From: Candidatus Cloacimonadota bacterium | Lineage (GTDB): Bacteria; Cloacimonadota; Cloacimonadia; Cloacimonadales; TCS61 | Direction of reading: 5' to 3' | Assembly (NCBI GenBank): GCA_030445745.1 | Contig: JASUTE010000006.1 | Location: 1-64,000, forward strand | DNA length: 64,000 nucleotides | In this document: positions 1 through 64,000 of the stretch, piece after piece | How positions within the stretch are numbered: position 1 is the first letter of the stretch | Layout: each line of letters opens with the position of its first letter | The notes under the pieces: generated by a model | What the model was told of the DNA's origin: nothing | The model's database searches: none | The model's input: only the letters and a program-made list of their open reading frames with translations | Made by a program: the position numbers and the translations under genes

Positions 1-1
1 T

Positions 2-490
2 TCCGATTTTGACTTAGCTAAGATCCAGGCTTTTTGTAAAGAAAACGAGATCGAATTTGATGAAAACGATGGCCCTGGCAAGTTGATCGAAGAAATTTTT
101 TCCGAAAAAGTAGAATCAAAACTTATTCAGCCTACATTCGTTATCGATTTTCCCAAAGAAGTTTCACCTTTGGCCAAGGAAAAACCAGGGAATCCTAAAT
201 TGGTAGAACGATTTGAGGTTTTTATCAATGGGAATGAGTATGGCAATGCTTTTACCGAGTTGAACGATCCTTTGGAACAGCGCCGCAGGTTGGAAGCACA
301 GGCTAAATTGCGCGAGATGGGCGATGTGGAAGCTAATGTGGTGGACGAGGACTTTTTGGAAGCTTTAGAATATGGGATGCCACCAACAGGTGGGCTGGGA
401 ATTGGTATAGATAGACTGATTATGCTATTTACCGAAAATACTAGCATAAAAGAAGTTATATTGTTCCCACAAATGAAACCAGAAAATTAA
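2..490 (+). CDS. lysS: Lysyl-tRNA synthetase (class II), C-terminal part
   Basis: This is the 3' end of a gene whose start lies outside the window; the frame is open from base 2. The enzyme charges tRNA-Lys with lysine in the cytoplasm. The visible part is the end of the class II catalytic core. It contains the [11 protein letters not shown] stretch typical of LysRS, then the motif 3 region [14 protein letters not shown] with its ATP-binding arginine, and the family-typical ending [10 protein letters not shown]. AspRS and AsnRS share the fold, but the ELNDP and LFPQMKP signatures favour LysRS. No terminator is obvious downstream; the next 300 bases hold transposon debris. Confidence 0.93.
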
Positions 491-499
491 CAAAATGGT

Positions 500-785
500 A
501 GTGCCAAGATAACTGTGTCTAATTTTTGTAATTTTCATAATATCTAATAAACCAGATTTTCATAAAGTGAGTAAGATTTTTTCTGATTTGCAGCCATCCA
601 AGTTTTTCAATTTTCTATTCAGTTTTCTAATCATGTTTCCGATACGATTGGTATTTATTTACAAGTAATCAAAATACTTAGCCAGGTATTCGTAATAGCG
701 TTTACCTACTTCACGTAGAGAAGTTTTGATTAATCCAAAGTCCAGCACTGCTCGCTTTTATCAACATTATGTGGCCTTACGGACA
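500..785 (-). pseudogene. Decayed transposase C-terminus
   Basis: The 313-base gap between lysS and the next gene is not empty. Reading the minus strand in one frame gives GLIKTSLREVGKRYYEYL, an in-frame stop, then TNRIGNMIRKLNRKLKN and LDGCKSEKILLTL. After a frameshift it continues as KIWFIRYYENYKN. An N-R-[LI] helix followed by a 'DG..S' turn and a YYENYKN tail resembles the C-terminus of DDE transposases. The stop and the frameshift mean it cannot be expressed whole. It differs from the IS4-type transposase at 47.6 kb. The family is not identified; the call rests on pattern recognition alone. Confidence 0.4.
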
Positions 786-803
786 TAGTTAAGTTTACAC
801 CTC

Positions 804-1472
804 CTATTTTTTGACTTTTTTAGGTGTAAGAGCACCTACAATTTCTTCTATATCGTTGCTATTTTTAAGCAATTCCAAGTTTTTATCATCCATCAGGAAT
901 TTAGAAATATAAGAGATAGAAAAAAGATGCTGTCTGTCATCGTGCAGCAGTAACATAAAAAATAGATTTACAGGTTTGTTGTCAGGTGCTTCAAACTCGA
1001 TAGCATTTTTTGAACGGCCGAAAAGAATTGCAGGTTTTTTTACCTTATTGGGATGATGATGACGTGGATGTAGCAGGGCAACCCCCTTGCCAATAGCGGT
1101 AGAAACTAATTCTTCGCGGGCTACCACAACCTGATATAACCAGCGGTGGTCTTTTACAATTTTAAGTTCTTTTGCTTTTTTAGACATCTCGGCAATTGCT
1201 TCAAACCTATTATCAGCTTCAAAATCTAAGAAAATATATTTTGGTTTGAAATAATCTGAAAAGCGGCATATAGCTTTGTGCATAGCTAGCTGTTCTACTT
1301 CACTATCATTCAGGTTAGCAAGCCATTCTTCCAAGTCTGTTTTGGCAATCTTCTCACTATTTCCTATCTTAACAGTTTTGAAAATTTTGGATTTTACCAT
1401 CTCTTTTACAACAGAATCGGTTACCTTTAGAAAATTTGCAGTTTGTTTTAATGTTAAATATTCTTTTGCCAT
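804..1472 (-). CDS. HTH domain fused to a PTS EIIA (fructose/mannitol type) domain
   Basis: 222 aa. Residues 1-55 (EYLTLKQTANFLKVTDSVV, then EWL) look like an excisionase/MerR-type helix-turn-helix that starts with a short helix and a wing. Residues about 75-215 look like a type-2 PTS EIIA domain, with REELVSTAIGKGVALLHPR. By alignment to the family motif, His135 would be the phospho-accepting histidine. No EIIB/EIIC transport genes are nearby, so a regulatory, PtsN-like role reading phosphotransfer status is more likely than sugar uptake. Start: ATG with GAAGGAG just upstream. A TTGACA box lies 63 nt before the start. The gene stands alone, flanked by transposon debris on both sides. Confidence 0.8.
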   Translation of the reverse strand: MAKEYLTLKQTANFLKVTDSVVKEMVKSKIFKTVKIGNSEKIAKTDLEEWLANLNDSEVEQLAMHKAICRFSDYFKPKYIFLDFEADNRFEAIAEMSKKAKELKIVKDHRWLYQVVVAREELVSTAIGKGVALLHPRHHHPNKVKKPAILFGRSKNAIEFEAPDNKPVNLFFMLLLHDDRQHLFSISYISKFLMDDKNLELLKNSNDIEEIVGALTPKKVKK

Positions 1473-1548
1473 CTACACTCCTTCTATAATGTATATTTTA
1501 GTTACCTAACTAATAATAATTTTATTTTCTGTCAAGCACAACAACTAA

Positions 1549-1868
1549 CACGCATACCCAGAAATTTTTTTAATATAATGATAGGCATGGCTGCATCTTA
1601 AGTTTATACTTAGTAATCCTTGCTAATTTTCTATCCAACCTTACTTAATAATAGCATATCTAACAACTAGAGCGAGTTTATAGTAGAAAAATTTTCCTTG
1701 CAAATTTATAATAATATTTTTTCTATGAACCGCATTGAAATGCTCCTTTGGTTGTTTTTTAATATTAAGGAGCATCTCTTTGCAGCTACTTTTACCGATT
1801 TTCATTAATACTATTTCATTATTTTTCAATAGATTACGTTATCATAAATCTGCTTTTCCCGTGGTAGA
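1549..1868 (-). mobile_element. Internally deleted relic of an IS4-type element
   Basis: The end at 1549 reads CACGCATACCCAGAAA, nearly the 19-bp terminal repeat of the intact element at 47496-48974 (CACGCATACCCCGAAA). On the minus strand, 1737-1778 reproduces the hairpin that precedes the intact transposase start, including AAGGAGCATTTC followed by ATG (at 1735). The reading frame then stops after nine codons, so nearly all of the transposase is gone. An eroded second end may lie near 1853-1868 (CTTTTCCCGTGGTAG), about the expected distance from the hairpin. This accounts for most of the 494-base gap between the EIIA-like gene and the next gene. The rest (1473-1548, 1869-1966) holds promoter sequence only. 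Confidence 0.55.
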
Positions 1869-1966
1869 TATAAATTATTTGTATCCACAGGGTTTTATAT
1901 TGACAAATCGATAGAGATAAAGTAATTATTGTTTATAAAAATAGCAGTGACTAAGAGGGGGGGATT

Positions 1967-2908
1967 GTGCTAAAATATTTTATCATTATTTGCGTTTTAT
2001 TAGCAATCCTTATTTCCTGTTTAGGGCAGAAATCTAAAGTTGCTATTTTATATAGTTATTATTCAGACTACAAATGGACAATTAATGAAAATAATGGTCT
2101 TATGGAAAATTTAGATTCTCAAAAATACGAAATAAGAAATTACTATCTGGACTCCAAAAAACAAACTCAAAAACAGTGGCTGCACGAGCAATGTCCTGCA
2201 ATTTTGGCTAAGATCATAGATTTTGAACCGAAACTACTAATAGTATTCGATGATAATGCATTACGTTGCTTAGAGAAGTTCGCTATAATGCCTGATTTTC
2301 CCATTTTATTTGGGGGGATAAATAAAAATCCAAATAGTTACCAAATTAAGGCTAAAATGGCAGGAGTAGTGGGTACGATCCATTTGGAAGAAAGTCTGGA
2401 ATTATTGACAAAGCTGGGTCTTCCAAACACTAATAAAGTACTTATAACTGATGAAAGTGAAACTTCCAAATTTTTTTTGGAACAGATACCATTAGAAGCT
2501 TTTGAAGAAGTAGTTGTAGAGAACAATTTTGCAATCTGGCAGCAAAAGGTTTTGCAATGGCAAAGAAGCGATATAGATGCGTTGTGCGTGCTACTTTATC
2601 ATGCTTTGCGAGATAGCCAGGGTAATTATTTGCCGCCTCAGCAGCTGGTGAATTGGATACAGGAAAATAACCGCATTCCAGAAATAGGTTTTTTCGATTT
2701 TAGTATTGAAGATGGACTGCTTTGCGGAGTTACTACCAGCGGTTATGAACAGTCAAAACTGGTTGGCAAGATGGCTGTAACCTATTTGGAAGACGGCACT
2801 TTTCCCACAAAGAAGATTCATCATTATCCTTATGGCAAACCACGTATAAATATCGGAAGAGCACGTGAGCTGGGAATAGATGTTAGAAAATTACAAAATT
2901 GGAGGTGA
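1967..2908 (+). CDS. Periplasmic binding lipoprotein, ABC_sub_bind-like
   Basis: 313 aa with a GTG start after a very strong AGAGGGGGGG ribosome site. It has a lipoprotein signal peptide with lipobox LISC and Cys18 as the lipidated residue. The mature part begins KVAILYSYYSDYKW and has the two-lobed periplasmic-binding pattern of the ABC_sub_bind family (PF04392): a hinge around FGGINKNP and a second lobe at TNKVLITDES. No permease or ATPase gene is present anywhere in the window. It heads a run that leads into histidine kinase genes, so it may be a ligand sensor rather than a transporter part. The ligand is unknown. A TTGACA box at 1900 is a possible -35. Confidence 0.72.
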   Translation: MLKYFIIICVLLAILISCLGQKSKVAILYSYYSDYKWTINENNGLMENLDSQKYEIRNYYLDSKKQTQKQWLHEQCPAILAKIIDFEPKLLIVFDDNALRCLEKFAIMPDFPILFGGINKNPNSYQIKAKMAGVVGTIHLEESLELLTKLGLPNTNKVLITDESETSKFFLEQIPLEAFEEVVVENNFAIWQQKVLQWQRSDIDALCVLLYHALRDSQGNYLPPQQLVNWIQENNRIPEIGFFDFSIEDGLLCGVTTSGYEQSKLVGKMAVTYLEDGTFPTKKIHHYPYGKPRINIGRARELGIDVRKLQNWR

Positions 2909-2909
2909 A

Positions 2910-3563
2910 ATGATAACTTTTGCTGAAGAGCTGTTGTTGCTGGCGCTAGATGATGAGAAAGGTAAATTTTATTCTATGCCTTTTATGACCTTAGAGTATG
3001 CTTTAGTAGGTGCTATTCTAATGGAATTGGCCTTAAAAAATCGCCTAGAAACCGACCAGGAACATCTAATAATAGTAAATGATGCTCCCACAGGTGATGC
3101 TTTATTCGATAAAGTATTGCAGATAATTTCCCAAGAACCGAAAACGCTTAATGCGAAGTTCTGGATTAGAGAAATTAGTAAGGCGATTCCTAATTTAAAG
3201 GATATTTTATTGGAAAGACTGATAGCGAAAGGAATTATAAAAAAATCGGAACACACAATATTATGGGTATTCTCGGAACGATGCTATCCTACCTTAGATG
3301 ATAAAGAGGTGAAGGAAGTACGCACCAGAATTCGAGAAATAGTGCTCAGTGATAATATTCCAAATCCCAGAGATATTGCTCTTATTACACTTTTAGATAC
3401 CTGTAATCTCATCGATAAGATTTTCAGTAAAGAAGAGCTGGAGAGGGCAGAAAAACGAATTGAGCAGATAGCTAAGATGGATTTGATTGGACAAGCTTTA
3501 TCGCAAGCGGTAAGCGATGTGTATAAAATGGTTAATTTAGCGGTAGCTGCGGAACCGGATTAG
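2910..3563 (+). CDS. GPP34 (GOLPH3-like) domain protein, copy 1
   Basis: 217 aa. I chose ATG 2910 because GGAGGTGA sits just before it and it directly follows the previous stop; a longer frame from 2880 lacks such a site. It matches the GPP34 family (PF05719): EELLLLALDDEKGKF at the start, LEYALVGAILMELALKNR as the first long helix, and an ILWVFSERCYP segment in the middle. Eukaryotic GOLPH3 binds PI4P on Golgi membranes; the bacterial relatives have no settled role. A cytoplasmic, possibly membrane-associated protein is inferred. A paralogue follows 15 bases downstream. Confidence 0.85.
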   Translation: MITFAEELLLLALDDEKGKFYSMPFMTLEYALVGAILMELALKNRLETDQEHLIIVNDAPTGDALFDKVLQIISQEPKTLNAKFWIREISKAIPNLKDILLERLIAKGIIKKSEHTILWVFSERCYPTLDDKEVKEVRTRIREIVLSDNIPNPRDIALITLLDTCNLIDKIFSKEELERAEKRIEQIAKMDLIGQALSQAVSDVYKMVNLAVAAEPD

Positions 3564-3577
3564 AAAGGAGAAAATAA

Positions 3578-4246
3578 ATGAAAAATAAGCTTACTTTACC
3601 AGAAGAACTACTTTTGATTGCTCTAGATGATGACGAAGGTACTTTTGTACAAATGCCAATGATGGCCTTAGATTATGCCTTGGCAGGTGCTTTGATAATG
3701 GAACTAGCTTTGCAGGAAAGAATTGGCATTAGAGCTGGGAAATTGCATCTGCGCAATGACTCTGACTTGAACGACGAAATCTATAACAAATTACTACAGA
3801 TGATTGCTTCAGAATCGGAAAACAAACCGGTGAAATTTTGGATCGAAAAGATTAATTTTGAATTTGAAGATCTAAAACAAACAATTTTACAGAAATTGAT
3901 CGATAAGAAGATCTTGATGGAAAAAGAGGAAAAGATACTATGGGTTTTTCATCGTCGCCGCTATCCTATGATACATGGAGAAGAGGAAAAAGAGGTGAAA
4001 ACCAGATTACGTGAAGTTGTAAGGCAAAACAAGGAGCCTTCTACCAGAGATATTATTTTATTATCATTAATTCAAGCTTGTGGATTGATAGACGAAGTTT
4101 TTTCCAAAGAAGAGCAACAAAAATTCAGCGAAAGGATAGACTCCATAGCTAAACTAACTACAATTGGTCAGGAAGTACACAATGAAGTGCAAGATTTTTT
4201 GGAATGGTATTTGATGACTCAAATGGAGGAAGATTATTATCATTAA
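3578..4246 (+). CDS. GPP34 (GOLPH3-like) domain protein, copy 2
   Basis: 222 aa, with AAAGGAG before the ATG. It is a tandem paralogue of the upstream gene and shares its layout: PEELLLIALDDDEGTF, LDYALAGALIMELALQER, KFWIEKI, ILWVFHRRRYPM and a conserved C-terminal helix. The central basic stretch (VFHRRRYP) is more positive than in copy 1 (VFSERCYP), so surface charge or membrane affinity may differ. A third, decayed copy appears to follow. Bacterial GPP34 function is not established. Location inside a sensory operon is the only functional clue. Confidence 0.85.
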   Translation: MKNKLTLPEELLLIALDDDEGTFVQMPMMALDYALAGALIMELALQERIGIRAGKLHLRNDSDLNDEIYNKLLQMIASESENKPVKFWIEKINFEFEDLKQTILQKLIDKKILMEKEEKILWVFHRRRYPMIHGEEEKEVKTRLREVVRQNKEPSTRDIILLSLIQACGLIDEVFSKEEQQKFSERIDSIAKLTTIGQEVHNEVQDFLEWYLMTQMEEDYYH

Positions 4247-4251
4247 AGAAT

Positions 4252-4500
4252 GAGGTAATAGATGCCGAGAGTATGGATTTTGGTGTTATTTTTGGAACTA
4301 TTATTGTAGAAAACATTCTTTGAGAACTAATAGGGTACATCAAAGCTGGATTTTGAACAAGCTTGAGGAAGCAGATAGATATTCTGAAAATCAAAAGCGA
4401 AGAGGTAAAAAGTGCCTGTACCAAAAAAACGTGTTTATGGAAAAGATAAATTTAAACGGTGATAATTATTATATGGCTTGGGGCTATTAGCCAGAGGACG
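4252..4500 (+). pseudogene. Probable remnant of a third GPP34 gene
   Basis: This 277-base gap reads as coding-like but broken. From 4261 one frame gives MDFGVIFGTIIVENIL, a stop, then ELIGYIKAGF. This lines up with LDYALAGALIMELALQERI and the following residues of the copy just upstream, with a one-codon insertion. After a frameshift, LNKLEEADRYSENQ lines up with YNKLLQMIASESEN. Stop codons at 4321 and 4354 and the frameshift prevent translation of a full product. The match is by eye and the segment is short, so this is tentative. Confidence 0.42.
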
Positions 4501-4523
4501 ATTAAGAAAATTAGGAGGCAACA

Positions 4524-5300
4524 ATGAAAAAATATCTTTTCCCAATTATAATTTTGATAATTATATTAGCAATTTTACTAGTACTCTTTTCCAAGCAGGA
4601 TAAGCTTCCCAACATACCACTTAGCCAGAAGATAAGAGAGGCAATTGTGGCCCAACTAGCACAAGTAAGTGAAACTACCAACAGTATGCGTATGGATTTT
4701 GTACATAGAGGCTTGAATACTGAGAAAACAGATGAAGCTTTGCAAGAACTTTACGATAAATTAGAGAACAAAATTGCCTGTTTAACTCTGGATAGTAATG
4801 GTGAGATATTAAGGATTTATCCTGAAAAGGCAGTAGATACTGGACAAAAAATAAAAAGCTTAGATTTAAAAAAAATGATGCAAAAACAAGATCCATTCTT
4901 TAGTGATGCAGTTTTAATAGAAACTCAGCAAACAGCTGCTCTTCTGGGTTACCCTATTTGGGACGATGACAACAATTTCAGTGGAGCGATTGCTGCGATT
5001 GTTCCAATAAATTCTATTTTTAACAAATTTGAACAAGAGCTGCAAAAGTTGGGTAAATTTTGGATTGTAGAAAATGATGGGTTTATATTGTATGCTCCTA
5101 AGAAAGAAAATATTGGAGAAAATATCTATGAAGCTGAACTTACTATAAAAACAGAAGAATTATTAAAAATTGAACCAGCTATATTAGATGTAGAGAGTGG
5201 TGAGGCTGAGATAGAAGATAACGGTGAGCAAAAAGAACTCTTTTGGACTACCTTGAATTTTAAAGGGCAGATCTGGAAATTTCTAGAACTGCGAGAATAG
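4524..5300 (+). CDS. Membrane-anchored Cache-type sensor domain protein
   Basis: 258 aa, start after AGGAGGC. A single transmembrane helix at residues 4-24 is followed by an extracytoplasmic domain to the end. The pattern LTLDSNGEILRIYP..., then SDAVLIETQQTAALLGYPIWDD, then FWIVENDGFILYAP resembles a dCache ligand-binding domain. Unlike chemoreceptors or kinases, it has no HAMP, kinase or methyl-accepting output part, so it must act through a partner. It sits between GPP34 genes and two binding lipoproteins, one base from the next gene. Its ligand cannot be told from sequence. Confidence 0.65.
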   Translation: MKKYLFPIIILIIILAILLVLFSKQDKLPNIPLSQKIREAIVAQLAQVSETTNSMRMDFVHRGLNTEKTDEALQELYDKLENKIACLTLDSNGEILRIYPEKAVDTGQKIKSLDLKKMMQKQDPFFSDAVLIETQQTAALLGYPIWDDDNNFSGAIAAIVPINSIFNKFEQELQKLGKFWIVENDGFILYAPKKENIGENIYEAELTIKTEELLKIEPAILDVESGEAEIEDNGEQKELFWTTLNFKGQIWKFLELRE

Positions 5301-5301
5301 A

Positions 5302-6486
5302 ATGCGCTCGAAAATCCTGCTGTCACTGATTGTAATCATTACACTTTTATCCTGCCAAAAACAAGTTAAAAGGATAGGGGTAAGTATAGCACTTTCGGGT
5401 GATCTGGATTTTTACGGTAAACCAGCAGCTGAAGCTATACGATTGGCACAGAAAGATATTAATACATATTTGAACGAGGTAAGCGCTTGGCAGGTTGAAT
5501 TCAGATTGGAAGATAATCAGACTAAAGGCGAGCAAGCTTTACAAATCTTGAAAAGACAGTATGCTGCCGGAATAGATAAGTTCATAATTGGCTCTAGCGA
5601 AGCACTGGCAGCTTGTGCCAACTTTGCTGCCGAGAACAACATTTCGCTAATTAGTTTTATGAGTACTGATCCAAGCTTGGCCCAAAAAGACAACATTTTT
5701 CGCTTATGCCCGAACGACAACAGCGAAGCAAAAGCTATTGTGAAATATATGCAAAAATCTGGTTTACAAACCTTTGTCGCTATAAGAAGAGCTGATAGCT
5801 GGGGACGGAATCTTTCCACAGCCTGTCATTATTATTTCCAAGAGGAAGCAAACTATGTGAAGCAAGATGTGGAGTATGGCAATAAAGCAGAGATAAACAG
5901 CAGTTTAAAAGTTTTAAATAGTATAATAAAGAACAAAATTATAGAATATGGACAACAGAATGTCTGCGTTTTGGTTTTAGGTTTCGATGAAGTTGTCACA
6001 ATTTTAAAGCACGCAGCCAATTACCCATATTTAAGAAGGGTACAGTGGCTAGGTTGCAGTGCAACTGCCCATAATTATGGAATATTAAAAACTCCGCAAG
6101 CAGCCGATTTTGCTGTAGAAGTAAACTTAACCAGCCCTCTTTTTGCCCTTAGCAACACAGAGGAAAAATCTAAAATTATTGAGAATATTAAAAAAAGCTA
6201 TCAGCAACACATTCCAGATTATGCAATAATTGCTTATGATGCCGCCTGGATAACTGCTATGGCAGATATTATTTTCAAAGAAGATTTTGAACAAAAATTT
6301 CCTGAATATGCCAGTGATTACTTTGGCATAACCGGAAATATGGAGTTAGATGAATCTGGAGACAGAAAAAGTGCCAAATATATCTATTGGCAAGTAACAA
6401 AGAATGATAATAAATATAGTTTTTATAGCTGCTGTAAATATGATGTCGCTACAGATGAATTTACCAATAGTAGTGGTGGGCAGTAA
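5302..6486 (+). CDS. Periplasmic binding lipoprotein (branched-chain amino acid type), copy 1
   Basis: 394 aa. The lipoprotein signal peptide ends in LLSC (Cys18). The mature chain has the type I periplasmic-binding fold of the LivJ/Peripla_BP_6 family: IGVSIALSGDLDFYGKPAAEAIRLA at the N-terminus, FIIGSSEALAACANFAAENNISLISFMST at the hinge, and a late YDAAWITAMAD segment. It usually binds amino acids or amides for an ABC importer, but no importer genes are here. It starts one base after the Cache gene stop and overlaps the next gene by one base (TAATG), so the three are cotranslated. A sensory role with the kinases downstream is inferred. Confidence 0.8.
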   Translation: MRSKILLSLIVIITLLSCQKQVKRIGVSIALSGDLDFYGKPAAEAIRLAQKDINTYLNEVSAWQVEFRLEDNQTKGEQALQILKRQYAAGIDKFIIGSSEALAACANFAAENNISLISFMSTDPSLAQKDNIFRLCPNDNSEAKAIVKYMQKSGLQTFVAIRRADSWGRNLSTACHYYFQEEANYVKQDVEYGNKAEINSSLKVLNSIIKNKIIEYGQQNVCVLVLGFDEVVTILKHAANYPYLRRVQWLGCSATAHNYGILKTPQAADFAVEVNLTSPLFALSNTEEKSKIIENIKKSYQQHIPDYAIIAYDAAWITAMADIIFKEDFEQKFPEYASDYFGITGNMELDESGDRKSAKYIYWQVTKNDNKYSFYSCCKYDVATDEFTNSSGGQ

Positions 6487-7640
6487 TGAAAAAACATTTG
6501 CTTTTTTTAGTTGGTATCTGTTTGCTATTGCTTTCTTGTTCAAGCAAAAATCTGCTGCAAGTAGGGGTGTTAATAGATGAAACCGGAGTATGTAAAAGTA
6601 CAGGATTGGCTACCAAGGCTGCTTTAGAACTAAAACAAGAGCAGCTACAACAATTGTTCAATAATAATTCCTATAAACAGATTGAGCTGCAGTTTGCTGA
6701 TACAAAAAGTGATCCAAACTTAGCTTTAAAACATGTGAAAGAATTTTATAAAAAGGGAATAGATATTATAATAGGACCTGGTACCAGCCAGGAATTGGCT
6801 GCGATAGCAAATTTTGTTAATACAAATGATATTCTAATTCTAAGCTATGCTAGTACAGCACATAGTTTAGCGATCTCACGAGATAACATCTTCCGATATG
6901 TAACTACCGATATTTCCCAGAGTAAAGTAGTCGCAAAATTCCTTAGGAAAAATGGTAGAGAATATTTATGGCAACTCTATCGCAATGATTTAGGAAATAT
7001 TTCTGTAGCTAACTTGGTGAATGGGCAGTTTAGACGAAGTGGGGGTAAAAAAGTTCGTAGGTTTATCTACCAACCTGGACAAAGTGATTTTTATGAGATA
7101 TTAGCACAAATAAGCAGCGAAATAGAGGGAAAAGAGAAAGAGAAATGTGCTGTTTATGTGGCCGGATTCAGTGAAGTAATAAAGATTTTGGCACAAGCTT
7201 CGGAATTTACCAATCTTTACGATAATGTTTTGTGGGTTGGAAGTGATGGCACGGCTAAATTAAAGGGGGTTATAGAAAACCATGCTTCACTTCGGTTTGC
7301 CATGTATTCCAAGTTCACAGTTCCTTTAAATAAACAGCAAGACAGTTTTGAATATAAAAAATTTGCTATGAAATTAGAGAATAAAATTGGATTTTCACCC
7401 AATATTTATACCATTACTGCCTCAGATATTTTGCAGATATTAGCTTACTGTGGCAATATTAGCGATTTTTCCAAAAATAAAAAGAAAGCGATATATGAGT
7501 ATTCAGCCAAAAATTATGGTTTAACTGGAAATACTAAATTAAATAAAAATGGTGATAGAAAAGAATGGGGATACGAACTGTGGCGGGTACAGGGAACGAT
7601 TGCAGGCCACAAATGGAAATCTATCGGTATTGTAAATTAG
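6486..7640 (+). CDS. Periplasmic binding lipoprotein (branched-chain amino acid type), copy 2
   Basis: 384 aa. This is a tandem paralogue of the previous gene with the same architecture: lipobox LLSC with Cys18, VGVLIDETGVCKSTGLATKAAL at the start, DIIIGPGTSQELAAIANFVNTND at the hinge, and a shared ending of the type YGLTGNTKLNKNGDRK. The same ending motif occurs in copy 1 (FGITGNMELDESGDRK), which supports duplication. Ligand-contacting residues differ between the copies, so they may detect different compounds. It is the last gene before a 104-base gap leading to the first kinase. Confidence 0.8.
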   Translation: MKKHLLFLVGICLLLLSCSSKNLLQVGVLIDETGVCKSTGLATKAALELKQEQLQQLFNNNSYKQIELQFADTKSDPNLALKHVKEFYKKGIDIIIGPGTSQELAAIANFVNTNDILILSYASTAHSLAISRDNIFRYVTTDISQSKVVAKFLRKNGREYLWQLYRNDLGNISVANLVNGQFRRSGGKKVRRFIYQPGQSDFYEILAQISSEIEGKEKEKCAVYVAGFSEVIKILAQASEFTNLYDNVLWVGSDGTAKLKGVIENHASLRFAMYSKFTVPLNKQQDSFEYKKFAMKLENKIGFSPNIYTITASDILQILAYCGNISDFSKNKKKAIYEYSAKNYGLTGNTKLNKNGDRKEWGYELWRVQGTIAGHKWKSIGIVN

Positions 7641-7744
7641 TTTCTCATTTATAGTTAAACCGATTTTTTTAGAAATAATAATTGACATTTTACAAGCAAA
7701 AATATTCTTATTTATAGATAGAATTTTTTATGAGGGGAATTGAT

Positions 7745-10564
7745 GTGGGCAAAAAAGATAAAAGAATTAAACTCTGGAAGCAAATCTTAAAATATTCTAT
7801 TTACACTACTGTACTATTAGCAGTTTTATTAGGCTTTTTTTGGATAGATTCGGTACACAGAAGATATAAAAAAGATTTGCAAGAGTTTCGTAATAGCTAT
7901 ATGGAATCACAAAAAAATAGGGTTAAACATGAAGTAGAAAATGCTTTGCGTTATATTAATTTTAAAAAAGCTCAAACTGAACAACAGCTAAAAGAACAAT
8001 TAAAAAAAAGAGTTTATGAAGCTTACAGCATCGCCCAAAATATTTACGAAGAAAATAAACAAACAAAGTCAAAAGCAGAGATAAAAAAGCTTATCATCGA
8101 CGCCTTGCGTCCTATTCGTTTTAACAATGATCGAAGTTATTATTACATTGTGAATCTACAGGGTGTGCAGCAAATGTACCCTTTGGAACCTGATAATGTA
8201 GACAAAGACATACAGAATAGACAAGATTATAAAGGCAAAAATGTAATTCGAGATGAACTGAGGGTGATAAATGAATTCGGTGAAGGATTTGTACAAGATT
8301 ATTCTTCTAAATTAGGTGCAGAGAGTAAGAAGATCTATCCTAAAATTAGCTTTGTAAAAGAATTTGAACCTCTTAATTGGTACATTGGTACAGGCGAATA
8401 TTTAGATAATGTGAAACAGGATATTCAAAAAGTAGTACTACAGCTGCTTAGCAGTATTCGTTTTGACAAACAAGGTTATATTTTTGTTAATACCTATGAC
8501 GGTATACCTTTGATACGAGATGGTGAGATCTTGAAAGATGCCGCTAGTAGCTGGGAGTTAACCGATCCAAACGGGGTAAAAGTTTTGCAGTTACAGCGGG
8601 AAGCGGTAAGAAGTCCGAAGGGAAATTTTATAGAATATTCCTGGCGAAAGTTGGATGGGCAGGAACCTGTTCCCAAGATTTCTTTTATTATGGGTGTACC
8701 AGATTGGCAATGGATGGTAGGATCTGGGGTATATCTGGATGATTTAGAAGCAGTAGTTTCTGTGCGTCGAAAAGAGATAAATCAAGAATTATTTAAAACT
8801 GTCTCTCAAATCATCATAATCCTAATTGCAGTGCTGATTTTAGTCTATCTGTTTACAAACTATTTAGCCCAAAAAATTAAGTACAATTTCAACATACTTT
8901 CCGATTTTTTTCGCAGTGTAGTGAAATCACCTTCCTATTTGCAACCAGAAAAATTAAAATACGAAGAATTTGCTCAGCTGGGCGAGACTGTGAACAAAAT
9001 GTTGGAAAAGAGACTGCAAGCAGAGAAGCAGTTAGCTGAAGAAAGAGAACTCTTTATCTCTGGTCCGGTAATTACTTTTAAATGGTATGTTAGAGAAAAT
9101 TGGCAACTGGAATATATTTCGCCCAATATCGAGCAGTTTGGATATGAATATAAAGATTTTACAACTGGCAGCATCCAACTTTCACAAATAATTTATCCCC
9201 AAGACCGTACTAGAGCCATGGCAGAAATAGATGAATTTATTAAATCTGATAAAGAATTACTTGAACAGGATTTTCGCATAATTACCAAAGATAAAAGAAT
9301 TGTGTGGGTATACGATCGCATGAAAATGAAACGTGACGAGCAAGGTAATGTAAGCAGCTATTATGGTTATTTAATCGATATTACCGTTCGTAAAAAAGCA
9401 GAAATAGAGATAGAAAATGAAAAAGCATATTTAGAAAACCTTTTCGAAAATTCACCAGAATGCATCGTTTTGGTAGATAAACACAGTCGAATAATTAAAT
9501 GTAACAAAAGCTTTACAACTCTATTTGGCTATAGTTCGGAAGAGGTTAAGGGAAAGAATCTGGATTATTTGATAACCAAAAGTGAACAAATCTCCCAAGC
9601 AGTAGAATTAACCGCTAAAGCGGAAAACGGTGAAAGAGTTTTTACCGAAACAATCCGTTATAACAAAGAAGGAAAACCTATTTATGTTTCTATCTTAGGA
9701 GTTCCCATCATATTTAGTGACAGAGAACTGGAAGTGTATGCGATTTACCGCGATATAACTAAACGTAAGGTAGCAGAAGAAAAGCTGCGTAAAACCAATG
9801 AAGAGTTGAAGCAGTTAAAACAAAATTTGGAAAAAAAGGTAGAAAAAGCAGTCAACGATATTAGGGAAAAAGATCAAATGCTTATGGTGCAAAGTAGACA
9901 AGCAGCTATGGGCGAGATGATAGGAAATATTGCTCATCAATGGCGTCAACCTTTGAATGGATTAGGTTTACTTATCCAAGATTTCCAAGAAGCTTATGAA
10001 TTTGGTGAACTAGACGAAAAATATTTGGAAAAACAAACAGAAAAGGGAATGCAGCTTATTCAATATCTTTCCGACACAATCGATGATTTTCGTAATTTCT
10101 TCAAACCTGTCACTAAAAATAAAGTATTTAGTATAGCAGACACTGTAAGAAAGACGATAACTATGGTAGAAAGTAGTTTCAGGGATCATAATATCAAGAT
10201 AGATTTTCAGGTTGAAGAAGATGTAAAAATTATGGGGTTGCGGAATCAGTTTTCCCAAGTAATAATAAATATTCTAAACAATACCAAGGATGCTTTTGCC
10301 GAACACGAAGTAGAAAAACCACAAGTGTGGCTGCATCTTAGCAAGATAGATGGCAAAGCAAAGTTATCCATAAGAGATAATGCCGGAGGAATACCATCTC
10401 AAATAAAAGATAAGATCTTTAATTCCTATTTTACAACCAAGCAAGATAACAAAGGTACGGGGTTGGGTCTTTTTATGTCTAAAACAATAATAGAGAAGAA
10501 AATGAACGGTAAAATTACTGCAGAAAATATTGCAGATGGAGCTGAATTTATAATAGTTGTTTAA
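7745..10564 (+). CDS. Sensor histidine kinase with Cache and two PAS domains
   Basis: About 939 aa. I prefer GTG 7745, with GAGGGGA at 7732-7738 as its ribosome site, over ATG 7730 in the same frame, which has no site. Residue numbers here count from 7730. Order: TM helix 17-37, tandem Cache domain about 55-360 (RSYYYIVNLQG and KQGYIFVNTYDG), TM about 362-382, PAS about 440-560, PAS about 575-690, coiled coil, then a kinase core. The H-box IAHQWRQPLN has phospho-acceptor His736. The ATPase boxes are complete: NILNNTKDAF, DNAGGI and GTGLGLF. It is the only kinase of the cluster with an intact H-box and probably phosphorylates the two response regulators downstream. TTGACA at 7682 may be its -35. 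Confidence 0.9.
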   Translation: MGKKDKRIKLWKQILKYSIYTTVLLAVLLGFFWIDSVHRRYKKDLQEFRNSYMESQKNRVKHEVENALRYINFKKAQTEQQLKEQLKKRVYEAYSIAQNIYEENKQTKSKAEIKKLIIDALRPIRFNNDRSYYYIVNLQGVQQMYPLEPDNVDKDIQNRQDYKGKNVIRDELRVINEFGEGFVQDYSSKLGAESKKIYPKISFVKEFEPLNWYIGTGEYLDNVKQDIQKVVLQLLSSIRFDKQGYIFVNTYDGIPLIRDGEILKDAASSWELTDPNGVKVLQLQREAVRSPKGNFIEYSWRKLDGQEPVPKISFIMGVPDWQWMVGSGVYLDDLEAVVSVRRKEINQELFKTVSQIIIILIAVLILVYLFTNYLAQKIKYNFNILSDFFRSVVKSPSYLQPEKLKYEEFAQLGETVNKMLEKRLQAEKQLAEERELFISGPVITFKWYVRENWQLEYISPNIEQFGYEYKDFTTGSIQLSQIIYPQDRTRAMAEIDEFIKSDKELLEQDFRIITKDKRIVWVYDRMKMKRDEQGNVSSYYGYLIDITVRKKAEIEIENEKAYLENLFENSPECIVLVDKHSRIIKCNKSFTTLFGYSSEEVKGKNLDYLITKSEQISQAVELTAKAENGERVFTETIRYNKEGKPIYVSILGVPIIFSDRELEVYAIYRDITKRKVAEEKLRKTNEELKQLKQNLEKKVEKAVNDIREKDQMLMVQSRQAAMGEMIGNIAHQWRQPLNGLGLLIQDFQEAYEFGELDEKYLEKQTEKGMQLIQYLSDTIDDFRNFFKPVTKNKVFSIADTVRKTITMVESSFRDHNIKIDFQVEEDVKIMGLRNQFSQVIINILNNTKDAFAEHEVEKPQVWLHLSKIDGKAKLSIRDNAGGIPSQIKDKIFNSYFTTKQDNKGTGLGLFMSKTIIEKKMNGKITAENIADGAEFIIVV

Positions 10565-10587
10565 TAGCACTAATGGAGGTGTGAAGT

Positions 10588-12702
10588 ATGCGCAAATTTG
10601 TGCTTATATTTTTGTTATTTTACTTAATTTCTGGTATTTACGCTGATGAGATTCAGGAAATGAAATACTCTTTACCAGAAAAAACTGTGTCTGAAAAGAT
10701 CGTCACTCTGAATGAAATTGCTAAGTCTTATTGGTTGGTAAATCCTGGCAGCACTTTTGTTTATGCGGAAAAAGCCTATCAATTAGCCAGCCAGCGAGAT
10801 AATAAAACTCAGATGGCAATAGCACTCAAAAATAAAGGTGTAGCCTATTATTTTCTCAGTAAATTCGACGAAGCGTTGCAACAGTATGAGAAAGCCTTAG
10901 ATATTTGCCAAAAAAATGATGATTTACGAGGCTTAGCCGATCTTTATAACAACATTGGTTTGGTCTACCAGAAGATGAATAAATTCGATCTTACCCTGGA
11001 AAATTATTTAAAATCTTTAGAATTGGAAAAACAGCTAGGGAATCAAAAAGGGATAGCAGATTCCATGGTAAATTTGGCTAATTTCTTTTATTTCTTAGGA
11101 AAATACGATAAAGCTCAGGAATATTTTACCAAAAGTTTAGAACAGTTTAGTGAAATTGACCATCAAAACGGAATTTCGATGGCTTTGGTAAATTTAGCTG
11201 CTATTCAAGATGATAGAAAGAACTATGAGGAAGCTATTCAACTTTATAAACGTTCTTTGCAGATAGATTTACAACAGAATAATTACAATGGCATTGCAAC
11301 CAACTACAACAATATCGGTTTTTCTTATTTTAATTTGAAAAACTATCCTGAAGCTGAAGACTACTATAACCGAGCTTTAAAAATTCAAAAAAGAATTTCA
11401 GATAATTGGGGAATTTCCAATACATATTACAATTTAGGTGAACTCTATTTAAAGTGGAATAAGCTGCAAAAATCTTCTGATAATTTCATCCATTCCTTAG
11501 AGTTAGCTAACAAAATGCACACTACTGACCTGCAGTTGAAAGCTAGTAAGGGCTTGGCAGAAATACACTATAAATTAGGTAACTACAAAAAAGCGTATGA
11601 ATTTTATGAAGTTTATGCTACCATTAACGATAGCTTGTATAAAGAACTTGGAAATAAAAAACTTGTGGATATCTGGTCTGCTTACCAAATTCAGCAAAAA
11701 GATGAGCAGAACAAAATATTGGAACAAAAGAACAAGATCATGACTTTGGAGCTGCAAAAGAAAAAGCTGATAGAACAGCGGCTGATACTGGGTCTTGTAA
11801 TAGTGGTTATCCTGGTACTTATTTTATTTAAATATTATCGCACAAAAAGTAGAACTAACCAACTTTTACAAAAACTGGTGCGAGAGAGGACCACTAAACT
11901 GCAGATAGAAGGCGATGAGCGTAAGCGAGCAGAAAAAAAGCTGCAACAAAAGCATCAGCAGATAAACAGTATTCATAATTCTTTGGAAAATAAAATAGAA
12001 GAAGCTTTAAAAAGTTTAAGAAATAAAAATATGCGTCTTATTCAGCAGTCTCGTCAAGCAGCTTTGGGCGAAATGACCGGCCACATTTTAGCACAGTGGC
12101 AACAGCCATTGACCCAAATTTATGACAAACTGCAAAATCACCATGAAAACTGGGATGATTTGGATAAAGAAGAAAAAAAGCAAATTTTGCAAACTTTGCA
12201 GAGTTTTATTAAAAGGTCGGAAGAGTTTGAATATATCTTCAAAGCCTGTTTGCATACAGAAGAATTTTCAATCAAATCTGTAGTACAAGATGTTATAGAA
12301 CTAGTGCGGCACTCTTTGATAGAAAATAGAGTGCAGCTAAAGGTAGATTTTCAGTCTGAATGCAGAATAGAAGGTTATCGAGATCTCTTTTTGCAAGTTG
12401 TACTTAATATTGTGAACAACTCTCGGTATTTCCTAAAAAAACGGAAAATTTTAAATCCTACTTTGGAAATAAATCTGGAGGCGAAAAAAAATAGATGTGT
12501 TCTCACTATTATAGATAATGCTGGTGGAATTGATGAAGAGATAATCGACAAGATCTTTGAGCCATATTTTTCTACTAAGAAACAGGGTGAGTTTCGGGGC
12601 TTGGGCTTGTTTATGGCAAAAACTGTTGTCCAAGAGATGATGCGAGGGAAAATTACAGCAGAAAATTACTATTCTGGAACTAAGTTTACTATAGAGTTAT
12701 AA
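10588..12702 (+). CDS. TPR-containing histidine-kinase-like protein lacking the H-box histidine
   Basis: 704 aa. Signal peptide 1-19, then about seven TPR repeats (residues 60-370) such as YNNIGLVYQKMNKFDLTLEN, TM 402-420, coiled coil to 490, then a kinase-like region. Aligned to the upstream kinase, QSRQAAMGEMIGNIAHQWRQ becomes QSRQAALGEMTGHILAQWQQ, so the phospho-accepting His is Ala502. A His at 499 is in the wrong register. The ATPase domain looks intact (NIVNNSRYF, DNAGGI, RGLGLF). It may be a pseudokinase or scaffold, may work on a partner's histidine in a heterodimer, or may sense protein ligands through the TPRs. Start ATG after GGAGGTG, 23 bases after the previous gene. Confidence 0.85.
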   Translation: MRKFVLIFLLFYLISGIYADEIQEMKYSLPEKTVSEKIVTLNEIAKSYWLVNPGSTFVYAEKAYQLASQRDNKTQMAIALKNKGVAYYFLSKFDEALQQYEKALDICQKNDDLRGLADLYNNIGLVYQKMNKFDLTLENYLKSLELEKQLGNQKGIADSMVNLANFFYFLGKYDKAQEYFTKSLEQFSEIDHQNGISMALVNLAAIQDDRKNYEEAIQLYKRSLQIDLQQNNYNGIATNYNNIGFSYFNLKNYPEAEDYYNRALKIQKRISDNWGISNTYYNLGELYLKWNKLQKSSDNFIHSLELANKMHTTDLQLKASKGLAEIHYKLGNYKKAYEFYEVYATINDSLYKELGNKKLVDIWSAYQIQQKDEQNKILEQKNKIMTLELQKKKLIEQRLILGLVIVVILVLILFKYYRTKSRTNQLLQKLVRERTTKLQIEGDERKRAEKKLQQKHQQINSIHNSLENKIEEALKSLRNKNMRLIQQSRQAALGEMTGHILAQWQQPLTQIYDKLQNHHENWDDLDKEEKKQILQTLQSFIKRSEEFEYIFKACLHTEEFSIKSVVQDVIELVRHSLIENRVQLKVDFQSECRIEGYRDLFLQVVLNIVNNSRYFLKKRKILNPTLEINLEAKKNRCVLTIIDNAGGIDEEIIDKIFEPYFSTKKQGEFRGLGLFMAKTVVQEMMRGKITAENYYSGTKFTIEL

Positions 12703-12704
12703 GA

Positions 12705-13028
12705 ATGGAAGAGATAAAATTGTGGGAAGTAGTGCACCCCTATTATCGGGAATTGGGAAAAAACGTGGCATTAATAGGTTGCAAGGAAGATATGAGATAA
12801 GTAGCTCAAAATTATAAAAAAGGATGTTGAGGTTGTTATGGAAATAGCTGATTATGACGGTGGCATGGCTTCATCGATAATTTATAAGATATTCGCTCTA
12901 TATTTTACCAACAAACAAGATAGTACAGGGCTAGGTTTGTATAGAAAACTATAATCGAGGAAAATATACAGGGTAGTTCAAAAGTGAGGAACATTAAAGA
13001 TAGGGCAGAGTTTAAGATAATTATTTAG
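12705..13028 (+). pseudogene. Decayed histidine kinase ATPase domain
   Basis: This 335-base gap contains a dead kinase copy. It reads VHPYYRELGKNVALIGCKED, a stop and a frameshift, then MEIADYDGG, IYKIFALYFTNKQDSTGLGL. After another frameshift it reads KTIIEENIQGSSKVRN and DRAEFKIII, ending at the TAG at 13026. The blocks match the G1, F and G2 boxes and the C-terminal strand of the neighbouring kinases (for example SYFTTKQDNKGTGLGLF and SKTIIEKKMNGKI). It is a fourth paralogue of the tandem kinase array, broken by at least two frameshifts and stops. Confidence 0.75.
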
Positions 13029-13037
13029 GGGGGAATT

Positions 13038-13739
13038 ATGAATAGAGATTTAATAATAAAAAGGCAATTTCAACATGGGTTGGTTGGTAAATTGATAACC
13101 GAATTAGCTCTGGAGTGGAGACAAGAGATGGATGCGGTGGGAATTATGATTCAAAATTTCGAAGATGCTTTCAAAGCTAATGAGTTAACTTTGGAATATA
13201 TTCAAGAAAAAACCAATGCCAGCTTAGAAGTTTTAAACAAAATAAGCAAATGTATAGAAGATTTTAAATTTTTAAGGTATCAGAACCGGCAAACAAATAA
13301 ATTTGATGTAAAAGAGATATTGCAACGTTGTTCAGATCTGATGAAAATGCTATTGAAAGATAAAAACATAAAATTAACTACTATCTGTGAGGTTAATGGT
13401 TTTGTGGAAGGACAAGCTAATGAATTTGCACTTATATTGCTCTCGCTTATATTGAATGCCAAAGAAAGCATTGAAGAGATGAAGCATTCTAATCCGGAGA
13501 TTAAGGTAATTTGCAAAAATAAGGGAGAAAAGGTATTGGCTACTGTTCAAGATAACGGCAAAGGAATACCTTATGCAATTCAAGATGAGTTGTTCGACCC
13601 CTTTTTTACAACTAAAGACGAACTTGAACACAGCGGTATGGGTTTGTATGTAAGTAAACTGATAATAGAAGAAGATTTTAAAGGCACACTTCGTTTTAAA
13701 AATATAAAGGAAGGAGCGGAATTTAGTTTTGAGGTATAA
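13038..13739 (+). CDS. Small soluble histidine-kinase-like ATPase lacking the H-box histidine
   Basis: 233 aa, start after GGGGGGAA. It has no signal peptide, TM helix or sensor domain; it is only a dimerisation region plus an ATPase domain. The region GKLITELALEWRQEMDAVG aligns with GEMIGNIAHQWRQPLNGLG of the first kinase, with Leu25 in place of the phospho-acceptor His. The ATPase motifs are present: SLILNAKESI (N box), DNGKGIP (G1), FDPFFTTK (F), SGMGLYVSKLI (G2). It cannot autophosphorylate in the usual way. It could pair with another kinase or act as an RsbW-like serine kinase toward the STAS protein at 27985. Three bases separate it from the next gene. Confidence 0.82.
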   Translation: MNRDLIIKRQFQHGLVGKLITELALEWRQEMDAVGIMIQNFEDAFKANELTLEYIQEKTNASLEVLNKISKCIEDFKFLRYQNRQTNKFDVKEILQRCSDLMKMLLKDKNIKLTTICEVNGFVEGQANEFALILLSLILNAKESIEEMKHSNPEIKVICKNKGEKVLATVQDNGKGIPYAIQDELFDPFFTTKDELEHSGMGLYVSKLIIEEDFKGTLRFKNIKEGAEFSFEV

Positions 13740-13742
13740 TTT

Positions 13743-16139
13743 ATGATAGAAAAAATTAATATATCTGTTTTATACGTAGAAGATGAAGGCATGATCAGAA
13801 ATTCAATTTCCGAAATGTTGCGCCGCAGAGTAGAGACACATTATGTAGGTAAAGATGGTTTGGAAGGTTTGGAATTATACAAGGAGCATAGACCGGATTT
13901 GGTTATTACAGATATTAAAATGCCTAATATGAACGGTATAGAAATGATTCGGGAGATTAAAAATGAGGATAGCGAAGCCAATGTGGTAATTACTTCAGCT
14001 CACAGTGAGGCTAATTTTTTTATGAATGCTATCGAATTGGGCGTAAGCAACTTTTTGCTTAAACCCATCGAGAAGCGGGAATTATTTAAAATTATTAAGA
14101 AATTTGCTGAGGTAAAGTATCTGAAAAGGCAACTAGAAAAGCAGGAGCAAGAGAAAAAAATAGCTCAAGAAACTTTGCGAGCTAATGAAGAAAAATTCCG
14201 AACAATCACCACCAGTGCTAATGACGCCATCATTATGGTTAATAAAAATGGGGAGATAACATATTGGAATCCTGCTGCTGAACGTATGTTCGAATTTAGC
14301 TCCGAAGAAATCATGGGTGAAAAATTCGCGGAAAAAATAGTTCCCGAAAAGATGAAACATAAAATGGAAAAGGGTTTGCGTTTCTTTAGTAAGCAATTAC
14401 AAGAGCAACCAGAAGCAGATACAATTGAGATGATAGGCCAAAAAAGAAGCGGCGTACTTTTCCCTGCAGAGCTCTCGGTTTCTACAGTAGAATTAGATGG
14501 CGAGACCGATGTTGTAGCTGTAATTCGCGATAGAACCGAACAGAAAATGATGGAACAAAAACTGCGCAAGAGTGAAGCCAAATATAGGAAAGTTATTAAT
14601 CTGACTACGCAGGGATTTGGAATTACCAAACCAGGAAAGGGCTTTGTAGAGGTTAATAATGCGCTTTGCCAAATGTTAGGGTACGATAAGGAAGATATTT
14701 TGGGCAAAAATCCTTTTGATTTCGTTACTCCAGATGTCGAGGGCGAGATTAAAAAGCAGATACATCTTGCCGATAAAGAAAATCATCACAGAAGCTTTGA
14801 TATTAAATTCCTAACTCGTAAAAATGAAGAAAAGTACATCAATATTTCCAGTTCAGATCTTTTAGATGATGAAGGCAATGTAATTGGCGAGTTTAGTTTT
14901 TATAACGATATTACTAAGCAGAAAAAAGCAGAAGAAAGGATAAAGAGATTGTATCAATCTCTGATGCAGGAGCTGGATGTGGCGTCATCAGCGCAATCTT
15001 TTTTACTGCCCAAATGGCTTATGTTGGAGAAAAATCTGATAGTTTCTTCTAATTATACTCCCTCTTCTAAAGTAGGAGGGGATTTATTCGATTTTGTAAA
15101 AATTGATGATACACGTTATGTGGCTTATGTGGGAGATGTTTCTGGTCATGGAGTGCAGGCTGCCCTACTAATGACAGCGGTAAAATCGACCGTTAACATG
15201 ATAGTTGAGAGCGAACAAGGTGAATTGAAACCACATTATATTATGAATAGGCTGAATAAAATTCTTACCGATAAGCTTTTATTCAAAAATTATATGACAA
15301 TGATATTGGGAATTATCGATACTGAAAAAGAGGAAATCCATTATTTCAATGCTGGTCATCCACCGCTCATACAATACAATATCAACACTAAAAAAGCCAA
15401 ATTAGCTGTGGAAAAAGGTTCTATTCCAATAGGCTGGGATACTAAAATAGAATACAAGGAAGAGGAAGAGGATATATTGCCCTTGAAGGAGCACCTCATT
15501 ACTTTCTTTTACACAGATGGTATTTTCGAATGTGAAAACAAAAAAAATGTACAGTTAGGCTTAAAGGGATTTGTTGATTTTTTGGAAAAAAATATAGAAT
15601 ACGATAATTTTGCTATTATTCCTCATAAAATTAAAAAGGAACTGATAGATCATCATTACGATATAACCTCAGATGATTTTACTCTACTTGCTTTTAAAAA
15701 AACATCTCCGGAAAAGGAAAAATCAGCCAAAAAGCTATTCCTAATTGGTTCTGCGCTCGTAAATACTGGGAAAATAGGAGTTCAATGCGAAAGAATGGTG
15801 AAGGAATACTTCAAAGATGAAGATTATGCAGCTAAGGTAGAATGGGTAGTGAATGAAGCTATAAATAATATCATCATACATGCTCTTGCCGACAAACCCG
15901 ATACTATTATCTTATTGCAAATTGAAGTGAATGAAAAGGTAAAATTAACCATCTGGGATAAAGGTATTGAATGGCACCTGCCTGAAATGAGAGAAAACCA
16001 GCTAGTAGAAGAAGCAAAAGAACTTGCCGAGGACGGCCGAGGTATTCCCATCATCTACTCTTTAGCTTCTCAGATAAAAAGAACTCGTTACGATGAAATT
16101 AACGAAACTATCATAGTTGTGGAACCAGATTCGGAGTAA
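13743..16139 (+). CDS. Response regulator with PAS, PP2C phosphatase and RsbW-like ATPase domains (1)
   Basis: 798 aa. Receiver domain 4-120 with acceptor Asp57 (VITDIKMP), a Ser in the Thr/Ser switch position (ITSAHSE) and the conserved Lys in LLKPI. Coiled coil to about 150, then PAS domains about 150-270 and 275-395. A SpoIIE-type PP2C phosphatase, about 415-645, has metal-binding motifs GGDLFDF, GDVSGHG, YTDGIFE and SDDFTLL. The C-terminal RsbW-type ATPase, about 665-795, has N box NEAINNIIIHA, DKGIEWH and GRGIPII. This combines phosphatase and anti-sigma-kinase parts in one chain controlled by phosphorylation. The likely target is a STAS antagonist such as the one at 27985. Cotranscribed with both neighbours. 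Confidence 0.9.
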   Translation: MIEKINISVLYVEDEGMIRNSISEMLRRRVETHYVGKDGLEGLELYKEHRPDLVITDIKMPNMNGIEMIREIKNEDSEANVVITSAHSEANFFMNAIELGVSNFLLKPIEKRELFKIIKKFAEVKYLKRQLEKQEQEKKIAQETLRANEEKFRTITTSANDAIIMVNKNGEITYWNPAAERMFEFSSEEIMGEKFAEKIVPEKMKHKMEKGLRFFSKQLQEQPEADTIEMIGQKRSGVLFPAELSVSTVELDGETDVVAVIRDRTEQKMMEQKLRKSEAKYRKVINLTTQGFGITKPGKGFVEVNNALCQMLGYDKEDILGKNPFDFVTPDVEGEIKKQIHLADKENHHRSFDIKFLTRKNEEKYINISSSDLLDDEGNVIGEFSFYNDITKQKKAEERIKRLYQSLMQELDVASSAQSFLLPKWLMLEKNLIVSSNYTPSSKVGGDLFDFVKIDDTRYVAYVGDVSGHGVQAALLMTAVKSTVNMIVESEQGELKPHYIMNRLNKILTDKLLFKNYMTMILGIIDTEKEEIHYFNAGHPPLIQYNINTKKAKLAVEKGSIPIGWDTKIEYKEEEEDILPLKEHLITFFYTDGIFECENKKNVQLGLKGFVDFLEKNIEYDNFAIIPHKIKKELIDHHYDITSDDFTLLAFKKTSPEKEKSAKKLFLIGSALVNTGKIGVQCERMVKEYFKDEDYAAKVEWVVNEAINNIIIHALADKPDTIILLQIEVNEKVKLTIWDKGIEWHLPEMRENQLVEEAKELAEDGRGIPIIYSLASQIKRTRYDEINETIIVVEPDSE

Positions 16140-16141
16140 CT

Positions 16142-19015
16142 ATGGAAGCAAGAATTTATGAATTGAAAGTTCTGTTAGTGGAAGATGAATTAATTATAAG
16201 AGAATCCTTTCGATCTCTGCTGAAAAGAAGAGTAAAAAAATTCATAACTGCCAAAGATGGATTAGATGGATTGGAGAAATTTAAACAGGAACGTCCAGAT
16301 ATTGTGATGACTGATATAAAAATGCCTAAGATGGATGGTCTGGAGATGATAGCTAAGATAAAAGAGATAGATCCCGATACGATAATTGTGGTGATTTCTG
16401 CTCACAGCGAAACAGAATATTTACTTGATGCTATTGAGGTTGGAGTTAACAATTTTCTTATAAAACCGGTGGATAAGCCCAAATTATATAATTTATTGGC
16501 TAAGTATGTCCAAGACTTGAAGCTGAAAAGTGAATTGGAACAAAAACGTTTGGAAAAGGAGCAAACAGAACTACAGTTAAGAGAGAAAGAGAAGAAGTAT
16601 CGCAGAGTATTCGAAGAATTTCAGGACTTGTATTTCGAAATAGACCTTTCAGGTTATATCCTTACCGTAACTCCTTACATTCAAAAGCTTACCGGCTATA
16701 CACCGCAAGAAGTAGAAGGGAAAAATATTGAACTCTTTTACAAAAACAGAGCAAGCAAAGAAAAATTCTTAGATAAATTAGTTCGCAATAGTAATGTGGA
16801 AAATTTTGAAACAGAACTGCAAAGAAAAGATGGTAGCAAAATAATTGTGAGTATAAATGCCCATCTTATTTATGATAGAAATGGTAATATTAAAAATATC
16901 ACTGGTGTAATTCATGATATCACTGCCAGAAAGAAAATTGAAGAAGAGCTTAGCCAGAGTTTAAAATTACAGCAGTTATATTCACAGGTTACACAGATTT
17001 TTATTGGTAGTGAAAATTGGGAATATAGTGTAGAGAAAGCTCTGCAAATAATGGGGGAAACGGTACAAGTAAGTAGAGTTTTGTTGTTTGAAGATTCACA
17101 AAATGGATACCAAACCACCAATTCTTTTGAATGGAGCAGTGATGAAATAGAGACAAATGCTAACCAACTCCAGGGAATGCATTTTTCACAAACACCAGCT
17201 TGGAAAGCTCTGCTACAAGAAGAGGGCGAAATTTTATGCAATGATATCAATAAATTGCCAAAAGATATACGCGAAAATTTAAAGCCACTTGCTGTTCGTT
17301 CTCTGCTAGTTTGTCCACTGGTTATTAGGAATGAAGTGAAGGGATCTCTTGCCTTTGTGGAATGTGGGTACGATAAAAATTGGACAAAAGATGAAAGGGA
17401 AATGTTGCATACGATTTCCAATATTATTGCAAATTTTATAGAAAAAAACCGCGCCTACGAAAGATTAATGATTAGTGAAGAGAAGTTTAGGGTGATAGGT
17501 TCAGCTGCCAATGATGCAATAATAATGGCCGATTCCAAAGGCAATATAAATTTTTGGAATTCTGCTGCTGAAAAAATATTTGGATATTCCCAAACAGAAG
17601 TAATTGGGAAAAATGTTCATACCTTGATTGCTCCAGAAAGATACATGCAAGAGTACAAAAAAAATTGGTTCCATTTTCAAAATACAGGAGAGGGTAAAGC
17701 CATTGGTACAACTTTAGAATTAAGTGCACTAAGAAGAAATGGAGAAGAGTTTCCAGTTGAACTTTCACTCTCTTCGGTAAAAGTTCAAGATGAATGGAAT
17801 GCAGTGGGTATACTGCGTGATATTACCCAAAGAAAAGAAGCTGAAAAGAAGATAAAGCTGCAGAATGAAAATTTACTGCGGGAATTAGAAATAGCTGCTT
17901 CGGTGCAGCAGTATTTGCTTCCTAATTGGTTAGTTTACGAGAAAGAGATAGTATTTTCTTCTGCATATACACCATCTTCGGAAGTAGGCGGTGATATATT
18001 CGATATAAAAAAAATCTCTTCCTCTCGTTATGTGTTATATGTAGGCGATATTTCTGGTCATGGTGTGCAAGCTGCACTACTGATGACAGCTGTGCGTTCT
18101 ACTATCTCGATGCTGGTGGACAATATGAAGACCAGGTTAGAACCTTATAAAATAGTAAATGAGCTTAACCGGATTATAAGTAAAGAATTATTCCACAGAA
18201 ATTACCTTACTATGGTGTTTGCAATTATTGATTTGGAAAAGGGTGTAGTGAAATATTTTAATGCAGGCCATCCACCAATAATTAAATATGATATAAAACA
18301 AAGAGAAACTGAATTACTTCCCCCAAAAGGTGGAGTTCCAATTGGATGGGAAAAAGATTACCACTATCGCCGTGAAGACCAGGACAGCTTTGCTATCGAT
18401 GAAAACCAGCTATTTTTCCTTTATACCGATGGTATTTTTGAATGTGAGGATAAACAGGGCAATCAATTAGGATTGCAAGGACTAAGGGAATTTTTGAATA
18501 AAAATATTGTAAATGCCAACAGTCTGATAATTCCTCACAAAATTAAACACAAACTAATAGAAAAAGAATACGATGTCAGCTCCGATGATTTCACTTTAGT
18601 ATGTTTTCGTAAATTGCTGCCTTCCGATAATAAAAAGAAATCTTATCTAATTCGTTCTTTGGTAGAAAATATCGGAGAAGTGGCTATTCATTGTGAGAAT
18701 TTTATTAAAAGTAAGTTTAATGACCCCGATTTTGCTGCGAAAGTGGAAATTGTGGTCGATGAATTTTTGAATGAAGTAATAAAACGTGGCTATGTAAACA
18801 AAGCTGAAAGCCTTATAATGCTACAATTGGAAACTGAAGATATTCTGAAACTAACATTTTGGGATAAAGGTGATGATTGGGGAATTCCTATTAACAAAGG
18901 AAAAGCTGATGAAATGGGATTCCAGCTTATTTTTACTATAGCTAACAACATTGTTCGTAACAGATATGGAGATATTAACGAAACGATAATAGAGATGCCT
19001 TATGAAAAAAAATAA
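16142..19015 (+). CDS. Response regulator with PAS, GAF, PP2C phosphatase and degenerate ATPase domains (2)
   Basis: 957 aa, two bases after the previous gene. Receiver 5-120 with Asp58 (VMTDIKMP) and LIKPV; PAS about 145-260; GAF about 285-440 (VSRVLLFEDSQNGYQTTN, LLVCPLVIRNEVKGSLAFVE); PAS about 445-565. The PP2C domain, about 590-805, has all metal motifs: GGDIFDI, GDISGHG, YTDGIFE, SDDFTLV. The C-terminal RsbW-like domain is weaker than in its paralogue: the N box reads DEFLNEVIKRGY and the glycine-rich box DEMGFQLIF, so ATP binding is doubtful. It shares its core layout with the previous protein but has an added GAF domain, so it should read different signals. Its 3' end overlaps the first glycosyltransferase gene by 14 bases. 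Confidence 0.9.
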   Translation: MEARIYELKVLLVEDELIIRESFRSLLKRRVKKFITAKDGLDGLEKFKQERPDIVMTDIKMPKMDGLEMIAKIKEIDPDTIIVVISAHSETEYLLDAIEVGVNNFLIKPVDKPKLYNLLAKYVQDLKLKSELEQKRLEKEQTELQLREKEKKYRRVFEEFQDLYFEIDLSGYILTVTPYIQKLTGYTPQEVEGKNIELFYKNRASKEKFLDKLVRNSNVENFETELQRKDGSKIIVSINAHLIYDRNGNIKNITGVIHDITARKKIEEELSQSLKLQQLYSQVTQIFIGSENWEYSVEKALQIMGETVQVSRVLLFEDSQNGYQTTNSFEWSSDEIETNANQLQGMHFSQTPAWKALLQEEGEILCNDINKLPKDIRENLKPLAVRSLLVCPLVIRNEVKGSLAFVECGYDKNWTKDEREMLHTISNIIANFIEKNRAYERLMISEEKFRVIGSAANDAIIMADSKGNINFWNSAAEKIFGYSQTEVIGKNVHTLIAPERYMQEYKKNWFHFQNTGEGKAIGTTLELSALRRNGEEFPVELSLSSVKVQDEWNAVGILRDITQRKEAEKKIKLQNENLLRELEIAASVQQYLLPNWLVYEKEIVFSSAYTPSSEVGGDIFDIKKISSSRYVLYVGDISGHGVQAALLMTAVRSTISMLVDNMKTRLEPYKIVNELNRIISKELFHRNYLTMVFAIIDLEKGVVKYFNAGHPPIIKYDIKQRETELLPPKGGVPIGWEKDYHYRREDQDSFAIDENQLFFLYTDGIFECEDKQGNQLGLQGLREFLNKNIVNANSLIIPHKIKHKLIEKEYDVSSDDFTLVCFRKLLPSDNKKKSYLIRSLVENIGEVAIHCENFIKSKFNDPDFAAKVEIVVDEFLNEVIKRGYVNKAESLIMLQLETEDILKLTFWDKGDDWGIPINKGKADEMGFQLIFTIANNIVRNRYGDINETIIEMPYEKK

Positions 19016-20177
19016 AAAATTACTTTATATTGATGTTCCTTTTATGAATGAAAAAGGTGGTGATAAAAATCGTAGTCGTTTCCTTTGGAACACACTGCAA
19101 GCAAATTACGATTGCGATTTATTACTTATTAATCATTTTAGAAAAGATAGCAAAATTGCCAAACACAATGGTTACAACGAGTTGTTTCAACTTAGGACAA
19201 CCCAAAAAAGTCTATTTCAGTCACATAGTTACTTCAACTTTAGCAAAAACGAAATTGCCAAGTTTGCTGGAATACTACAAAAACATAACTATGATATAAT
19301 TTTTATCCGTTTTGCTTCACCAGCATTTTTAACTCCCACCATCGAAAAAGTTTTGCCTCAAGCTAAAATCGTTTTAGATATCGATATGCTCTTTTCGCGA
19401 CTTTCCAAACTTGCCTGGCAAGCCAATCCAACTTTGAAAAACCGCTACTTTTTGTTAGAATTTATAAGACAGCGCAATTATGAATTTGAACTTTTTGCTC
19501 GTCCTTATCTGTTTTTCTTCAGCAATGTGGTTGAAAAAAAACTAGTTGAAAAAATCTACATTAATCCCTCATTCAAGGGAAAATTACAAGTTATTCCTAA
19601 TGTTATGCATCCGGTGACAGCGCAAAATTCTTTTCCTAAGAAAAATTATATTCTTTTCTATGGTGATCTTGGTTCAACTGCCAACTTAGATGCGTTTGAA
19701 TTTCTTGTTAAAAAGATCTATCCGCTGGTTTCGGCTAAGTTGAAGCAGAAGAAAGCAATAATAAATGTGGTAGGGAAAAACAAACAAGCTTTAAGTAACG
19801 TAATAAAAGAACACCATAATTTGGAAAATATTGAAGTTGTGGGTGAGGTTGATGATATAAACATCTGGATTGGAGCAGCAAGATTTGTACTTTTACCAAT
19901 TCGTATTGCTTCGGGAACCCGAACACGTATTTTGGAAGCTGCTGCTACCAAAACCCCTGTAATAACAACGTCAATTGGTGTTGAAGGATTTGAATTTAAT
20001 GACCGGGAAATAGTAATTGCCGATACTGCTGAAACAATTTCCCAAAATATAATTTCTTTATTAGAAGATAGTGAAAAATGCAAAAAAATCGGCGAAAAAT
20101 TCCATGAAAAAGCAAAAAAACTCTATCTGGATTCTATAATAGCACAGAAAATGATAAATAACATCGAAAAATTTTGA
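19002..20177 (+). CDS. Glycosyltransferase, GT4-like
   Basis: 391 aa. The start overlaps the phosphatase gene by 14 bases, so translation is probably coupled. The N-terminal half is divergent. The C-terminal GT-B nucleotide-sugar-binding half is clear: ILFYGDLGSTANLDAFEFL, VVGEVDDINIWIGAARFVLLP, and the donor-binding region SGTRTRILEAAATKTPVITT with an IGVEGF turn. This resembles GT4 enzymes that add sugars to polysaccharide repeat units at the inner membrane. The sugar and acceptor are not predictable. The overlap links the signalling operon physically to the polysaccharide locus. Confidence 0.85.
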   Translation: MKKNKKLLYIDVPFMNEKGGDKNRSRFLWNTLQANYDCDLLLINHFRKDSKIAKHNGYNELFQLRTTQKSLFQSHSYFNFSKNEIAKFAGILQKHNYDIIFIRFASPAFLTPTIEKVLPQAKIVLDIDMLFSRLSKLAWQANPTLKNRYFLLEFIRQRNYEFELFARPYLFFFSNVVEKKLVEKIYINPSFKGKLQVIPNVMHPVTAQNSFPKKNYILFYGDLGSTANLDAFEFLVKKIYPLVSAKLKQKKAIINVVGKNKQALSNVIKEHHNLENIEVVGEVDDINIWIGAARFVLLPIRIASGTRTRILEAAATKTPVITTSIGVEGFEFNDREIVIADTAETISQNIISLLEDSEKCKKIGEKFHEKAKKLYLDSIIAQKMINNIEKF

Positions 20178-20350
20178 TAATTTAGTATAAGATTATAAGA
20201 TTTTGTGCAATTTGAACTTGTAGTAGTATTTGATTTATTAATTCTTACTCCTTTTTCTTGGCTGAGCAATGTATTCGATCAGGATGGTAGCTGTGTTAAT
20301 AATGGGAATATAAGCTTATTAATTTCATAATCGTAAAAGTAGGAGGTTAT

Positions 20351-20650
20351 ATGAGTTACAATGTAAAAGATTTCGCTGAATTAACCTTAAGAGATTTTTT
20401 GGCAATAGATCGCACTAAGCTGGCAAACTCCAGAACTGTTTTGGCATATATACGTACAGCTTTAATGATGGTTGTTTCTGCGATTACACTAATGAAGCTC
20501 TTTCCCCAGTTTCTTATTATGCAATATTTTGCCTATATTCTTTTCCCAATTGCTGGCTTGGTCTTTATTATCGGATTAGCGCAGTATTTTAAATTCCGAG
20601 GAAAAATTACCTTAGAAGCTTCGCAGCTGAAATGCGAAGATAATAAATAG
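20351..20650 (+). CDS. DUF202 family small membrane protein
   Basis: 99 aa, start after a good AGGAGGTT. The N-terminal motif FLAIDRTKLANSRTVLAYIRTAL is the hallmark of the DUF202 family (PF02656, also at the end of VTC polyphosphate proteins). Two transmembrane helices follow, about 35-55 and 60-80. The biochemical function is unknown. The 173 bases before it hold a possible short coding remnant (FELVVVFDLLILTPFSWL) that I could not identify. One base separates it from the following glycosyltransferase gene, so it belongs to the polysaccharide transcription unit. Confidence 0.8.
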   Translation: MSYNVKDFAELTLRDFLAIDRTKLANSRTVLAYIRTALMMVVSAITLMKLFPQFLIMQYFAYILFPIAGLVFIIGLAQYFKFRGKITLEASQLKCEDNK

Positions 20651-20651
20651 T

Positions 20652-21803
20652 ATGAAAATTCTGTGGATAAATGAAAAGGCAGAATTTGTGGGTGGTTGCG
20701 AGAGCTTTGTAGCCAATACAGCAGCTTTATTGGAAAAAAATGGAACCGAAAATATACTTTTGTATAGCGTGGAAGGCTGGACTGAGCCCCGCTTTGTGAA
20801 AAATTTCAGCCAGAGTTATCCCATAGTAAGGCCATTAAGACAAATAAAAGAGATAGAACCAGATATAATTTATCTTCACCAGCTTACCAATAAGAAGTTT
20901 ATGAGGGAAATTCTACAAAGCAATATTCCGGTAGTAATTTTCTATCACGACCATCAGTTGTTTTGTCTGCGCGAACATAAATACAAAGCCATTACCCACA
21001 AAACTTGTCAAAAACCAATAGGATTACGTTGTTACCCTTGTTTGGGATTTGTGAATAAAACCGATAAATTTCCCTATCTACGGTTGCGTACACTTTATTC
21101 AGTAAGAAAACAACAAAAAATGCAAAAAAAAGCACAAGCTTTTGTGGTAGCTTCCCAATACATGAAAAAACATCTCATAGCGCATGGTTATCCTCCATCC
21201 AAAATTTTTGTAGTTCCCCTTTATTCAGTTGCCCACCTGGACGAATCGCTGCAATTTCCTCAAAATGGCAAGTTACTATTTGTCGGCCAAATTCTACGTG
21301 GGAAAGGTGTAGGTGTTTTGCTGCAAGCTTTAAAAAAACTGCCAGATAATATAACCTGTACTTTCTGCGGTAGTGGAGATCAACAGAGAAAATTTATTAA
21401 AATGGCTCGAAAATTAGGTTTGTTAAATAGAGTTAATTTTGTTGGAAAAGTTGAATCGGTACAATTGGAAAAATTCTACCGGGAAGCGGAAATGGTGGTT
21501 GTTCCCAGTATAACCCCAGAAACTTTTGGTTTAGTAGGTTTGGAAGCGATGAGTTTTGCTAAACCTATTGTTGCAGCAAATGTGGGCGGAATTGGAATGT
21601 GGTTGCAGCACAACGTAAATGGTTTGTTATTCAATTCTGGTGATAGTGAAGGATTGGCACATGCGATTTTGATGCTTCATCAAGAGCCTGAACTTCGCAA
21701 AAAGATGGGCAAAAAGGGCCAACAGATCTTACAGGAAAAATTTCGCCCACAACAACATCTGCAAAAGTTAATACAGCTTTTTCAAAAGCTGGGGGAAAAT
21801 TAA
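20652..21803 (+). CDS. Glycosyltransferase, GT4 family
   Basis: 383 aa. The N-terminus has the GT4 acceptor-side loop FVGGCESFVANTAALLEKNG. The C-terminus has LLFVGQILRGKGVGVLLQAL and the EX7E signature in PETFGLVGLEAM, followed by AKPIVAANVGGI. A cysteine-rich insert, FCLREHKYKAITHKTC then CYPC at about residues 105-130, recurs in a GT4 subgroup and could bind metal or form structure. It probably transfers a sugar from a nucleotide or GDP/UDP donor to the lipid-linked repeat. Packed between DUF202 and a nucleotidyltransferase-like gene with one-base spacing on each side. Confidence 0.9.
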   Translation: MKILWINEKAEFVGGCESFVANTAALLEKNGTENILLYSVEGWTEPRFVKNFSQSYPIVRPLRQIKEIEPDIIYLHQLTNKKFMREILQSNIPVVIFYHDHQLFCLREHKYKAITHKTCQKPIGLRCYPCLGFVNKTDKFPYLRLRTLYSVRKQQKMQKKAQAFVVASQYMKKHLIAHGYPPSKIFVVPLYSVAHLDESLQFPQNGKLLFVGQILRGKGVGVLLQALKKLPDNITCTFCGSGDQQRKFIKMARKLGLLNRVNFVGKVESVQLEKFYREAEMVVVPSITPETFGLVGLEAMSFAKPIVAANVGGIGMWLQHNVNGLLFNSGDSEGLAHAILMLHQEPELRKKMGKKGQQILQEKFRPQQHLQKLIQLFQKLGEN

Positions 21804-21804
21804 G

Positions 21805-23007
21805 ATGAATTGGGGTAAATTCACAGTTAAAGGTTCTGCGAAAGTGGAAAACAAGATAAAGGACATGCTGCAACAGATAGCAGCTGAATTTGCCAAGGTT
21901 TTATTGCCCGAGGAGTACAAAGCTGTTATTTTATTAGGTGGTTATGGCCGCGGCGAGGGTGGAGTGCTAATTGAAAATGGAGTTGAAAAACCACATAATA
22001 ATTTCGATTTGCTACTTATTTACAAAAAAAATATACGGCAGAAATTACAAACCTTACATAACATATTGGGAGAGTTTTCCCAGAAAAATGCGATAGGAAT
22101 CGATTTGGGCACAATCTCGGCTTGCAAATTGAAGCATGCTCGCTGCCGCTTAATGTGGTATGATATGCGTTATGGACATAAGACAATTTTAGGTGATGAA
22201 AGGTTTGTGAGTTCTATAAAACAGTTCAAATTGGAAAATGTTCCTGACTGGGATATATTGAATTTAATGGTGAATCGTGGCACTTTAATGATAATTAACG
22301 ATCTTCTTTTAGAAAAAAAGGAATTAGAAGTAACGCAACAAAAATTAATTGTGAAGCATTTGATGAAGGCTATCATCGGCTATGGCGATGCCCTATTGTA
22401 CTTTCTGAACAACTATAGCTGGAGTTATTTGGAAAAACAACAACTTATGCGTCAGCAAACTCAAGTGGATTCCGAATTCCAAAGCTGGTACGATGCAGCT
22501 ATTGAATTTAGGTTTCAGCCCGATTACATTAAATTTTTGCAAAATGATCTAACTGAAATTACCGAAAGATTACGCCAAAAATTTTCCCAAATATTCTTGT
22601 ATTGCGGGCAGCAACGATTAAAAAAGAAAATTACTAATTGGACAGAATATCCAGATATAGTTTTTCGTAATGCAATCTGCCAGCAGCCATTTTCACTAAA
22701 AAGTTGGGCAAAAAAGGCGATTAATTTCTTCCAAAATACCCAATACAGCGGTAAGACTGGGTTTAAAACCGCCTTGGGCTATAGATTTTTAGGAAAAACC
22801 GAATTACTTTCTGTGTTTTTTCCTTTTTTCGCCTTCCAACTTACAGACCAGCATTATAAAAACGTGATCAAAAAATCTCTATTAACTGATAATGAAGAAG
22901 TTAGTGAATTAAGGAAGGACTATCTGAGGATGTGGAGTAAATTCGGGGATGTTAATTTTTCCGATATGCTAAAAAAATATGGAATTGAAATAGGAGAGAG
23001 CGTATGA
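21805..23007 (+). CDS. Nucleotidyltransferase-fold protein of unknown function
   Basis: 400 aa. I do not recognise the family as a whole. Residues about 35-75 read VILLGGYGRGEGG and, after an insert, NNFDLLLIYKK. This fits the GG/S...R.E and D.[LIV].[LIV] motifs of the minimal nucleotidyltransferase fold. The second acidic residue of the usual D-x-D pair is missing (FDLLLI). Residues 150-400 are helical and rich in aromatic and basic residues, with no recognised motif. It overlaps the deacetylase gene by 4 bases (ATGA) and follows a glycosyltransferase by one base. A role in modifying a polysaccharide precursor or carrier is a guess from context. Confidence 0.6.
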   Translation: MNWGKFTVKGSAKVENKIKDMLQQIAAEFAKVLLPEEYKAVILLGGYGRGEGGVLIENGVEKPHNNFDLLLIYKKNIRQKLQTLHNILGEFSQKNAIGIDLGTISACKLKHARCRLMWYDMRYGHKTILGDERFVSSIKQFKLENVPDWDILNLMVNRGTLMIINDLLLEKKELEVTQQKLIVKHLMKAIIGYGDALLYFLNNYSWSYLEKQQLMRQQTQVDSEFQSWYDAAIEFRFQPDYIKFLQNDLTEITERLRQKFSQIFLYCGQQRLKKKITNWTEYPDIVFRNAICQQPFSLKSWAKKAINFFQNTQYSGKTGFKTALGYRFLGKTELLSVFFPFFAFQLTDQHYKNVIKKSLLTDNEEVSELRKDYLRMWSKFGDVNFSDMLKKYGIEIGESV

Positions 23008-23828
23008 TTTGCTTAACCACTGATCTTCATCATATGGGGCTTAAAACTGGAAATCAGGCACATGCCGATATCACCGAAATTCAAATCGCCCAAAGATATT
23101 TACATATGTTGGAAGATGCGGGAGTGCTGGCTACATTTTTTGTTACTGGTAAAGCATTTGCCGAGGAATGGGAAGATTTGAAGCCAATTTGCTTTAGCGA
23201 TTATACAGAAATTGGCGGACATAATTACTACGCTTTTAAGCCCGAACTTTGGCATAGGATTTGGAATAAACTAACAGGAAATTACAATGGTTGTTATTGG
23301 TATCAGAAATGGGATGCTCAGAAAACTATTCGCATAATAGAAGAAAAAACTGGAAGGAAAATTTCGGTTTGGCGCAATCATATGTACATGCACGGCCCTA
23401 ATACCGAGAAAGTTTTAGCAAAACTGGGAATAAAAATATGTTCCGATGGTGTAAAAAAAGATTCCAATGGCCTGCAGAAGCATCCTACCGGAATCTATAA
23501 TTTTCCTTTGAATATAATTCCAGACCACGAACATCTCTACCATGCCGAAAGGACTCCGCAATGGGTGGAAAAGTGGCAAAAACGTTATAACTGGAGTGAT
23601 GATTTTGGCCCTAATTCCTACTACATAGAAAAATGGACCGAATTGGTTCTGGAGCAATTAGCTAAAAATGAGGAGCGAGGAGTTATTTCCAACATGATAA
23701 TCCATCCCATTACGATGTATCTATGTGATAATTTTAAATCTTTTCGCAGAATTTTGGATTATTTAGAAGAGCGTGAAACCGTGTTTATGAGTAGTTTATT
23801 ACAGAATGAAGGCAAAGATGGCGGCTAA
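23004..23828 (+). CDS. Polysaccharide deacetylase-like protein
   Basis: 274 aa. The beginning ICLTTDLHHMG, then GVLATFFVTGKAFAEEW and EIGGHNYYAF, follow the NodB homology pattern: a catalytic/metal aspartate near the N-terminus, the ATFFV strand and a metal His in GGHNYY. It may remove N-acetyl groups from sugars of the exopolysaccharide, or it could be a xylanase- or chitin-type esterase relative. There is no signal peptide, so it probably acts on cytoplasmic, lipid-linked intermediates. The second metal His of the usual H-x3-H is not certain by eye. It overlaps both neighbours. Confidence 0.75.
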   Translation: MICLTTDLHHMGLKTGNQAHADITEIQIAQRYLHMLEDAGVLATFFVTGKAFAEEWEDLKPICFSDYTEIGGHNYYAFKPELWHRIWNKLTGNYNGCYWYQKWDAQKTIRIIEEKTGRKISVWRNHMYMHGPNTEKVLAKLGIKICSDGVKKDSNGLQKHPTGIYNFPLNIIPDHEHLYHAERTPQWVEKWQKRYNWSDDFGPNSYYIEKWTELVLEQLAKNEERGVISNMIIHPITMYLCDNFKSFRRILDYLEERETVFMSSLLQNEGKDGG

Positions 23829-24717
23829 TAAAATTTCGGTTATAATGCGCTGTAAGAATTCTGATTGGGTTATTGCCCAGGCTTTAGATTCACTTTTTTC
23901 GCAAACTTATAAGGATTTTCAGCTTATCGTGGCGGATTCCGGCTCTACCGACAGAACTTTAGAGATAGTGCAGCAGTATTCCTGCCAATTAATTCAAATA
24001 AAACCAGATGATTATTATCCAGGAGAGGTTTTGAATATGGCAATCGAACAAGCTGCGGGGGATATTGTTGTATTTCAAAATTCAGATGCAGTACCATTAA
24101 CACCATATTGTTTGGAACGCTTGCTAGCAGCTTTCGATGATTCAGAAATCTCTGCTGCTTTTGCTCGTCAAATTCCACGACCAGAGGCTAAAAGCTGGGT
24201 GAAAAGAGAATATGGCTCCAGTTTTCCCAATAGTGCTACTCCGCCCACTTGGATAACACTCTCTCTACCTATGGCCGCTATTCGTAAGAAGGTTTGGCAC
24301 AAACATCATTTTTTCACTGAATGTTGGGGTTCGGAAGACACAGAATGGGGACATTGGGCTAAGCAAAATGGTCTTCATGTTCAATATGTAAAAGATGCTA
24401 TCGTGATGCATTCCCATAATTATAATTTAAAACAGCTTTATGCCCGCAAGTTTATAGAAGGAGAGGCAGATGCCTTTATTTATAAGAATAAATATACTTT
24501 AGCCAAAGCTGCAAAACAATATTTGGCAGCTGTAGGCGGAGATTTATGGGCTGGGGTGAAAGAGGGTAAAGTCTCAGAAATTTGGCAAACTCCATTGCGC
24601 AGGTTAGTTCATTTTTTTGCTTATTACAAAGCGCACCGATTTGGCACAGCCAGACGAGTTAGTGGCTCTAGTAATCGCAGCCGAGCCCAAAAGGAAATCT
24701 TGAGCAGATATGAGTAG
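23818..24717 (+). CDS. Glycosyltransferase family 2
   Basis: 299 aa. I chose ATG 23818, five bases after GAAGG, over an upstream ATG at 23806 without a ribosome site. GT-A fold: ISVIMRCKNSDWVIAQALDS, then SLFSQTYKDFQLIVADSGST, a nucleotide-binding DSGSTDRT, and VFQNSDAVPL in place of the usual DxD. HFFTECWGSEDTEWG matches the ED catalytic-base region of rhamnosyltransferase-like GT2 enzymes. It probably adds a sugar to the lipid-linked repeat at the inner membrane. It overlaps the deacetylase gene by 11 bases and the next gene by 8. Confidence 0.9.
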   Translation: MAANKISVIMRCKNSDWVIAQALDSLFSQTYKDFQLIVADSGSTDRTLEIVQQYSCQLIQIKPDDYYPGEVLNMAIEQAAGDIVVFQNSDAVPLTPYCLERLLAAFDDSEISAAFARQIPRPEAKSWVKREYGSSFPNSATPPTWITLSLPMAAIRKKVWHKHHFFTECWGSEDTEWGHWAKQNGLHVQYVKDAIVMHSHNYNLKQLYARKFIEGEADAFIYKNKYTLAKAAKQYLAAVGGDLWAGVKEGKVSEIWQTPLRRLVHFFAYYKAHRFGTARRVSGSSNRSRAQKEILSRYE

Positions 24718-25822
24718 CACATATCGAATTTTTATAAGTGGCATGGCCTACGATAATGGCAAATCGGGAATCTCATTATATATCCGTAAAGTGGTTAAAT
24801 ATCTAAGCAAAGATCATCAGATCGAACTTCTAATGCTGAAAAAAGATGCAAAAATCTTCTCGATAAAAAATAAAAATCTTAAAATTATAACAGTTAGCAA
24901 TTTTTGGGCTAAGCCCGTGATAAATATGTTGTGGCATCTATTTATTCTACCATTTACCAGAAATTATAAAAAATACGATTTTATATTGTTACCAGCTGGG
25001 AATAGACGTATTTTTTGTTACTATCCTTGCTATACAATAGTCACATTTCACGATCTTTCCCAATTTTACATAACTCATAAATACGATAGATTTCGGATGT
25101 TTTATATAAAAAAAATTGTCCCTTTTTTCCTAAAAAAAGCCAATTCAGTGATGGCTATAAGTAATTGTACCAAAAGAGATTTGCAAAAATTTTATAAATT
25201 GAAAAAAGTATGGGTCAACTATAATGGCTATGAAAAACCAGTAGTTTCCCAAGCTCAAGTTAAAAAAGTAGCAGAGGTTGAAGGTAAATTTTTGTTTTAT
25301 TTAGCCCGAGTGGAACACCCTGGGAAAAATCATTTGAATTTGATAAAAGCTTATGAACAACTTCCGAAAGATGTGAAACAGGAGTATGAATTGGTTTTTG
25401 CCGGCAAAGTTTGGGAAGGCTCGGAACCTGTAATGCACTATGTGGCCAATTCGGCTGACAAAGCTAGAATAAAATTTTTGGGTTTTGTAGAAGAAGCTGA
25501 GCTTAGCTGGTTATACAAAAATTGTAATTTGTATGTTTTCCCCTCTTTTTACGAAGGTTTTGGCTTACCGCTATTGGATGCTATGAACTACGGTGTGCCG
25601 ATTATATGCTCTAACACCTCTTCTTTACCGGAAGTGGGCGGGGATGCTGTGCTTACATTTGATCCGAGCGATAGCAAGCAAATTGCCGAGAGAATTTTGC
25701 AGGTTTTACAAGATAAAGATTTACAAAATAGGATGATAAAAGCAGGTTTTGAACGATTAAGTAATTTTGATTGGGCTAAACACGTGCACAAAATTGTGGG
25801 AGATTACGAGAAAAATGGGTAG
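24710..25822 (+). CDS. Glycosyltransferase, GT4 family (mannosyltransferase-like)
   Basis: 370 aa. An N-terminal loop GKSGISLYIRKVVKYLS is followed by a GT-B core. The C-terminal donor half has FYLARVEHPGKNHLNLIKAY, KIKFLG-type strand RIKFLGFVEEAELSWLY, and PSFYEGFGLPLLDAMNYGVP with Glu and Asp in the EX7E positions. It ends in LPEVGGDAVLTFDP. It is closest in pattern to the mannosyltransferases of lipopolysaccharide loci; the actual sugar is unknown. The stop codon overlaps the start of the next gene (ATGGGTAG), so translation is coupled. Confidence 0.9.
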   Translation: MSSTYRIFISGMAYDNGKSGISLYIRKVVKYLSKDHQIELLMLKKDAKIFSIKNKNLKIITVSNFWAKPVINMLWHLFILPFTRNYKKYDFILLPAGNRRIFCYYPCYTIVTFHDLSQFYITHKYDRFRMFYIKKIVPFFLKKANSVMAISNCTKRDLQKFYKLKKVWVNYNGYEKPVVSQAQVKKVAEVEGKFLFYLARVEHPGKNHLNLIKAYEQLPKDVKQEYELVFAGKVWEGSEPVMHYVANSADKARIKFLGFVEEAELSWLYKNCNLYVFPSFYEGFGLPLLDAMNYGVPIICSNTSSLPEVGGDAVLTFDPSDSKQIAERILQVLQDKDLQNRMIKAGFERLSNFDWAKHVHKIVGDYEKNG

Positions 25823-27161
25823 GGATCTGAGAGAACTGGAAAAATTAGAGAAAAAATTCAATAGGAAGCAAAAACCTAATATTGCTGTAAATATTCAATC
25901 TAAAATTATTTCAACGGGTTTGTTTATAATCTCACTTTTTATTAAGATTATTGAAATAATAATCTCTATTATTTTTGTAATTTTTGCTGTTGTTGTTCAC
26001 TTTGCATTACTTATAAGAAAAATTTTTACCGGGAAGCCGATCTTGGCAAGAAAACTTATTTTTGGTAAAAAAGCGATTCCTACCCAAATAGCCTATTTTA
26101 ACCTAAAGAACCAGCTGCTAAGGAATCTAGCCTTATTTTACTATGTTATTTTAGGAAAATTATCACTCACTGGCATTGGGATAAGAGAATATAACGCAGA
26201 AAAAAGAATAATTGGAGATTCCTATGCCTACAGTCAAAAACCAGGGATTTTTAATTTATGGTATATCCGCGAGAGCAGTCGTACAGGCTACGAAGGTAAG
26301 CTGGATACCGATTTGGAATATATTTACACTCGTGGTTATTTGAAGGATTTCTTATTGATTTTAAAAACACTGCCAGCGATGGTTTATAATTCCAAAAAAG
26401 ATTCCTATCCTAGCAAAATCAATATGTTTGGAATTAAGCTTCTGAATAAACGTATGAGAGAAGCCATAACTTTAATAGAAAGGCTTGTTAAGTATAGTAG
26501 GCAGGAGAAGATTTTCTTTGTCAATCCAGATTGTTTGAATAAAATATTTAAAGATAAAACCTATTATAGAATTCTAAAGGAAACTGAGTATATTTTCCCA
26601 GATGGAATAGGGATAAATATAGCAGCTAAGATGTTAAATAATCCGCTATTAGAAAATCTGAACGGTACCGATATGCTGCCATATTTGTGCGAAAATGCAG
26701 TAAAAAATAGGTTCAGAATATTTTTGTTGGGTGCTCAACCTGGGGTAGCTGAAAAAGCTAAAGCTAATTTAATAAAAAAGTTTAATGGTTTGCAAATAAG
26801 TGGTACGCAGCATGGTTATTTTGGCAAAGAGGAAGAGCAAAAAGTGATAGAAAAAATAAACAAAAGTAAAACTGACATCTTATTGGTAGCGCTGGGAGTT
26901 CCTAAGCAAGAGAAATGGATTTGTGGGAATTTGTCTAAGCTGCAGGTAAAAGTTGCTATGGGAGTGGGAGGGTTATTCGATTTTTACTCAGGAAAGATAA
27001 AAAGGGCACCCCGCTGGATGCGCGAAGTAGGTTTAGAATGGCTGTACAGAGTCTTACAAGAGCCAAAGCGGATGTGGAGAAGATATATAATCGGGAATCC
27101 TTTGTTTTTGCTTAGAGTAATAAAGTGGAAAATGGCAAAACAAAATATAGGAGAACTTTAA
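25815..27161 (+). CDS. Fusion of a degenerate sugar-transferase domain and a GT26 (WecG/TagA) glycosyltransferase
   Basis: 448 aa from ATG 25815, which overlaps the previous stop. Residues about 45-190 resemble a bacterial sugar transferase (PF02397). A membrane segment is followed by GKPILARKLIFGKK, a ...VILGKLSLTGIGIRE block matching NVLKGDMSLVGPRP, then KPGIFNLWY and DLEYIYTRGYLKDFLLILKT. The catalytic Asp-Glu before LPQ is Arg-Asn here (RNLALFYYV). Residues 205-440 are a clear WecG/TagA/CpsF domain: FPDGIGINIAAKML, LNGTDMLPYL, FLLGAQPGVAEKAKANL, GVPKQEKWI. GT26 enzymes add the second sugar (often ManNAc-type) to undecaprenyl-PP-sugar. The dead domain may anchor the enzyme beside the initiating transferase encoded next door. 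Confidence 0.85.
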   Translation: MGRDLRELEKLEKKFNRKQKPNIAVNIQSKIISTGLFIISLFIKIIEIIISIIFVIFAVVVHFALLIRKIFTGKPILARKLIFGKKAIPTQIAYFNLKNQLLRNLALFYYVILGKLSLTGIGIREYNAEKRIIGDSYAYSQKPGIFNLWYIRESSRTGYEGKLDTDLEYIYTRGYLKDFLLILKTLPAMVYNSKKDSYPSKINMFGIKLLNKRMREAITLIERLVKYSRQEKIFFVNPDCLNKIFKDKTYYRILKETEYIFPDGIGINIAAKMLNNPLLENLNGTDMLPYLCENAVKNRFRIFLLGAQPGVAEKAKANLIKKFNGLQISGTQHGYFGKEEEQKVIEKINKSKTDILLVALGVPKQEKWICGNLSKLQVKVAMGVGGLFDFYSGKIKRAPRWMREVGLEWLYRVLQEPKRMWRRYIIGNPLFLLRVIKWKMAKQNIGEL

Positions 27162-27162
27162 A

Positions 27163-27882
27163 ATGCCACTGGATCCAGATGTTCGCAAGGAATTTTTGAA
27201 TAAATATACAGATAAAAATCTGAAAAAAAGGCAGAAAAAATATTACAAAAAAGTAGTTATTTGGCAGTTGGTAGTAAAAGTTTCCTACTTTTTGAAGCGT
27301 ACACTTGATATCTTGTTATCACTTTTTTTTCTTATACTTTTGTCTCCAGTTTTTCTTTTTACTGCTCTTGCAATCGTAGTCGAAGATTCTGGTCCCATAT
27401 TTTATACACAAACTCGAATTGGAAAAGATGGAAAGCCATTTGATTTTTACAAATTTCGCTCTATGTTGGTGCAAGCAGAGCAAAAAAAAGATGAACTTTT
27501 TAAAAATAATGAATCTAAAGATGGTGTTATCTTCAAAATGAAAAAAGATCCTCGCATTACTAGAATAGGGCGTTTTATTAGAAAATTCAGCATAGATGAA
27601 TTACCTCAACTGTTAAATGTGCTAAAAGGAGATATGAGTTTAGTGGGACCACGACCGCCTTTGCCAGAAGAGGTGAATAAATACAGTTTGGAAGACAGGA
27701 AGCGCTTGCATATTAAACCAGGAATAACGTGTATCTGGCAGGTGAGTGGGCGTAGCGATATTCCCTTTAATAGGCAGGTAGAGCTTGATAAACAATATAT
27801 AAGTAGTCAAAGTTTTTGGAAGGATTTATTAATTTTGCTGAAGACAATTCCTGCTGTAATTACTGGTAAGGGCGCTTATTAG
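27163..27882 (+). CDS. Initiating sugar-phosphate transferase (undecaprenyl-phosphate sugar phosphotransferase)
   Basis: 239 aa, one base after the GT26 gene. It is a monotopic polyprenol-phosphate hexose-1-phosphate transferase that starts the repeat unit. Membrane hairpin about 45-75 (FLKRTLDILLSLFFL). Motifs in order are GPIFYTQTRIGKDG, FYKFRSM, FSIDELPQLLNVLKGD with the catalytic Asp-Glu, SLVGPRP, and IKPGITCIWQVSGRS. Its length suits the short PglC/WcaJ-core type without an N-terminal multi-pass domain. All key residues are present, unlike the two related domains in the flanking genes. The 102 bases after it carry a TTGACA box before the STAS gene. Confidence 0.92.
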   Translation: MPLDPDVRKEFLNKYTDKNLKKRQKKYYKKVVIWQLVVKVSYFLKRTLDILLSLFFLILLSPVFLFTALAIVVEDSGPIFYTQTRIGKDGKPFDFYKFRSMLVQAEQKKDELFKNNESKDGVIFKMKKDPRITRIGRFIRKFSIDELPQLLNVLKGDMSLVGPRPPLPEEVNKYSLEDRKRLHIKPGITCIWQVSGRSDIPFNRQVELDKQYISSQSFWKDLLILLKTIPAVITGKGAY

Positions 27883-27984
27883 CAGGATATTTTTTGTATT
27901 GAGTAATATAATTGTTGACAAGATTGATAATTATAATGTTGTTTTTAAAAAAATGGTAAAATAATGAGCTAATGGGAGGTTTCC

Positions 27985-28329
27985 ATGAAAATTGATTTCC
28001 AAAAGGATGGAAAGATTGGGATTATTAAAATATTTGGGCGCTTGGATGCGGCTAATTCCAAGGAATTAAAAGAGAAATTCCAAGGTTATTTGGATGAGGT
28101 GGTTTTTTTTGTTATGGATTTTTCGGAATTAGAATTTATCGATAGCACGGGGCTGGGAGCTATTATAAGTTCATTAAAGCATGCTTCCGAGATGGGGGGA
28201 GATGTTTATATAGCAAATTTGCAACCCAAACCTCGCATGGTTTTCAATATAACTAGGGCTTATAAAGTTTTTGAAGTTTTCGACGATGTAGAAGCAGCTG
28301 TTTCTGCAATTAAAGAAATTGCCAAGTAA
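27985..28329 (+). CDS. STAS-domain anti-sigma factor antagonist-like protein
   Basis: 114 aa, start after GGGAGG. Single STAS domain: GIIKIFGRLDAANSKELK at the N-terminus, then MDFSELEFIDSTGLGAI, with Ser54 in the position phosphorylated by RsbW-type kinases in SpoIIAA/RsbV proteins. It should bind and be phosphorylated by an ATPase of the RsbW kind and be reset by a PP2C phosphatase. Both domain types are encoded at 13743-19015. No separate anti-sigma or sigma factor gene is visible in the window. Placement inside the polysaccharide locus suggests that it regulates this pathway. Confidence 0.9.
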   Translation: MKIDFQKDGKIGIIKIFGRLDAANSKELKEKFQGYLDEVVFFVMDFSELEFIDSTGLGAIISSLKHASEMGGDVYIANLQPKPRMVFNITRAYKVFEVFDDVEAAVSAIKEIAK

Positions 28330-28338
28330 TGGTGGAAT

Positions 28339-29790
28339 ATGAAATGTTTAATATATTCTCCTAACTCGCAAACTAAGTGGATGAAAGATTATTTCCCCGA
28401 TGTGCACCCCTTTTTTTTGAAAATACTTAATAAACCGCTGCTGGAATACTACATAGATTTTTGTGTTATTAATAATATTAGTGAGATCAGAGTAATGATA
28501 AATAACTCTTCGCGGGTTTTGGAAGAGTATTTTGAAGATGGCACCCAGTGGGGAGTAAAATTAAGCTATAATTTAGCAAAGCCTGAAGATAACCTTCAGA
28601 AAATTTTATTCAAAAATTCCAACTTTTGCAAAGATGAAAAGCTATTTATTATTCAAGGCTACCAGTTTTTGCATTACCACAAGGAAAAGAAACAATATAG
28701 ATTTTTGCAATCTTCAGAAAATACAAAATTGGGTGATGTGAAGAATGGATTATTCCTGTTAGATAGGACAAATATTTTAAATTCCAAATTGGAGGAGATA
28801 GAGGAATGTGAGGAACCGGAGCTGGGAATTACGCAGATAGATGGGATAAAAAAATATTTTGCTTTGAATATAAGCCTATTAAAAGAACATAATCAGGAAT
28901 ATGTGTTACCTGGTTATAACAATGACAAAGATGAATTTATAGGCAAAAATGTAGTTTGCGCTAATTTCAAAGAATTAAAAAAACCGATAATGATCGGTGA
29001 TAATGTTCAAATAAAATCTAAAGCCAATGTAGGGCCCAATGTAATTTTAGGTAATAATGTTATAATAGATAGTGGCACCAAGGTGGAGCAGAGTATTATC
29101 TATGATCTTTCCTATATTGGCAGTGATTTAGAAATAATAGATAAAATAATTTACAAAAAGCGGTTAATAGACCCTTTCAGCGGTGAATTTACCCACATAG
29201 TGGACAATTTTTTAGTATCCGATATTCAGGAAAAGTTGGTGCAAAGGTTTTTTAAAAGGCTGCTCAACAGTGTTTCAGCATTTTTGTTGGCAATAATTGG
29301 TCTGATTCCCTACATTTTTTTCTGTTTGCTTCATCGCTTAGGTAGATTAAGAAGTAAGAAACGCGAATTTTATGTGAATAGAAATGCTAAAACTAAAATT
29401 TTTACCATCTGGAAAGTTGCTAAGCCCAATTTTATCAGCACTTTGTTTTTCCGATTATCTTTGAATAAATATCCCTTATTATGGGCAGTAGTGAAGGGAG
29501 ACATCTATTTAGTAGGGAATCATCTTATTCCCAAATGTCCGCAAGGTTTAATAAAAATGAATAATCTGCCCAGCTATCACCCGGGGATTTTTGATTATTC
29601 CGATATGTTGCCTAGCAAAGTGAGTGATATTGAATTTGAATTGAATGAGCTTTACTACTGCAATAATTCATCTTTATGGTTAGATATAAAAGTTTTCTTC
29701 CGTGCTATATTTAATAGAATCTTTTCTGTTTGGGATCGGATTAATGAGAGGGAAACCAGATTCCCAGACAAAGGTGATTATGTTAAATAA
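28339..29790 (+). CDS. Nucleotidyltransferase-like / beta-helix / degenerate sugar-transferase fusion
   Basis: 483 aa. Residues 1-210 look like an NDP-sugar pyrophosphorylase: LNKPLLEYYIDFCVINNI, and VLEEYFEDGTQWGVKLSY. The glycine-rich GGxGTR loop is absent from the N-terminus (IYSPNSQTKWM). Residues about 228-275 are hexapeptide repeats (IGDNVQIKSKANVGPNVILG). Residues 310-475 look like a bacterial sugar transferase: a membrane segment, then YPLLWAVVKGDIYLVG matching LPQLLNVLKGDMSLVG, then HPGIFDY and SLWLDIKVFF. The catalytic Asp-Glu is lost, reading Asn-Lys before YPLL. Both ends appear catalytically dead, so a scaffold or allosteric role is more likely than an enzyme. Nine bases after the STAS gene. 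Confidence 0.72.
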   Translation: MKCLIYSPNSQTKWMKDYFPDVHPFFLKILNKPLLEYYIDFCVINNISEIRVMINNSSRVLEEYFEDGTQWGVKLSYNLAKPEDNLQKILFKNSNFCKDEKLFIIQGYQFLHYHKEKKQYRFLQSSENTKLGDVKNGLFLLDRTNILNSKLEEIEECEEPELGITQIDGIKKYFALNISLLKEHNQEYVLPGYNNDKDEFIGKNVVCANFKELKKPIMIGDNVQIKSKANVGPNVILGNNVIIDSGTKVEQSIIYDLSYIGSDLEIIDKIIYKKRLIDPFSGEFTHIVDNFLVSDIQEKLVQRFFKRLLNSVSAFLLAIIGLIPYIFFCLLHRLGRLRSKKREFYVNRNAKTKIFTIWKVAKPNFISTLFFRLSLNKYPLLWAVVKGDIYLVGNHLIPKCPQGLIKMNNLPSYHPGIFDYSDMLPSKVSDIEFELNELYYCNNSSLWLDIKVFFRAIFNRIFSVWDRINERETRFPDKGDYVK

Positions 29791-30772
29791 GCTAAATTCA
29801 ATGCTCTGGGGTAAATCGTTGCAGGCTTATGTAATTAGCCGGAATCCTATTATTATCATAAGTTTTTGGTATGATTTTATCAACAATCTGGAAGCATTTT
29901 TGGAGATAATACCAGAGGCGAAAAAGGTTATTTTAATCTTTAAATGCGGTCATTACAAAAGCAGGGAAAGTGCTAGTGAAATAGCTAAACAGATGCAGAA
30001 ACTATCCATTGGATTACCAAAATTAGATTATTATGTGCTGGCAAATTCGCAGGAAGAGTTACAGAACTTTTTTTTGGAAAAAGTTAAAGCGGTGTTTGTT
30101 AATCAAAATGCCTTTTTAGATGAAAAACGATATAAGATTTTGAATTTCAAAAAGAAATATAAAGCAGTATATCTGGCTAGATTTTCCCCAATAAAACGGC
30201 ATTATTTAGCAAAAAAAATAGATAATATTTTGTTTATAGGAAATTATAGCAAAACCGATAAAACATATTTTCAGGAAACTATGCTCGAATTTGGTCAAAA
30301 AGCTGTTTGGAAAAGGAAAATATTTGCCTTACGGGTGCCTTACTATTTTAATAAAGCACATGTGGGGTTGATACTTTCTGAAGTTGAAGGTGCTTCTTAT
30401 GTGACTACGGAATATCTGTTGTGCGGCTTACCTGTGGTTTCCACTTTGAACAAGGGAGGACGGAATGTTTTCCTACAAAAATATGGAAAATTGGTTGAAG
30501 CAGACCCCGAAGCTGTACAAGAAGCAGTAGAAGAATTTATAGATAAGAAATATTCTGCTGAGGATATTCGTGAAACAGCAATAATGCATATGAAACAGCA
30601 TAGAAAAAGATTTATAGAGTTAATAAATAAAATTTATGCTGAAGCAGGAGTTAACAAAGATTTTGCTAAAGAGTGGGATAAAGTATTTACACATAAAATG
30701 GGTTTACGATGTGGAAACTGGCCGTGGATTTATAGGAAGAGGATTCTAAAAGAAAGTGAAAGAATAGCTTAA
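29780..30772 (+). CDS. Glycosyltransferase-like protein (GT4-type donor half)
   Basis: 330 aa from ATG 29780, which overlaps the preceding stop by 11 bases; a longer frame from 29702 would overlap that gene by 89 bases with no ribosome site. The N-terminal half shows no familiar motif. The C-terminal part has VGLILSEVEGASYVTTEYLL and CGLPVVSTLNKGGRNVF, which match the EX7E and GG donor region of GT4 enzymes, and KKYKAVYLARFSPIKRHYLA in the linker. A late RCGNWPWIYRKR tail is unusual. It probably transfers one sugar of the repeat unit. One-base overlap with the next gene. Confidence 0.75.
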   Translation: MLNKLNSMLWGKSLQAYVISRNPIIIISFWYDFINNLEAFLEIIPEAKKVILIFKCGHYKSRESASEIAKQMQKLSIGLPKLDYYVLANSQEELQNFFLEKVKAVFVNQNAFLDEKRYKILNFKKKYKAVYLARFSPIKRHYLAKKIDNILFIGNYSKTDKTYFQETMLEFGQKAVWKRKIFALRVPYYFNKAHVGLILSEVEGASYVTTEYLLCGLPVVSTLNKGGRNVFLQKYGKLVEADPEAVQEAVEEFIDKKYSAEDIRETAIMHMKQHRKRFIELINKIYAEAGVNKDFAKEWDKVFTHKMGLRCGNWPWIYRKRILKESERIA

Positions 30773-32799
30773 TGGAAATACCACCAAACGAACCATATTT
30801 ATTAGAAGAGGAGAAAAGTGATTTCTTCAAATTCGATAAGCGTATTCTCTTTTTAACTATCAAGAGAAAATTGATGCTAATCGTAATCACTTCTTTTTTG
30901 GTTAGTGTAGTGGTAGCAGTGTGGTCTAGTATAGCTATAAAGGGAGAGTTTGTAGCTAAAACTACCCTGATAAGATATAGTAAAAATATTACTCGTAATT
31001 CACCTATTCCTTATTTGTACCAGGATCTTAGTTTAAATACTATAATGCAATATGTGCGGATGCGAGAAAATTTAGAGGAAATAATAAACAGACTGAATTT
31101 ACAAGTCACTCCTCAGCAGTTATTTGGGGCAATTTCGGTTGAAAGGGGAAGTCGATCTGATATACTAGTAATTTCAGCAGCTCATAGCAGCCGCGATGTA
31201 GCTGTAGATATAGCCAATACAACCGCTGAAGTTTTTATTGAAAACTATAATCAGATATTAAATAGTGCTACCAAGGATATTTACGATTACTATGTGAACC
31301 AGCGTAAAGAACTTTTGCAGCAATTGGAAAAAGATCAGCAAGTAATTGAAGCATTCCAAAAAAAGAACAATTTGGTTTCTATTGAAGCCGAGATATCTCG
31401 TAAACAAGATCTTTTAAAGCAATTGGAATTAGATAGATTGAATACTAAGAGACAGATAGATGCGAACAAATCGATCTTGGGAGATTTAAATGAAAGACTG
31501 AATAACCTGGAAGACGATATTATTCCCGTTGGATATACAATAAAAAATACTATTGAAAGTCAGATTAAAAAGAAAAAGAATGAATTATCAATGCTTCTGG
31601 AACAGTACACGCCAGAGCATCCCAAGGTTAAACAATTGCAAGCTGAAATTGAGATACTACAGCAGAAACTGGAAGAAGCTAAAACTAATCGCAAAAATAA
31701 AGATTTTGTAGCTGATGAGATCTCTTATGCCAAAGATCCTACCAGGCAACAGCTTCAATTAGATAAAAACAAATATGAATATGAGTTGCGAGCTTATAGC
31801 CAAAATTTAAAGCAATTTGACCAGCAGATAGAGGATATCCAGAAGGAATTAGAATATCTTTCTCGCAAGCAAAAGGAATTTTACCAATTGAATAGAGCAG
31901 AAGAGCTTACTAAAAATCAACTCGATATGACTGAAAATAGGATAATGGATATAAAAATGGCTATGGAATCGAATGTAAGCGATTTTGAAGTTCTAGAATA
32001 TGCCATACCACCAGAGGATACTGTTGGAACTGGACGAAAAGTTATAGTTTTATCAGCAGGTATAATTACATTTTTCGGGTTGCTCTTCTTCTTCTTAATC
32101 AGAGCACTTTTAGATAACACAGTAAAATCGGAATATGATTTTAAAGAAATTTTAGATATCAAACTGTTAGGTGAAATTCCCAATAAAGAGGAGGCAGATC
32201 CGCTTTACTACCATTCTCAAATGCAACTTGTCTTTGGCCAGTTTATGAATTCTTTGCCTTCCAAAAAACCACAGATTGTCAGCTTTGGCAACGATAAAGC
32301 GGAAACAGGCAAAACTTATCTTATCAAGGAATTCATAGAACTACTTACCTCTCAAGGGAAACGGGTATTATGGATAGAATCTATTTTTGAAAAAGATGAA
32401 GAGATAAGCGATTTTATAATAAATAAACCATTATATAATGGTGAGAAAATAGACAAACATAACATAAACATGATAACAGAAAAACTTCATAAGAGTTATT
32501 TCCTATGCGATGATGATATTTTTAGGAAGGTATTGGATAAGCAAGAGATAAAAATATTTCTATCTCAGCTTTCCGAGTATGATGTTATAATTTGGGAATT
32601 GTTCGAAGTTCATTATTATATGCAGTTATTCACCACTATTGCTTCTTGTACCGATTTGCTGGTTTTCGTGGCACGCTTTGCCGATTCCGGCCGAGATGGG
32701 TTGAGCAATGCTATAGAGTTTTTAAAGGAAAACTCCACGGTTCCACTTGCTGGTATTTTAAACGATGTGGAGGAGGCTTATGCTAAAGTTAAATATTAA
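30772..32799 (+). CDS. Wzz-type polysaccharide co-polymerase with degenerate BY-kinase-like domain
   Basis: 675 aa. TM about 36-57, a Wzz periplasmic domain, and a long coiled coil about 165-400, with VEYLSRKQKEF-type GNVR region (LEYLSRKQKEFYQLNRAEE) before TM2 about 423-446. The cytoplasmic part (about 495-675) resembles bacterial tyrosine kinases. It keeps only GNDKAETGKTYL with Lys514 of Walker A. Walker A' reads RVLWIESI without its Asp, Walker B reads DVIIWELFE, and there is no C-terminal tyrosine cluster (the end is EEAYAKVKY). It should set chain length and link the inner-membrane machinery to the export pore, probably without kinase activity. Confidence 0.85.
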   Translation: MEIPPNEPYLLEEEKSDFFKFDKRILFLTIKRKLMLIVITSFLVSVVVAVWSSIAIKGEFVAKTTLIRYSKNITRNSPIPYLYQDLSLNTIMQYVRMRENLEEIINRLNLQVTPQQLFGAISVERGSRSDILVISAAHSSRDVAVDIANTTAEVFIENYNQILNSATKDIYDYYVNQRKELLQQLEKDQQVIEAFQKKNNLVSIEAEISRKQDLLKQLELDRLNTKRQIDANKSILGDLNERLNNLEDDIIPVGYTIKNTIESQIKKKKNELSMLLEQYTPEHPKVKQLQAEIEILQQKLEEAKTNRKNKDFVADEISYAKDPTRQQLQLDKNKYEYELRAYSQNLKQFDQQIEDIQKELEYLSRKQKEFYQLNRAEELTKNQLDMTENRIMDIKMAMESNVSDFEVLEYAIPPEDTVGTGRKVIVLSAGIITFFGLLFFFLIRALLDNTVKSEYDFKEILDIKLLGEIPNKEEADPLYYHSQMQLVFGQFMNSLPSKKPQIVSFGNDKAETGKTYLIKEFIELLTSQGKRVLWIESIFEKDEEISDFIINKPLYNGEKIDKHNINMITEKLHKSYFLCDDDIFRKVLDKQEIKIFLSQLSEYDVIIWELFEVHYYMQLFTTIASCTDLLVFVARFADSGRDGLSNAIEFLKENSTVPLAGILNDVEEAYAKVKY

Positions 32800-33835
32800 T
32801 TTTTTTATTTTAATCCTTTTGATAATTTTTATCGCTGGTTGTAGCTCTATTCCAATATTACAAGAAAGCAGAGTAGAAGCACAACCCCAATATTTGGAAG
32901 AGGTAAAAACAGCGCCTGAAGATGATACCAAAATAATTGAAGAATTACAAGATTTACAGAAGGTAGAATATGATGAATACAGAATTGGGCGTGGTAATAC
33001 TTTTGATGTAAAAGTTGTTGGGGAACCCGAACTATTTACCGAAAATGCTATTGTGAAAAATGATGGGTATATTTCACTGCAGATGATAGGTGAAGTTTAC
33101 GTTGCTGGTATGACTTTACCAGAGGCAGTTTCTGAAATTGAAAAGTACTATGCAAAATATTTGCGGGATCCAAAAGTATCGATTATTCCCCGCGAATTGA
33201 AAAGTGCAAATGTAACTATAATGGGCAAGGTGAAGCAACCAGGTAATTATGAAATAACTTCTAATATGAGAGTATTGGATGTAATAGCGGAGGCAAATGG
33301 ATTATCTACAGGATATGTTAATGGTGATACTATAGAGATTTCCGATTTAACCGGAGCGTATCTGGTGAGAGATAATAGGATTTTACCAGTAGATTTTTAT
33401 GAACTTGTTAGAAAAGGTAATATGATACACAACATTCCTGTTTTAGATGGAGATTTTATATATATACCATCACTAATAAACCAAGAAGTTTATATCTTAG
33501 GTAATGTTAAATCCCCTAGTAAATATCCTTATAAAGAAAATATGACTGTGATGCAGATGATAGCTCATGCTGGCGGAATAGATACTGGTAGTTATGCCAA
33601 CGTGTATATTATTCGTGGTGGACTTAACCATCCACGTGTTTTCGAGGTTAGTACCAAAGCTATTCTAAAAGGCAATGTACAAGACTTTCCTATAAAACAA
33701 AATGACATCGTCTATGTTTCTAGAGATTTTTTCAGCTCTTTCAACGAGCTAGTAGGAAAGGTATTGCCCGGCTTGCAAGCCATTCAGTCTGGCTGGATGA
33801 TAAAAGGCTTTATTGAAGACGAGATTAATAAGTAA
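32780..33835 (+). CDS. Outer-membrane polysaccharide export lipoprotein (Wza-like)
   Basis: 351 aa. Start chosen at ATG 32780 after GGAGGAGG; this overlaps the previous gene by 20 bases. Lipoprotein signal peptide with IAGC and Cys21. The Poly_export domain (about 60-150) has YRIGRGNTFDVKVVGEPELF and GYISLQMIGEVYVAGMTLPEA. Two SLBB-type domains follow: VTIMGKVKQPGNYEIT with VLDVIAEANGL, and VYILGNVKSPSKYPY with VMQMIAHAGGI. Wza-family proteins form the octameric pore that carries capsule or exopolysaccharide across the outer membrane. It works with the Wzz-like protein encoded just upstream. The C-terminal amphipathic helix (FFSSFNELVGKVLPGLQAIQ) fits the membrane-crossing barrel. Confidence 0.92.
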   Translation: MLKLNINFFILILLIIFIAGCSSIPILQESRVEAQPQYLEEVKTAPEDDTKIIEELQDLQKVEYDEYRIGRGNTFDVKVVGEPELFTENAIVKNDGYISLQMIGEVYVAGMTLPEAVSEIEKYYAKYLRDPKVSIIPRELKSANVTIMGKVKQPGNYEITSNMRVLDVIAEANGLSTGYVNGDTIEISDLTGAYLVRDNRILPVDFYELVRKGNMIHNIPVLDGDFIYIPSLINQEVYILGNVKSPSKYPYKENMTVMQMIAHAGGIDTGSYANVYIIRGGLNHPRVFEVSTKAILKGNVQDFPIKQNDIVYVSRDFFSSFNELVGKVLPGLQAIQSGWMIKGFIEDEINK

Positions 33836-33838
33836 ACA

Positions 33839-35200
33839 ATGCCGGGTTTTACAGAATCACTATCACAATTTAAATATATTCTGTTTTTTGTTACCCTAAT
33901 ATTTGGAGTTCCTTTAGGATATTTTTTATCTATAAATTTTCCGAAAATAGAAAAAGTGATTTTTTTCTTTATGATCTTTTTTACTGCGCGGATGGAAGAT
34001 ATAAATTTTGTTTCTCATGAACTATATCGAGGAACTAGCAGAGGTTTTGAAATAGGAATGGTGGATTTGATGACTTTTATCATCTTCCTGCTAATTCTAC
34101 ACCGACGTAATAGATATCCGATAAGGTGGTTTCCACCAGGCTCAGTACTTTATTTAAGCTATTTCTTTTTCAGTTTCCTATCGATAGGGAATGCTACTTT
34201 ATATTTAGAGTTTTTCTACGAAATTTGGAAAATGATTCGTATGTATTTCTATTTTTGGGTTATATACAATTATATAAATAGCTTTGATAAATTTGAAGAA
34301 ATGATGAAAGGTTTCTCGATTATTATCATTTTTATCAGTGTGTTTGTATTAAAACAAAAATACATCGATGGAATTTTCCAAACTCCCGGTCCTTTCCCTC
34401 ATCAAAATTCTCTGGTAATGTATCTAACGATATTGAATTGTTTGGTTTTTGCCTATATTATGAATAAAAAGCGTAAGATAAAGTTATGGTATTGGTTACT
34501 AGTTTTAGGTTTGGGCACGGTTTCTGTAATTTCTACATATTCACGAGCAGGTTTGGTTGTGTATGCTATCGCTATTGCTACTGTGTTATTTTTCTCGTTT
34601 GTGGAAGGCGCCTCAGTCCGTAAGGTGATAATAACGTTCATGGTTATGGTTTTGGGAGTTATTGTTCTAATAAGAGCAATGGATACTATTATACAAAGGT
34701 TTGAAACAGCCCCAGAGGAATCAACAAATACCCGCATTTTGTTAGCACAATCTGCTGTGAATATGGCTAATGATAAAACTTTAGGAATTGGATTGAATAA
34801 TTTTGGGTTAAAAGTTAACTTACCCTATCCTTATAGTAGTCATATAGAGGGAATTACACCTGAATCTAAGAATGGATTGGTAGAAACAATTTACTTGATG
34901 ATTGCAGCTGAAACTGGTTGGCATAACTTAGTTGTATTCCTAATTATGTTATTTTGGTTCTATTTTAGGAATTTTGCTAGCTACATAAAATATCGCAATA
35001 CAGATATTCATTACTTGACGATTGGTATAGCTGGTGGTTTATTAGGAATATATTTGCAATCTTCCCTGGAATGGGTTTTGAAGCAGACGAATAATTTCTA
35101 TCAGCTAATGATGGTGTTTGCCATCATAGTTGTATTGCCCAAGTTAGAAAGAAGATACAAAATATTACAACGGAAAAGGAGCATATATTATGCAGGATAA
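33839..35200 (+). CDS. O-antigen ligase/polymerase-like membrane protein (Wzy-type)
   Basis: 453 aa with about ten hydrophobic segments across the whole chain. Between two helices it has the long extracytoplasmic loop of Wzy_C/O-antigen ligase proteins (PF04932). Charged residues flank FEIGMVDLMT, FPHQNSLVMY and YSRAGLVVYAIAI, and NTRILLAQSAVNMANDKTLGIGLNNFG carries the conserved R and the G.G.N motif. It probably polymerises repeat units on the periplasmic face. Wzy and WaaL cannot be told apart by eye; Wzx, Wzz and Wza genes alongside favour Wzy. Ten-base overlap with the next gene. Confidence 0.85.
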   Translation: MPGFTESLSQFKYILFFVTLIFGVPLGYFLSINFPKIEKVIFFFMIFFTARMEDINFVSHELYRGTSRGFEIGMVDLMTFIIFLLILHRRNRYPIRWFPPGSVLYLSYFFFSFLSIGNATLYLEFFYEIWKMIRMYFYFWVIYNYINSFDKFEEMMKGFSIIIIFISVFVLKQKYIDGIFQTPGPFPHQNSLVMYLTILNCLVFAYIMNKKRKIKLWYWLLVLGLGTVSVISTYSRAGLVVYAIAIATVLFFSFVEGASVRKVIITFMVMVLGVIVLIRAMDTIIQRFETAPEESTNTRILLAQSAVNMANDKTLGIGLNNFGLKVNLPYPYSSHIEGITPESKNGLVETIYLMIAAETGWHNLVVFLIMLFWFYFRNFASYIKYRNTDIHYLTIGIAGGLLGIYLQSSLEWVLKQTNNFYQLMMVFAIIVVLPKLERRYKILQRKRSIYYAG

Positions 35201-35576
35201 AAAAAACGAAAGTTACCTCGATAATATTAATCCAACCATAAAGAAAACTTTGAACCATGAGCAGAAACAAGAGATAAAAAGTGTTTTAAAGAGGTTATTA
35301 CCACCAGCATATGGGAAAGAAGTAATAGATATAAGATTTACCTTCTGGTTTTTAAAAAAATGGTATTTTGTGTTTATATTTGGTTTAGATCAGCGGCGGG
35401 ATATTGAATTTATGCCAGATCAGCGCCAAAACAGAGCGCTAATAATAATATTTAAAGCTATTATTTTTCTATTAATAATATTAGGTTTATTAGCTTCTGC
35501 TTTTGGTATTTTGTATGCCTTGAAATCTATTTCGGGAATAGATCTTTTCCCATCTTCCCATTTTAATATTCTCTAA
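35190..35576 (+). CDS. Small membrane protein of unknown function in polysaccharide locus
   Basis: 128 aa, overlapping the Wzy-like gene by 10 bases. The N-terminal half is soluble, with a compact motif LLPPAYGKEVIDIRFTFWF then KKWYFVFIFGLDQRRD. One long hydrophobic segment, about 85-112, follows. I recall similar short proteins with a 'VDIR ... GxDRR' signature beside cell-surface genes in other bacteria, sometimes misnamed as an aromatic-pathway enzyme. There is no enzymatic evidence here. It probably belongs to the export complex. Eight bases before the flippase gene. Confidence 0.55.
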   Translation: MQDKKNESYLDNINPTIKKTLNHEQKQEIKSVLKRLLPPAYGKEVIDIRFTFWFLKKWYFVFIFGLDQRRDIEFMPDQRQNRALIIIFKAIIFLLIILGLLASAFGILYALKSISGIDLFPSSHFNIL

Positions 35577-35584
35577 GAGGATAA

Positions 35585-37156
35585 ATGCAGGGGAGTTATA
35601 AAAAATCAGTTTTCTTAAACACTTTGGTTACTTACAGTTCTGTTTTTGTAACCTTTATTACAGCTATATTCACTACCCGAATCTTATATTTAGGGTTAGG
35701 TGAAGTGGCTTATGGCTTTTGGGTTTTAGTTTGGTCTATTTTTGGTTATTCCCTACTATTAGATTTTGGTTTTGGCACCTCAATAAAAAAATATACTGCG
35801 GAAGTTGTGATAACACAAAACTATGAAGTTTATAACAAACAAGTTAGCACAGTTTTTAGCACCTATGCGTTTATGTCGATCATCATTATTGCTGCTACTT
35901 TTATTGTGCAATTCTATTTACAAGAGATATTTCAATTTCCAAACGATGCTAATATTTTGTACTTTAGAAAGGTTTTTGTTATATTGGGAATTGGGGTAGC
36001 GTTTACCTTTCCTACAGGAGCTTTTCAGGAAATATTAAACGGATTGAATAAAATCTATATTACTCATCTAATTAAAATTTTCAATCGTCTTTTTACCCTT
36101 TTAGGTTTATGGCTTATCTTAAAATTTAATTATGGTTTGATCTTAATCGCTACTTATTCTATTATTATTAATTTTCTTTCTAATGTTGTTATCGCCTATT
36201 TTGCCTTTGGAAATCTTCCTAAGATGAAGATTAAGCTGTCCAATTTTGATTTTTCCATGTTAAAAGATGTTGTTAGTTTTAGCTTTTTTGCCTATTTAAT
36301 TATGTTTTCTAATATGATTATTTACAAAACAGACCAGCTTGTATTAGGCGTAATGTTGGGAGTTAGCTCTGTGGCTGTGTATCAGATTGGATCCAGAATA
36401 TCAAATATTTTAAATAAGATTTCGGGACAATTCCAAAATTCGCTTTCTCCTATAGCAGCAACACTTTTTAAAGATAAACAGCACAAACGTTTGCAGAATA
36501 TACTTCTACGAAGCAATAAGCTTATAACTTTTATAGCTGTAATCAATTTTATCATTTTAACTATTTTAGCAAAACCAATATTAAATGTATGGTTAGAAAT
36601 AGATAATCCCAAAATACTACAAGTGGCTTATGTAATGAATGTCTCTGTGTTATTGCTCATATTGTTTAGAAGTGGATCTTCCAAAGTACTTTTAATGACA
36701 GGTCATCATAAATTTCTGTCTAAAGTTGCATTGATAGAAAGTTTTTTTAACATTGTTTTCAGCATTATTTTTATCAAGTTAGTGGGTGTGATTGGAGTTG
36801 CCTTAGGAACTCTCTTACCTAATTTCATTATTAGTGTATTCTTTATTTTCCCTGCAACATGCAGATTTAGTAAAGTGAAGCCAACCTACTATTTTTATAA
36901 GATCTATCTACCGGTTTTGCTCAATACTATAATTCCTGCAGCTATTTTGCTTATTTTCCGAAATTATTTAGTATCTGGAAATTGGAACCTGTGGAAATTA
37001 GCTTATTCAGCAGCTCCAGCAGCAATTGTTTACATTTCTACAGGCTATCTATTCATACTTACAAAAGCAGATAAACAAGAGTTGAAAGACACCATACAGC
37101 CAGTATTTCAAAAATTCAAAACAGCTATTTTTAGGAAAAACTTGACTGAACAATAG
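35585..37156 (+). CDS. Polysaccharide flippase (Wzx-like, MOP superfamily)
   Basis: 523 aa with about 14 predicted transmembrane segments. The start is GSYKKSVFLNTLVTYSSVFVTF, and the family pattern LGEVAYGFWVLVWSIFGYSLLLDFGFGTSIKKY matches lipopolysaccharide or exopolysaccharide flippases of the Polysacc_synt family. Further helices include KTDQLVLGVMLGVSSVAVYQIG, a conserved segment with the D...G pattern. It flips the undecaprenyl-linked repeat to the periplasmic side for Wzy polymerisation. It is the last gene of the locus; the next gene starts 31 bases later with its own ribosome site. Confidence 0.9.
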   Translation: MQGSYKKSVFLNTLVTYSSVFVTFITAIFTTRILYLGLGEVAYGFWVLVWSIFGYSLLLDFGFGTSIKKYTAEVVITQNYEVYNKQVSTVFSTYAFMSIIIIAATFIVQFYLQEIFQFPNDANILYFRKVFVILGIGVAFTFPTGAFQEILNGLNKIYITHLIKIFNRLFTLLGLWLILKFNYGLILIATYSIIINFLSNVVIAYFAFGNLPKMKIKLSNFDFSMLKDVVSFSFFAYLIMFSNMIIYKTDQLVLGVMLGVSSVAVYQIGSRISNILNKISGQFQNSLSPIAATLFKDKQHKRLQNILLRSNKLITFIAVINFIILTILAKPILNVWLEIDNPKILQVAYVMNVSVLLLILFRSGSSKVLLMTGHHKFLSKVALIESFFNIVFSIIFIKLVGVIGVALGTLLPNFIISVFFIFPATCRFSKVKPTYYFYKIYLPVLLNTIIPAAILLIFRNYLVSGNWNLWKLAYSAAPAAIVYISTGYLFILTKADKQELKDTIQPVFQKFKTAIFRKNLTEQ

Positions 37157-37187
37157 TAATTTTAGTAAATTTAGATAAGAGGCAGAT

Positions 37188-37958
37188 ATGAAAAAGAGTA
37201 ATTTGGCATTAATGATTTTGTTTGTAATTATTTTTTTTATATTTGGATGTGCTAGCACCAAATATACACAAAAAATTCCTAAGGGTGTTCATACCAAAAA
37301 GATCTTAATAAGATCGGAACCTACCAAGGCTAAAATATTCTTGAATGACAGTTATCTGGGAATCACTCCTGTGAAAACTGAACTGTGGTACAGCCATCGT
37401 AGTTCCATAAATATCAAGGCTGAGCCACTTTATCCTAACCAAATTCCGCAAAATATTTACCTCAGAGTACCGCCAATCCCTGAAAAAATGACTATTTATA
37501 TGGATTATAAACCCAAAGTAAGAGCTGAATTGGAAGAGCAGAATGAATTGATCCCTGATAAAGTTCTAGTAGAAGAGATCCCTATTATCCAAAAAGTTCC
37601 CTACGACTTTCCCATTATCTATTTTGAGTTTGATAAATCAGCTATTCGTGAGAGTGAAAGTGGCAAATTGCAAGAAGTAGCTGAAATTATTTCTAAAAAT
37701 CCCAATTATATTTTGGCTATTCATGGATACGCCGATGAGCACGGTAGCTTAGAATATAATAAAAAACTCTCTATCAATCGTGCTGATGCAGTTAGGCAAT
37801 ATTTAGTTAAACTGGGCGTAACCCCTGAGCAGTTAAAGAGTTATGGCCATGGTGAAGTTCCCACAATTACCTCTAACGGCTATGAACTGGAATTTAAAAA
37901 TAATAGAATAGTCATCTTTAAACTGTACAAAAAACCAGAATCGCCACCCCAAAAATAA
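37188..37958 (+). CDS. OmpA-family lipoprotein with PEGA domain
   Basis: 256 aa. Lipobox FFIFGC with Cys21, then a PEGA-type domain about 40-105 (RSEPTKAKIFLNDSYLGITP) and an OmpA C-terminal domain about 135-250. The latter includes IYFEFDKSAIRESESGK, HGYADEHGSLEYNKKLS, NRADAVRQYL and a final NNRIVIF. It binds peptidoglycan from the outer membrane in a Pal-like manner; the Asp and Arg contact positions are present (DEHGS, NRADAV). It could be Pal, but the PEGA domain is an addition. It follows the polysaccharide locus but is not obviously part of it. Confidence 0.88.
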   Translation: MKKSNLALMILFVIIFFIFGCASTKYTQKIPKGVHTKKILIRSEPTKAKIFLNDSYLGITPVKTELWYSHRSSINIKAEPLYPNQIPQNIYLRVPPIPEKMTIYMDYKPKVRAELEEQNELIPDKVLVEEIPIIQKVPYDFPIIYFEFDKSAIRESESGKLQEVAEIISKNPNYILAIHGYADEHGSLEYNKKLSINRADAVRQYLVKLGVTPEQLKSYGHGEVPTITSNGYELEFKNNRIVIFKLYKKPESPPQK

Positions 37959-37966
37959 AATTTTTT

Positions 37967-37994
37967 TTGCAAATTTTCTTTAATTTCCTATAAT
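37967..37994 (+). promoter_or_regulatory. Candidate promoter of lon
   Basis: TTGCAA at 37967-37972 and a perfect TATAAT at 37989-37994 are separated by 16 bases. The predicted start lies near 38001, which leaves a roughly 68-base leader before the lon ATG at 38069. This is the best -35/-10 pair by eye in the window. Confidence 0.5.
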
Positions 37995-37996
37995 TT

Positions 37997-38027
37997 AAAT
38001 AGTGAGTGACTAAGTTTACCACTATTT
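37997..38027 (+). promoter_or_regulatory. Inverted repeat at the lon transcription start
   Basis: AAATAGTG at 37997-38004 is repeated inverted as CACTATTT at 38020-38027, with 15 bases between. It sits at and just after the predicted start, so it could be an operator for a repressor or a leader hairpin followed by a T run. It is not the CIRCE sequence. The arms are AT-rich and could be chance. Confidence 0.35.
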
Positions 38028-38068
38028 TTTTGTATATCAAAAATTTTTAAAAGCAATTTGGAGGATAG

Positions 38069-40402
38069 ATGGCAAAAAAAGCCGAAAAAAAAGAACAATA
38101 TCCTGTGATACCTTTACGGAACACGATAGTGGTTCCCAATATTATAACACCCTTATTGGTAGGTAGAACAGCTTCTTTGAAAGCTACAGAACAAGCTATT
38201 TTAGATGACAGTAAGATATTGTGTCTTACTCAGAAAAGTAATATTAAATCTGAAGCAGATCCTAAAGCAAAAGATCTTTATAGACTGGGTACGCTTTGCA
38301 CGATTTTGCAAGTGTTACGCCTTCCCGATGGTACTATAAGGCTTTTAGTAGAAGGCATAGAGCGCATAAAAATAAAACGTTTCCAAAGAAACCGAAACTA
38401 TTTGCAAGCATCTTTTCAAGCAAATCCTAAGGTAATAACTGCTTCCGAACTGCAAATAGTAGCTTTAGTTAGAAGCTTGAAAAAGGCATATGATAAATAT
38501 ATAAATCTGAATAAATCTGTTCCAGAAGAAACAATGATGCCAATAGGAGATAATACCGACCCATTAGAGTTTTTCTATTTTGCTTTGGCAAATTTGCAAA
38601 TAGATGTTAAAAAGAAGCAAAAGATATTCGAAATGGATGAATTGTATGCTTCTCTTAAAGAGTTGTATAACATTGTAAATCAGGAAGTAGAGATCTTGAA
38701 GCTGGAAAAGAAGATTGATGTTTCGGTGAAAAACAAACTCAATAAGATACAGAAAGAATATTATCTTACCGAACAATTAAAAGCCATTCACAAAGAACTG
38801 GGAGTAAGCAAAGAAGAGAAAACTGATCTGCTTGAATTCCGAGAAAAAATAAAAAAAGCAAATCTGAGTCCGGAAGCTAGGAAAAAAGCTGAAGAAGAGG
38901 TAAACAAATTAGCTCGTTTGAACAGTATGTCTCCTGAATATTCTGTGGTGCATACTTATTTGGATTGGATATTAGATTTGCCTTGGGATGAACCAGAATA
39001 TAAAGATTTCGACCTAAAAACTGCCCGAGAAATATTGGACAAAGATCACTATGGATTGGAAAAAGTAAAAGAGAGAATTTTGGAATATCTGGCTGTGGTG
39101 ATAATGGCGAAAAAGGTAAAAGGGCAGATTCTATGTTTTGTGGGACCTCCCGGTGTAGGCAAGACTTCCCTGGGAAAATCAATTGCCAAGGCGATGGGAC
39201 GTAGATTTGTTCGCCTTTCCTTAGGAGGAGTGCGCGATGAAGCAGAAATCCGTGGACATCGCCGCACCTATGTGGGAGCTCTGCCAGGCATTATTATTCA
39301 AAGTATGAAAAAAGCTGGCACCAAAAATCCGTTGATAATGATGGATGAAATAGATAAACTTAGCAGTGATTTCAGAGGTGATCCTGCCTCAGCTTTGCTC
39401 GAAGTTTTGGACCCAGAACAAAACAATAGTTTTCGTGATCACTATTTAGATTTTAATTATGATCTTTCTCAGGTTATTTTTATAACAACGGCCAACACCT
39501 TGAATTCTATTCCACGGCCTCTGTTAGACCGTATGGAAATTATAGAATTACCAGGCTATACAGCTTATGAAAAGATTAATATAGCTACCAAACACCTTGT
39601 TCCTAAAGTGCTGAAAGAACATGATGTACATGAGGTTTTAAAGATAACCTACCAGAAAGCAGCTTTGGAAAGAATAATAAAGCAATACACTCGCGAAGCC
39701 GGAGTTCGCGAATTGGAAAGACAGATCGCAAAAATTTTACGTAAAGTGGTGAAAAAAAGAGTAGAGAATAAAATTGGCGATACTATAAAAATAAAAGCTT
39801 CCGATTTGGAAGATTATCTGGGAGTTCCCAAACATCTTTATTCGGAAGTAAACCGCAAAGATGCTGTGGGCTTAGTAACTGGCCTGGCCTGGACACCGTT
39901 TGGCGGTGAAACCTTGCAAATAGAAATTGTTAAGGTTAAAGGCAGCGGTAAGTTGAAACTTACAGGGAAACTGGGCGAAGTTATGCAGGAATCGGCTCAG
40001 GCTGCCTTCAGTTTTGCTCGCTTACATGCTAAAGAATATGGAATTGACGAGGATTTTTATAAAAAATATGATATCCATATGCATGTACCCGAAGGTGCTA
40101 TTCCCAAAGATGGCCCATCTGCCGGAGTTACCATTGTTACAGCTCTAATTTCGGTTCTGGCAGAGAAAAAAGTAAGACATGATATCGCTATGACCGGCGA
40201 AATTACTCTGTCTGGCACTGTGTTGCCTATTGGCGGTTTAGCGGAAAAACTAATAGCTGCCAAACGTGCTAAAATAAAGAATGTTATTATTCCAGCGAAA
40301 AATGAGCCTAACTTAAAAGAGATCCACGAAGAGATAAAGAAGGGCTTGAATATAATGTTGGTTAGCAGAGTGGAAGAAGTTTTAAAAGAAGCCCTTAAAT
40401 AA
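38069..40402 (+). CDS. lon: ATP-dependent protease Lon
   Basis: 777 aa, the usual size for LonA. The N-terminal substrate domain (to about 200) begins YPVIPLRNTIVVPNI. A coiled coil is followed by the AAA+ domain with Walker A GPPGVGKTSL (from about residue 359), Walker B LIMMDEIDKL and sensor region FITTANTLNSIPRPLLDRME. The protease domain has catalytic Ser684 (PKDGPSAGVT) and Lys727 (GGLAEKLIAAK), the spacing seen in E. coli Lon. It degrades misfolded and regulatory proteins. The candidate promoter with an inverted repeat lies upstream. The next gene starts on its last base. Confidence 0.97.
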   Translation: MAKKAEKKEQYPVIPLRNTIVVPNIITPLLVGRTASLKATEQAILDDSKILCLTQKSNIKSEADPKAKDLYRLGTLCTILQVLRLPDGTIRLLVEGIERIKIKRFQRNRNYLQASFQANPKVITASELQIVALVRSLKKAYDKYINLNKSVPEETMMPIGDNTDPLEFFYFALANLQIDVKKKQKIFEMDELYASLKELYNIVNQEVEILKLEKKIDVSVKNKLNKIQKEYYLTEQLKAIHKELGVSKEEKTDLLEFREKIKKANLSPEARKKAEEEVNKLARLNSMSPEYSVVHTYLDWILDLPWDEPEYKDFDLKTAREILDKDHYGLEKVKERILEYLAVVIMAKKVKGQILCFVGPPGVGKTSLGKSIAKAMGRRFVRLSLGGVRDEAEIRGHRRTYVGALPGIIIQSMKKAGTKNPLIMMDEIDKLSSDFRGDPASALLEVLDPEQNNSFRDHYLDFNYDLSQVIFITTANTLNSIPRPLLDRMEIIELPGYTAYEKINIATKHLVPKVLKEHDVHEVLKITYQKAALERIIKQYTREAGVRELERQIAKILRKVVKKRVENKIGDTIKIKASDLEDYLGVPKHLYSEVNRKDAVGLVTGLAWTPFGGETLQIEIVKVKGSGKLKLTGKLGEVMQESAQAAFSFARLHAKEYGIDEDFYKKYDIHMHVPEGAIPKDGPSAGVTIVTALISVLAEKKVRHDIAMTGEITLSGTVLPIGGLAEKLIAAKRAKIKNVIIPAKNEPNLKEIHEEIKKGLNIMLVSRVEEVLKEALK

Positions 40403-40644
40403 TGGATTTCACCATAAATTCGGAAGAAATTCTGCCGGATTCTTCCCATAGATATCTTATCCAAATAGATTCCAAACAATTAATGTATTTGGGTTATTTC
40501 TTAGAAAGTTTGGAAGGGATATGTAATTATTCCACTCCAAACCCAAGTCAGCCAATACTTCAAGTAGATGTTGGGGAAGATCAATTAGAAATCTTCAAAG
40601 AGGTAATGGCATTTTTAAAAAGTTGGAATTTGGATAATTCCTAA
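40402..40644 (+). CDS. Short DUF4911-like protein
   Basis: 80 aa, start overlapping the lon stop by one base (TAATG), so it is coupled to lon. The chain HRYLIQIDSKQLMYLGYFLE, then SLEGICNYSTPNP, fits the DUF4911 pattern: a strand-helix-strand unit with 'ylkId...i.yl.fiiE..eGi'. Function unknown; cytoplasmic. Its last 30 bases overlap the 3' end of the convergent TauE gene, which is unusual but supported by good reading frames on both strands. The family call is from memory and tentative. Confidence 0.6.
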   Translation: MDFTINSEEILPDSSHRYLIQIDSKQLMYLGYFLESLEGICNYSTPNPSQPILQVDVGEDQLEIFKEVMAFLKSWNLDNS

Positions 40645-41364
40645 TAATTTCAAGGAAGCTGCTACCACAGCAATTGTTAATACTATCTTCACCGCCTTTT
40701 CACCACCTTTCACGGCAGTGTGTACTCCTATAAAAGCGCCAAGGCTAGTTCCCAGTGCCAAAATAAGTCCATACACCCAAACAATTTTCTTAGATAGAGC
40801 AAAAATAATAACAGCAATAATGGTATAACATAACACAATGAAAACTTTTACAGCATTTGCTTTAACCAGGTTGAAGTTTCCTACCAAATTCAATGTGGCT
40901 AAAAAAATAAAACCTACTCCGGCTTGAATAAGGCCGCCGTATATTCCTATAAAAAAGAAGATCAAAAATTCTATCGCTTTGGGTAATTTACGCTTTTGCA
41001 GGTTTGGTTTAGGGATGAACATTACCACTAAGATAAATAAGAAAATTCCAGCCAATATTTTATCGAATACTTCACTTCTGATATTAACAGCGGTTAATGA
41101 ACCTAAAATTGAGCCTAAGACTGCTGCAATAGTAATGTGAACAATTGGTTTTATATTTAATTGCCTGTGGTGATGAAACCGGGAGGTTGCCATAATATTT
41201 TGGAAAAGAATTCCAATTCTGTTAGTAGCATTTGCAGCTACCGACGGAATTCCAGCCAAAATTAGTACCGGTAGAGTAAGGGTTGAACCACCGCCCGCAA
41301 TTGTATTGATGAAACCTGCTAAAACGCCAGTAAGGAAGAGGATAAAAATTATAAAAAAGGACAT
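40615..41364 (-). CDS. TauE/SafE family membrane transporter
   Basis: 249 aa with about seven to eight hydrophobic helices. The N-terminal half has LTGVLAGFINTIAGGGSTLTLPVLILAG, the typical glycine-rich repeat of the TauE/SafE (YfcA) family, and the second half repeats it as IYGGLIQAGVGFIFLATLNL. These proteins export sulfite, sulfoacetate or related anions. The substrate here is unknown, and no sulfur-metabolism genes are in the window. It is downstream of, and one base from, the glycosyltransferase gene on the same strand. Confidence 0.88.
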   Translation of the reverse strand: MSFFIIFILFLTGVLAGFINTIAGGGSTLTLPVLILAGIPSVAANATNRIGILFQNIMATSRFHHHRQLNIKPIVHITIAAVLGSILGSLTAVNIRSEVFDKILAGIFLFILVVMFIPKPNLQKRKLPKAIEFLIFFFIGIYGGLIQAGVGFIFLATLNLVGNFNLVKANAVKVFIVLCYTIIAVIIFALSKKIVWVYGLILALGTSLGAFIGVHTAVKGGEKAVKIVLTIAVVAASLKLLGIIQIPTF

Positions 41365-41365
41365 G

Positions 41366-42532
41366 TTAACGTTTCGCTATCTTAATTAATAATTGTTCAA
41401 CTGCTTCTTTGACTTTATAAAATTCGTATTTTTTAAAGAAAGCATTTAGTGCGTTTTCTCCTAACTTCACTCGTAGTTCTTTATTATGATGTATCTTAAG
41501 AATATTTTCTTTTAGACTTTCAACGTTTCCAGGCTCAAAGAGTAGTCCAGTTTCATTGTGCTTTAAAATTTCTGCTGGACCGTAATGATTACTGGCTATA
41601 ATGGTTAAAGCATGCGCCATAGCTTCGTTTATAGTCTTGCCCTGGGATTCTCGAAACATCGTGGGCATAAGCATAACATTGTAATCCGGGTATATTTGGT
41701 ATAATTTTTCAGTATGCCCCTTAAATTTTATTCTAGATTCAGCCTTATGTTTTTTGATTAACTGATTGCACAGATTTAAATAATCTTCATCTCCACTTCC
41801 ATATATATCAAATGTAAAATCATCAATTTTGCCTTCAGAAAATAATTCTCCCATAGCTTGAATCGCTATATCCACTCCCTTATCAGCACATACTCTGCCA
41901 GTATAGATGTAATTTATATTCTTTTCTGGTTGTTGGGCTAGTCGTTTAGCTTCGTATGTGGGATGTGGGTAAACATAGATTTCTTTTGATCCATACTTTT
42001 CGCGCATTTCTTGAGCCACCCATTCAGAAACAGCGAATATTGGATTTAAGTCTAGTTTGCCACCTATTGTAAAAGGGATTAGGGATTTTAGCTTTCTTTT
42101 TATAAAAGCTGAAATTCCATTTTTTATGTAAGAACTTGGCCATAAATCACCTATTTCGAAAGCTTTTGCAATACCACTATTTTGTGTCGCGATAACAGGA
42201 GCTATAGAAATACCTCTCATATTCCAAATATAAATCAAATCAGGCTTGGTAATTTTTATGGCTTCTTGTGTGATCTTGAAATTTGTTATCTCTATTTTGT
42301 GTTTTTGTATGTACGAAGGATTGTTGTAGTCAATATATTTTAGTGATCTTACCGGTTTGCCACTAACTATTTCTGAAATATTCTGAACAACATTTTCTTC
42401 TCCATATTCTCCAGATAATATAAAAACCTCATGCCCTTTTTTTCGCAGATAATTACACATGTCTTGACAAGATAATTCATAGCCTCCAAAATAAAATGGC
42501 GGGAAGTAATTCGTTAACACTAAAATTCTCAT
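41366..42532 (-). CDS. Glycosyltransferase, GT4 family
   Basis: 388 aa. The N-terminus LVLTNYFPPFYFGGYELSCQDM is the GT4 acceptor-domain start. The donor half has YIYTGRVCADKGVDIAIQAM, RIKFKGHTEKLYQIYPDYNV, and RESQGKTINEAMAHALTIIA with the EX7E glutamates, then GPAEILKHNETGLLFEPGN. It lies outside the polysaccharide locus and on the opposite strand, coupled to a TauE-like gene. It could serve lipopolysaccharide core or another glycan. A TTGACT box at 42586-42591 is about 60 bases before the start. Confidence 0.9.
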   Translation of the reverse strand: MRILVLTNYFPPFYFGGYELSCQDMCNYLRKKGHEVFILSGEYGEENVVQNISEIVSGKPVRSLKYIDYNNPSYIQKHKIEITNFKITQEAIKITKPDLIYIWNMRGISIAPVIATQNSGIAKAFEIGDLWPSSYIKNGISAFIKRKLKSLIPFTIGGKLDLNPIFAVSEWVAQEMREKYGSKEIYVYPHPTYEAKRLAQQPEKNINYIYTGRVCADKGVDIAIQAMGELFSEGKIDDFTFDIYGSGDEDYLNLCNQLIKKHKAESRIKFKGHTEKLYQIYPDYNVMLMPTMFRESQGKTINEAMAHALTIIASNHYGPAEILKHNETGLLFEPGNVESLKENILKIHHNKELRVKLGENALNAFFKKYEFYKVKEAVEQLLIKIAKR

Positions 42533-42743
42533 GGCTAACCTTTCACAGATATATTTTATTTATAAAATTGGAATTATATATAACAAGTCAAGAAAAACAA
42601 AAAAGTTAAGGAATATTGTTTAGAATTGTTCTGGAATGTAGTTTATGACAAGACAATTCGATTTTTTCTACATCACCTGCCTTTAACTCTGCTTTGGGTT
42701 GACATCAAACTGCTTTTTTCAACTATAGGTTTCGGAGGCTGTT

Positions 42744-45700
42744 ATGAAGAAGTTAGTAATTTTATATATATTATTAGTAATGTTTTTAGCTCTGAATGCA
42801 AATATGGATTTTGCGCGTGAGTTATATGAAGACCAACTTTACGAAGAAGCGATTGCCGAATTTAGAAAAGTTGTTGCAGAAAATCCCACTTCCCTAGAGG
42901 CACAGAGAGCTTCTTTTCTTATAGCCGATAGTTATTTAAAATTAGAGCAATACCCACAAGCCGAAACAGCTTTATTGAAATTTCAGGAAGCTTACCCAAG
43001 CTACAAAAATAGGGATAAATTACTATTTCAGCTAGCTATAGCACAATTTCAGCAGCAAAAATACCAAATAGCATTGCAAAATTATACTACTTTAATCCAA
43101 GATTATCCACTATCCGATTATACAAAAAAAGCTTTAGTTAATCTACTGCAATGTTATTTTAATCTTGAAAATTACAACCGGCTTATTTTAAAATCGGAAG
43201 ATTTTCAGGAAAATTATCCGTATCATAGCGATATGGCTCAGATCTTATATTGGCGCGCTAAAGCTTATTTAGCAAATAATATGGAAAATGAAGCAAAAAC
43301 ACTGCTAAATAAAATTGAAAAGGAGTATTCCCATTCTAATGCTAGATGGCAAGCTTTTGAATTGCGAATGGATATTTTGCAAAAGGAACAGGGCTCAGAT
43401 ACTGTAATAACTAAACTGTCTGAAAATTTACAGAATAATATTCCCCGCTTGTTCGAGGAAAAGTTGCGATTCAAACTGGTGCAACTGTATTTAGAAGATA
43501 ATAACTATAACTTAGCTGCAAATGAATTGCAAAACCTTATCGAAAAATTCAATAGCTCCGCCAAAATGCCAGAATACATTTGCAAACTTACTTTAGCAAA
43601 TTTAAAATTAAAAAGATACGAACAAATCACCGATAGCTACCGCGATAACCTAAAGTATTTTCAAAACAGTGATCTTAAGCAACGCTACCTCTTTTATGTA
43701 GCCCAGGCCTTTTATAAAAAAAACAACTTCACAGAAGCGGAAGCTATAATTGCAGAAAACAAATCTGAAGCCCCAAATGGATTAAAAAACGATTTCGTAT
43801 TTTTACAGGCCAAAATTTGGGAAGCTACTAACCGCTTGAATAAAGCAGTGCAGCAATACCAGAATTTGCTGCAACAAAACAGTAAGGATACCGAAGAAAT
43901 TTTGATGAGATTGGGTGATATCTACTTCCATAACTTCCAAAATTACAAAACAGCCCAGAAGTATTACAATCGCTTGATTACAGATTTCGCAAATGGTGCT
44001 CTACAACCAGAGGCTTCCTATAAATTGGCTCTAACATTTGAAAATCTACAACAAATAGATGAAGCAATTTCGGAACTGCAAGCGATCGATTTGAGCATGG
44101 TGACAAGCAGCGAGCTGAAAAATAAAATACAATTTAAACTTAACTATCTAAGCAATTTCCAAAACCCTAATTATCAAGCAGCTGTAACTAATTTAATAGA
44201 AACCTTTTATAACTTCTTGCAACAAGAAGATAAACAGGCTGCCACTACAGAACTTATAAAAATTTTGTCGGATGACTTGAAAAAATATGAACAGAGTTTG
44301 GCTCTTTTAAACACACAAAACGATTCTTATAGCGCTTATTTGCGTAGCAAAATCTATCTGCAACTAGCCACAAAAAATAAATTGGAAGGCAATAGCCAAA
44401 AGGCGAAGAGCTATTTCGCAAGTGTCGATTCCTTGCAGATTGAATATGCAACAAATCAACAGTGGAATTCGGAAATAGAAATAAGAAAAGAGCTATTTCT
44501 ACAAGATGGCTTAACAGAGGATATAGCAACTAAAATGGAGGTCTTTGTCTCGCGCTATGCCCAAAGTAAGGTGAGCAACGAGTTTATTTTGCAGGTTGCC
44601 AATTATTTCTATGCTAACCAAAATTATGAAAAAGCAGCTGGCTATTACCAGCAATTGCAAAAAACCGATAATATTAGCGAATCGGAATTTAGCGAAGCTA
44701 AAATTCGATTAGCGGAATATTTTTATAACCAAGATAATGATGAAAAAGCCCTGCAAAATTATACGCTCGCTGAAAAATATATAAATCTACAAAAACCGCT
44801 TATCTTGTTCCACCATGCTGTTGTTTTGAATGAAAACGGTTACCAGCAAAAAGCGCTGCAAAAATTTAAATTCCTGCTCAATAACTCAGGCGATTTTAGT
44901 GCTTATAAAAATGCAGTTTACTATTTTACCTCCCTTTTACGTTCGCAAGAAAAATACGCGGAAGTGGTTGACTATATGCAGCTGATACCTCAACAAAAGC
45001 GGGATGATGAATTTTATAAGCAGTTAGCCCAAGATTATTTAGCTTTGGATGAACTGGAAAAAGCTAAGCAAACTTTAATGCATGTTTCCCCAAAAAGCAC
45101 CGAAACTCTAACCCAGCTGGCTAAATTGCAGTTCCAAACCCAAGATTGGGAAATTGCTAAGTATAGTTTGAATAAATTGATATCCGAAAATCCTTCTCAA
45201 TTGCAAAATTACATGCTTTTAGCACAAATTTATTTCCAACAGGAAAATTACGAGGAAGCGCAAAAGCTTTATGCGAAAATTTTGGAAAAATTAGGTGGAA
45301 ATTATAATAATTTTGAAAAATTGAATATTTTAGCTACCCAATATGCCATCAGTTTGTATCAGCGTGAAAACAGACCTAAGGCTGAAAAAATAACCAAGCA
45401 GTTCGCAGAATACTTGAATAATTCCGAAAAAAATAGAATAGAACTACATCGCGGAATTTACTACATAAAATTAGAACCCGAAAAAGCAGCTAAAATTTTA
45501 AGCAAGCTATTGGGAAAAAATGAACTGCAACCCAAACTGATGATAGAAGTTTACTACTGGCGCGGAGTAGCTTATTTGGAAGCCAAACAGCTGGAAAAAG
45601 CAAAAACAGATTTCAATACTGTAGCTAATTCGGTTGATGAGGAGCTTAGCAACCAGGCTTATTTAAAATTAGGAACGATCAATTTTTCCCAAGAAAATTA

Positions 45701-46247
45701 TCAAAAAGCTCTTGAACAATATTATCGGGTAATTCAGCAAGATACAGATGGTCAACTGGCTTTTGCTGCTGCCAAGAATTTTGCCTTTGTCTGCAAAACC
45801 ATTGAAGAATGGCAAAAAGCTGTCGATGCCTATCAGATTATTTTAAAGCGCTGGGGAGATGCTGATCTGGAAGCTCAAACTATCTTCGATATTGCTTTTT
45901 GTCATTATCGCGATAAAAAATATGACAAAGCTGTAGAAATGTTCCGCCAGAGTTTGCAGTTAATTGAAGATGCAGAGTTGCAAGCTGAAGCACAATATTG
46001 GTTAGCTGAATCTTATTTTGGTATGGAAAACTATGAAACAGCCGTAACCGAGTTTTTGAAAGTGAGTTATAACTACAGCGAATTTCTGCAATGGGCAGCT
46101 CTATCGGAATTACGCGCTGCACAGTCTTATTTGAAGATGCAAAATGTAGTTAAAGCTAAAAGACTGCTAAACCGCATAATCGATAAATATGGTGCTGCCA
46201 GCAATTGGGGCAAAGAAGCTGTAAAAATCTTGAAAGAACTGCAATGA
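42744..46247 (+). CDS. Large TPR-repeat envelope protein
   Basis: 1167 aa with a signal peptide (about 1-19, LLVMFLALNAN) and TPR-like repeats from residue 25 to the end. Examples are YEEAIAEFRKVVAENPTSLE, YPQAETALLKFQEAYPS, YDKAVEMFRQSLQLIEDAE and YETAVTEFLKVSYNYS. The first part resembles the outer-membrane lipoprotein/YbgF-type TPR proteins (periplasmic scaffolds). It is very rich in Gln, Asn, Lys and Glu. No catalytic domain is seen. Probably a periplasmic assembly platform. Start ATG after GGAGGC; TTGACA at 42699. It overlaps the next gene by 4 bases (ATGA). Confidence 0.85.
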   Translation: MKKLVILYILLVMFLALNANMDFARELYEDQLYEEAIAEFRKVVAENPTSLEAQRASFLIADSYLKLEQYPQAETALLKFQEAYPSYKNRDKLLFQLAIAQFQQQKYQIALQNYTTLIQDYPLSDYTKKALVNLLQCYFNLENYNRLILKSEDFQENYPYHSDMAQILYWRAKAYLANNMENEAKTLLNKIEKEYSHSNARWQAFELRMDILQKEQGSDTVITKLSENLQNNIPRLFEEKLRFKLVQLYLEDNNYNLAANELQNLIEKFNSSAKMPEYICKLTLANLKLKRYEQITDSYRDNLKYFQNSDLKQRYLFYVAQAFYKKNNFTEAEAIIAENKSEAPNGLKNDFVFLQAKIWEATNRLNKAVQQYQNLLQQNSKDTEEILMRLGDIYFHNFQNYKTAQKYYNRLITDFANGALQPEASYKLALTFENLQQIDEAISELQAIDLSMVTSSELKNKIQFKLNYLSNFQNPNYQAAVTNLIETFYNFLQQEDKQAATTELIKILSDDLKKYEQSLALLNTQNDSYSAYLRSKIYLQLATKNKLEGNSQKAKSYFASVDSLQIEYATNQQWNSEIEIRKELFLQDGLTEDIATKMEVFVSRYAQSKVSNEFILQVANYFYANQNYEKAAGYYQQLQKTDNISESEFSEAKIRLAEYFYNQDNDEKALQNYTLAEKYINLQKPLILFHHAVVLNENGYQQKALQKFKFLLNNSGDFSAYKNAVYYFTSLLRSQEKYAEVVDYMQLIPQQKRDDEFYKQLAQDYLALDELEKAKQTLMHVSPKSTETLTQLAKLQFQTQDWEIAKYSLNKLISENPSQLQNYMLLAQIYFQQENYEEAQKLYAKILEKLGGNYNNFEKLNILATQYAISLYQRENRPKAEKITKQFAEYLNNSEKNRIELHRGIYYIKLEPEKAAKILSKLLGKNELQPKLMIEVYYWRGVAYLEAKQLEKAKTDFNTVANSVDEELSNQAYLKLGTINFSQENYQKALEQYYRVIQQDTDGQLAFAAAKNFAFVCKTIEEWQKAVDAYQIILKRWGDADLEAQTIFDIAFCHYRDKKYDKAVEMFRQSLQLIEDAELQAEAQYWLAESYFGMENYETAVTEFLKVSYNYSEFLQWAALSELRAAQSYLKMQNVVKAKRLLNRIIDKYGAASNWGKEAVKILKELQ

Positions 46248-47461
46248 GGATTGCAGTAGATTTACATTCTCACTCCGGTTACGCTGGTGGAGTTGGGCAA
46301 ATAGAGCTTTCCCAAGTTTCTCATTCTATGAAGTTGAAGGGAATAGATATTTTTGGAACTGGCGACTGTTTGTTTCCACCTCGCACCCAGGAGTTGCAGC
46401 AACAACTACAGCCATGTGAAGAGGGCTGCTTCGCTTTACCTGGCGACAGTAGCCGCTTTATATTACAAACTGAAGTCATTTTCTCGACCAAAATCTCCGG
46501 ATATAAGAATAAAATTATAGCTCACCATATTATTCTGTTTCCAAACTTTTCAGCTGTACACAAGATGCAAAACCTACTAACAAAGTGGGGAATGAAAAAC
46601 ACTATCGGGCGACCTTTTATCACCAGTGATTCCGTTAAAAAATTGCAAACTCAGTTGGAAGATATCGCAGCTATCGATCCACTGGTAGAAATTATTCCAG
46701 CCCATGTAATGACACCTGATGGAATTTTGGGCAGTAAGAATAACTTGCTGACTATGCAGCAGTTTTATCGCGATTTTTTACCCAATATCAGAATAATAGA
46801 AACGGGATTGAGTGCTGACCCTAAAATGTTGGAAACGATTCCAGATTTAGCTGAGCTGACATTTATTTCCAACAGCGATTGCCATAGTGCTGCTTTAAAT
46901 AGGATTGGAAGGGAATTCACGGTAGTAGAAGCGAATGAGATAAACTATAAAAGTTTAATAGAAGCACTTCGAGCCAATAAGATCGTGTTTACCGCTGAAT
47001 TCAATCCAAGTGAAGGACGCTATTTCCAAACTGGGCACAGAGCTAATCGCAAAGGGCATGATGGAGAAAATTATCTGCCAGAAATACATACCTCAAAATG
47101 TCCTATTTGTGGGAAAAAAATTATTCCTGGTGTGCAAGAACGCTGCTACAGTTTACAAGGTAATTGCATAATTCCAAGGCACAGAAATTATAGGCATCTT
47201 ATCCCTTTGGTAGAGGTGATTGCTCATTCAGTGGGTGTTAAATCAGTGAAAAGTAAAAAAGTAATTGGAATTTTTAATAAATTGTTGCAAGTTTACAGTT
47301 CCGAATTGGAATTATGGTGCAGTAAAACTATAAAGGGAGATCTTTCGGGACTGGTACCACCGACTACAATTTCCCAAATTATGGCTGTTCAAAAGGGAAA
47401 TTTTAGATTTGAACCACCTGGATATGACGGACTATATGGTAAATTGCAGATATTTTCTTAG
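46244..47461 (+). CDS. EndoQ-like PHP-domain nuclease with a zinc-finger
   Basis: 405 aa from ATG 46244, overlapping the TPR gene stop as ATGA; a longer frame upstream has no ribosome site. PHP metal-site motifs: VDLHSHSG (His8, His10), FGTGDCLF, LQTEVIF, AHHIILF, IIPAHVMTP and ISNSDCHS. A four-cysteine site follows: CPIC (286, 289), Cys301 and Cys308. The ending FEPPGYDGLYG is shared with the archaeal endonuclease Q family, which cuts DNA 5' of uracil, hypoxanthine or AP sites. Length and domain order match EndoQ. It is often annotated as a UvrD/PHP protein. A DNA repair role is inferred. The 34 bases after it lead into an IS4-type element. Confidence 0.8.
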   Translation: MRIAVDLHSHSGYAGGVGQIELSQVSHSMKLKGIDIFGTGDCLFPPRTQELQQQLQPCEEGCFALPGDSSRFILQTEVIFSTKISGYKNKIIAHHIILFPNFSAVHKMQNLLTKWGMKNTIGRPFITSDSVKKLQTQLEDIAAIDPLVEIIPAHVMTPDGILGSKNNLLTMQQFYRDFLPNIRIIETGLSADPKMLETIPDLAELTFISNSDCHSAALNRIGREFTVVEANEINYKSLIEALRANKIVFTAEFNPSEGRYFQTGHRANRKGHDGENYLPEIHTSKCPICGKKIIPGVQERCYSLQGNCIIPRHRNYRHLIPLVEVIAHSVGVKSVKSKKVIGIFNKLLQVYSSELELWCSKTIKGDLSGLVPPTTISQIMAVQKGNFRFEPPGYDGLYGKLQIFS

Positions 47462-47495
47462 AAAATTGCCAAGTAGAAACTTTTGCTGTAACTTA

Positions 47496-47514
47496 CACGC
47501 ATACCCCGAAAAGT
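47496..47514 (+). repeat. Left terminal inverted repeat of IS4-family element
   Basis: CACGCATACCCCGAAAAGT, the exact reverse complement of the right end. Confidence 0.95.
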
Positions 47515-47589
47515 TCAGTACCGATACTATATAAGTGACTGAAAAACAATAAAAATAAAGTTATAATAAATGGGAAAAAGTAGTTGAAG

Positions 47590-47648
47590 GGAAATGCCCC
47601 TTAAATATGTTTGAATTATTAAGAATAAACAAAAAAAGGAGCATTTCC
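47590..47648 (+). promoter_or_regulatory. Hairpin hiding the transposase ribosome binding site
   Basis: GGAAATGCCCCTT at 47590-47602 pairs with AAGGAGCATTTCC at 47636-47648 (12 of 13 positions). The second arm contains the ribosome site AAGGAG and ends directly before the ATG at 47649. The structure would form in read-through transcripts from outside and block translation of the transposase, as described for IS10 and other elements. It is also present, with one mismatch, in the relic copy at 1737-1778. Confidence 0.75.
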
Positions 47649-48956
47649 ATGAAGAGTGAAGAAACAAAAATGGTTAAAAGTTTACAAGTAAATTTTTCAA
47701 AAAACATAGAAAAATTAACATACAACCTTAAGAATTCTACAAAGAGATTTATAAAAGAAGCTACAAACGGAGTGATCAAAACGCAAAGCTGTATTGTGCG
47801 ACAAATAGCTCAGAGTTTACATGAAGATATTGATTTAAAGAAAACTCAAGAGCGGTTAACATACCAATTGGATAATGAAAAAGAGATTAGCAAATTGAGG
47901 GAAAACATGATAATCCAAAGTTGCAAAAAGCTTGAGAGTAGCAGTCTGATCATTGTAGACCCCAGTGATATAGTAAAAAAAAGAGCGACAAAGATGGAAG
48001 GTCTAAGTCGAGTAAGAGACGGTAATGATGGTAAATATAAACTTGGATATGACGTAATAGATATCGTAGGAGCAAATAAAATGGGGGAAGATTTTTCGTT
48101 ATTTCCTCTATATTCAGAAATACATAGTGAAAGGGTCGGTGCTGAAACAATAAAAAATAAGTTGTTTGATAGATTTTTGGAGATCATAATCAATTCCAAC
48201 AATTCAGGTATTTTTGTAATGGATAGAGGTTTTGATGATAAGAAAGTAATCGAGGAGCTCTACTCTCACGAAGCTCCATTTATAATCAGGATGAAAAAGA
48301 ATAGAGATATTTATTATAAAAATAAGCTTATGAATATTTATAAGGCAGGAAAGAAAATCAAGCGAAAATATATCTTTAAATCCGGTAAAAAAACTACAAT
48401 AAAAGCTGGTGTATCAGATATCGGAGTTCCATTAAGCCGCCATAAAGTTAAGAATCCCAAGAAAGCCAATGTTAAGCTTGTATCGGCAGAACTTATAACA
48501 ACACATAAAAATGGAAGTAAATCTAAGGGTGAATTTCTGATACTCATATCTATCCCAAATCGACAATTACCAAATGAAGAGTTGTGTAAACTTGCTCTTG
48601 AATCTTACAGGTTGAGATGGAAAATAGAAGAAGTTCATAGACATGTGAAAGTAGATTTTGGTTGGGAAGATATTCAACTTTCAAAATTTAATAGAATTCA
48701 GTCTCTTAATACAATTCTATGGCTTGCTTTGAGTTTCGTTTATTCACTTGATAGCTGGAAATACAAATTTGCAAAAGTTTTCACGAGTTTGATGATGAAT
48801 AAAAGAAATAATTTAAAAGAACTTGAAAAATTTATTTACTATCGAATAACTAAAGTGGTTTGTTATTGCTTTAGAATGACCAGATTATATCAGAAAAAAA
48901 TCCCTTGTAAACCCGATAAATTATCTAAACAGATGCTGGTGCCATTCTTTGCATGA
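47649..48956 (+). CDS. IS4-family transposase
   Basis: 435 aa from ATG 47649 after AAGGAG; an in-frame start at 47607 lies inside the hairpin. The DDE catalytic set is present: IIVDPSDIVKK (first Asp), FVMDRGFDDKKV (second Asp), and the YREK signature YRLRWKIEEVHRHVK, which has Tyr, Arg, Glu and Lys with the exact IS4 spacing. The rest has the expected beta-strand insertion before YREK. It cuts and joins the element ends. The reading frame is complete, so the element may be active. Its stop codon lies at the inner edge of the right terminal repeat. Confidence 0.96.
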   Translation: MKSEETKMVKSLQVNFSKNIEKLTYNLKNSTKRFIKEATNGVIKTQSCIVRQIAQSLHEDIDLKKTQERLTYQLDNEKEISKLRENMIIQSCKKLESSSLIIVDPSDIVKKRATKMEGLSRVRDGNDGKYKLGYDVIDIVGANKMGEDFSLFPLYSEIHSERVGAETIKNKLFDRFLEIIINSNNSGIFVMDRGFDDKKVIEELYSHEAPFIIRMKKNRDIYYKNKLMNIYKAGKKIKRKYIFKSGKKTTIKAGVSDIGVPLSRHKVKNPKKANVKLVSAELITTHKNGSKSKGEFLILISIPNRQLPNEELCKLALESYRLRWKIEEVHRHVKVDFGWEDIQLSKFNRIQSLNTILWLALSFVYSLDSWKYKFAKVFTSLMMNKRNNLKELEKFIYYRITKVVCYCFRMTRLYQKKIPCKPDKLSKQMLVPFFA

Positions 48957-48974
48957 CTTTTCGGGGTATGCGTG
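48956..48974 (+). repeat. Right terminal inverted repeat of IS4-family element
   Basis: ACTTTTCGGGGTATGCGTG. It starts at the last base of the transposase stop codon. Confidence 0.95.
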
Positions 48975-49046
48975 CTGTAACTTATCCTTGACAAATGATA
49001 GTGTTAAAAAATTCTTAATAAACTTATTAAAATAGGAGTAATTGCT

Positions 49047-50261
49047 ATGGATATCGATTTATTACAAACCAGAAGAGAGAAACTGGCAGAAAATTTAAAC
49101 AACAATGAGATGTTAGTAATTTTTGCTGCCTCTGAGCCCACTTATCCTCGCTATTTTCTTCAAGAAAAGAATTTTTTCTATTTAACCAATTTGGAAATTC
49201 CTAAGGCGATTTTGTTGATAGCAAAAAGTAACAATAAAACTAGTATAAATCTTTTCGTAGAAAGAAATGATCCAACTTTAACGGTGTGGATTGGCGAAAA
49301 GATGAGTCCGCAGGAAGCTGCAGAGATTAGTGGGATAAAAAAAGTTGCTTTTACTGATGATTTCGAGAAAACCTTTCAAGCGCTTGCTTCCAATATGAAA
49401 AAATGCTATTTCAATTATAAAAAATCGAGTTTAGAAGAACCTTTAGATAGAGCTAAACAGTTTATAAGCAAGATAAAAGATTATTTCCCAGCACTTTCCT
49501 ACGGCTCTATAGACGAGCTGATGCGTCCTTTACGTGAGCGCAAAGATGAGTGGGAAATCGAACAATTGCAAACAGCAATAGATGCAACCGCTAAAGGCAT
49601 AGAAACTATTATGAAAAATGCAAAAATGGGAATGATGGAATACGAATTGGAAGCACTGCTAAACTATGAAGCGCTTAGCCGAGGTTTGCACCATATGGGC
49701 TTTAAATCTATTGTGGCTGCTGGACACAATGCTGCCACTTTGCATTACAGCGATAATAATTGTGAGATTGGTAAAGATGATTTAGTATTGTTGGATGTGG
49801 GAGCGGCTTGCAAGAACTATTCAGCAGATATTAGCCGAACTTTTCCTGTATCTGGTAAATTTACCCAAAGACAGCGTCAGGTGTATGCCGAAGTTTTGAA
49901 TATTCAAAAAACTATTATCGAGATGATAAAACCCGGCGTAACCATGAAAGAACTGAATAATAAGACGGTAGAAATGATAACAGCTTCTTTGCATAAATTG
50001 GGGCTTATTAAGCAAGATAAAGAGTACAAAAAATACTATATGCACAGTGTGGGGCATCATCTTGGCTTAGATACTCATGATATTGGCAGACGTGATGCTA
50101 CTTTGTCTGCTGGAATGGTGATAACTGTAGAGCCAGGTATTTATATTTCCGAAGAGAATATAGGTGTACGCATCGAAGATGATATTTTAGTCACTGAAAA
50201 TGGTTATAAAAACCTCAGTGCAGCGATTCCCAAGGAAATAGAAGAAATAGAAAAGGATTAA
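49047..50261 (+). CDS. Xaa-Pro aminopeptidase (M24B family)
   Basis: 404 aa, start after AGGAG. N-terminal creatinase-type domain about 1-150 (FLQEKNFFYLTNLEIPKAIL), then the pita-bread catalytic domain. Metal ligands: LLDVGAACKNYSADISRTFP (two Asp), HSVGHHLGLDTHD (His), TVEPGIYI (Glu) and GVRIEDDILVTENG (Glu). It removes the first residue of peptides with proline second, in the cytoplasm. The PepP/PepQ subtype is not settled. TTGACA at 48988, directly after the IS element's duplicated target, may be its -35, so the insertion lies just outside its promoter. Three bases to coaD. Confidence 0.92.
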   Translation: MDIDLLQTRREKLAENLNNNEMLVIFAASEPTYPRYFLQEKNFFYLTNLEIPKAILLIAKSNNKTSINLFVERNDPTLTVWIGEKMSPQEAAEISGIKKVAFTDDFEKTFQALASNMKKCYFNYKKSSLEEPLDRAKQFISKIKDYFPALSYGSIDELMRPLRERKDEWEIEQLQTAIDATAKGIETIMKNAKMGMMEYELEALLNYEALSRGLHHMGFKSIVAAGHNAATLHYSDNNCEIGKDDLVLLDVGAACKNYSADISRTFPVSGKFTQRQRQVYAEVLNIQKTIIEMIKPGVTMKELNNKTVEMITASLHKLGLIKQDKEYKKYYMHSVGHHLGLDTHDIGRRDATLSAGMVITVEPGIYISEENIGVRIEDDILVTENGYKNLSAAIPKEIEEIEKD

Positions 50262-50264
50262 GTT

Positions 50265-50756
50265 TTGAAAAGAATAGCTGTTTATCCCGGAACTTTCGAT
50301 CCTATTACAAACGGTCACATCGATATTCTTCGTAAAGCTTTCGATATGTTTGATGAAATTATAATAGGAGTTGCTAAAGTAACTGGCAAAAAAACTCTGT
50401 TTAATGTTTCAGAACGAGCTGAACTGTGCCGAAAAGCAACAGAGGATATGCCCAAGGTAAAAGTTCAAGAGTTCGATGGCCTGGTGGTGGAGTTCGCGAA
50501 AAAAATTGGGGCTGTAGCTATGGTTCGTGGTTTGCGGGCTATTTCCGATTTTGAATATGAACTTTCTCAAGCACTTATGAATAAAAAACTCTCTAATAAA
50601 CTGGATACTGTATTTTTTGTCCCCGATTATAAATATTTATATCTTAGCTCTACCATGATAAGACAGGTAGTTTCATTAGGAGCCGATGTAAAAGATCTTA
50701 TTCCCGATTGTGTGGAAAAGGCATTGATAGAAAAATTTTCTGAAGAGGAGAAATAA
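50265..50756 (+). CDS. coaD: Phosphopantetheine adenylyltransferase
   Basis: 163 aa, TTG start. It has the family signature YPGTFDPITNGHIDI (T/HxGH nucleotidyltransferase loop), MVRGLRAISDFEYEL and FFVPDYKYLYLSSTMIR. It transfers AMP to 4'-phosphopantetheine, the next-to-last step of coenzyme A synthesis. Size is exactly that of CoaD enzymes. It sits three bases after the aminopeptidase gene and one base before a DUF3467 gene, so these are probably cotranscribed. Confidence 0.96.
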   Translation: MKRIAVYPGTFDPITNGHIDILRKAFDMFDEIIIGVAKVTGKKTLFNVSERAELCRKATEDMPKVKVQEFDGLVVEFAKKIGAVAMVRGLRAISDFEYELSQALMNKKLSNKLDTVFFVPDYKYLYLSSTMIRQVVSLGADVKDLIPDCVEKALIEKFSEEEK

Positions 50757-50757
50757 T

Positions 50758-51075
50758 ATGAAAAAACAACCACAACAACATAAGATAAATGTGAAATTAG
50801 ACCAACAAGTTGGTGAGGGCATTTATTCTAATTTCTTTTTGATAACTAATTCACCTTCTGAGTTTGTGTTAGATTTTGGCCGTATGGTGCCTGGTGTGCC
50901 CAATGCTAAAATCTATTCCCGCATTATCACTACTCCGCAGCATGCCAAACAACTTCAACAGCTTTTAGAAAAGAATATCGCAGCTTACGAAAATAAGTTT
51001 GGTGAAATAAAAGCTACATCACCAGCCAACAAAGAGAAAGTCATAGGTTTTAAAAGTGAAGGACAAAGTTCTTGA
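50758..51075 (+). CDS. DUF3467 family protein
   Basis: 105 aa, start after GAGGAG. The body KINVKLDQQVGEGIYSNFFL, then EFVLDFGRMVPGVPNAKIYS and IITTPQHAKQLQQLLEKNI, is the typical DUF3467 (PF11950) sequence. It is a small cytoplasmic beta-rich protein conserved in many FCB bacteria. Function unknown. Such genes are often near housekeeping genes, as here between coaD and secD. The last part is a flexible tail. 71 bases separate it from secD. Confidence 0.85.
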   Translation: MKKQPQQHKINVKLDQQVGEGIYSNFFLITNSPSEFVLDFGRMVPGVPNAKIYSRIITTPQHAKQLQQLLEKNIAAYENKFGEIKATSPANKEKVIGFKSEGQSS

Positions 51076-51146
51076 CTGATGTAGCACATTTTTAGTTTTT
51101 GAATTTTCAATAATTTAGATAAATAATAGTTAAGGAGTCATAACTG

Positions 51147-52733
51147 ATGAAAAACACAAAATTTAGAACATTCTTGATCATCGCTGTTCTACTGGTTACA
51201 GTTTATTTTATAGCACCTTTAGTGATTCCTGATTTACCATCATTCTGGACAGAAAAGCGCTTGAAGCTGGGTCTGGACTTGCAAGGTGGATCACAAATTC
51301 TTTTGGAAGTAGATTATTCCGATCTTAAAATACCCCAGAAGGAAAAGGAAGAAGCAGTAAAAAGTGCACTGCAGATCATTCGCAATCGTATCGACCAATT
51401 TGGTGTGGCTGAACCCTCTATCCAAAGAGTAGGCGATAACCGCATAATTGTGCAGTTACCGGGTCTGAAAGATCCTAGCCGTGCCAGGGATTTAATTGGT
51501 AAAACAGCGTTATTGGAATTTAAATTAGTAGCAGATTCCGACAAAATTCAAACTACTTACGAGCAATTGAACGAGTATTTGGATAAAAATATTGAACAAT
51601 ATGATTATCTTCAAGAATTTGCCTTGGAATCAGACGCTGCTGCAAACATTTTGGATGAAACCGAAACGGAAGAAGAAACTACAAATGAAATCTTTACCCA
51701 GCTAATAAGTCACGAAGGCATGGTAGGTACAATTTCCTATGAAAATATTCCTAAATTGAAAAAGCTGTTAGAAGATGAAAAGTTCCAGGAACAAATTCCG
51801 GCTGGATTACAGATTGCTTTGGGTAAAGAAAATACTAAAGATCCATATGCACCCCGTCCAGTGTATGTTTTACACAGTGAGGCAGAGCTAACAGGTAAAT
51901 ATCTGGAAAATGCCAATGTAAAAATAGGCCAAGGCTACACGCCACAAGATAAGGGTCCTTACGTGGTACTTAACTTCAATAACACCGGTGCCAAGAAATT
52001 TGCTAATGTAACAGGCCAAAATATCAAGAAACGTCTGGCGATAGTTCTGGATGATGTGGTTTATGTGGCGCCTACAATTCAAGATAAAATTCCTAGCGGC
52101 CAAGCTCGGATAACTGGTAATTTCACTCTGGAAGAATGCCAGGACTTGGTAATTGTATTGAATGCGGGTAACCTACCAGCTCCAGTTAAAATTGTAGAAG
52201 AGCGTACTGTGGGGCCAACTTTAGGTTCCGATAGTATTCAGGCTGGAATAACTGCTGCCGTAATTGGTATGGCAATAGTTGTTCTATTCATGATTATTTA
52301 TTACGGTTTGTCTGGTTTTCTGGCAGATTTAGCTGTTTTGGTTAATATCGGAATAGTTTTGGCAGTGCTTACATTGTTTGGCGCTACTCTTACCATGCCG
52401 GGTATTGCTGGTATGATCCTTACTATTGGTATGGCGGTGGATGCTAATGTACTTATCTTCGAGCGTATACGCGAGGAATTAAAATCTGGTAAAACTGTTA
52501 GATCAGCTGTAGATTCTGGTTTCGATAGAGCTTTGGTGACAATTTTGGATGCTAATATCACAACTTTGATTACGGCTTTAGTTCTTTATCAATTTGGGAC
52601 TGGACCTATTCGTGGATTCGCTGTTACTCTCTCTATAGGTATAGTTGGCTCAATGTTCGTAGCATTGGTTCTGCTAAAAGCGATGTACGATGGTTTTGTT
52701 ACAAATGTAAATAGAACCAAGCTGAGTATTTAG
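51147..52733 (+). CDS. secD: Protein translocase subunit SecD
   Basis: 528 aa. Six transmembrane segments: one near the N-terminus (LIIAVLLVTVYFIAPLVI), five near the C-terminus after residue about 360. The large periplasmic domain between them begins RLKLGLDLQGGSQILLEVD (the D1 motif) and includes IIVQLPGLKDPSRARDLIG. The C-terminal part has GMILTIGMAVDANVLIFERI. It uses proton motive force to assist protein export with SecF. The periplasmic region has an acidic insert about 165-190 (DETETEEETTNE) longer than in many relatives. Eight bases to secF. Confidence 0.96.
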   Translation: MKNTKFRTFLIIAVLLVTVYFIAPLVIPDLPSFWTEKRLKLGLDLQGGSQILLEVDYSDLKIPQKEKEEAVKSALQIIRNRIDQFGVAEPSIQRVGDNRIIVQLPGLKDPSRARDLIGKTALLEFKLVADSDKIQTTYEQLNEYLDKNIEQYDYLQEFALESDAAANILDETETEEETTNEIFTQLISHEGMVGTISYENIPKLKKLLEDEKFQEQIPAGLQIALGKENTKDPYAPRPVYVLHSEAELTGKYLENANVKIGQGYTPQDKGPYVVLNFNNTGAKKFANVTGQNIKKRLAIVLDDVVYVAPTIQDKIPSGQARITGNFTLEECQDLVIVLNAGNLPAPVKIVEERTVGPTLGSDSIQAGITAAVIGMAIVVLFMIIYYGLSGFLADLAVLVNIGIVLAVLTLFGATLTMPGIAGMILTIGMAVDANVLIFERIREELKSGKTVRSAVDSGFDRALVTILDANITTLITALVLYQFGTGPIRGFAVTLSIGIVGSMFVALVLLKAMYDGFVTNVNRTKLSI

Positions 52734-52741
52734 GAGGACTC

Positions 52742-53704
52742 ATGAGATTTTTTGGAGATACAAATATAGATTTTATTGGAAAAAGGAAAATAGCTTTTGT
52801 TGTGTCTATAACCCTGATCTTACTCAGCGTTATATTTTTAATAGTGAATAAAGGTTTAAATTACAGCATCGATTTTACTGGCGGAGTTTCTTTGGAATTA
52901 GACCTCACTCCTAATACGCCCCAAGCAGAGCACATTGATATACAACAAATTAGAGATTTGATGGTGCAAAATGGTTATGAAGATATAGAAATACAAACTA
53001 TTAGCACTAGAAGCGAAACCCAAACAGAAGGCCGTGATATAGTTCTTCTGAAAACCAAAGCCTCTAGCAAAAATGCTGCAGAAATTGTGGATATTATTCG
53101 CACTGCTTTCCCTAACAATGTAGAAGAGGGTAACTTCATTCGTCTCCAGGAAGAAGTTGGCCCTAGAATCGGTGAAGAACTGAGAGAAAAAGCAATTTTG
53201 GCAATTTTCTGGGCGTTAGTAGGTATTATTATCTATATCTGGTGGCGATTTGAATTTACCTTTGGCATAACCGCAGTTATTGCTCTTTTCCATGATATAC
53301 TAATCACTTTGGGTGTGTTCGTAATTACTGGTAGAGAGTTAAGCTTAACTATCGTGGCTGCATTACTTACCATTGTTGGTTATTCTTTGAACGACACTAT
53401 TGTTGTGTTCGACCGTATTCGCGAAGATTTAAAGATATATCGACGTGAAACCTATAGTAGCGTGATTAACCATAGTATAAATGAAACACTCAGTCGTACC
53501 ATAATTACATCGCTTACTACACTTGTAGTGGTGTTAAGTTTGTACATATTTGGTGGAACTGTAATTCATGATTTTGCTTTCGCACTACTTGTTGGTGTGC
53601 TGGTAGGTACTTACTCATCAATATTTGTGGCTAGCCCACTTTTGGTAGAACATTTTATAAGAAGAGATAAAAAACGCGGTATAACTAAACGCAAAAAGAG
53701 ATAA
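52742..53704 (+). CDS. secF: Protein translocase subunit SecF
   Basis: 320 aa. The start region has FIGKRKIAFVVSITLILL as TM1. The periplasmic domain begins YSIDFTGGVSLELDL, and the five C-terminal helices include VGYSLNDTIVVFDRIRED, a SecF signature. It pairs with SecD in the Sec membrane complex. It starts after AGGAGG, eight bases from the secD stop, and ends before a terminator between converging genes. The basic C-terminus (RRDKKRGITKRKKR) is normal for the cytoplasmic tail. Confidence 0.96.
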   Translation: MRFFGDTNIDFIGKRKIAFVVSITLILLSVIFLIVNKGLNYSIDFTGGVSLELDLTPNTPQAEHIDIQQIRDLMVQNGYEDIEIQTISTRSETQTEGRDIVLLKTKASSKNAAEIVDIIRTAFPNNVEEGNFIRLQEEVGPRIGEELREKAILAIFWALVGIIIYIWWRFEFTFGITAVIALFHDILITLGVFVITGRELSLTIVAALLTIVGYSLNDTIVVFDRIREDLKIYRRETYSSVINHSINETLSRTIITSLTTLVVVLSLYIFGGTVIHDFAFALLVGVLVGTYSSIFVASPLLVEHFIRRDKKRGITKRKKR

Positions 53705-53715
53705 AAATAAATAAA

Positions 53716-53743
53716 AGTCCCGTTTTCTAGCGGGGCTTTTTTT
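53716..53743 (+). terminator. Rho-independent terminator after secF
   Basis: AGTCCCG at 53716-53722 and CGGGGCT at 53731-53737 form a 7-bp stem (one G-U) with an 8-base loop, followed by a run of seven T. On the other strand an A-rich run makes it work for the convergent lpxA operon too. It ends two operons facing each other. Confidence 0.85.
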
Positions 53744-54518
53744 ATTTACCTCGAGCTATTCCCCGTTCCGAAAGATCAACAAAATCTACAAATATTTTCT
53801 GCTCTTTGGTTAAGTTTTGTTTTTTGGCTATATGCAAAGCCTGAGTACGATTTAAGTTTGATTTATAAAATAGTTTATAGATACTTTTCAATGCAGAAAT
53901 TACTTCTTTGGGGAAACCTTTCCTTTGCAGGCCGATTGTGTTCAATCCTGCTAGTCTGTAAGGGAACCCGCTTCCACGAGTATAAGGTGGTACATCTTTT
54001 TTGATTCCTGATTTTCCACCCACAAAAGCGTATTGACCAATTTTTACAAACTGGTGTAAAGCTGTCATTCCACCGATGGTTACATTATTGTGGATATGAA
54101 TGTGGCCAGCTAACTGTACAGAATTTGCGATAATGATATTATCTGCAAGCTGGCAGTTATGTGCTACGTGTGAATATGCCATAAGCAAGCAATTAGAGCC
54201 AATTCTAGTGGGTTCGTCCATGGTAGCAGATATATTCACAGTAGCAAATTCGCGAAAGGTGTTATTATCTCCAATTATCAGTTTTGTAGGGTCATTTTTG
54301 TATTTCAAGTCTTGCGGAATTGTTCCGATTACAGCAGAATGGAAAAACCGATTGTTTTTTCCTATGCTGGTGTGTCCTTCCATAAAAACATTAGACTGCA
54401 AATAACAACCATCACCTAAGCTAACATTGCTGCCAATATAGCAATTTGGTCCAATAAAAACATCTTTGCCTATTTTTGCATTCTTATCTACTAAAGCGGT
54501 AGGATGAATCTTTTTCAT
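53742..54518 (-). CDS. lpxA: UDP-N-acetylglucosamine O-acyltransferase
   Basis: 258 aa of left-handed beta-helix hexapeptide repeats with a C-terminal helical tail. The start is KIHPTALVDKNAKIGKDVF. The catalytic His region reads MAYSHVAHNCQLAD, and a GGMTALHQFVKIG motif and PPYTRGSGFPYRLAGLN follow, all typical of LpxA. It adds the 3-hydroxyacyl chain to UDP-GlcNAc, the first step of lipid A. It is the last gene of the minus-strand lipid A operon, seven bases after lpxC-fabZ. The terminator after secF serves its 3' end. Confidence 0.95.
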   Translation of the reverse strand: MKKIHPTALVDKNAKIGKDVFIGPNCYIGSNVSLGDGCYLQSNVFMEGHTSIGKNNRFFHSAVIGTIPQDLKYKNDPTKLIIGDNNTFREFATVNISATMDEPTRIGSNCLLMAYSHVAHNCQLADNIIIANSVQLAGHIHIHNNVTIGGMTALHQFVKIGQYAFVGGKSGIKKDVPPYTRGSGFPYRLAGLNTIGLQRKGFPKEVISALKSIYKLFYKSNLNRTQALHIAKKQNLTKEQKIFVDFVDLSERGIARGK

Positions 54519-54525
54519 AATAAAC

Positions 54526-55917
54526 CTATTTTTTCATAACTTTGGCCATGAAATCGCCTTCGCAAACCTTTTTATTTTCTACATAGGCATCACCATGCAT
54601 CTTAGCCAAACTTCTTTTCATCGATATAACTTTGAGCTCAAAGCGCAAAGTATCGCCAGGCTGTACTGGCGTGCGGAATTTTACATTGTCTATAGAGGCA
54701 AAATATGCCATATAATCTTGTGGATTTTCCAAGGCGTTTAAAAGCATTATACCACCTGTTTGTGCCATTGCTTCCACAATTAAAACTCCCGGCATTATAG
54801 GATGATCAGGAAAATGACCTTGGAAAAAGGGCTCGTTCATGGTCACATTTTTTATTCCAACAATACTATCGCCAGCATTGAATTCTATTATTTTATCCAC
54901 CAACAAAAAAGGATAGCGATGTGGTAGTATTTTTTGAATAGCATTGGTATCGAAAACTATATTTTTGGTCTTTTTTCTTTGATAAATTTTTTGTAATTCC
55001 TGCTTTTTATGAATCATGCGCAATTTTTTTACCAATTCTACATTGGTTTTATGACCAGAGCGTGCTGCTAGAATATGTCCTTTTATTGGTATTCTTAGCA
55101 GGGCAATATCTCCGATTAGATCAACTACTTTATGGCGCACAAATTCATTGTAATATCGCAGAGGAGTATTGTTTATAAGACCTTGCTTAGTTATTTTTAT
55201 CTCATCTTTGTAATTAAATATTTTTTTCAGCTTATCCAATTCTTCTTTGGATGTATCGGGGTCGGCAACTACAAGAGCATTTTGCAGTGAACCGCCTTTT
55301 ATTAAGCCAGCTTCTTTTAGTTGTAATATTTCGTGTAGGAAGCAGAAAGTTCTAGCAGAAGCAAACTCTTTTTCAAATACTTCTAAAGATGGCATCCAAG
55401 TATATTCAGTCCCCAAAGCTTTTTGCTTATAATCTACCATAAAAGTAATTTTAAGACTATCGGAAGGTACGATAACAATATCTACATTATCTGCCGGAGA
55501 AGAGAAAGATATCGCTTCATCTAATTCCATATATTCTCGTTCCGCATCTTGTTTTTTTATACCTGCTTTTTTTAAAAGTTCCAAAAATACTATAGCACTA
55601 CCATCTGCCACGGGTGCTTCTGGGCCATTTATCTCTATACGAAGATTATCGATGTTCAACCCTTTCACAGCCGCTAACACATGTTCTATGGTGGCTACGG
55701 AGGCACCTTTAATACCAATAGTAGTTCCTCGTGAAATATCGATAACATGGTCGATATCGGCAGGAATCTCGGGTTTGTTTTTTAAGTCAGTGCGTACAAA
55801 AACAATGCCATCATCTTTTCCCGCTGGTTTAAACGTTATTGTGGCGATTTTTCCTAAATGCAATCCAATTCCTGTATAGCTTACCTCTTTTTTGATCGTC
55901 TGTTTCCATTCTTTCAT
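54526..55917 (-). CDS. lpxC-fabZ: Fused UDP-3-O-acyl-GlcNAc deacetylase and hydroxyacyl-ACP dehydratase
   Basis: 463 aa from ATG 55917, which overlaps the lpxD stop as ATGA; the longer frame to 55980 adds residues unlike LpxC. LpxC (about 1-300) has zinc-site motifs [12 protein letters not shown] and [13 protein letters not shown], and a late GHKTN. FabZ (about 315-463) has [13 protein letters not shown] and [20 protein letters not shown] with the catalytic His and Glu. LpxC commits lipid A synthesis; FabZ makes the fatty acids it competes with. This fusion is known in Bacteroidota and relatives, so it is a useful lineage marker. All active-site residues are present. Confidence 0.95.
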
Positions 55918-56951
55918 TTTTCTACCTTTATCTTTTTTATTTTTTTTAATAATTTGGGTAATTGGCGCTGGGCAATACAAATTCTCTTCTGTAGGCCAGC
56001 ATCAATAGCCGGTGTTCCAAAATATTTGGCATTCTCAGGGACATCTTTGGATATACCAGATTGTGCTCCTATCATTGCTCCGTCGTGTATCTTCAGGTGC
56101 CCAGCTACACCAACTTGGCCAGCTAAATAGACTCTGTCGCCAATTTCAGTGCTGCCAGCCAAACCCACCTGAGCGCAAATTATGGAATATTTCCCAATTT
56201 TGCAATTATGACCAATTTGAACCAAATTATCTATCTTGGTACCTTCACCGATTACGGTTGAACCAATTGTACTTCTATCTATAGTTGTGTTAGCGCCAAT
56301 TTCCACATCGGAATGGATAACAACATTTCCTACCTGAGGAATTTTTTGTTGTTTACCTTCGTGGAATAGATAACCAAAACCATCGGCTCCGATAACGCAA
56401 CCAGAATGAATAATAACATTATCTTTTAATATCGTGTTTTCATATAAATTTACATTGGGAAAGAGATGGCAATTCTTACCTAAGCGACTGTTTTTTCCAA
56501 TAAAAGAGTTAGCTTCAATTTTGCAATTACTGCCAATTTCAACCTCTGCAGCGATTACCACATTTTGGCCAATCCATACGTTTTTGCCAAGTTTAGCAGA
56601 ATTGGAAACAGAAGCTGAGCTGGCTTGATAGGCAGTTTGTTGGGGAGCGTTTAATTGTTGCCAAGTTTTCACCAGCATCATGAATTTCACATAGGGCTTG
56701 TCGGTAAGAATTAAATTGGTATTTGGTTTTTGGGAAATATCGAAAGAAGGAGGAACCAGTACTAAACCGGCTTTTGATTTTTTAAGTGCATCCAAAAATT
56801 TTTTATTTTCAAAGAAACAAACCGAATGCGCATTTGCTTCATCTAGCTCGGCTACGTTATTTAATATTACTTTTTTATCACGGATAACCTCCTGTCCGGG
56901 CAGACGGGAGGTTATTTGATTTATTTTAAGCTCTTTTGGGAACTGTTTCAT
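55914..56951 (-). CDS. lpxD: UDP-3-O-acylglucosamine N-acyltransferase
   Basis: 345 aa. An N-terminal uridine-binding domain about 1-105 is followed by hexapeptide beta-helix repeats ([20 protein letters not shown]), [14 protein letters not shown] and the catalytic-His region [14 protein letters not shown]. The tail [20 protein letters not shown] is normal. It adds the second acyl chain in lipid A synthesis. It follows the OmpH gene by three bases and overlaps lpxC-fabZ by four, so it belongs to the same operon. Confidence 0.95.
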
Positions 56952-56954
56952 CGT

Positions 56955-57476
56955 TTATTCTACAGTTTTGTTCATCTCTTCTATAACTTGGTCGGTAATG
57001 TCTAATTTTGGTTTGGCATATCTTACAGCGCCAGAGGCAACGTCTAACACCATATCGTAGTTGTTTTCTATAGCTACGGTTTCAATCACGTCACGCAATT
57101 TTTCTAAGATTGGTTCCAAAAGTTCGGCATTTCTTTGCATAGCGAGACCTTGATTACCATAAATTTCTTGGATCTTTTGTTGCCGCTTTTCCAATAGTTG
57201 GTTAATTTTTTCCTGTGCTTCTGCTTTACCAGATTCTGTTAAAATCATCTTTTTACTTTCATATTCGGAATTAAGTTTGTCTATCTGTTCTTCCAAATCG
57301 GCTATTTCCTCATCCCACTCTTTTTGTTCACTTTGATATAACTGTTGAGCTTCTTGAGTATCAACCGATTCCATCATAATTCTTTCACTATCGATATAAA
57401 CAATGTTGTCTGTTTCAGCATATATAACCGACACAGTGATTATCATCATGATTGCGGTTATTATTAATTTCTTCAT
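56955..57476 (-). CDS. OmpH/Skp-family periplasmic chaperone
   Basis: 173 aa with a signal peptide (about 1-20, MIITVSVIYAE). A short beta region (NIVYIDSERIMMES) is followed by a long coiled coil from residue 35 to 130 (EEIADLEEQIDKLNSEY) and a C-terminal strand (YDMVLDVASGAVRYAKPKLD). This is the trimeric jellyfish shape of Skp, which holds outer-membrane proteins during transit. It heads the lipid A operon, a common placement. The 177-base gap to the divergent protease gene holds promoters for both. Confidence 0.9.
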   Translation of the reverse strand: MKKLIITAIMMIITVSVIYAETDNIVYIDSERIMMESVDTQEAQQLYQSEQKEWDEEIADLEEQIDKLNSEYESKKMILTESGKAEAQEKINQLLEKRQQKIQEIYGNQGLAMQRNAELLEPILEKLRDVIETVAIENNYDMVLDVASGAVRYAKPKLDITDQVIEEMNKTVE

Positions 57477-57653
57477 AATTATTCCTCCAATTAGTTTTTG
57501 ACAAAATCCTTAACCTTTTTCCAATTTTCACATTATAAGTCAATACAAAAATTAAAGCTTATCGGCTAAATTCAGTTAATTTTTCTATTTTCTATCCAAT
57601 TTGTTGACAAATGAGATTAAATTAGAAAATTTTGTTTGTTAAAAGGAGAGGTG

Positions 57654-60600
57654 ATGAAATTAAAAGTTATCCTTGTTCTGGTGCTGTTCACCAGTCTATT
57701 ATATTCCCAGGTAAAAATTTTGGAAAGTCACCAAGATTACTATCTTTTGCAAATTGATTTCACCGATTACACTATTCGGCACAGCAACGAATTTTCTGAA
57801 ATAGAATCTCCAACTTGGTCTTCTGAATCAATAGCTGGTTATCCAAACCTTCCTGTAGAAGAACTCAAATTCATAGTTCCAGCTAATGGCAGGTTGGAAG
57901 TAAATATAATTTCCCAAGAAAATAAAAGAATTCAACTAAATAAACCGATAGTGCCAGTTCCTTTTTACAACGAGTTTACCAAAAACTATGATTTTGTTAT
58001 TAACAAAGAATTTTATAGGAAAAGACCAGCAGTAATTAGTGGGGAAAGGCAAAGATTCAGAATTTATAATTTTATACCAGTACAAATTTGGCCGGTTCAG
58101 CTCTTAGAATCGGCGGTAAACATCAATGAAAAAATGCTTATTGAAGTTAAGATTAGTGGTGATTTTAGTAATAAAAAGTTCATTTCCAACAATTTAAAAG
58201 ACTTATATGCGGAGATGTTTTTTAATTATGAAAGCAACCATATGTTGGCAAGTAGGCCGCAAAATGAAATTAGTCATATGCCGTTCTCCCAGGCCGATTT
58301 TTGGTATAAATTGGAATTTAGGTCACCAGATATTTATTTACTAACCGAAGAGCTTGAAAATTTACCAAACTTTGTGGAGCTACAAACCATAAGGATTTTT
58401 GGCTTCCAGAAAATTAAGGAAGATATTCAGGTGATACAAGTGCCACTGCAGGTAGATAAAGAAGGTGTGGCCTTCTCCACTGAAAACTTAACTGGAAATT
58501 TTGTTTGGCTTACTTTTGGTGGCAGGTTTAATCAAAAATCACCAAGACGAACATTTTCCGAAAATACTGTTTTCCGAAAAATAGATAAATTTCAACAGTT
58601 CGAAGTGAAAGATCTTACCCAACTCAGAGATCAGATCAATTCGATAATCATAACACCACAAGAATTTAGCGATCAAGCAGAACAATTAGCCTCTTTGCAT
58701 GAAGTTAACTTTGATGTTAATACCTTAGTTGTGCAGCAGCAGTCTATTTTTGACCAATATGGCCAAGTGCCACGGGCTATAAAAAACTACTTACAAGAGA
58801 TATATGAACAACCAGAAGGAGAAAATTTAATTAGCGTAATTCTTTTAGGAGCTGGTACCCGAAATTGGGAAGTAGCATCACCTAAGAACCGCATTATAAC
58901 CTTTAATGGGAAAGATGATAATTTTGTCTCCTTCTATAGCAGTTATCCCGAACTGGCTATTAGCCGTATTCCGGTGCAAACTACCGAGAAGCTTAATCTT
59001 ATTTTAGATAGGATCAAAGCTTATATAGAGTCTCCAAATTTGGGTTGGTGGCGGAACAAAGTATTGCTAACAGCCGATGATGAGCATAAAGGTGAAGGAT
59101 TGGAAGGTACGGGGACATCGGATTTTAATCACACGCTAAAATGCGAGGAAACAGCTGCTATAATTCGCGATTATGTACAAACAGAAAAAGTTTATGGCAT
59201 CGAATACAATTTCGATGAATACAACAATAAGCCAGATGCTCGCCAGGCGATAGTTGATAAGATTAATGAGGGCTGCCTAATTTGGTATTATATAGGTCAT
59301 GGAGATGAAGATGTATTGGGCGATGAAGAGTATTTTAATGGTTCTCAACATTTACGACAGCTACAAAACCAGGATATGCTTAATCTTTTTATTGCAGGCT
59401 CTTGTAGTGTGGGGAAGTACGATGAGTTGAACTATGATTGCCTCGCAGAAAAAATACTTTTTCAAGAAAATGGAGGCTCTATAGCCTCTATCGCAGCCAG
59501 CCGCGGTAGTAATCCTGGTTCGAATGCCGAACTATTTAATAGATTTATGGAGCAGGCAATAATAGATAGAAGAAATGTGGGAATTTCACTTTGGCGAGCA
59601 AAACTCGAGTCCAAATCTCGTTCCATCTATAACGACACGCTTTATCATCTTTTTGGAGATATCTATCTGCCAATACTACCACCACAAGTTACAGGCGAAA
59701 TAGTAGGACTACCCGATAGTGTATTAGTCAAACAAACAGTTGATTTTACTGGTAATTTTTCACAGCCACAGTTAACTGGTACTGGAATCGGCAAAGTTTA
59801 CGATTCCAGCTCCTGGATTACTTATACCAATGTAATTCCTCCGGATACTACGGAGTATACCGTAACGTATCTACGCAAAGGCAATAGTATCTATAATGCC
59901 AATATCAGTGTTGAGCAAGGTGAATTTTCTGGAGAGTTTATTGTACCTGTTGGTGCAAATGATGGTGATATGGGCTTAGTAGCGGCTTATTATGCCGATG
60001 AAGTAAATCATCGAGATTATGTTAGTTATTACAACTCTTTGAATTTTAAACCACAGTCTGTGGATGGCGAAAGTGAAAATCCGCCTCAGATACAATTATG
60101 GTTAGATTCCAAAAAATTTGCCAGCGGCGATTATGTTTCTACCAATCCAATTTTAATTGCGCATATACAGGATGAGAACGGAATTAATATTTCGGGCGCT
60201 CCTGGCCGCAAGATACTAGCACTTTTAGATAGAAGTGATAATCCAGAAAATCTTTTTGATGTTACACCTGGTTTTATTTATGCTACCGATTCCCATACAG
60301 AAGGAGAATTGAGCTGGCAGCTTTATGACCTTGAACCAGGTAAGCATACATTGCAGCTTTTAGTATACGATAACTTTGGCAATTCATCATTGGCGGAGGC
60401 TGAGTTCTTCGCTCAGGAGTCCAATAAAATAACTATTCGTGATATGCTGGTTTATCCAAATCCAATCAAAAAGGATGGTTACTTCACCTTTGTGGTTACC
60501 GAGGATTCCGATATCAAAATTTCTATTTATACCATAACCGGTAAGAAAATTAAGACCATAACTAGTAGTGTACAAAAGGGTTATAATCAAATTTATTGGA

Positions 60601-60722
60601 ATGGAAGAGACGCTGATGGCGATAGAATAGCTAATAATACCTATTTTTACAAAATAAGGGCAAAGAAACTTCCTAATGGGAAAAGTACTGAAAAAATAGG
60701 TAAATTAATTATTTCTAAGTAG
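57654..60722 (+). CDS. Gingipain-like C25 cysteine peptidase with FlgD-like C-terminal domain
   Basis: 1022 aa from ATG 57654 after AAAGGAGAGGTG; an upstream TTG has no site. Signal peptide about 1-18 (LVLVLFTSLLYSQ). A propeptide-like beta domain occupies about 20-330. The peptidase C25 domain, about 370-690, has catalytic His549 (YYIGHGDEDV) and Cys584 (IAGSCSVGKYD). The C-terminal tail, from about 930, has VYPNPIKKDGYF then DIKISIYTITGKKIKT and YFYKIRAK, a FlgD-like Ig domain used by related bacteria as a secretion and anchoring signal. It is probably a secreted or surface protease for protein-rich substrates. TTGACA at 57604. Confidence 0.9.
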   Translation: MKLKVILVLVLFTSLLYSQVKILESHQDYYLLQIDFTDYTIRHSNEFSEIESPTWSSESIAGYPNLPVEELKFIVPANGRLEVNIISQENKRIQLNKPIVPVPFYNEFTKNYDFVINKEFYRKRPAVISGERQRFRIYNFIPVQIWPVQLLESAVNINEKMLIEVKISGDFSNKKFISNNLKDLYAEMFFNYESNHMLASRPQNEISHMPFSQADFWYKLEFRSPDIYLLTEELENLPNFVELQTIRIFGFQKIKEDIQVIQVPLQVDKEGVAFSTENLTGNFVWLTFGGRFNQKSPRRTFSENTVFRKIDKFQQFEVKDLTQLRDQINSIIITPQEFSDQAEQLASLHEVNFDVNTLVVQQQSIFDQYGQVPRAIKNYLQEIYEQPEGENLISVILLGAGTRNWEVASPKNRIITFNGKDDNFVSFYSSYPELAISRIPVQTTEKLNLILDRIKAYIESPNLGWWRNKVLLTADDEHKGEGLEGTGTSDFNHTLKCEETAAIIRDYVQTEKVYGIEYNFDEYNNKPDARQAIVDKINEGCLIWYYIGHGDEDVLGDEEYFNGSQHLRQLQNQDMLNLFIAGSCSVGKYDELNYDCLAEKILFQENGGSIASIAASRGSNPGSNAELFNRFMEQAIIDRRNVGISLWRAKLESKSRSIYNDTLYHLFGDIYLPILPPQVTGEIVGLPDSVLVKQTVDFTGNFSQPQLTGTGIGKVYDSSSWITYTNVIPPDTTEYTVTYLRKGNSIYNANISVEQGEFSGEFIVPVGANDGDMGLVAAYYADEVNHRDYVSYYNSLNFKPQSVDGESENPPQIQLWLDSKKFASGDYVSTNPILIAHIQDENGINISGAPGRKILALLDRSDNPENLFDVTPGFIYATDSHTEGELSWQLYDLEPGKHTLQLLVYDNFGNSSLAEAEFFAQESNKITIRDMLVYPNPIKKDGYFTFVVTEDSDIKISIYTITGKKIKTITSSVQKGYNQIYWNGRDADGDRIANNTYFYKIRAKKLPNGKSTEKIGKLIISK

Positions 60723-60807
60723 TATGTTGACAAGATTAAGGCCTACATTTTTTTGGTAATTTTTATTGAAAAAAAACTAGGAAAATTAATATAAACTGGG
60801 GGAAATA

Positions 60808-62862
60808 ATGAAAAAATATGATATGAACAAGATTCGGAATATTGCACTTGTCGGAGCATGTGGTTCTGGAAAAACCAGCTTAGCTGAGCAGATGCTTTTC
60901 GATGCAAAGGCTATAAATAGAGTTGGAAGTGTAGATAGCGGCAATACAGTAATGGATTTCAATGAAGAAGAGATCGAAAAGAAGATGTCTTTAACTTTGG
61001 GTGTGGCCAATTTTGATTGGAACAATCATAGTGTAAATGTGATGGATGCACCTGGGTTGGCCGATTTTGCCTCAGATCAAATCTCAGCTTCAATTGCAGC
61101 TGAAACCCTGATATTTGTTACCAGCGCAGCTTCCGAATACGAAGCAACATTGGAACACTCCTTAGAGCTATTTCAAGATAAAAAACAAGCTAAAGCTGTA
61201 CTTGTGAATAGAATGGATAATGAAGGTGCCGATTTTAATAAGGCATTGCAACTTATCAGAGAAAATTCCAATATCAATCCTGTGCCTCTACATATTCCTA
61301 TTGGTAGCGAACACAAATTCGAAGGCGTGGTAGATGTCATTAAAAATAAAGCTTACATCGATGGGAAGGAAGCAGAAATTCCAGAAAATATGGCTTCGCT
61401 GGTAGAGGAAAGTCGCTTAGAATTGATGGAAGCAGTTGCCGAAAGTGATGATGCCCTTTTGGAAAAATACTTCGAAGCAGGTGAACTTACTAATGAGGAG
61501 ATTTCAAAGGGACTTACCAAAGCTATTATAGCTGGAAGTTTTGTGCCCGCTTTCGCCACTTCAGTTTCCGAAAATATAGCAATAAAAGAGTTTATGAATG
61601 CAATAGTGGAATATCTGCCTGCGCCAGCTCAGATGAATAAAATTAGGGCTATTGTAGCTGGTGAAGAAAAAGAATTTATTTGTAAAGAAGACGGTGAACT
61701 GCTCGCTTTTGTATTCAAATCTGTCTCCGATCCCAATGTGGGTGACCTCTCTTATGTAAGAGTTTTTTCTGGTAGTTTGAAATCTGGTATGGATGTGTTT
61801 GTACCAGAAAAAGAAGGTAAAGATAGAATCGGTTCTATGTATTATATTCGTGGGAAAAATAGAATAGAAGCAGATGAATTGAAAGCTGGTGAAATTGGTG
61901 GATTGGTGAAGATGAAAACAGCTCGTAGTCTTTGCAGTTTAGTAAAACAGAATTCCAATATTAAATATGTGAATGTAGAGATGCCTAAACCAGTATATTG
62001 GCAATCGATAAAAGCTGCAAACCAGAGTGATGAAGACAAAATTAGTACAGCATTAGCCAAGTTGTTAGATGAAGATCCCAGCATTCATGCTGATATGAAT
62101 CCTGAAACTGGTGAGAATGTGATTTCTGGTGTGGGCGAACAACAAATTAATATGCTTCATAAAAAATTAAAAAGCAGATTCAAGATAGATGCTAATTTAG
62201 ACACACCCAAAGTGCCATACAAAGAAACTTTGAAGGGGAAAGCCGATGTAAGTTATCGTCACAAAAAGCAAACCGGCGGTAAAGGACAGTTTGCGGAGGT
62301 TTATTTCCGCTGCGCACCCAAAGAACGTGGAGCAGGTTTTGAATTTATCAATTCTATTGTTGGCGGAGCAATTCCTTCCAAATTTATACCTGCAATCGAA
62401 AAAGGGTTAAATGAAATTTTGCAGCAGGGAATTATCTCTGGCAATCCTATAGTGGATATAAGTGTGGAATGCTATGATGGCAGTTTCCACGAAGTAGATT
62501 CTTCCGAGATGGCTTTTAAAATAGCTTCTTGGCAAGCACTGAAAAAAGCTTTTGCTGAAGCTGGTGCTATTTTACTTGAACCTATCCACAAGGCAAAAAT
62601 AATCATTCCCGATGAATATATGGGGGATGTAATGGGCGATGTTTCCACTCGCCGCGGCAAAATTCTGGGCATGGAACAGAAAGGCAAAAAACAGATCTTG
62701 AATGCTCTGATGCCACTTTCCGAACTTTTCAAATACTATCCCGCTCTTAAATCTCTTACTCAGGGAAGAGGTAAATTTGAACAAGAATTCGACCATTATG
62801 AAAAAGTACCGGACGAGATCGCTGAAAAAGTAATAGCAGCAGCAAACAATGATAATGGATAA
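60808..62862 (+). CDS. Elongation factor G-like GTPase
   Basis: 684 aa, start after TGGGGGA. It has the EF-G domain layout. The P-loop is GACGSGKTSL instead of AHxDAGKTT, followed by MDAPGLADF (G3) and VNRMD (G4, with Arg for Lys). Domains II to V include ISGVGEQQINMLHKKLK and KKQTGGKGQFAEVYF, and YMGDVMGDVSTRRGKILGM at the end. This is the diverged EF-G paralogue often called FusA2/EF-G-like. Whether it moves ribosomes or has a stress or regulatory role is unknown. The switch region near residue 60 differs from EF-G (MSLTLGVANFDW). Confidence 0.88.
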   Translation: MKKYDMNKIRNIALVGACGSGKTSLAEQMLFDAKAINRVGSVDSGNTVMDFNEEEIEKKMSLTLGVANFDWNNHSVNVMDAPGLADFASDQISASIAAETLIFVTSAASEYEATLEHSLELFQDKKQAKAVLVNRMDNEGADFNKALQLIRENSNINPVPLHIPIGSEHKFEGVVDVIKNKAYIDGKEAEIPENMASLVEESRLELMEAVAESDDALLEKYFEAGELTNEEISKGLTKAIIAGSFVPAFATSVSENIAIKEFMNAIVEYLPAPAQMNKIRAIVAGEEKEFICKEDGELLAFVFKSVSDPNVGDLSYVRVFSGSLKSGMDVFVPEKEGKDRIGSMYYIRGKNRIEADELKAGEIGGLVKMKTARSLCSLVKQNSNIKYVNVEMPKPVYWQSIKAANQSDEDKISTALAKLLDEDPSIHADMNPETGENVISGVGEQQINMLHKKLKSRFKIDANLDTPKVPYKETLKGKADVSYRHKKQTGGKGQFAEVYFRCAPKERGAGFEFINSIVGGAIPSKFIPAIEKGLNEILQQGIISGNPIVDISVECYDGSFHEVDSSEMAFKIASWQALKKAFAEAGAILLEPIHKAKIIIPDEYMGDVMGDVSTRRGKILGMEQKGKKQILNALMPLSELFKYYPALKSLTQGRGKFEQEFDHYEKVPDEIAEKVIAAANNDNG

Positions 62863-62879
62863 TGTTATAAAATAAAAAT

Positions 62880-62900
62880 GGGGGTGGCGATGCCACCTCC
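62880..62900 (+). terminator. GC-rich hairpin between the EF-G-like gene and yebC
   Basis: A 9-bp stem (GGGGGTGGC with GCCACCTCC, one G-U pair) closes over a GAT loop. It stands out from the AT-rich surroundings. The sequence after it has few T, so as a terminator it is weak on the + strand. On the - strand a T run follows. It could also be a processing or attenuation element. Confidence 0.45.
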
Positions 62901-62938
62901 ATCATAGTTTATGGGTTTCTATAATAGATGGAGGAGAT

Positions 62939-63688
62939 ATGTCTGGTCATAATAAATGGAGTTCAATAAAACATAAAAAGGGCGCTACGGATGCCAAGCG
63001 TGGTAAGCTTTTTACCCGGCTGGTCAAAGAAATTATAGTTTCTGCTCGTGAAGGTGGAGGCGATCCCGATTCCAACCCCAGATTACGCATTGCAATTTCC
63101 AATGCTCGCAATGCTAACATGCCCAATTCCAATATAGAACGTGCAATAAAACGTGGTACTGGAGAATTGGAAGGCGTGAATTATGAACCTTATATTTATG
63201 AAGGTTATGGGCATAATGGTGTGGCTATTTTAGTGGAAGTTCTTACCGACAACAAACAGCGAACAGTTTCGGAGATAAGACATGCCTTTTCTAAAAATGG
63301 AGGTAGTTTAGCAGAAACGGGCGCAGTAGCGTGGAATTTTGAGAAAAAGGGGCTAATCGAGATAGAAAAAGAGGAAGCGGACGAAGAAGAACTAATGATG
63401 GCTGCATTAGATGCTGGTGCAGATGATTTTTCCAGCGAAAATGAGTTTTACGAAATCTATACTCCCTATAGTGAAATGCACAATGTAGTTCACAATTTGG
63501 AAGAAGCTGGCTACAATATTAAGAAAGCTGAATTGACCCAAGTTCCCAAAAATACTGTTAATGCCGATGATGTTGCGGAAAAACTGCTGAACCTGATAGA
63601 TGCACTAGAAGACCTAGATGATGTTCAAAAGGTGTATGCTAACTACGAAATTTCCGATGAAACTTTCGAAAGGCTTATGCAAGATTGA
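62939..63688 (+). CDS. yebC: YebC/TACO1 family protein
   Basis: 249 aa, start after GGAGGAG. The opening SGHNKWSSIKHKKGATDAKR is the family signature, followed by KRGKLFTRLVKEI, YEGYGHNGVAILVEVLTDN and a C-terminal DVQKVYANYEI. YebC proteins bind nucleic acid or ribosomes; older work describes transcription regulation, and recent work describes relief of proline-run stalling. Its neighbour ruvC, overlapping by 4 bases, is a common pairing in bacteria. Acidic residues in the middle (EKEEADEEELMM) are normal. Confidence 0.95.
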   Translation: MSGHNKWSSIKHKKGATDAKRGKLFTRLVKEIIVSAREGGGDPDSNPRLRIAISNARNANMPNSNIERAIKRGTGELEGVNYEPYIYEGYGHNGVAILVEVLTDNKQRTVSEIRHAFSKNGGSLAETGAVAWNFEKKGLIEIEKEEADEEELMMAALDAGADDFSSENEFYEIYTPYSEMHNVVHNLEEAGYNIKKAELTQVPKNTVNADDVAEKLLNLIDALEDLDDVQKVYANYEISDETFERLMQD

Positions 63689-64000
63689 TAATTTTGGGAA
63701 TAGACCCAGGTAGCCGCTACTGTGGTTATGGTATTTTGCAGTGTGAAAAAAGAAAAATAGTAGCTGCTGGCTGCAATGTAATAAAAACAGATCCTAAAGC
63801 AATATTTTCCGAACGTTTGCTGTATATCTATAACCAAGTTGCCAAGCTGGTAGATGAATATAAACCTGCAGTGGGGGCAGTGGAAACAATATTTTATGGG
63901 AAAAACATAAAATCCGCCTTTACCTTGGGACACGTGCGGGGAGTTATTTTGTTGGCCTTTGCCAAAAAAAAATTACCTGTTGCTGAATATTCTCCACGAG
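63685..64000 (+). CDS. ruvC: Holliday junction endonuclease RuvC, N-terminal part
   Basis: The gene runs off the window end. I place the start at TTG 63685, overlapping the yebC stop by four bases (TTGA). The frame then reads IILGIDPGSRYCGYGIL, with the first catalytic Asp, and AVETIFYGKNIKSAF with the catalytic Glu, then LGHVRGVILLAFAKK. These are RuvC core motifs. The enzyme resolves Holliday junctions with RuvAB. The overlap supports cotranscription with yebC, a common order. About 105 residues are visible, roughly the first two thirds of the protein. Confidence 0.93.
   Translation, partial: MIILGIDPGSRYCGYGILQCEKRKIVAAGCNVIKTDPKAIFSERLLYIYNQVAKLVDEYKPAVGAVETIFYGKNIKSAFTLGHVRGVILLAFAKKKLPVAEYSPR

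Follow-up and report, generated by a model that had tools for sequence, protein, structure and literature searches.

Why should a glycosyltransferase of the GT26 family carry at its N-terminus a sugar-transferase-like domain that has lost its catalytic residues, next to a gene for an intact sugar transferase? The question is raised by a polysaccharide cluster in the window, i.e., the whole stretch of 64,000 nucleotides analysed here. An initial annotation of this DNA had proposed that the dead copy acts in membrane docking, or as one half of a heterodimer, handing the first product to the enzyme that probably adds the second sugar. The relevant features, all on the same strand, are:

24710..25822, + strand: GT4 glycosyltransferase gene, directly upstream of the fusion
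25815-27161, + strand: pseudo-PGT–GT26 fusion CDS, 448 aa
25815..26414, + strand: pseudo-PGT domain (hereafter P1), residues 1-200 (PF02397, hhalign, Foldseek)
25926-26030, + strand: hydrophobic helix of P1, about residues 38-72
26106-26384, + strand: degenerate catalytic half of P1, residues 98-190 (Bac_transf match)
26121..26126, + strand: R103-N104 codons, at the position of the Asp-Glu dyad (alignment of 21 P1 and 32 PGTs)
26175..26183, + strand: I121-G122-I123 codons, at the position of the PRP motif (same alignment)
26415..27161, + strand: GT26 (WecG/TagA/CpsF) domain, residues 201-448, with C-terminal membrane appendage and stop (PF03808 3e-68, TagA 7mpk)
27163..27882, + strand: intact small monotopic PGT, 239 aa, with DE dyad and PRP (PF02397 1.3e-69; TIGR03025 above cut-off; AF2 match to PglC 3e-16)

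The start of the fusion CDS overlaps the end of the GT4 gene by 8 bp, and its stop lies 1 bp ahead of the intact PGT gene. Several lines of evidence confirm that residues 1-200 are a degenerate monotopic phosphoglycosyl transferase (PGT) domain. The Bac_transf profile (PF02397) matches residues 98-190 at 33.6 bits against a cut-off of 27 (36.7 bits when the domain is taken by itself), and is likewise matched by 14/14 P1 homologues. A profile of 14 homologous P1 domains aligns with the adjacent intact PGTs over 153 columns (hhalign, probability 98.1, E = 7.8e-14) and, searched against the PDB, retrieves WbaP at 2.7e-7; these matches, far above chance, rule out a fortuitous likeness to PGTs. The 153-column match takes in the hydrophobic N-terminal helix, and the residues before 98, namely this helix and the beta hairpin between it and the degenerate catalytic half, are tied to PGTs by profile-profile comparison only. 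The motif pairs listed in the initial annotation (GKLSLTG for GDMSLVG, KPGIFNLWY for KPGITCIWQ, LILKTLPA for LLKTIPA) are present, and its view of the N-terminal region as PGT-like holds.

The predicted fold points the same way, positively but more weakly than for a normal PGT. The AF2 model of P1 reached a moderate pLDDT of 66, from a small input alignment that included intact PGTs, and the intact neighbour, modelled with the same aligned sequences, reached 80.6 and matched PglC at 3e-16. The best 4 chains of 350,542 retrieved by Foldseek for the P1 model were WbaP and PglC (prob 0.91-1.00, E 0.012-0.025), and VIA-align gave Z scores of 5.3, 5.2 and 4.9 to WbaP and PglC vs. 3.5 for the next chain. 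The comparison of folds that had been proposed, between residues 1-200 and the 239-aa transferase, thus returned PGT folds for both, if less strongly for P1. The rest of the protein belongs to GT26: Glyco_tran_WecG (PF03808) matches residues 258-424 at 3e-68, and TagA of T. italicus (7mpk) can be aligned with residues 201-438 at 8e-55; the alignment runs through residue 238 and retains the catalytic (general base) Asp65 and the C-terminal Arg appendage.

The Asp-Glu dyad with its Mg site is a defining feature of the monotopic PGT superfamily (PMC10519829), and it is this feature that P1, a match to the PGT family by profile and fold, lacks. In an alignment of 32 PGTs, 21 P1 and 16 copies of a second degenerate PGT domain (P2, below), Asp-Glu occurs in 32/32 PGTs and 0/21 P1. 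Residues D145-E146 of the neighbouring PGT correspond to R103-N104 of the window protein, and P163-R164-P165 to I121-G122-I123, so both losses had been read correctly from the start. Asp-Glu is also missing from the P1 copies of Azospirillum, G853 and G925, such that none of the 23 fusions found keeps it; PRP is absent from all 21 aligned P1 and is retained, without Asp-Glu, in the G853 and G925 copies, which lie outside the alignment set. In addition, about 40 residues of the active-site loop are deleted from P1, and their counterpart in the neighbouring PGT (M101-G136) contains 12 or more residues that are invariant among the cluster PGTs. The initial annotation would have been overturned by an Asp-Glu pair elsewhere at the active site, and none was seen in the aligned active-site region of P1. 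Because the dyad and the loop segment are missing, we call the domain a pseudo-PGT rather than a PGT; the loss of catalytic residues in all homologues shows its inactivation at the level of sequence.

Looking for the same domain order elsewhere, as had been suggested, yielded 23 pseudo-PGT–GT26 fusions, spread over the window's phylum and three further groups of bacteria, and these copies in other genomes and phyla rule out that P1 is an oddity of one genome. P1 was found in 14 of 124 genomes of the window's phylum (always within a GT26 frame), in 6 copies among 240 genomes of the phylum of Lentisphaerota locus L018 (‘PVC’), once on an Azospirillum plasmid and twice in the phylum of locus L024 (G853 and G925). 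The P1 profile found no relative in viral contigs, and in 237 genomes of the phylum of an Omnitrophota locus its matches all looked like intact PGTs and did not exceed 44 bits. No P1 was detected at E 1e-14 in 289 genomes of one alphaproteobacterial class, a result that says little because the Azospirillum copy is itself poorly recognised by the profile. The scan of genome contigs returned mostly GT26 alone. Separately, most genomes of the phylum have a match resembling L003 (G000:C9:8922-9386), a 509-aa PGT-like protein with a DE dyad, GVRA for GPRP and a profile match from position 34.

The intact sugar transferase, correctly assigned to the next gene in the window, follows the fusion in 17 clusters: 13/13 of those with downstream sequence in the window's phylum, and 4 in PVC, in one of which it is split by a frameshift. 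On the Azospirillum plasmid it lies 2.5 kb downstream of the fusion, and in G925 the arrangement is condensed into an in-frame, Pfam-confirmed triple fusion of pseudo-PGT, GT26 and active PGT (663 aa; L133:28-2016 / L138:5458-7446). Neighbouring genes that elsewhere form one fused frame often work together. P1 is not strictly required, as shown by its losses and by three clusters that have no intact neighbouring PGT: in G517 an intact pseudo-PGT–GT26 sits beside a PGT reduced to an N-terminal remnant (L129:5157-5504), and in G450 and G853 there is no PGT next to the fusion. P1 is missing from the GT26 of related clusters that retain the PGT (G090, G075, G067, G006) and is replaced by a GT4 fusion (GT4-GT26) in G013, G037 and G044; GT4-P1-GT26 fusions also occur (G043, G055, G373).

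Docking for hand-off explains most simply why a GT26 enzyme should bear a conserved dead PGT domain and be linked to a live PGT. P1 would represent a PGT domain minus its nucleophile and active-site loop, with the membrane helix and much of the soluble fold kept; it would tether the GT26 enzyme to the membrane and dock it against the active PGT encoded by the next gene, and the undecaprenyl-PP-sugar made by this PGT would pass straight to GT26 and be extended at once. We consider this the most likely role of P1, with a probability of roughly 0.48; the physical contact, the membrane topology and the hand-off itself are what we infer. By analogy with the TagA family, whose members have to get to the membrane before they can act on undecaprenyl-PP-GlcNAc (PMC6493773), GT26 probably adds the second sugar. 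The losses and replacements of P1, the three clusters without an intact PGT next door, the single occurrence of the triple fusion and the membrane appendage that GT26 already bears at its C-terminus all count against docking. Moreover, small monotopic PGTs are listed as monomers, and the PGT domains of the WbaP dimer, which dimerises via other domains, face away from each other (PMC10942596), so that a heterodimer would be without structural precedent. Of the original proposal, therefore, a PGT-derived, dead and selected domain with a conserved link to the intact PGT stands, and the simple heterodimer does not fare well.

An alternative to docking is that P1 is a membrane anchor only, its helix keeping GT26 at the membrane without any specific binding to the PGT. 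In its favour, a strong hydrophobic helix is present in 20/20 P1 homologues examined (Kyte-Doolittle maxima 1.9-3.2), GT26 needs the membrane, and P1 can be lost or exchanged for a GT4 fusion. In the window this helix (38-72), at the place of the re-entrant membrane helix of PGTs with its Ser-Pro kink, contains no Pro and is modelled as straight; the Pro is retained in many relatives. However, the soluble half has been retained and surpasses the helix in conservation (mean top-residue frequency 0.50 vs. 0.36), and it has conserved residues of its own (R152, R/K156 and E168, none of them conserved at the equivalent PGT positions, and also S at 122). This is more than a pure anchor would need, and GT26 has its C-terminal appendage in any case, making a role in anchoring alone rather unlikely.

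It might also be that P1 is a lipid-binding or regulatory module, which binds undecaprenyl-P or undecaprenyl-PP-sugar, or tunes the activity of the PGT, perhaps under the control of a STAS protein. The genes downstream of the PGT bear on this role:

27985..28329, + strand: single-domain STAS protein next to the PGT (PF01740 3e-20; same place in relatives)
28339..29790, + strand: second pseudoenzyme, with a nucleotidyltransferase-like domain lacking the GGxGTRL signature, a left-handed beta helix and a degenerate PGT (P2)
about 29224-29748, + strand: P2 degenerate PGT domain (dyad N-K in the window)
30772..37156, + strand: Wzc-like, Wza-like (Poly_export), O-antigen ligase/Wzy-like, small membrane protein and Wzx-like genes of the same polysaccharide cluster

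The STAS gene of the cluster, a GT26-STAS fusion in G1003 and the PGT-derived fold of P1 favour a module of this kind, for which the small protein EpsW, an activator of a PGT, provides a precedent (PMC12802240). P1 has lost PRP, the loop and many of the residues that are invariant in PGTs, so it is unlikely to retain a ligand site, and we regard a lipid-binding or regulatory function as unlikely too.

The gene order GT4 – (P1-)GT26 – PGT – STAS – (nucleotidyltransferase-like + P2) – Wzc – Wza – Wzy-like is repeated throughout the phylum and, for the most part, in PVC (with Wzc and Wzx called from operon place and similarity between clusters), and the finding thereby extends to a cross-phylum module with two pseudo-PGTs. 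The second pseudoenzyme gene, on which this finding of the initial annotation is silent, is conserved in most clusters seen, across phyla. In P2, the Glu of the dyad is Lys or Arg in 16/16 and the Asp is kept in 15/16 (Asn in the window), leaving D-K in most relatives; a single clade of P1 and P2 was neither rejected nor established (AU p = 0.14). A tentative extension, which we would put below even odds, is an undescribed and widespread initiation complex, in which P1 (on GT26) and P2 (on the degraded nucleotidyltransferase) would be structural partners of one active PGT and STAS would be the on/off switch. The fusion in G1003 (L141:5078-6628), lying between the PGT gene and the nucleotidyltransferase-like/P2 gene, reads GT26-STAS-STAS, with one STAS assigned by eye. 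Upstream in the window (13038-19015) are a HATPase gene and two SpoIIE-phosphatase/response-regulator genes. Together with the STAS gene they suggest, by analogy with SypA/SypE, a partner-switch control of polysaccharide initiation, and the linked STAS protein may help to find what STAS regulators like SypA of Vibrio fischeri act on (PMC10120452).

Were P1 the decaying vestige of an ancestral bifunctional PGT-GT26 enzyme, retained only because the reading frame runs through it, its long branches and independent losses would be explained, and a bifunctional fusion with an intact dyad does exist (L009, in the cyanobacterium Pantanalinema). The GT26 tree places every fused copy from the window's phylum, PVC and Azospirillum in one clade (SH-aLRT 97), whose 22 fused and 8 unfused rows require five state changes, the pattern expected from few gains and several losses, although its inner branches are often weak. 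The L009 GT26 lies outside this clade. Furthermore, dN/dS of P1 is 0.047, similar to that of the active enzymes (GT26 0.069, GT2 0.057, PGT 0.034), as estimated from one pair (G086/G087), the others being saturated at synonymous sites. P1 is hence kept by purifying selection, which rules out a pseudogene or free drift and largely refutes a remnant; this origin, at odds also with the open frame of all 23 copies and a conserved motif common to several phyla, is very unlikely. That P1 is still an enzyme working with other residues is hardly credible, since, despite its strong conservation and new conserved Arg and Glu residues, the nucleophile Asp, the Glu, PRP and the loop are missing in nearly every copy with no common replacement, and an intact PGT is usually adjacent.

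Little is known about how lipid-linked sugars leave the initiating PGT for the following glycosyltransferase and how this shared entry point is controlled. With a dead PGT domain that sits on the likely second enzyme, is conserved in several phyla and in one genome forms a single chain with the active PGT, the hand-off of a substrate can be tested directly. How does it compare with known systems? P1 shares with PglC and other small monotopic PGTs, and with WbaP, the fold, the membrane helix and the motif order (PGI, Y, LLKTxxA), but lacks Asp-Glu, PRP and about 40 loop residues, and its helix in the window, with no Pro, appears to be without the Ser-Pro kink. The C-terminal domain resembles TagA/WecG/CpsF throughout, including Asp65, Gln167-Glu168 and the Arg-rich appendage, and differs from them in the added N-terminal pseudo-PGT; the positions of TagA Thr37 and Arg83 are Phe and Asn in the window, which may mean another sugar donor or acceptor.

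Pantanalinema L009 combines the same two families in the same order, but has Asp-Glu and, as noted, a GT26 from outside the pseudo-PGT-fused clade. The N-terminal part of this protein (L009:5464-7104) resembles by eye the N-terminal (MshEN-like) domain of type II secretion ATPases, with no Pfam match there. Consistent with the claim that no such system was known, we found no description of a dead monotopic PGT domain in the literature searched, although the PNAS 2021 monoPGT network paper may mention one. Close in design are the bifunctional monotopic PGTs (Bi-PGTs), which PMC10942596, citing O'Toole et al. 2021, describes as a PGT catalytic domain fused to another functional domain. Like them, the window protein unites a PGT-type domain with another enzyme of the pathway in a single chain; unlike them, it has no functional PGT domain, for the catalytic residues are gone and every copy found is dead, and the active PGT usually has its own gene next door. 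The pseudo-PGT–GT26 protein is thus a variant of the known PGT-glycosyltransferase fusions.
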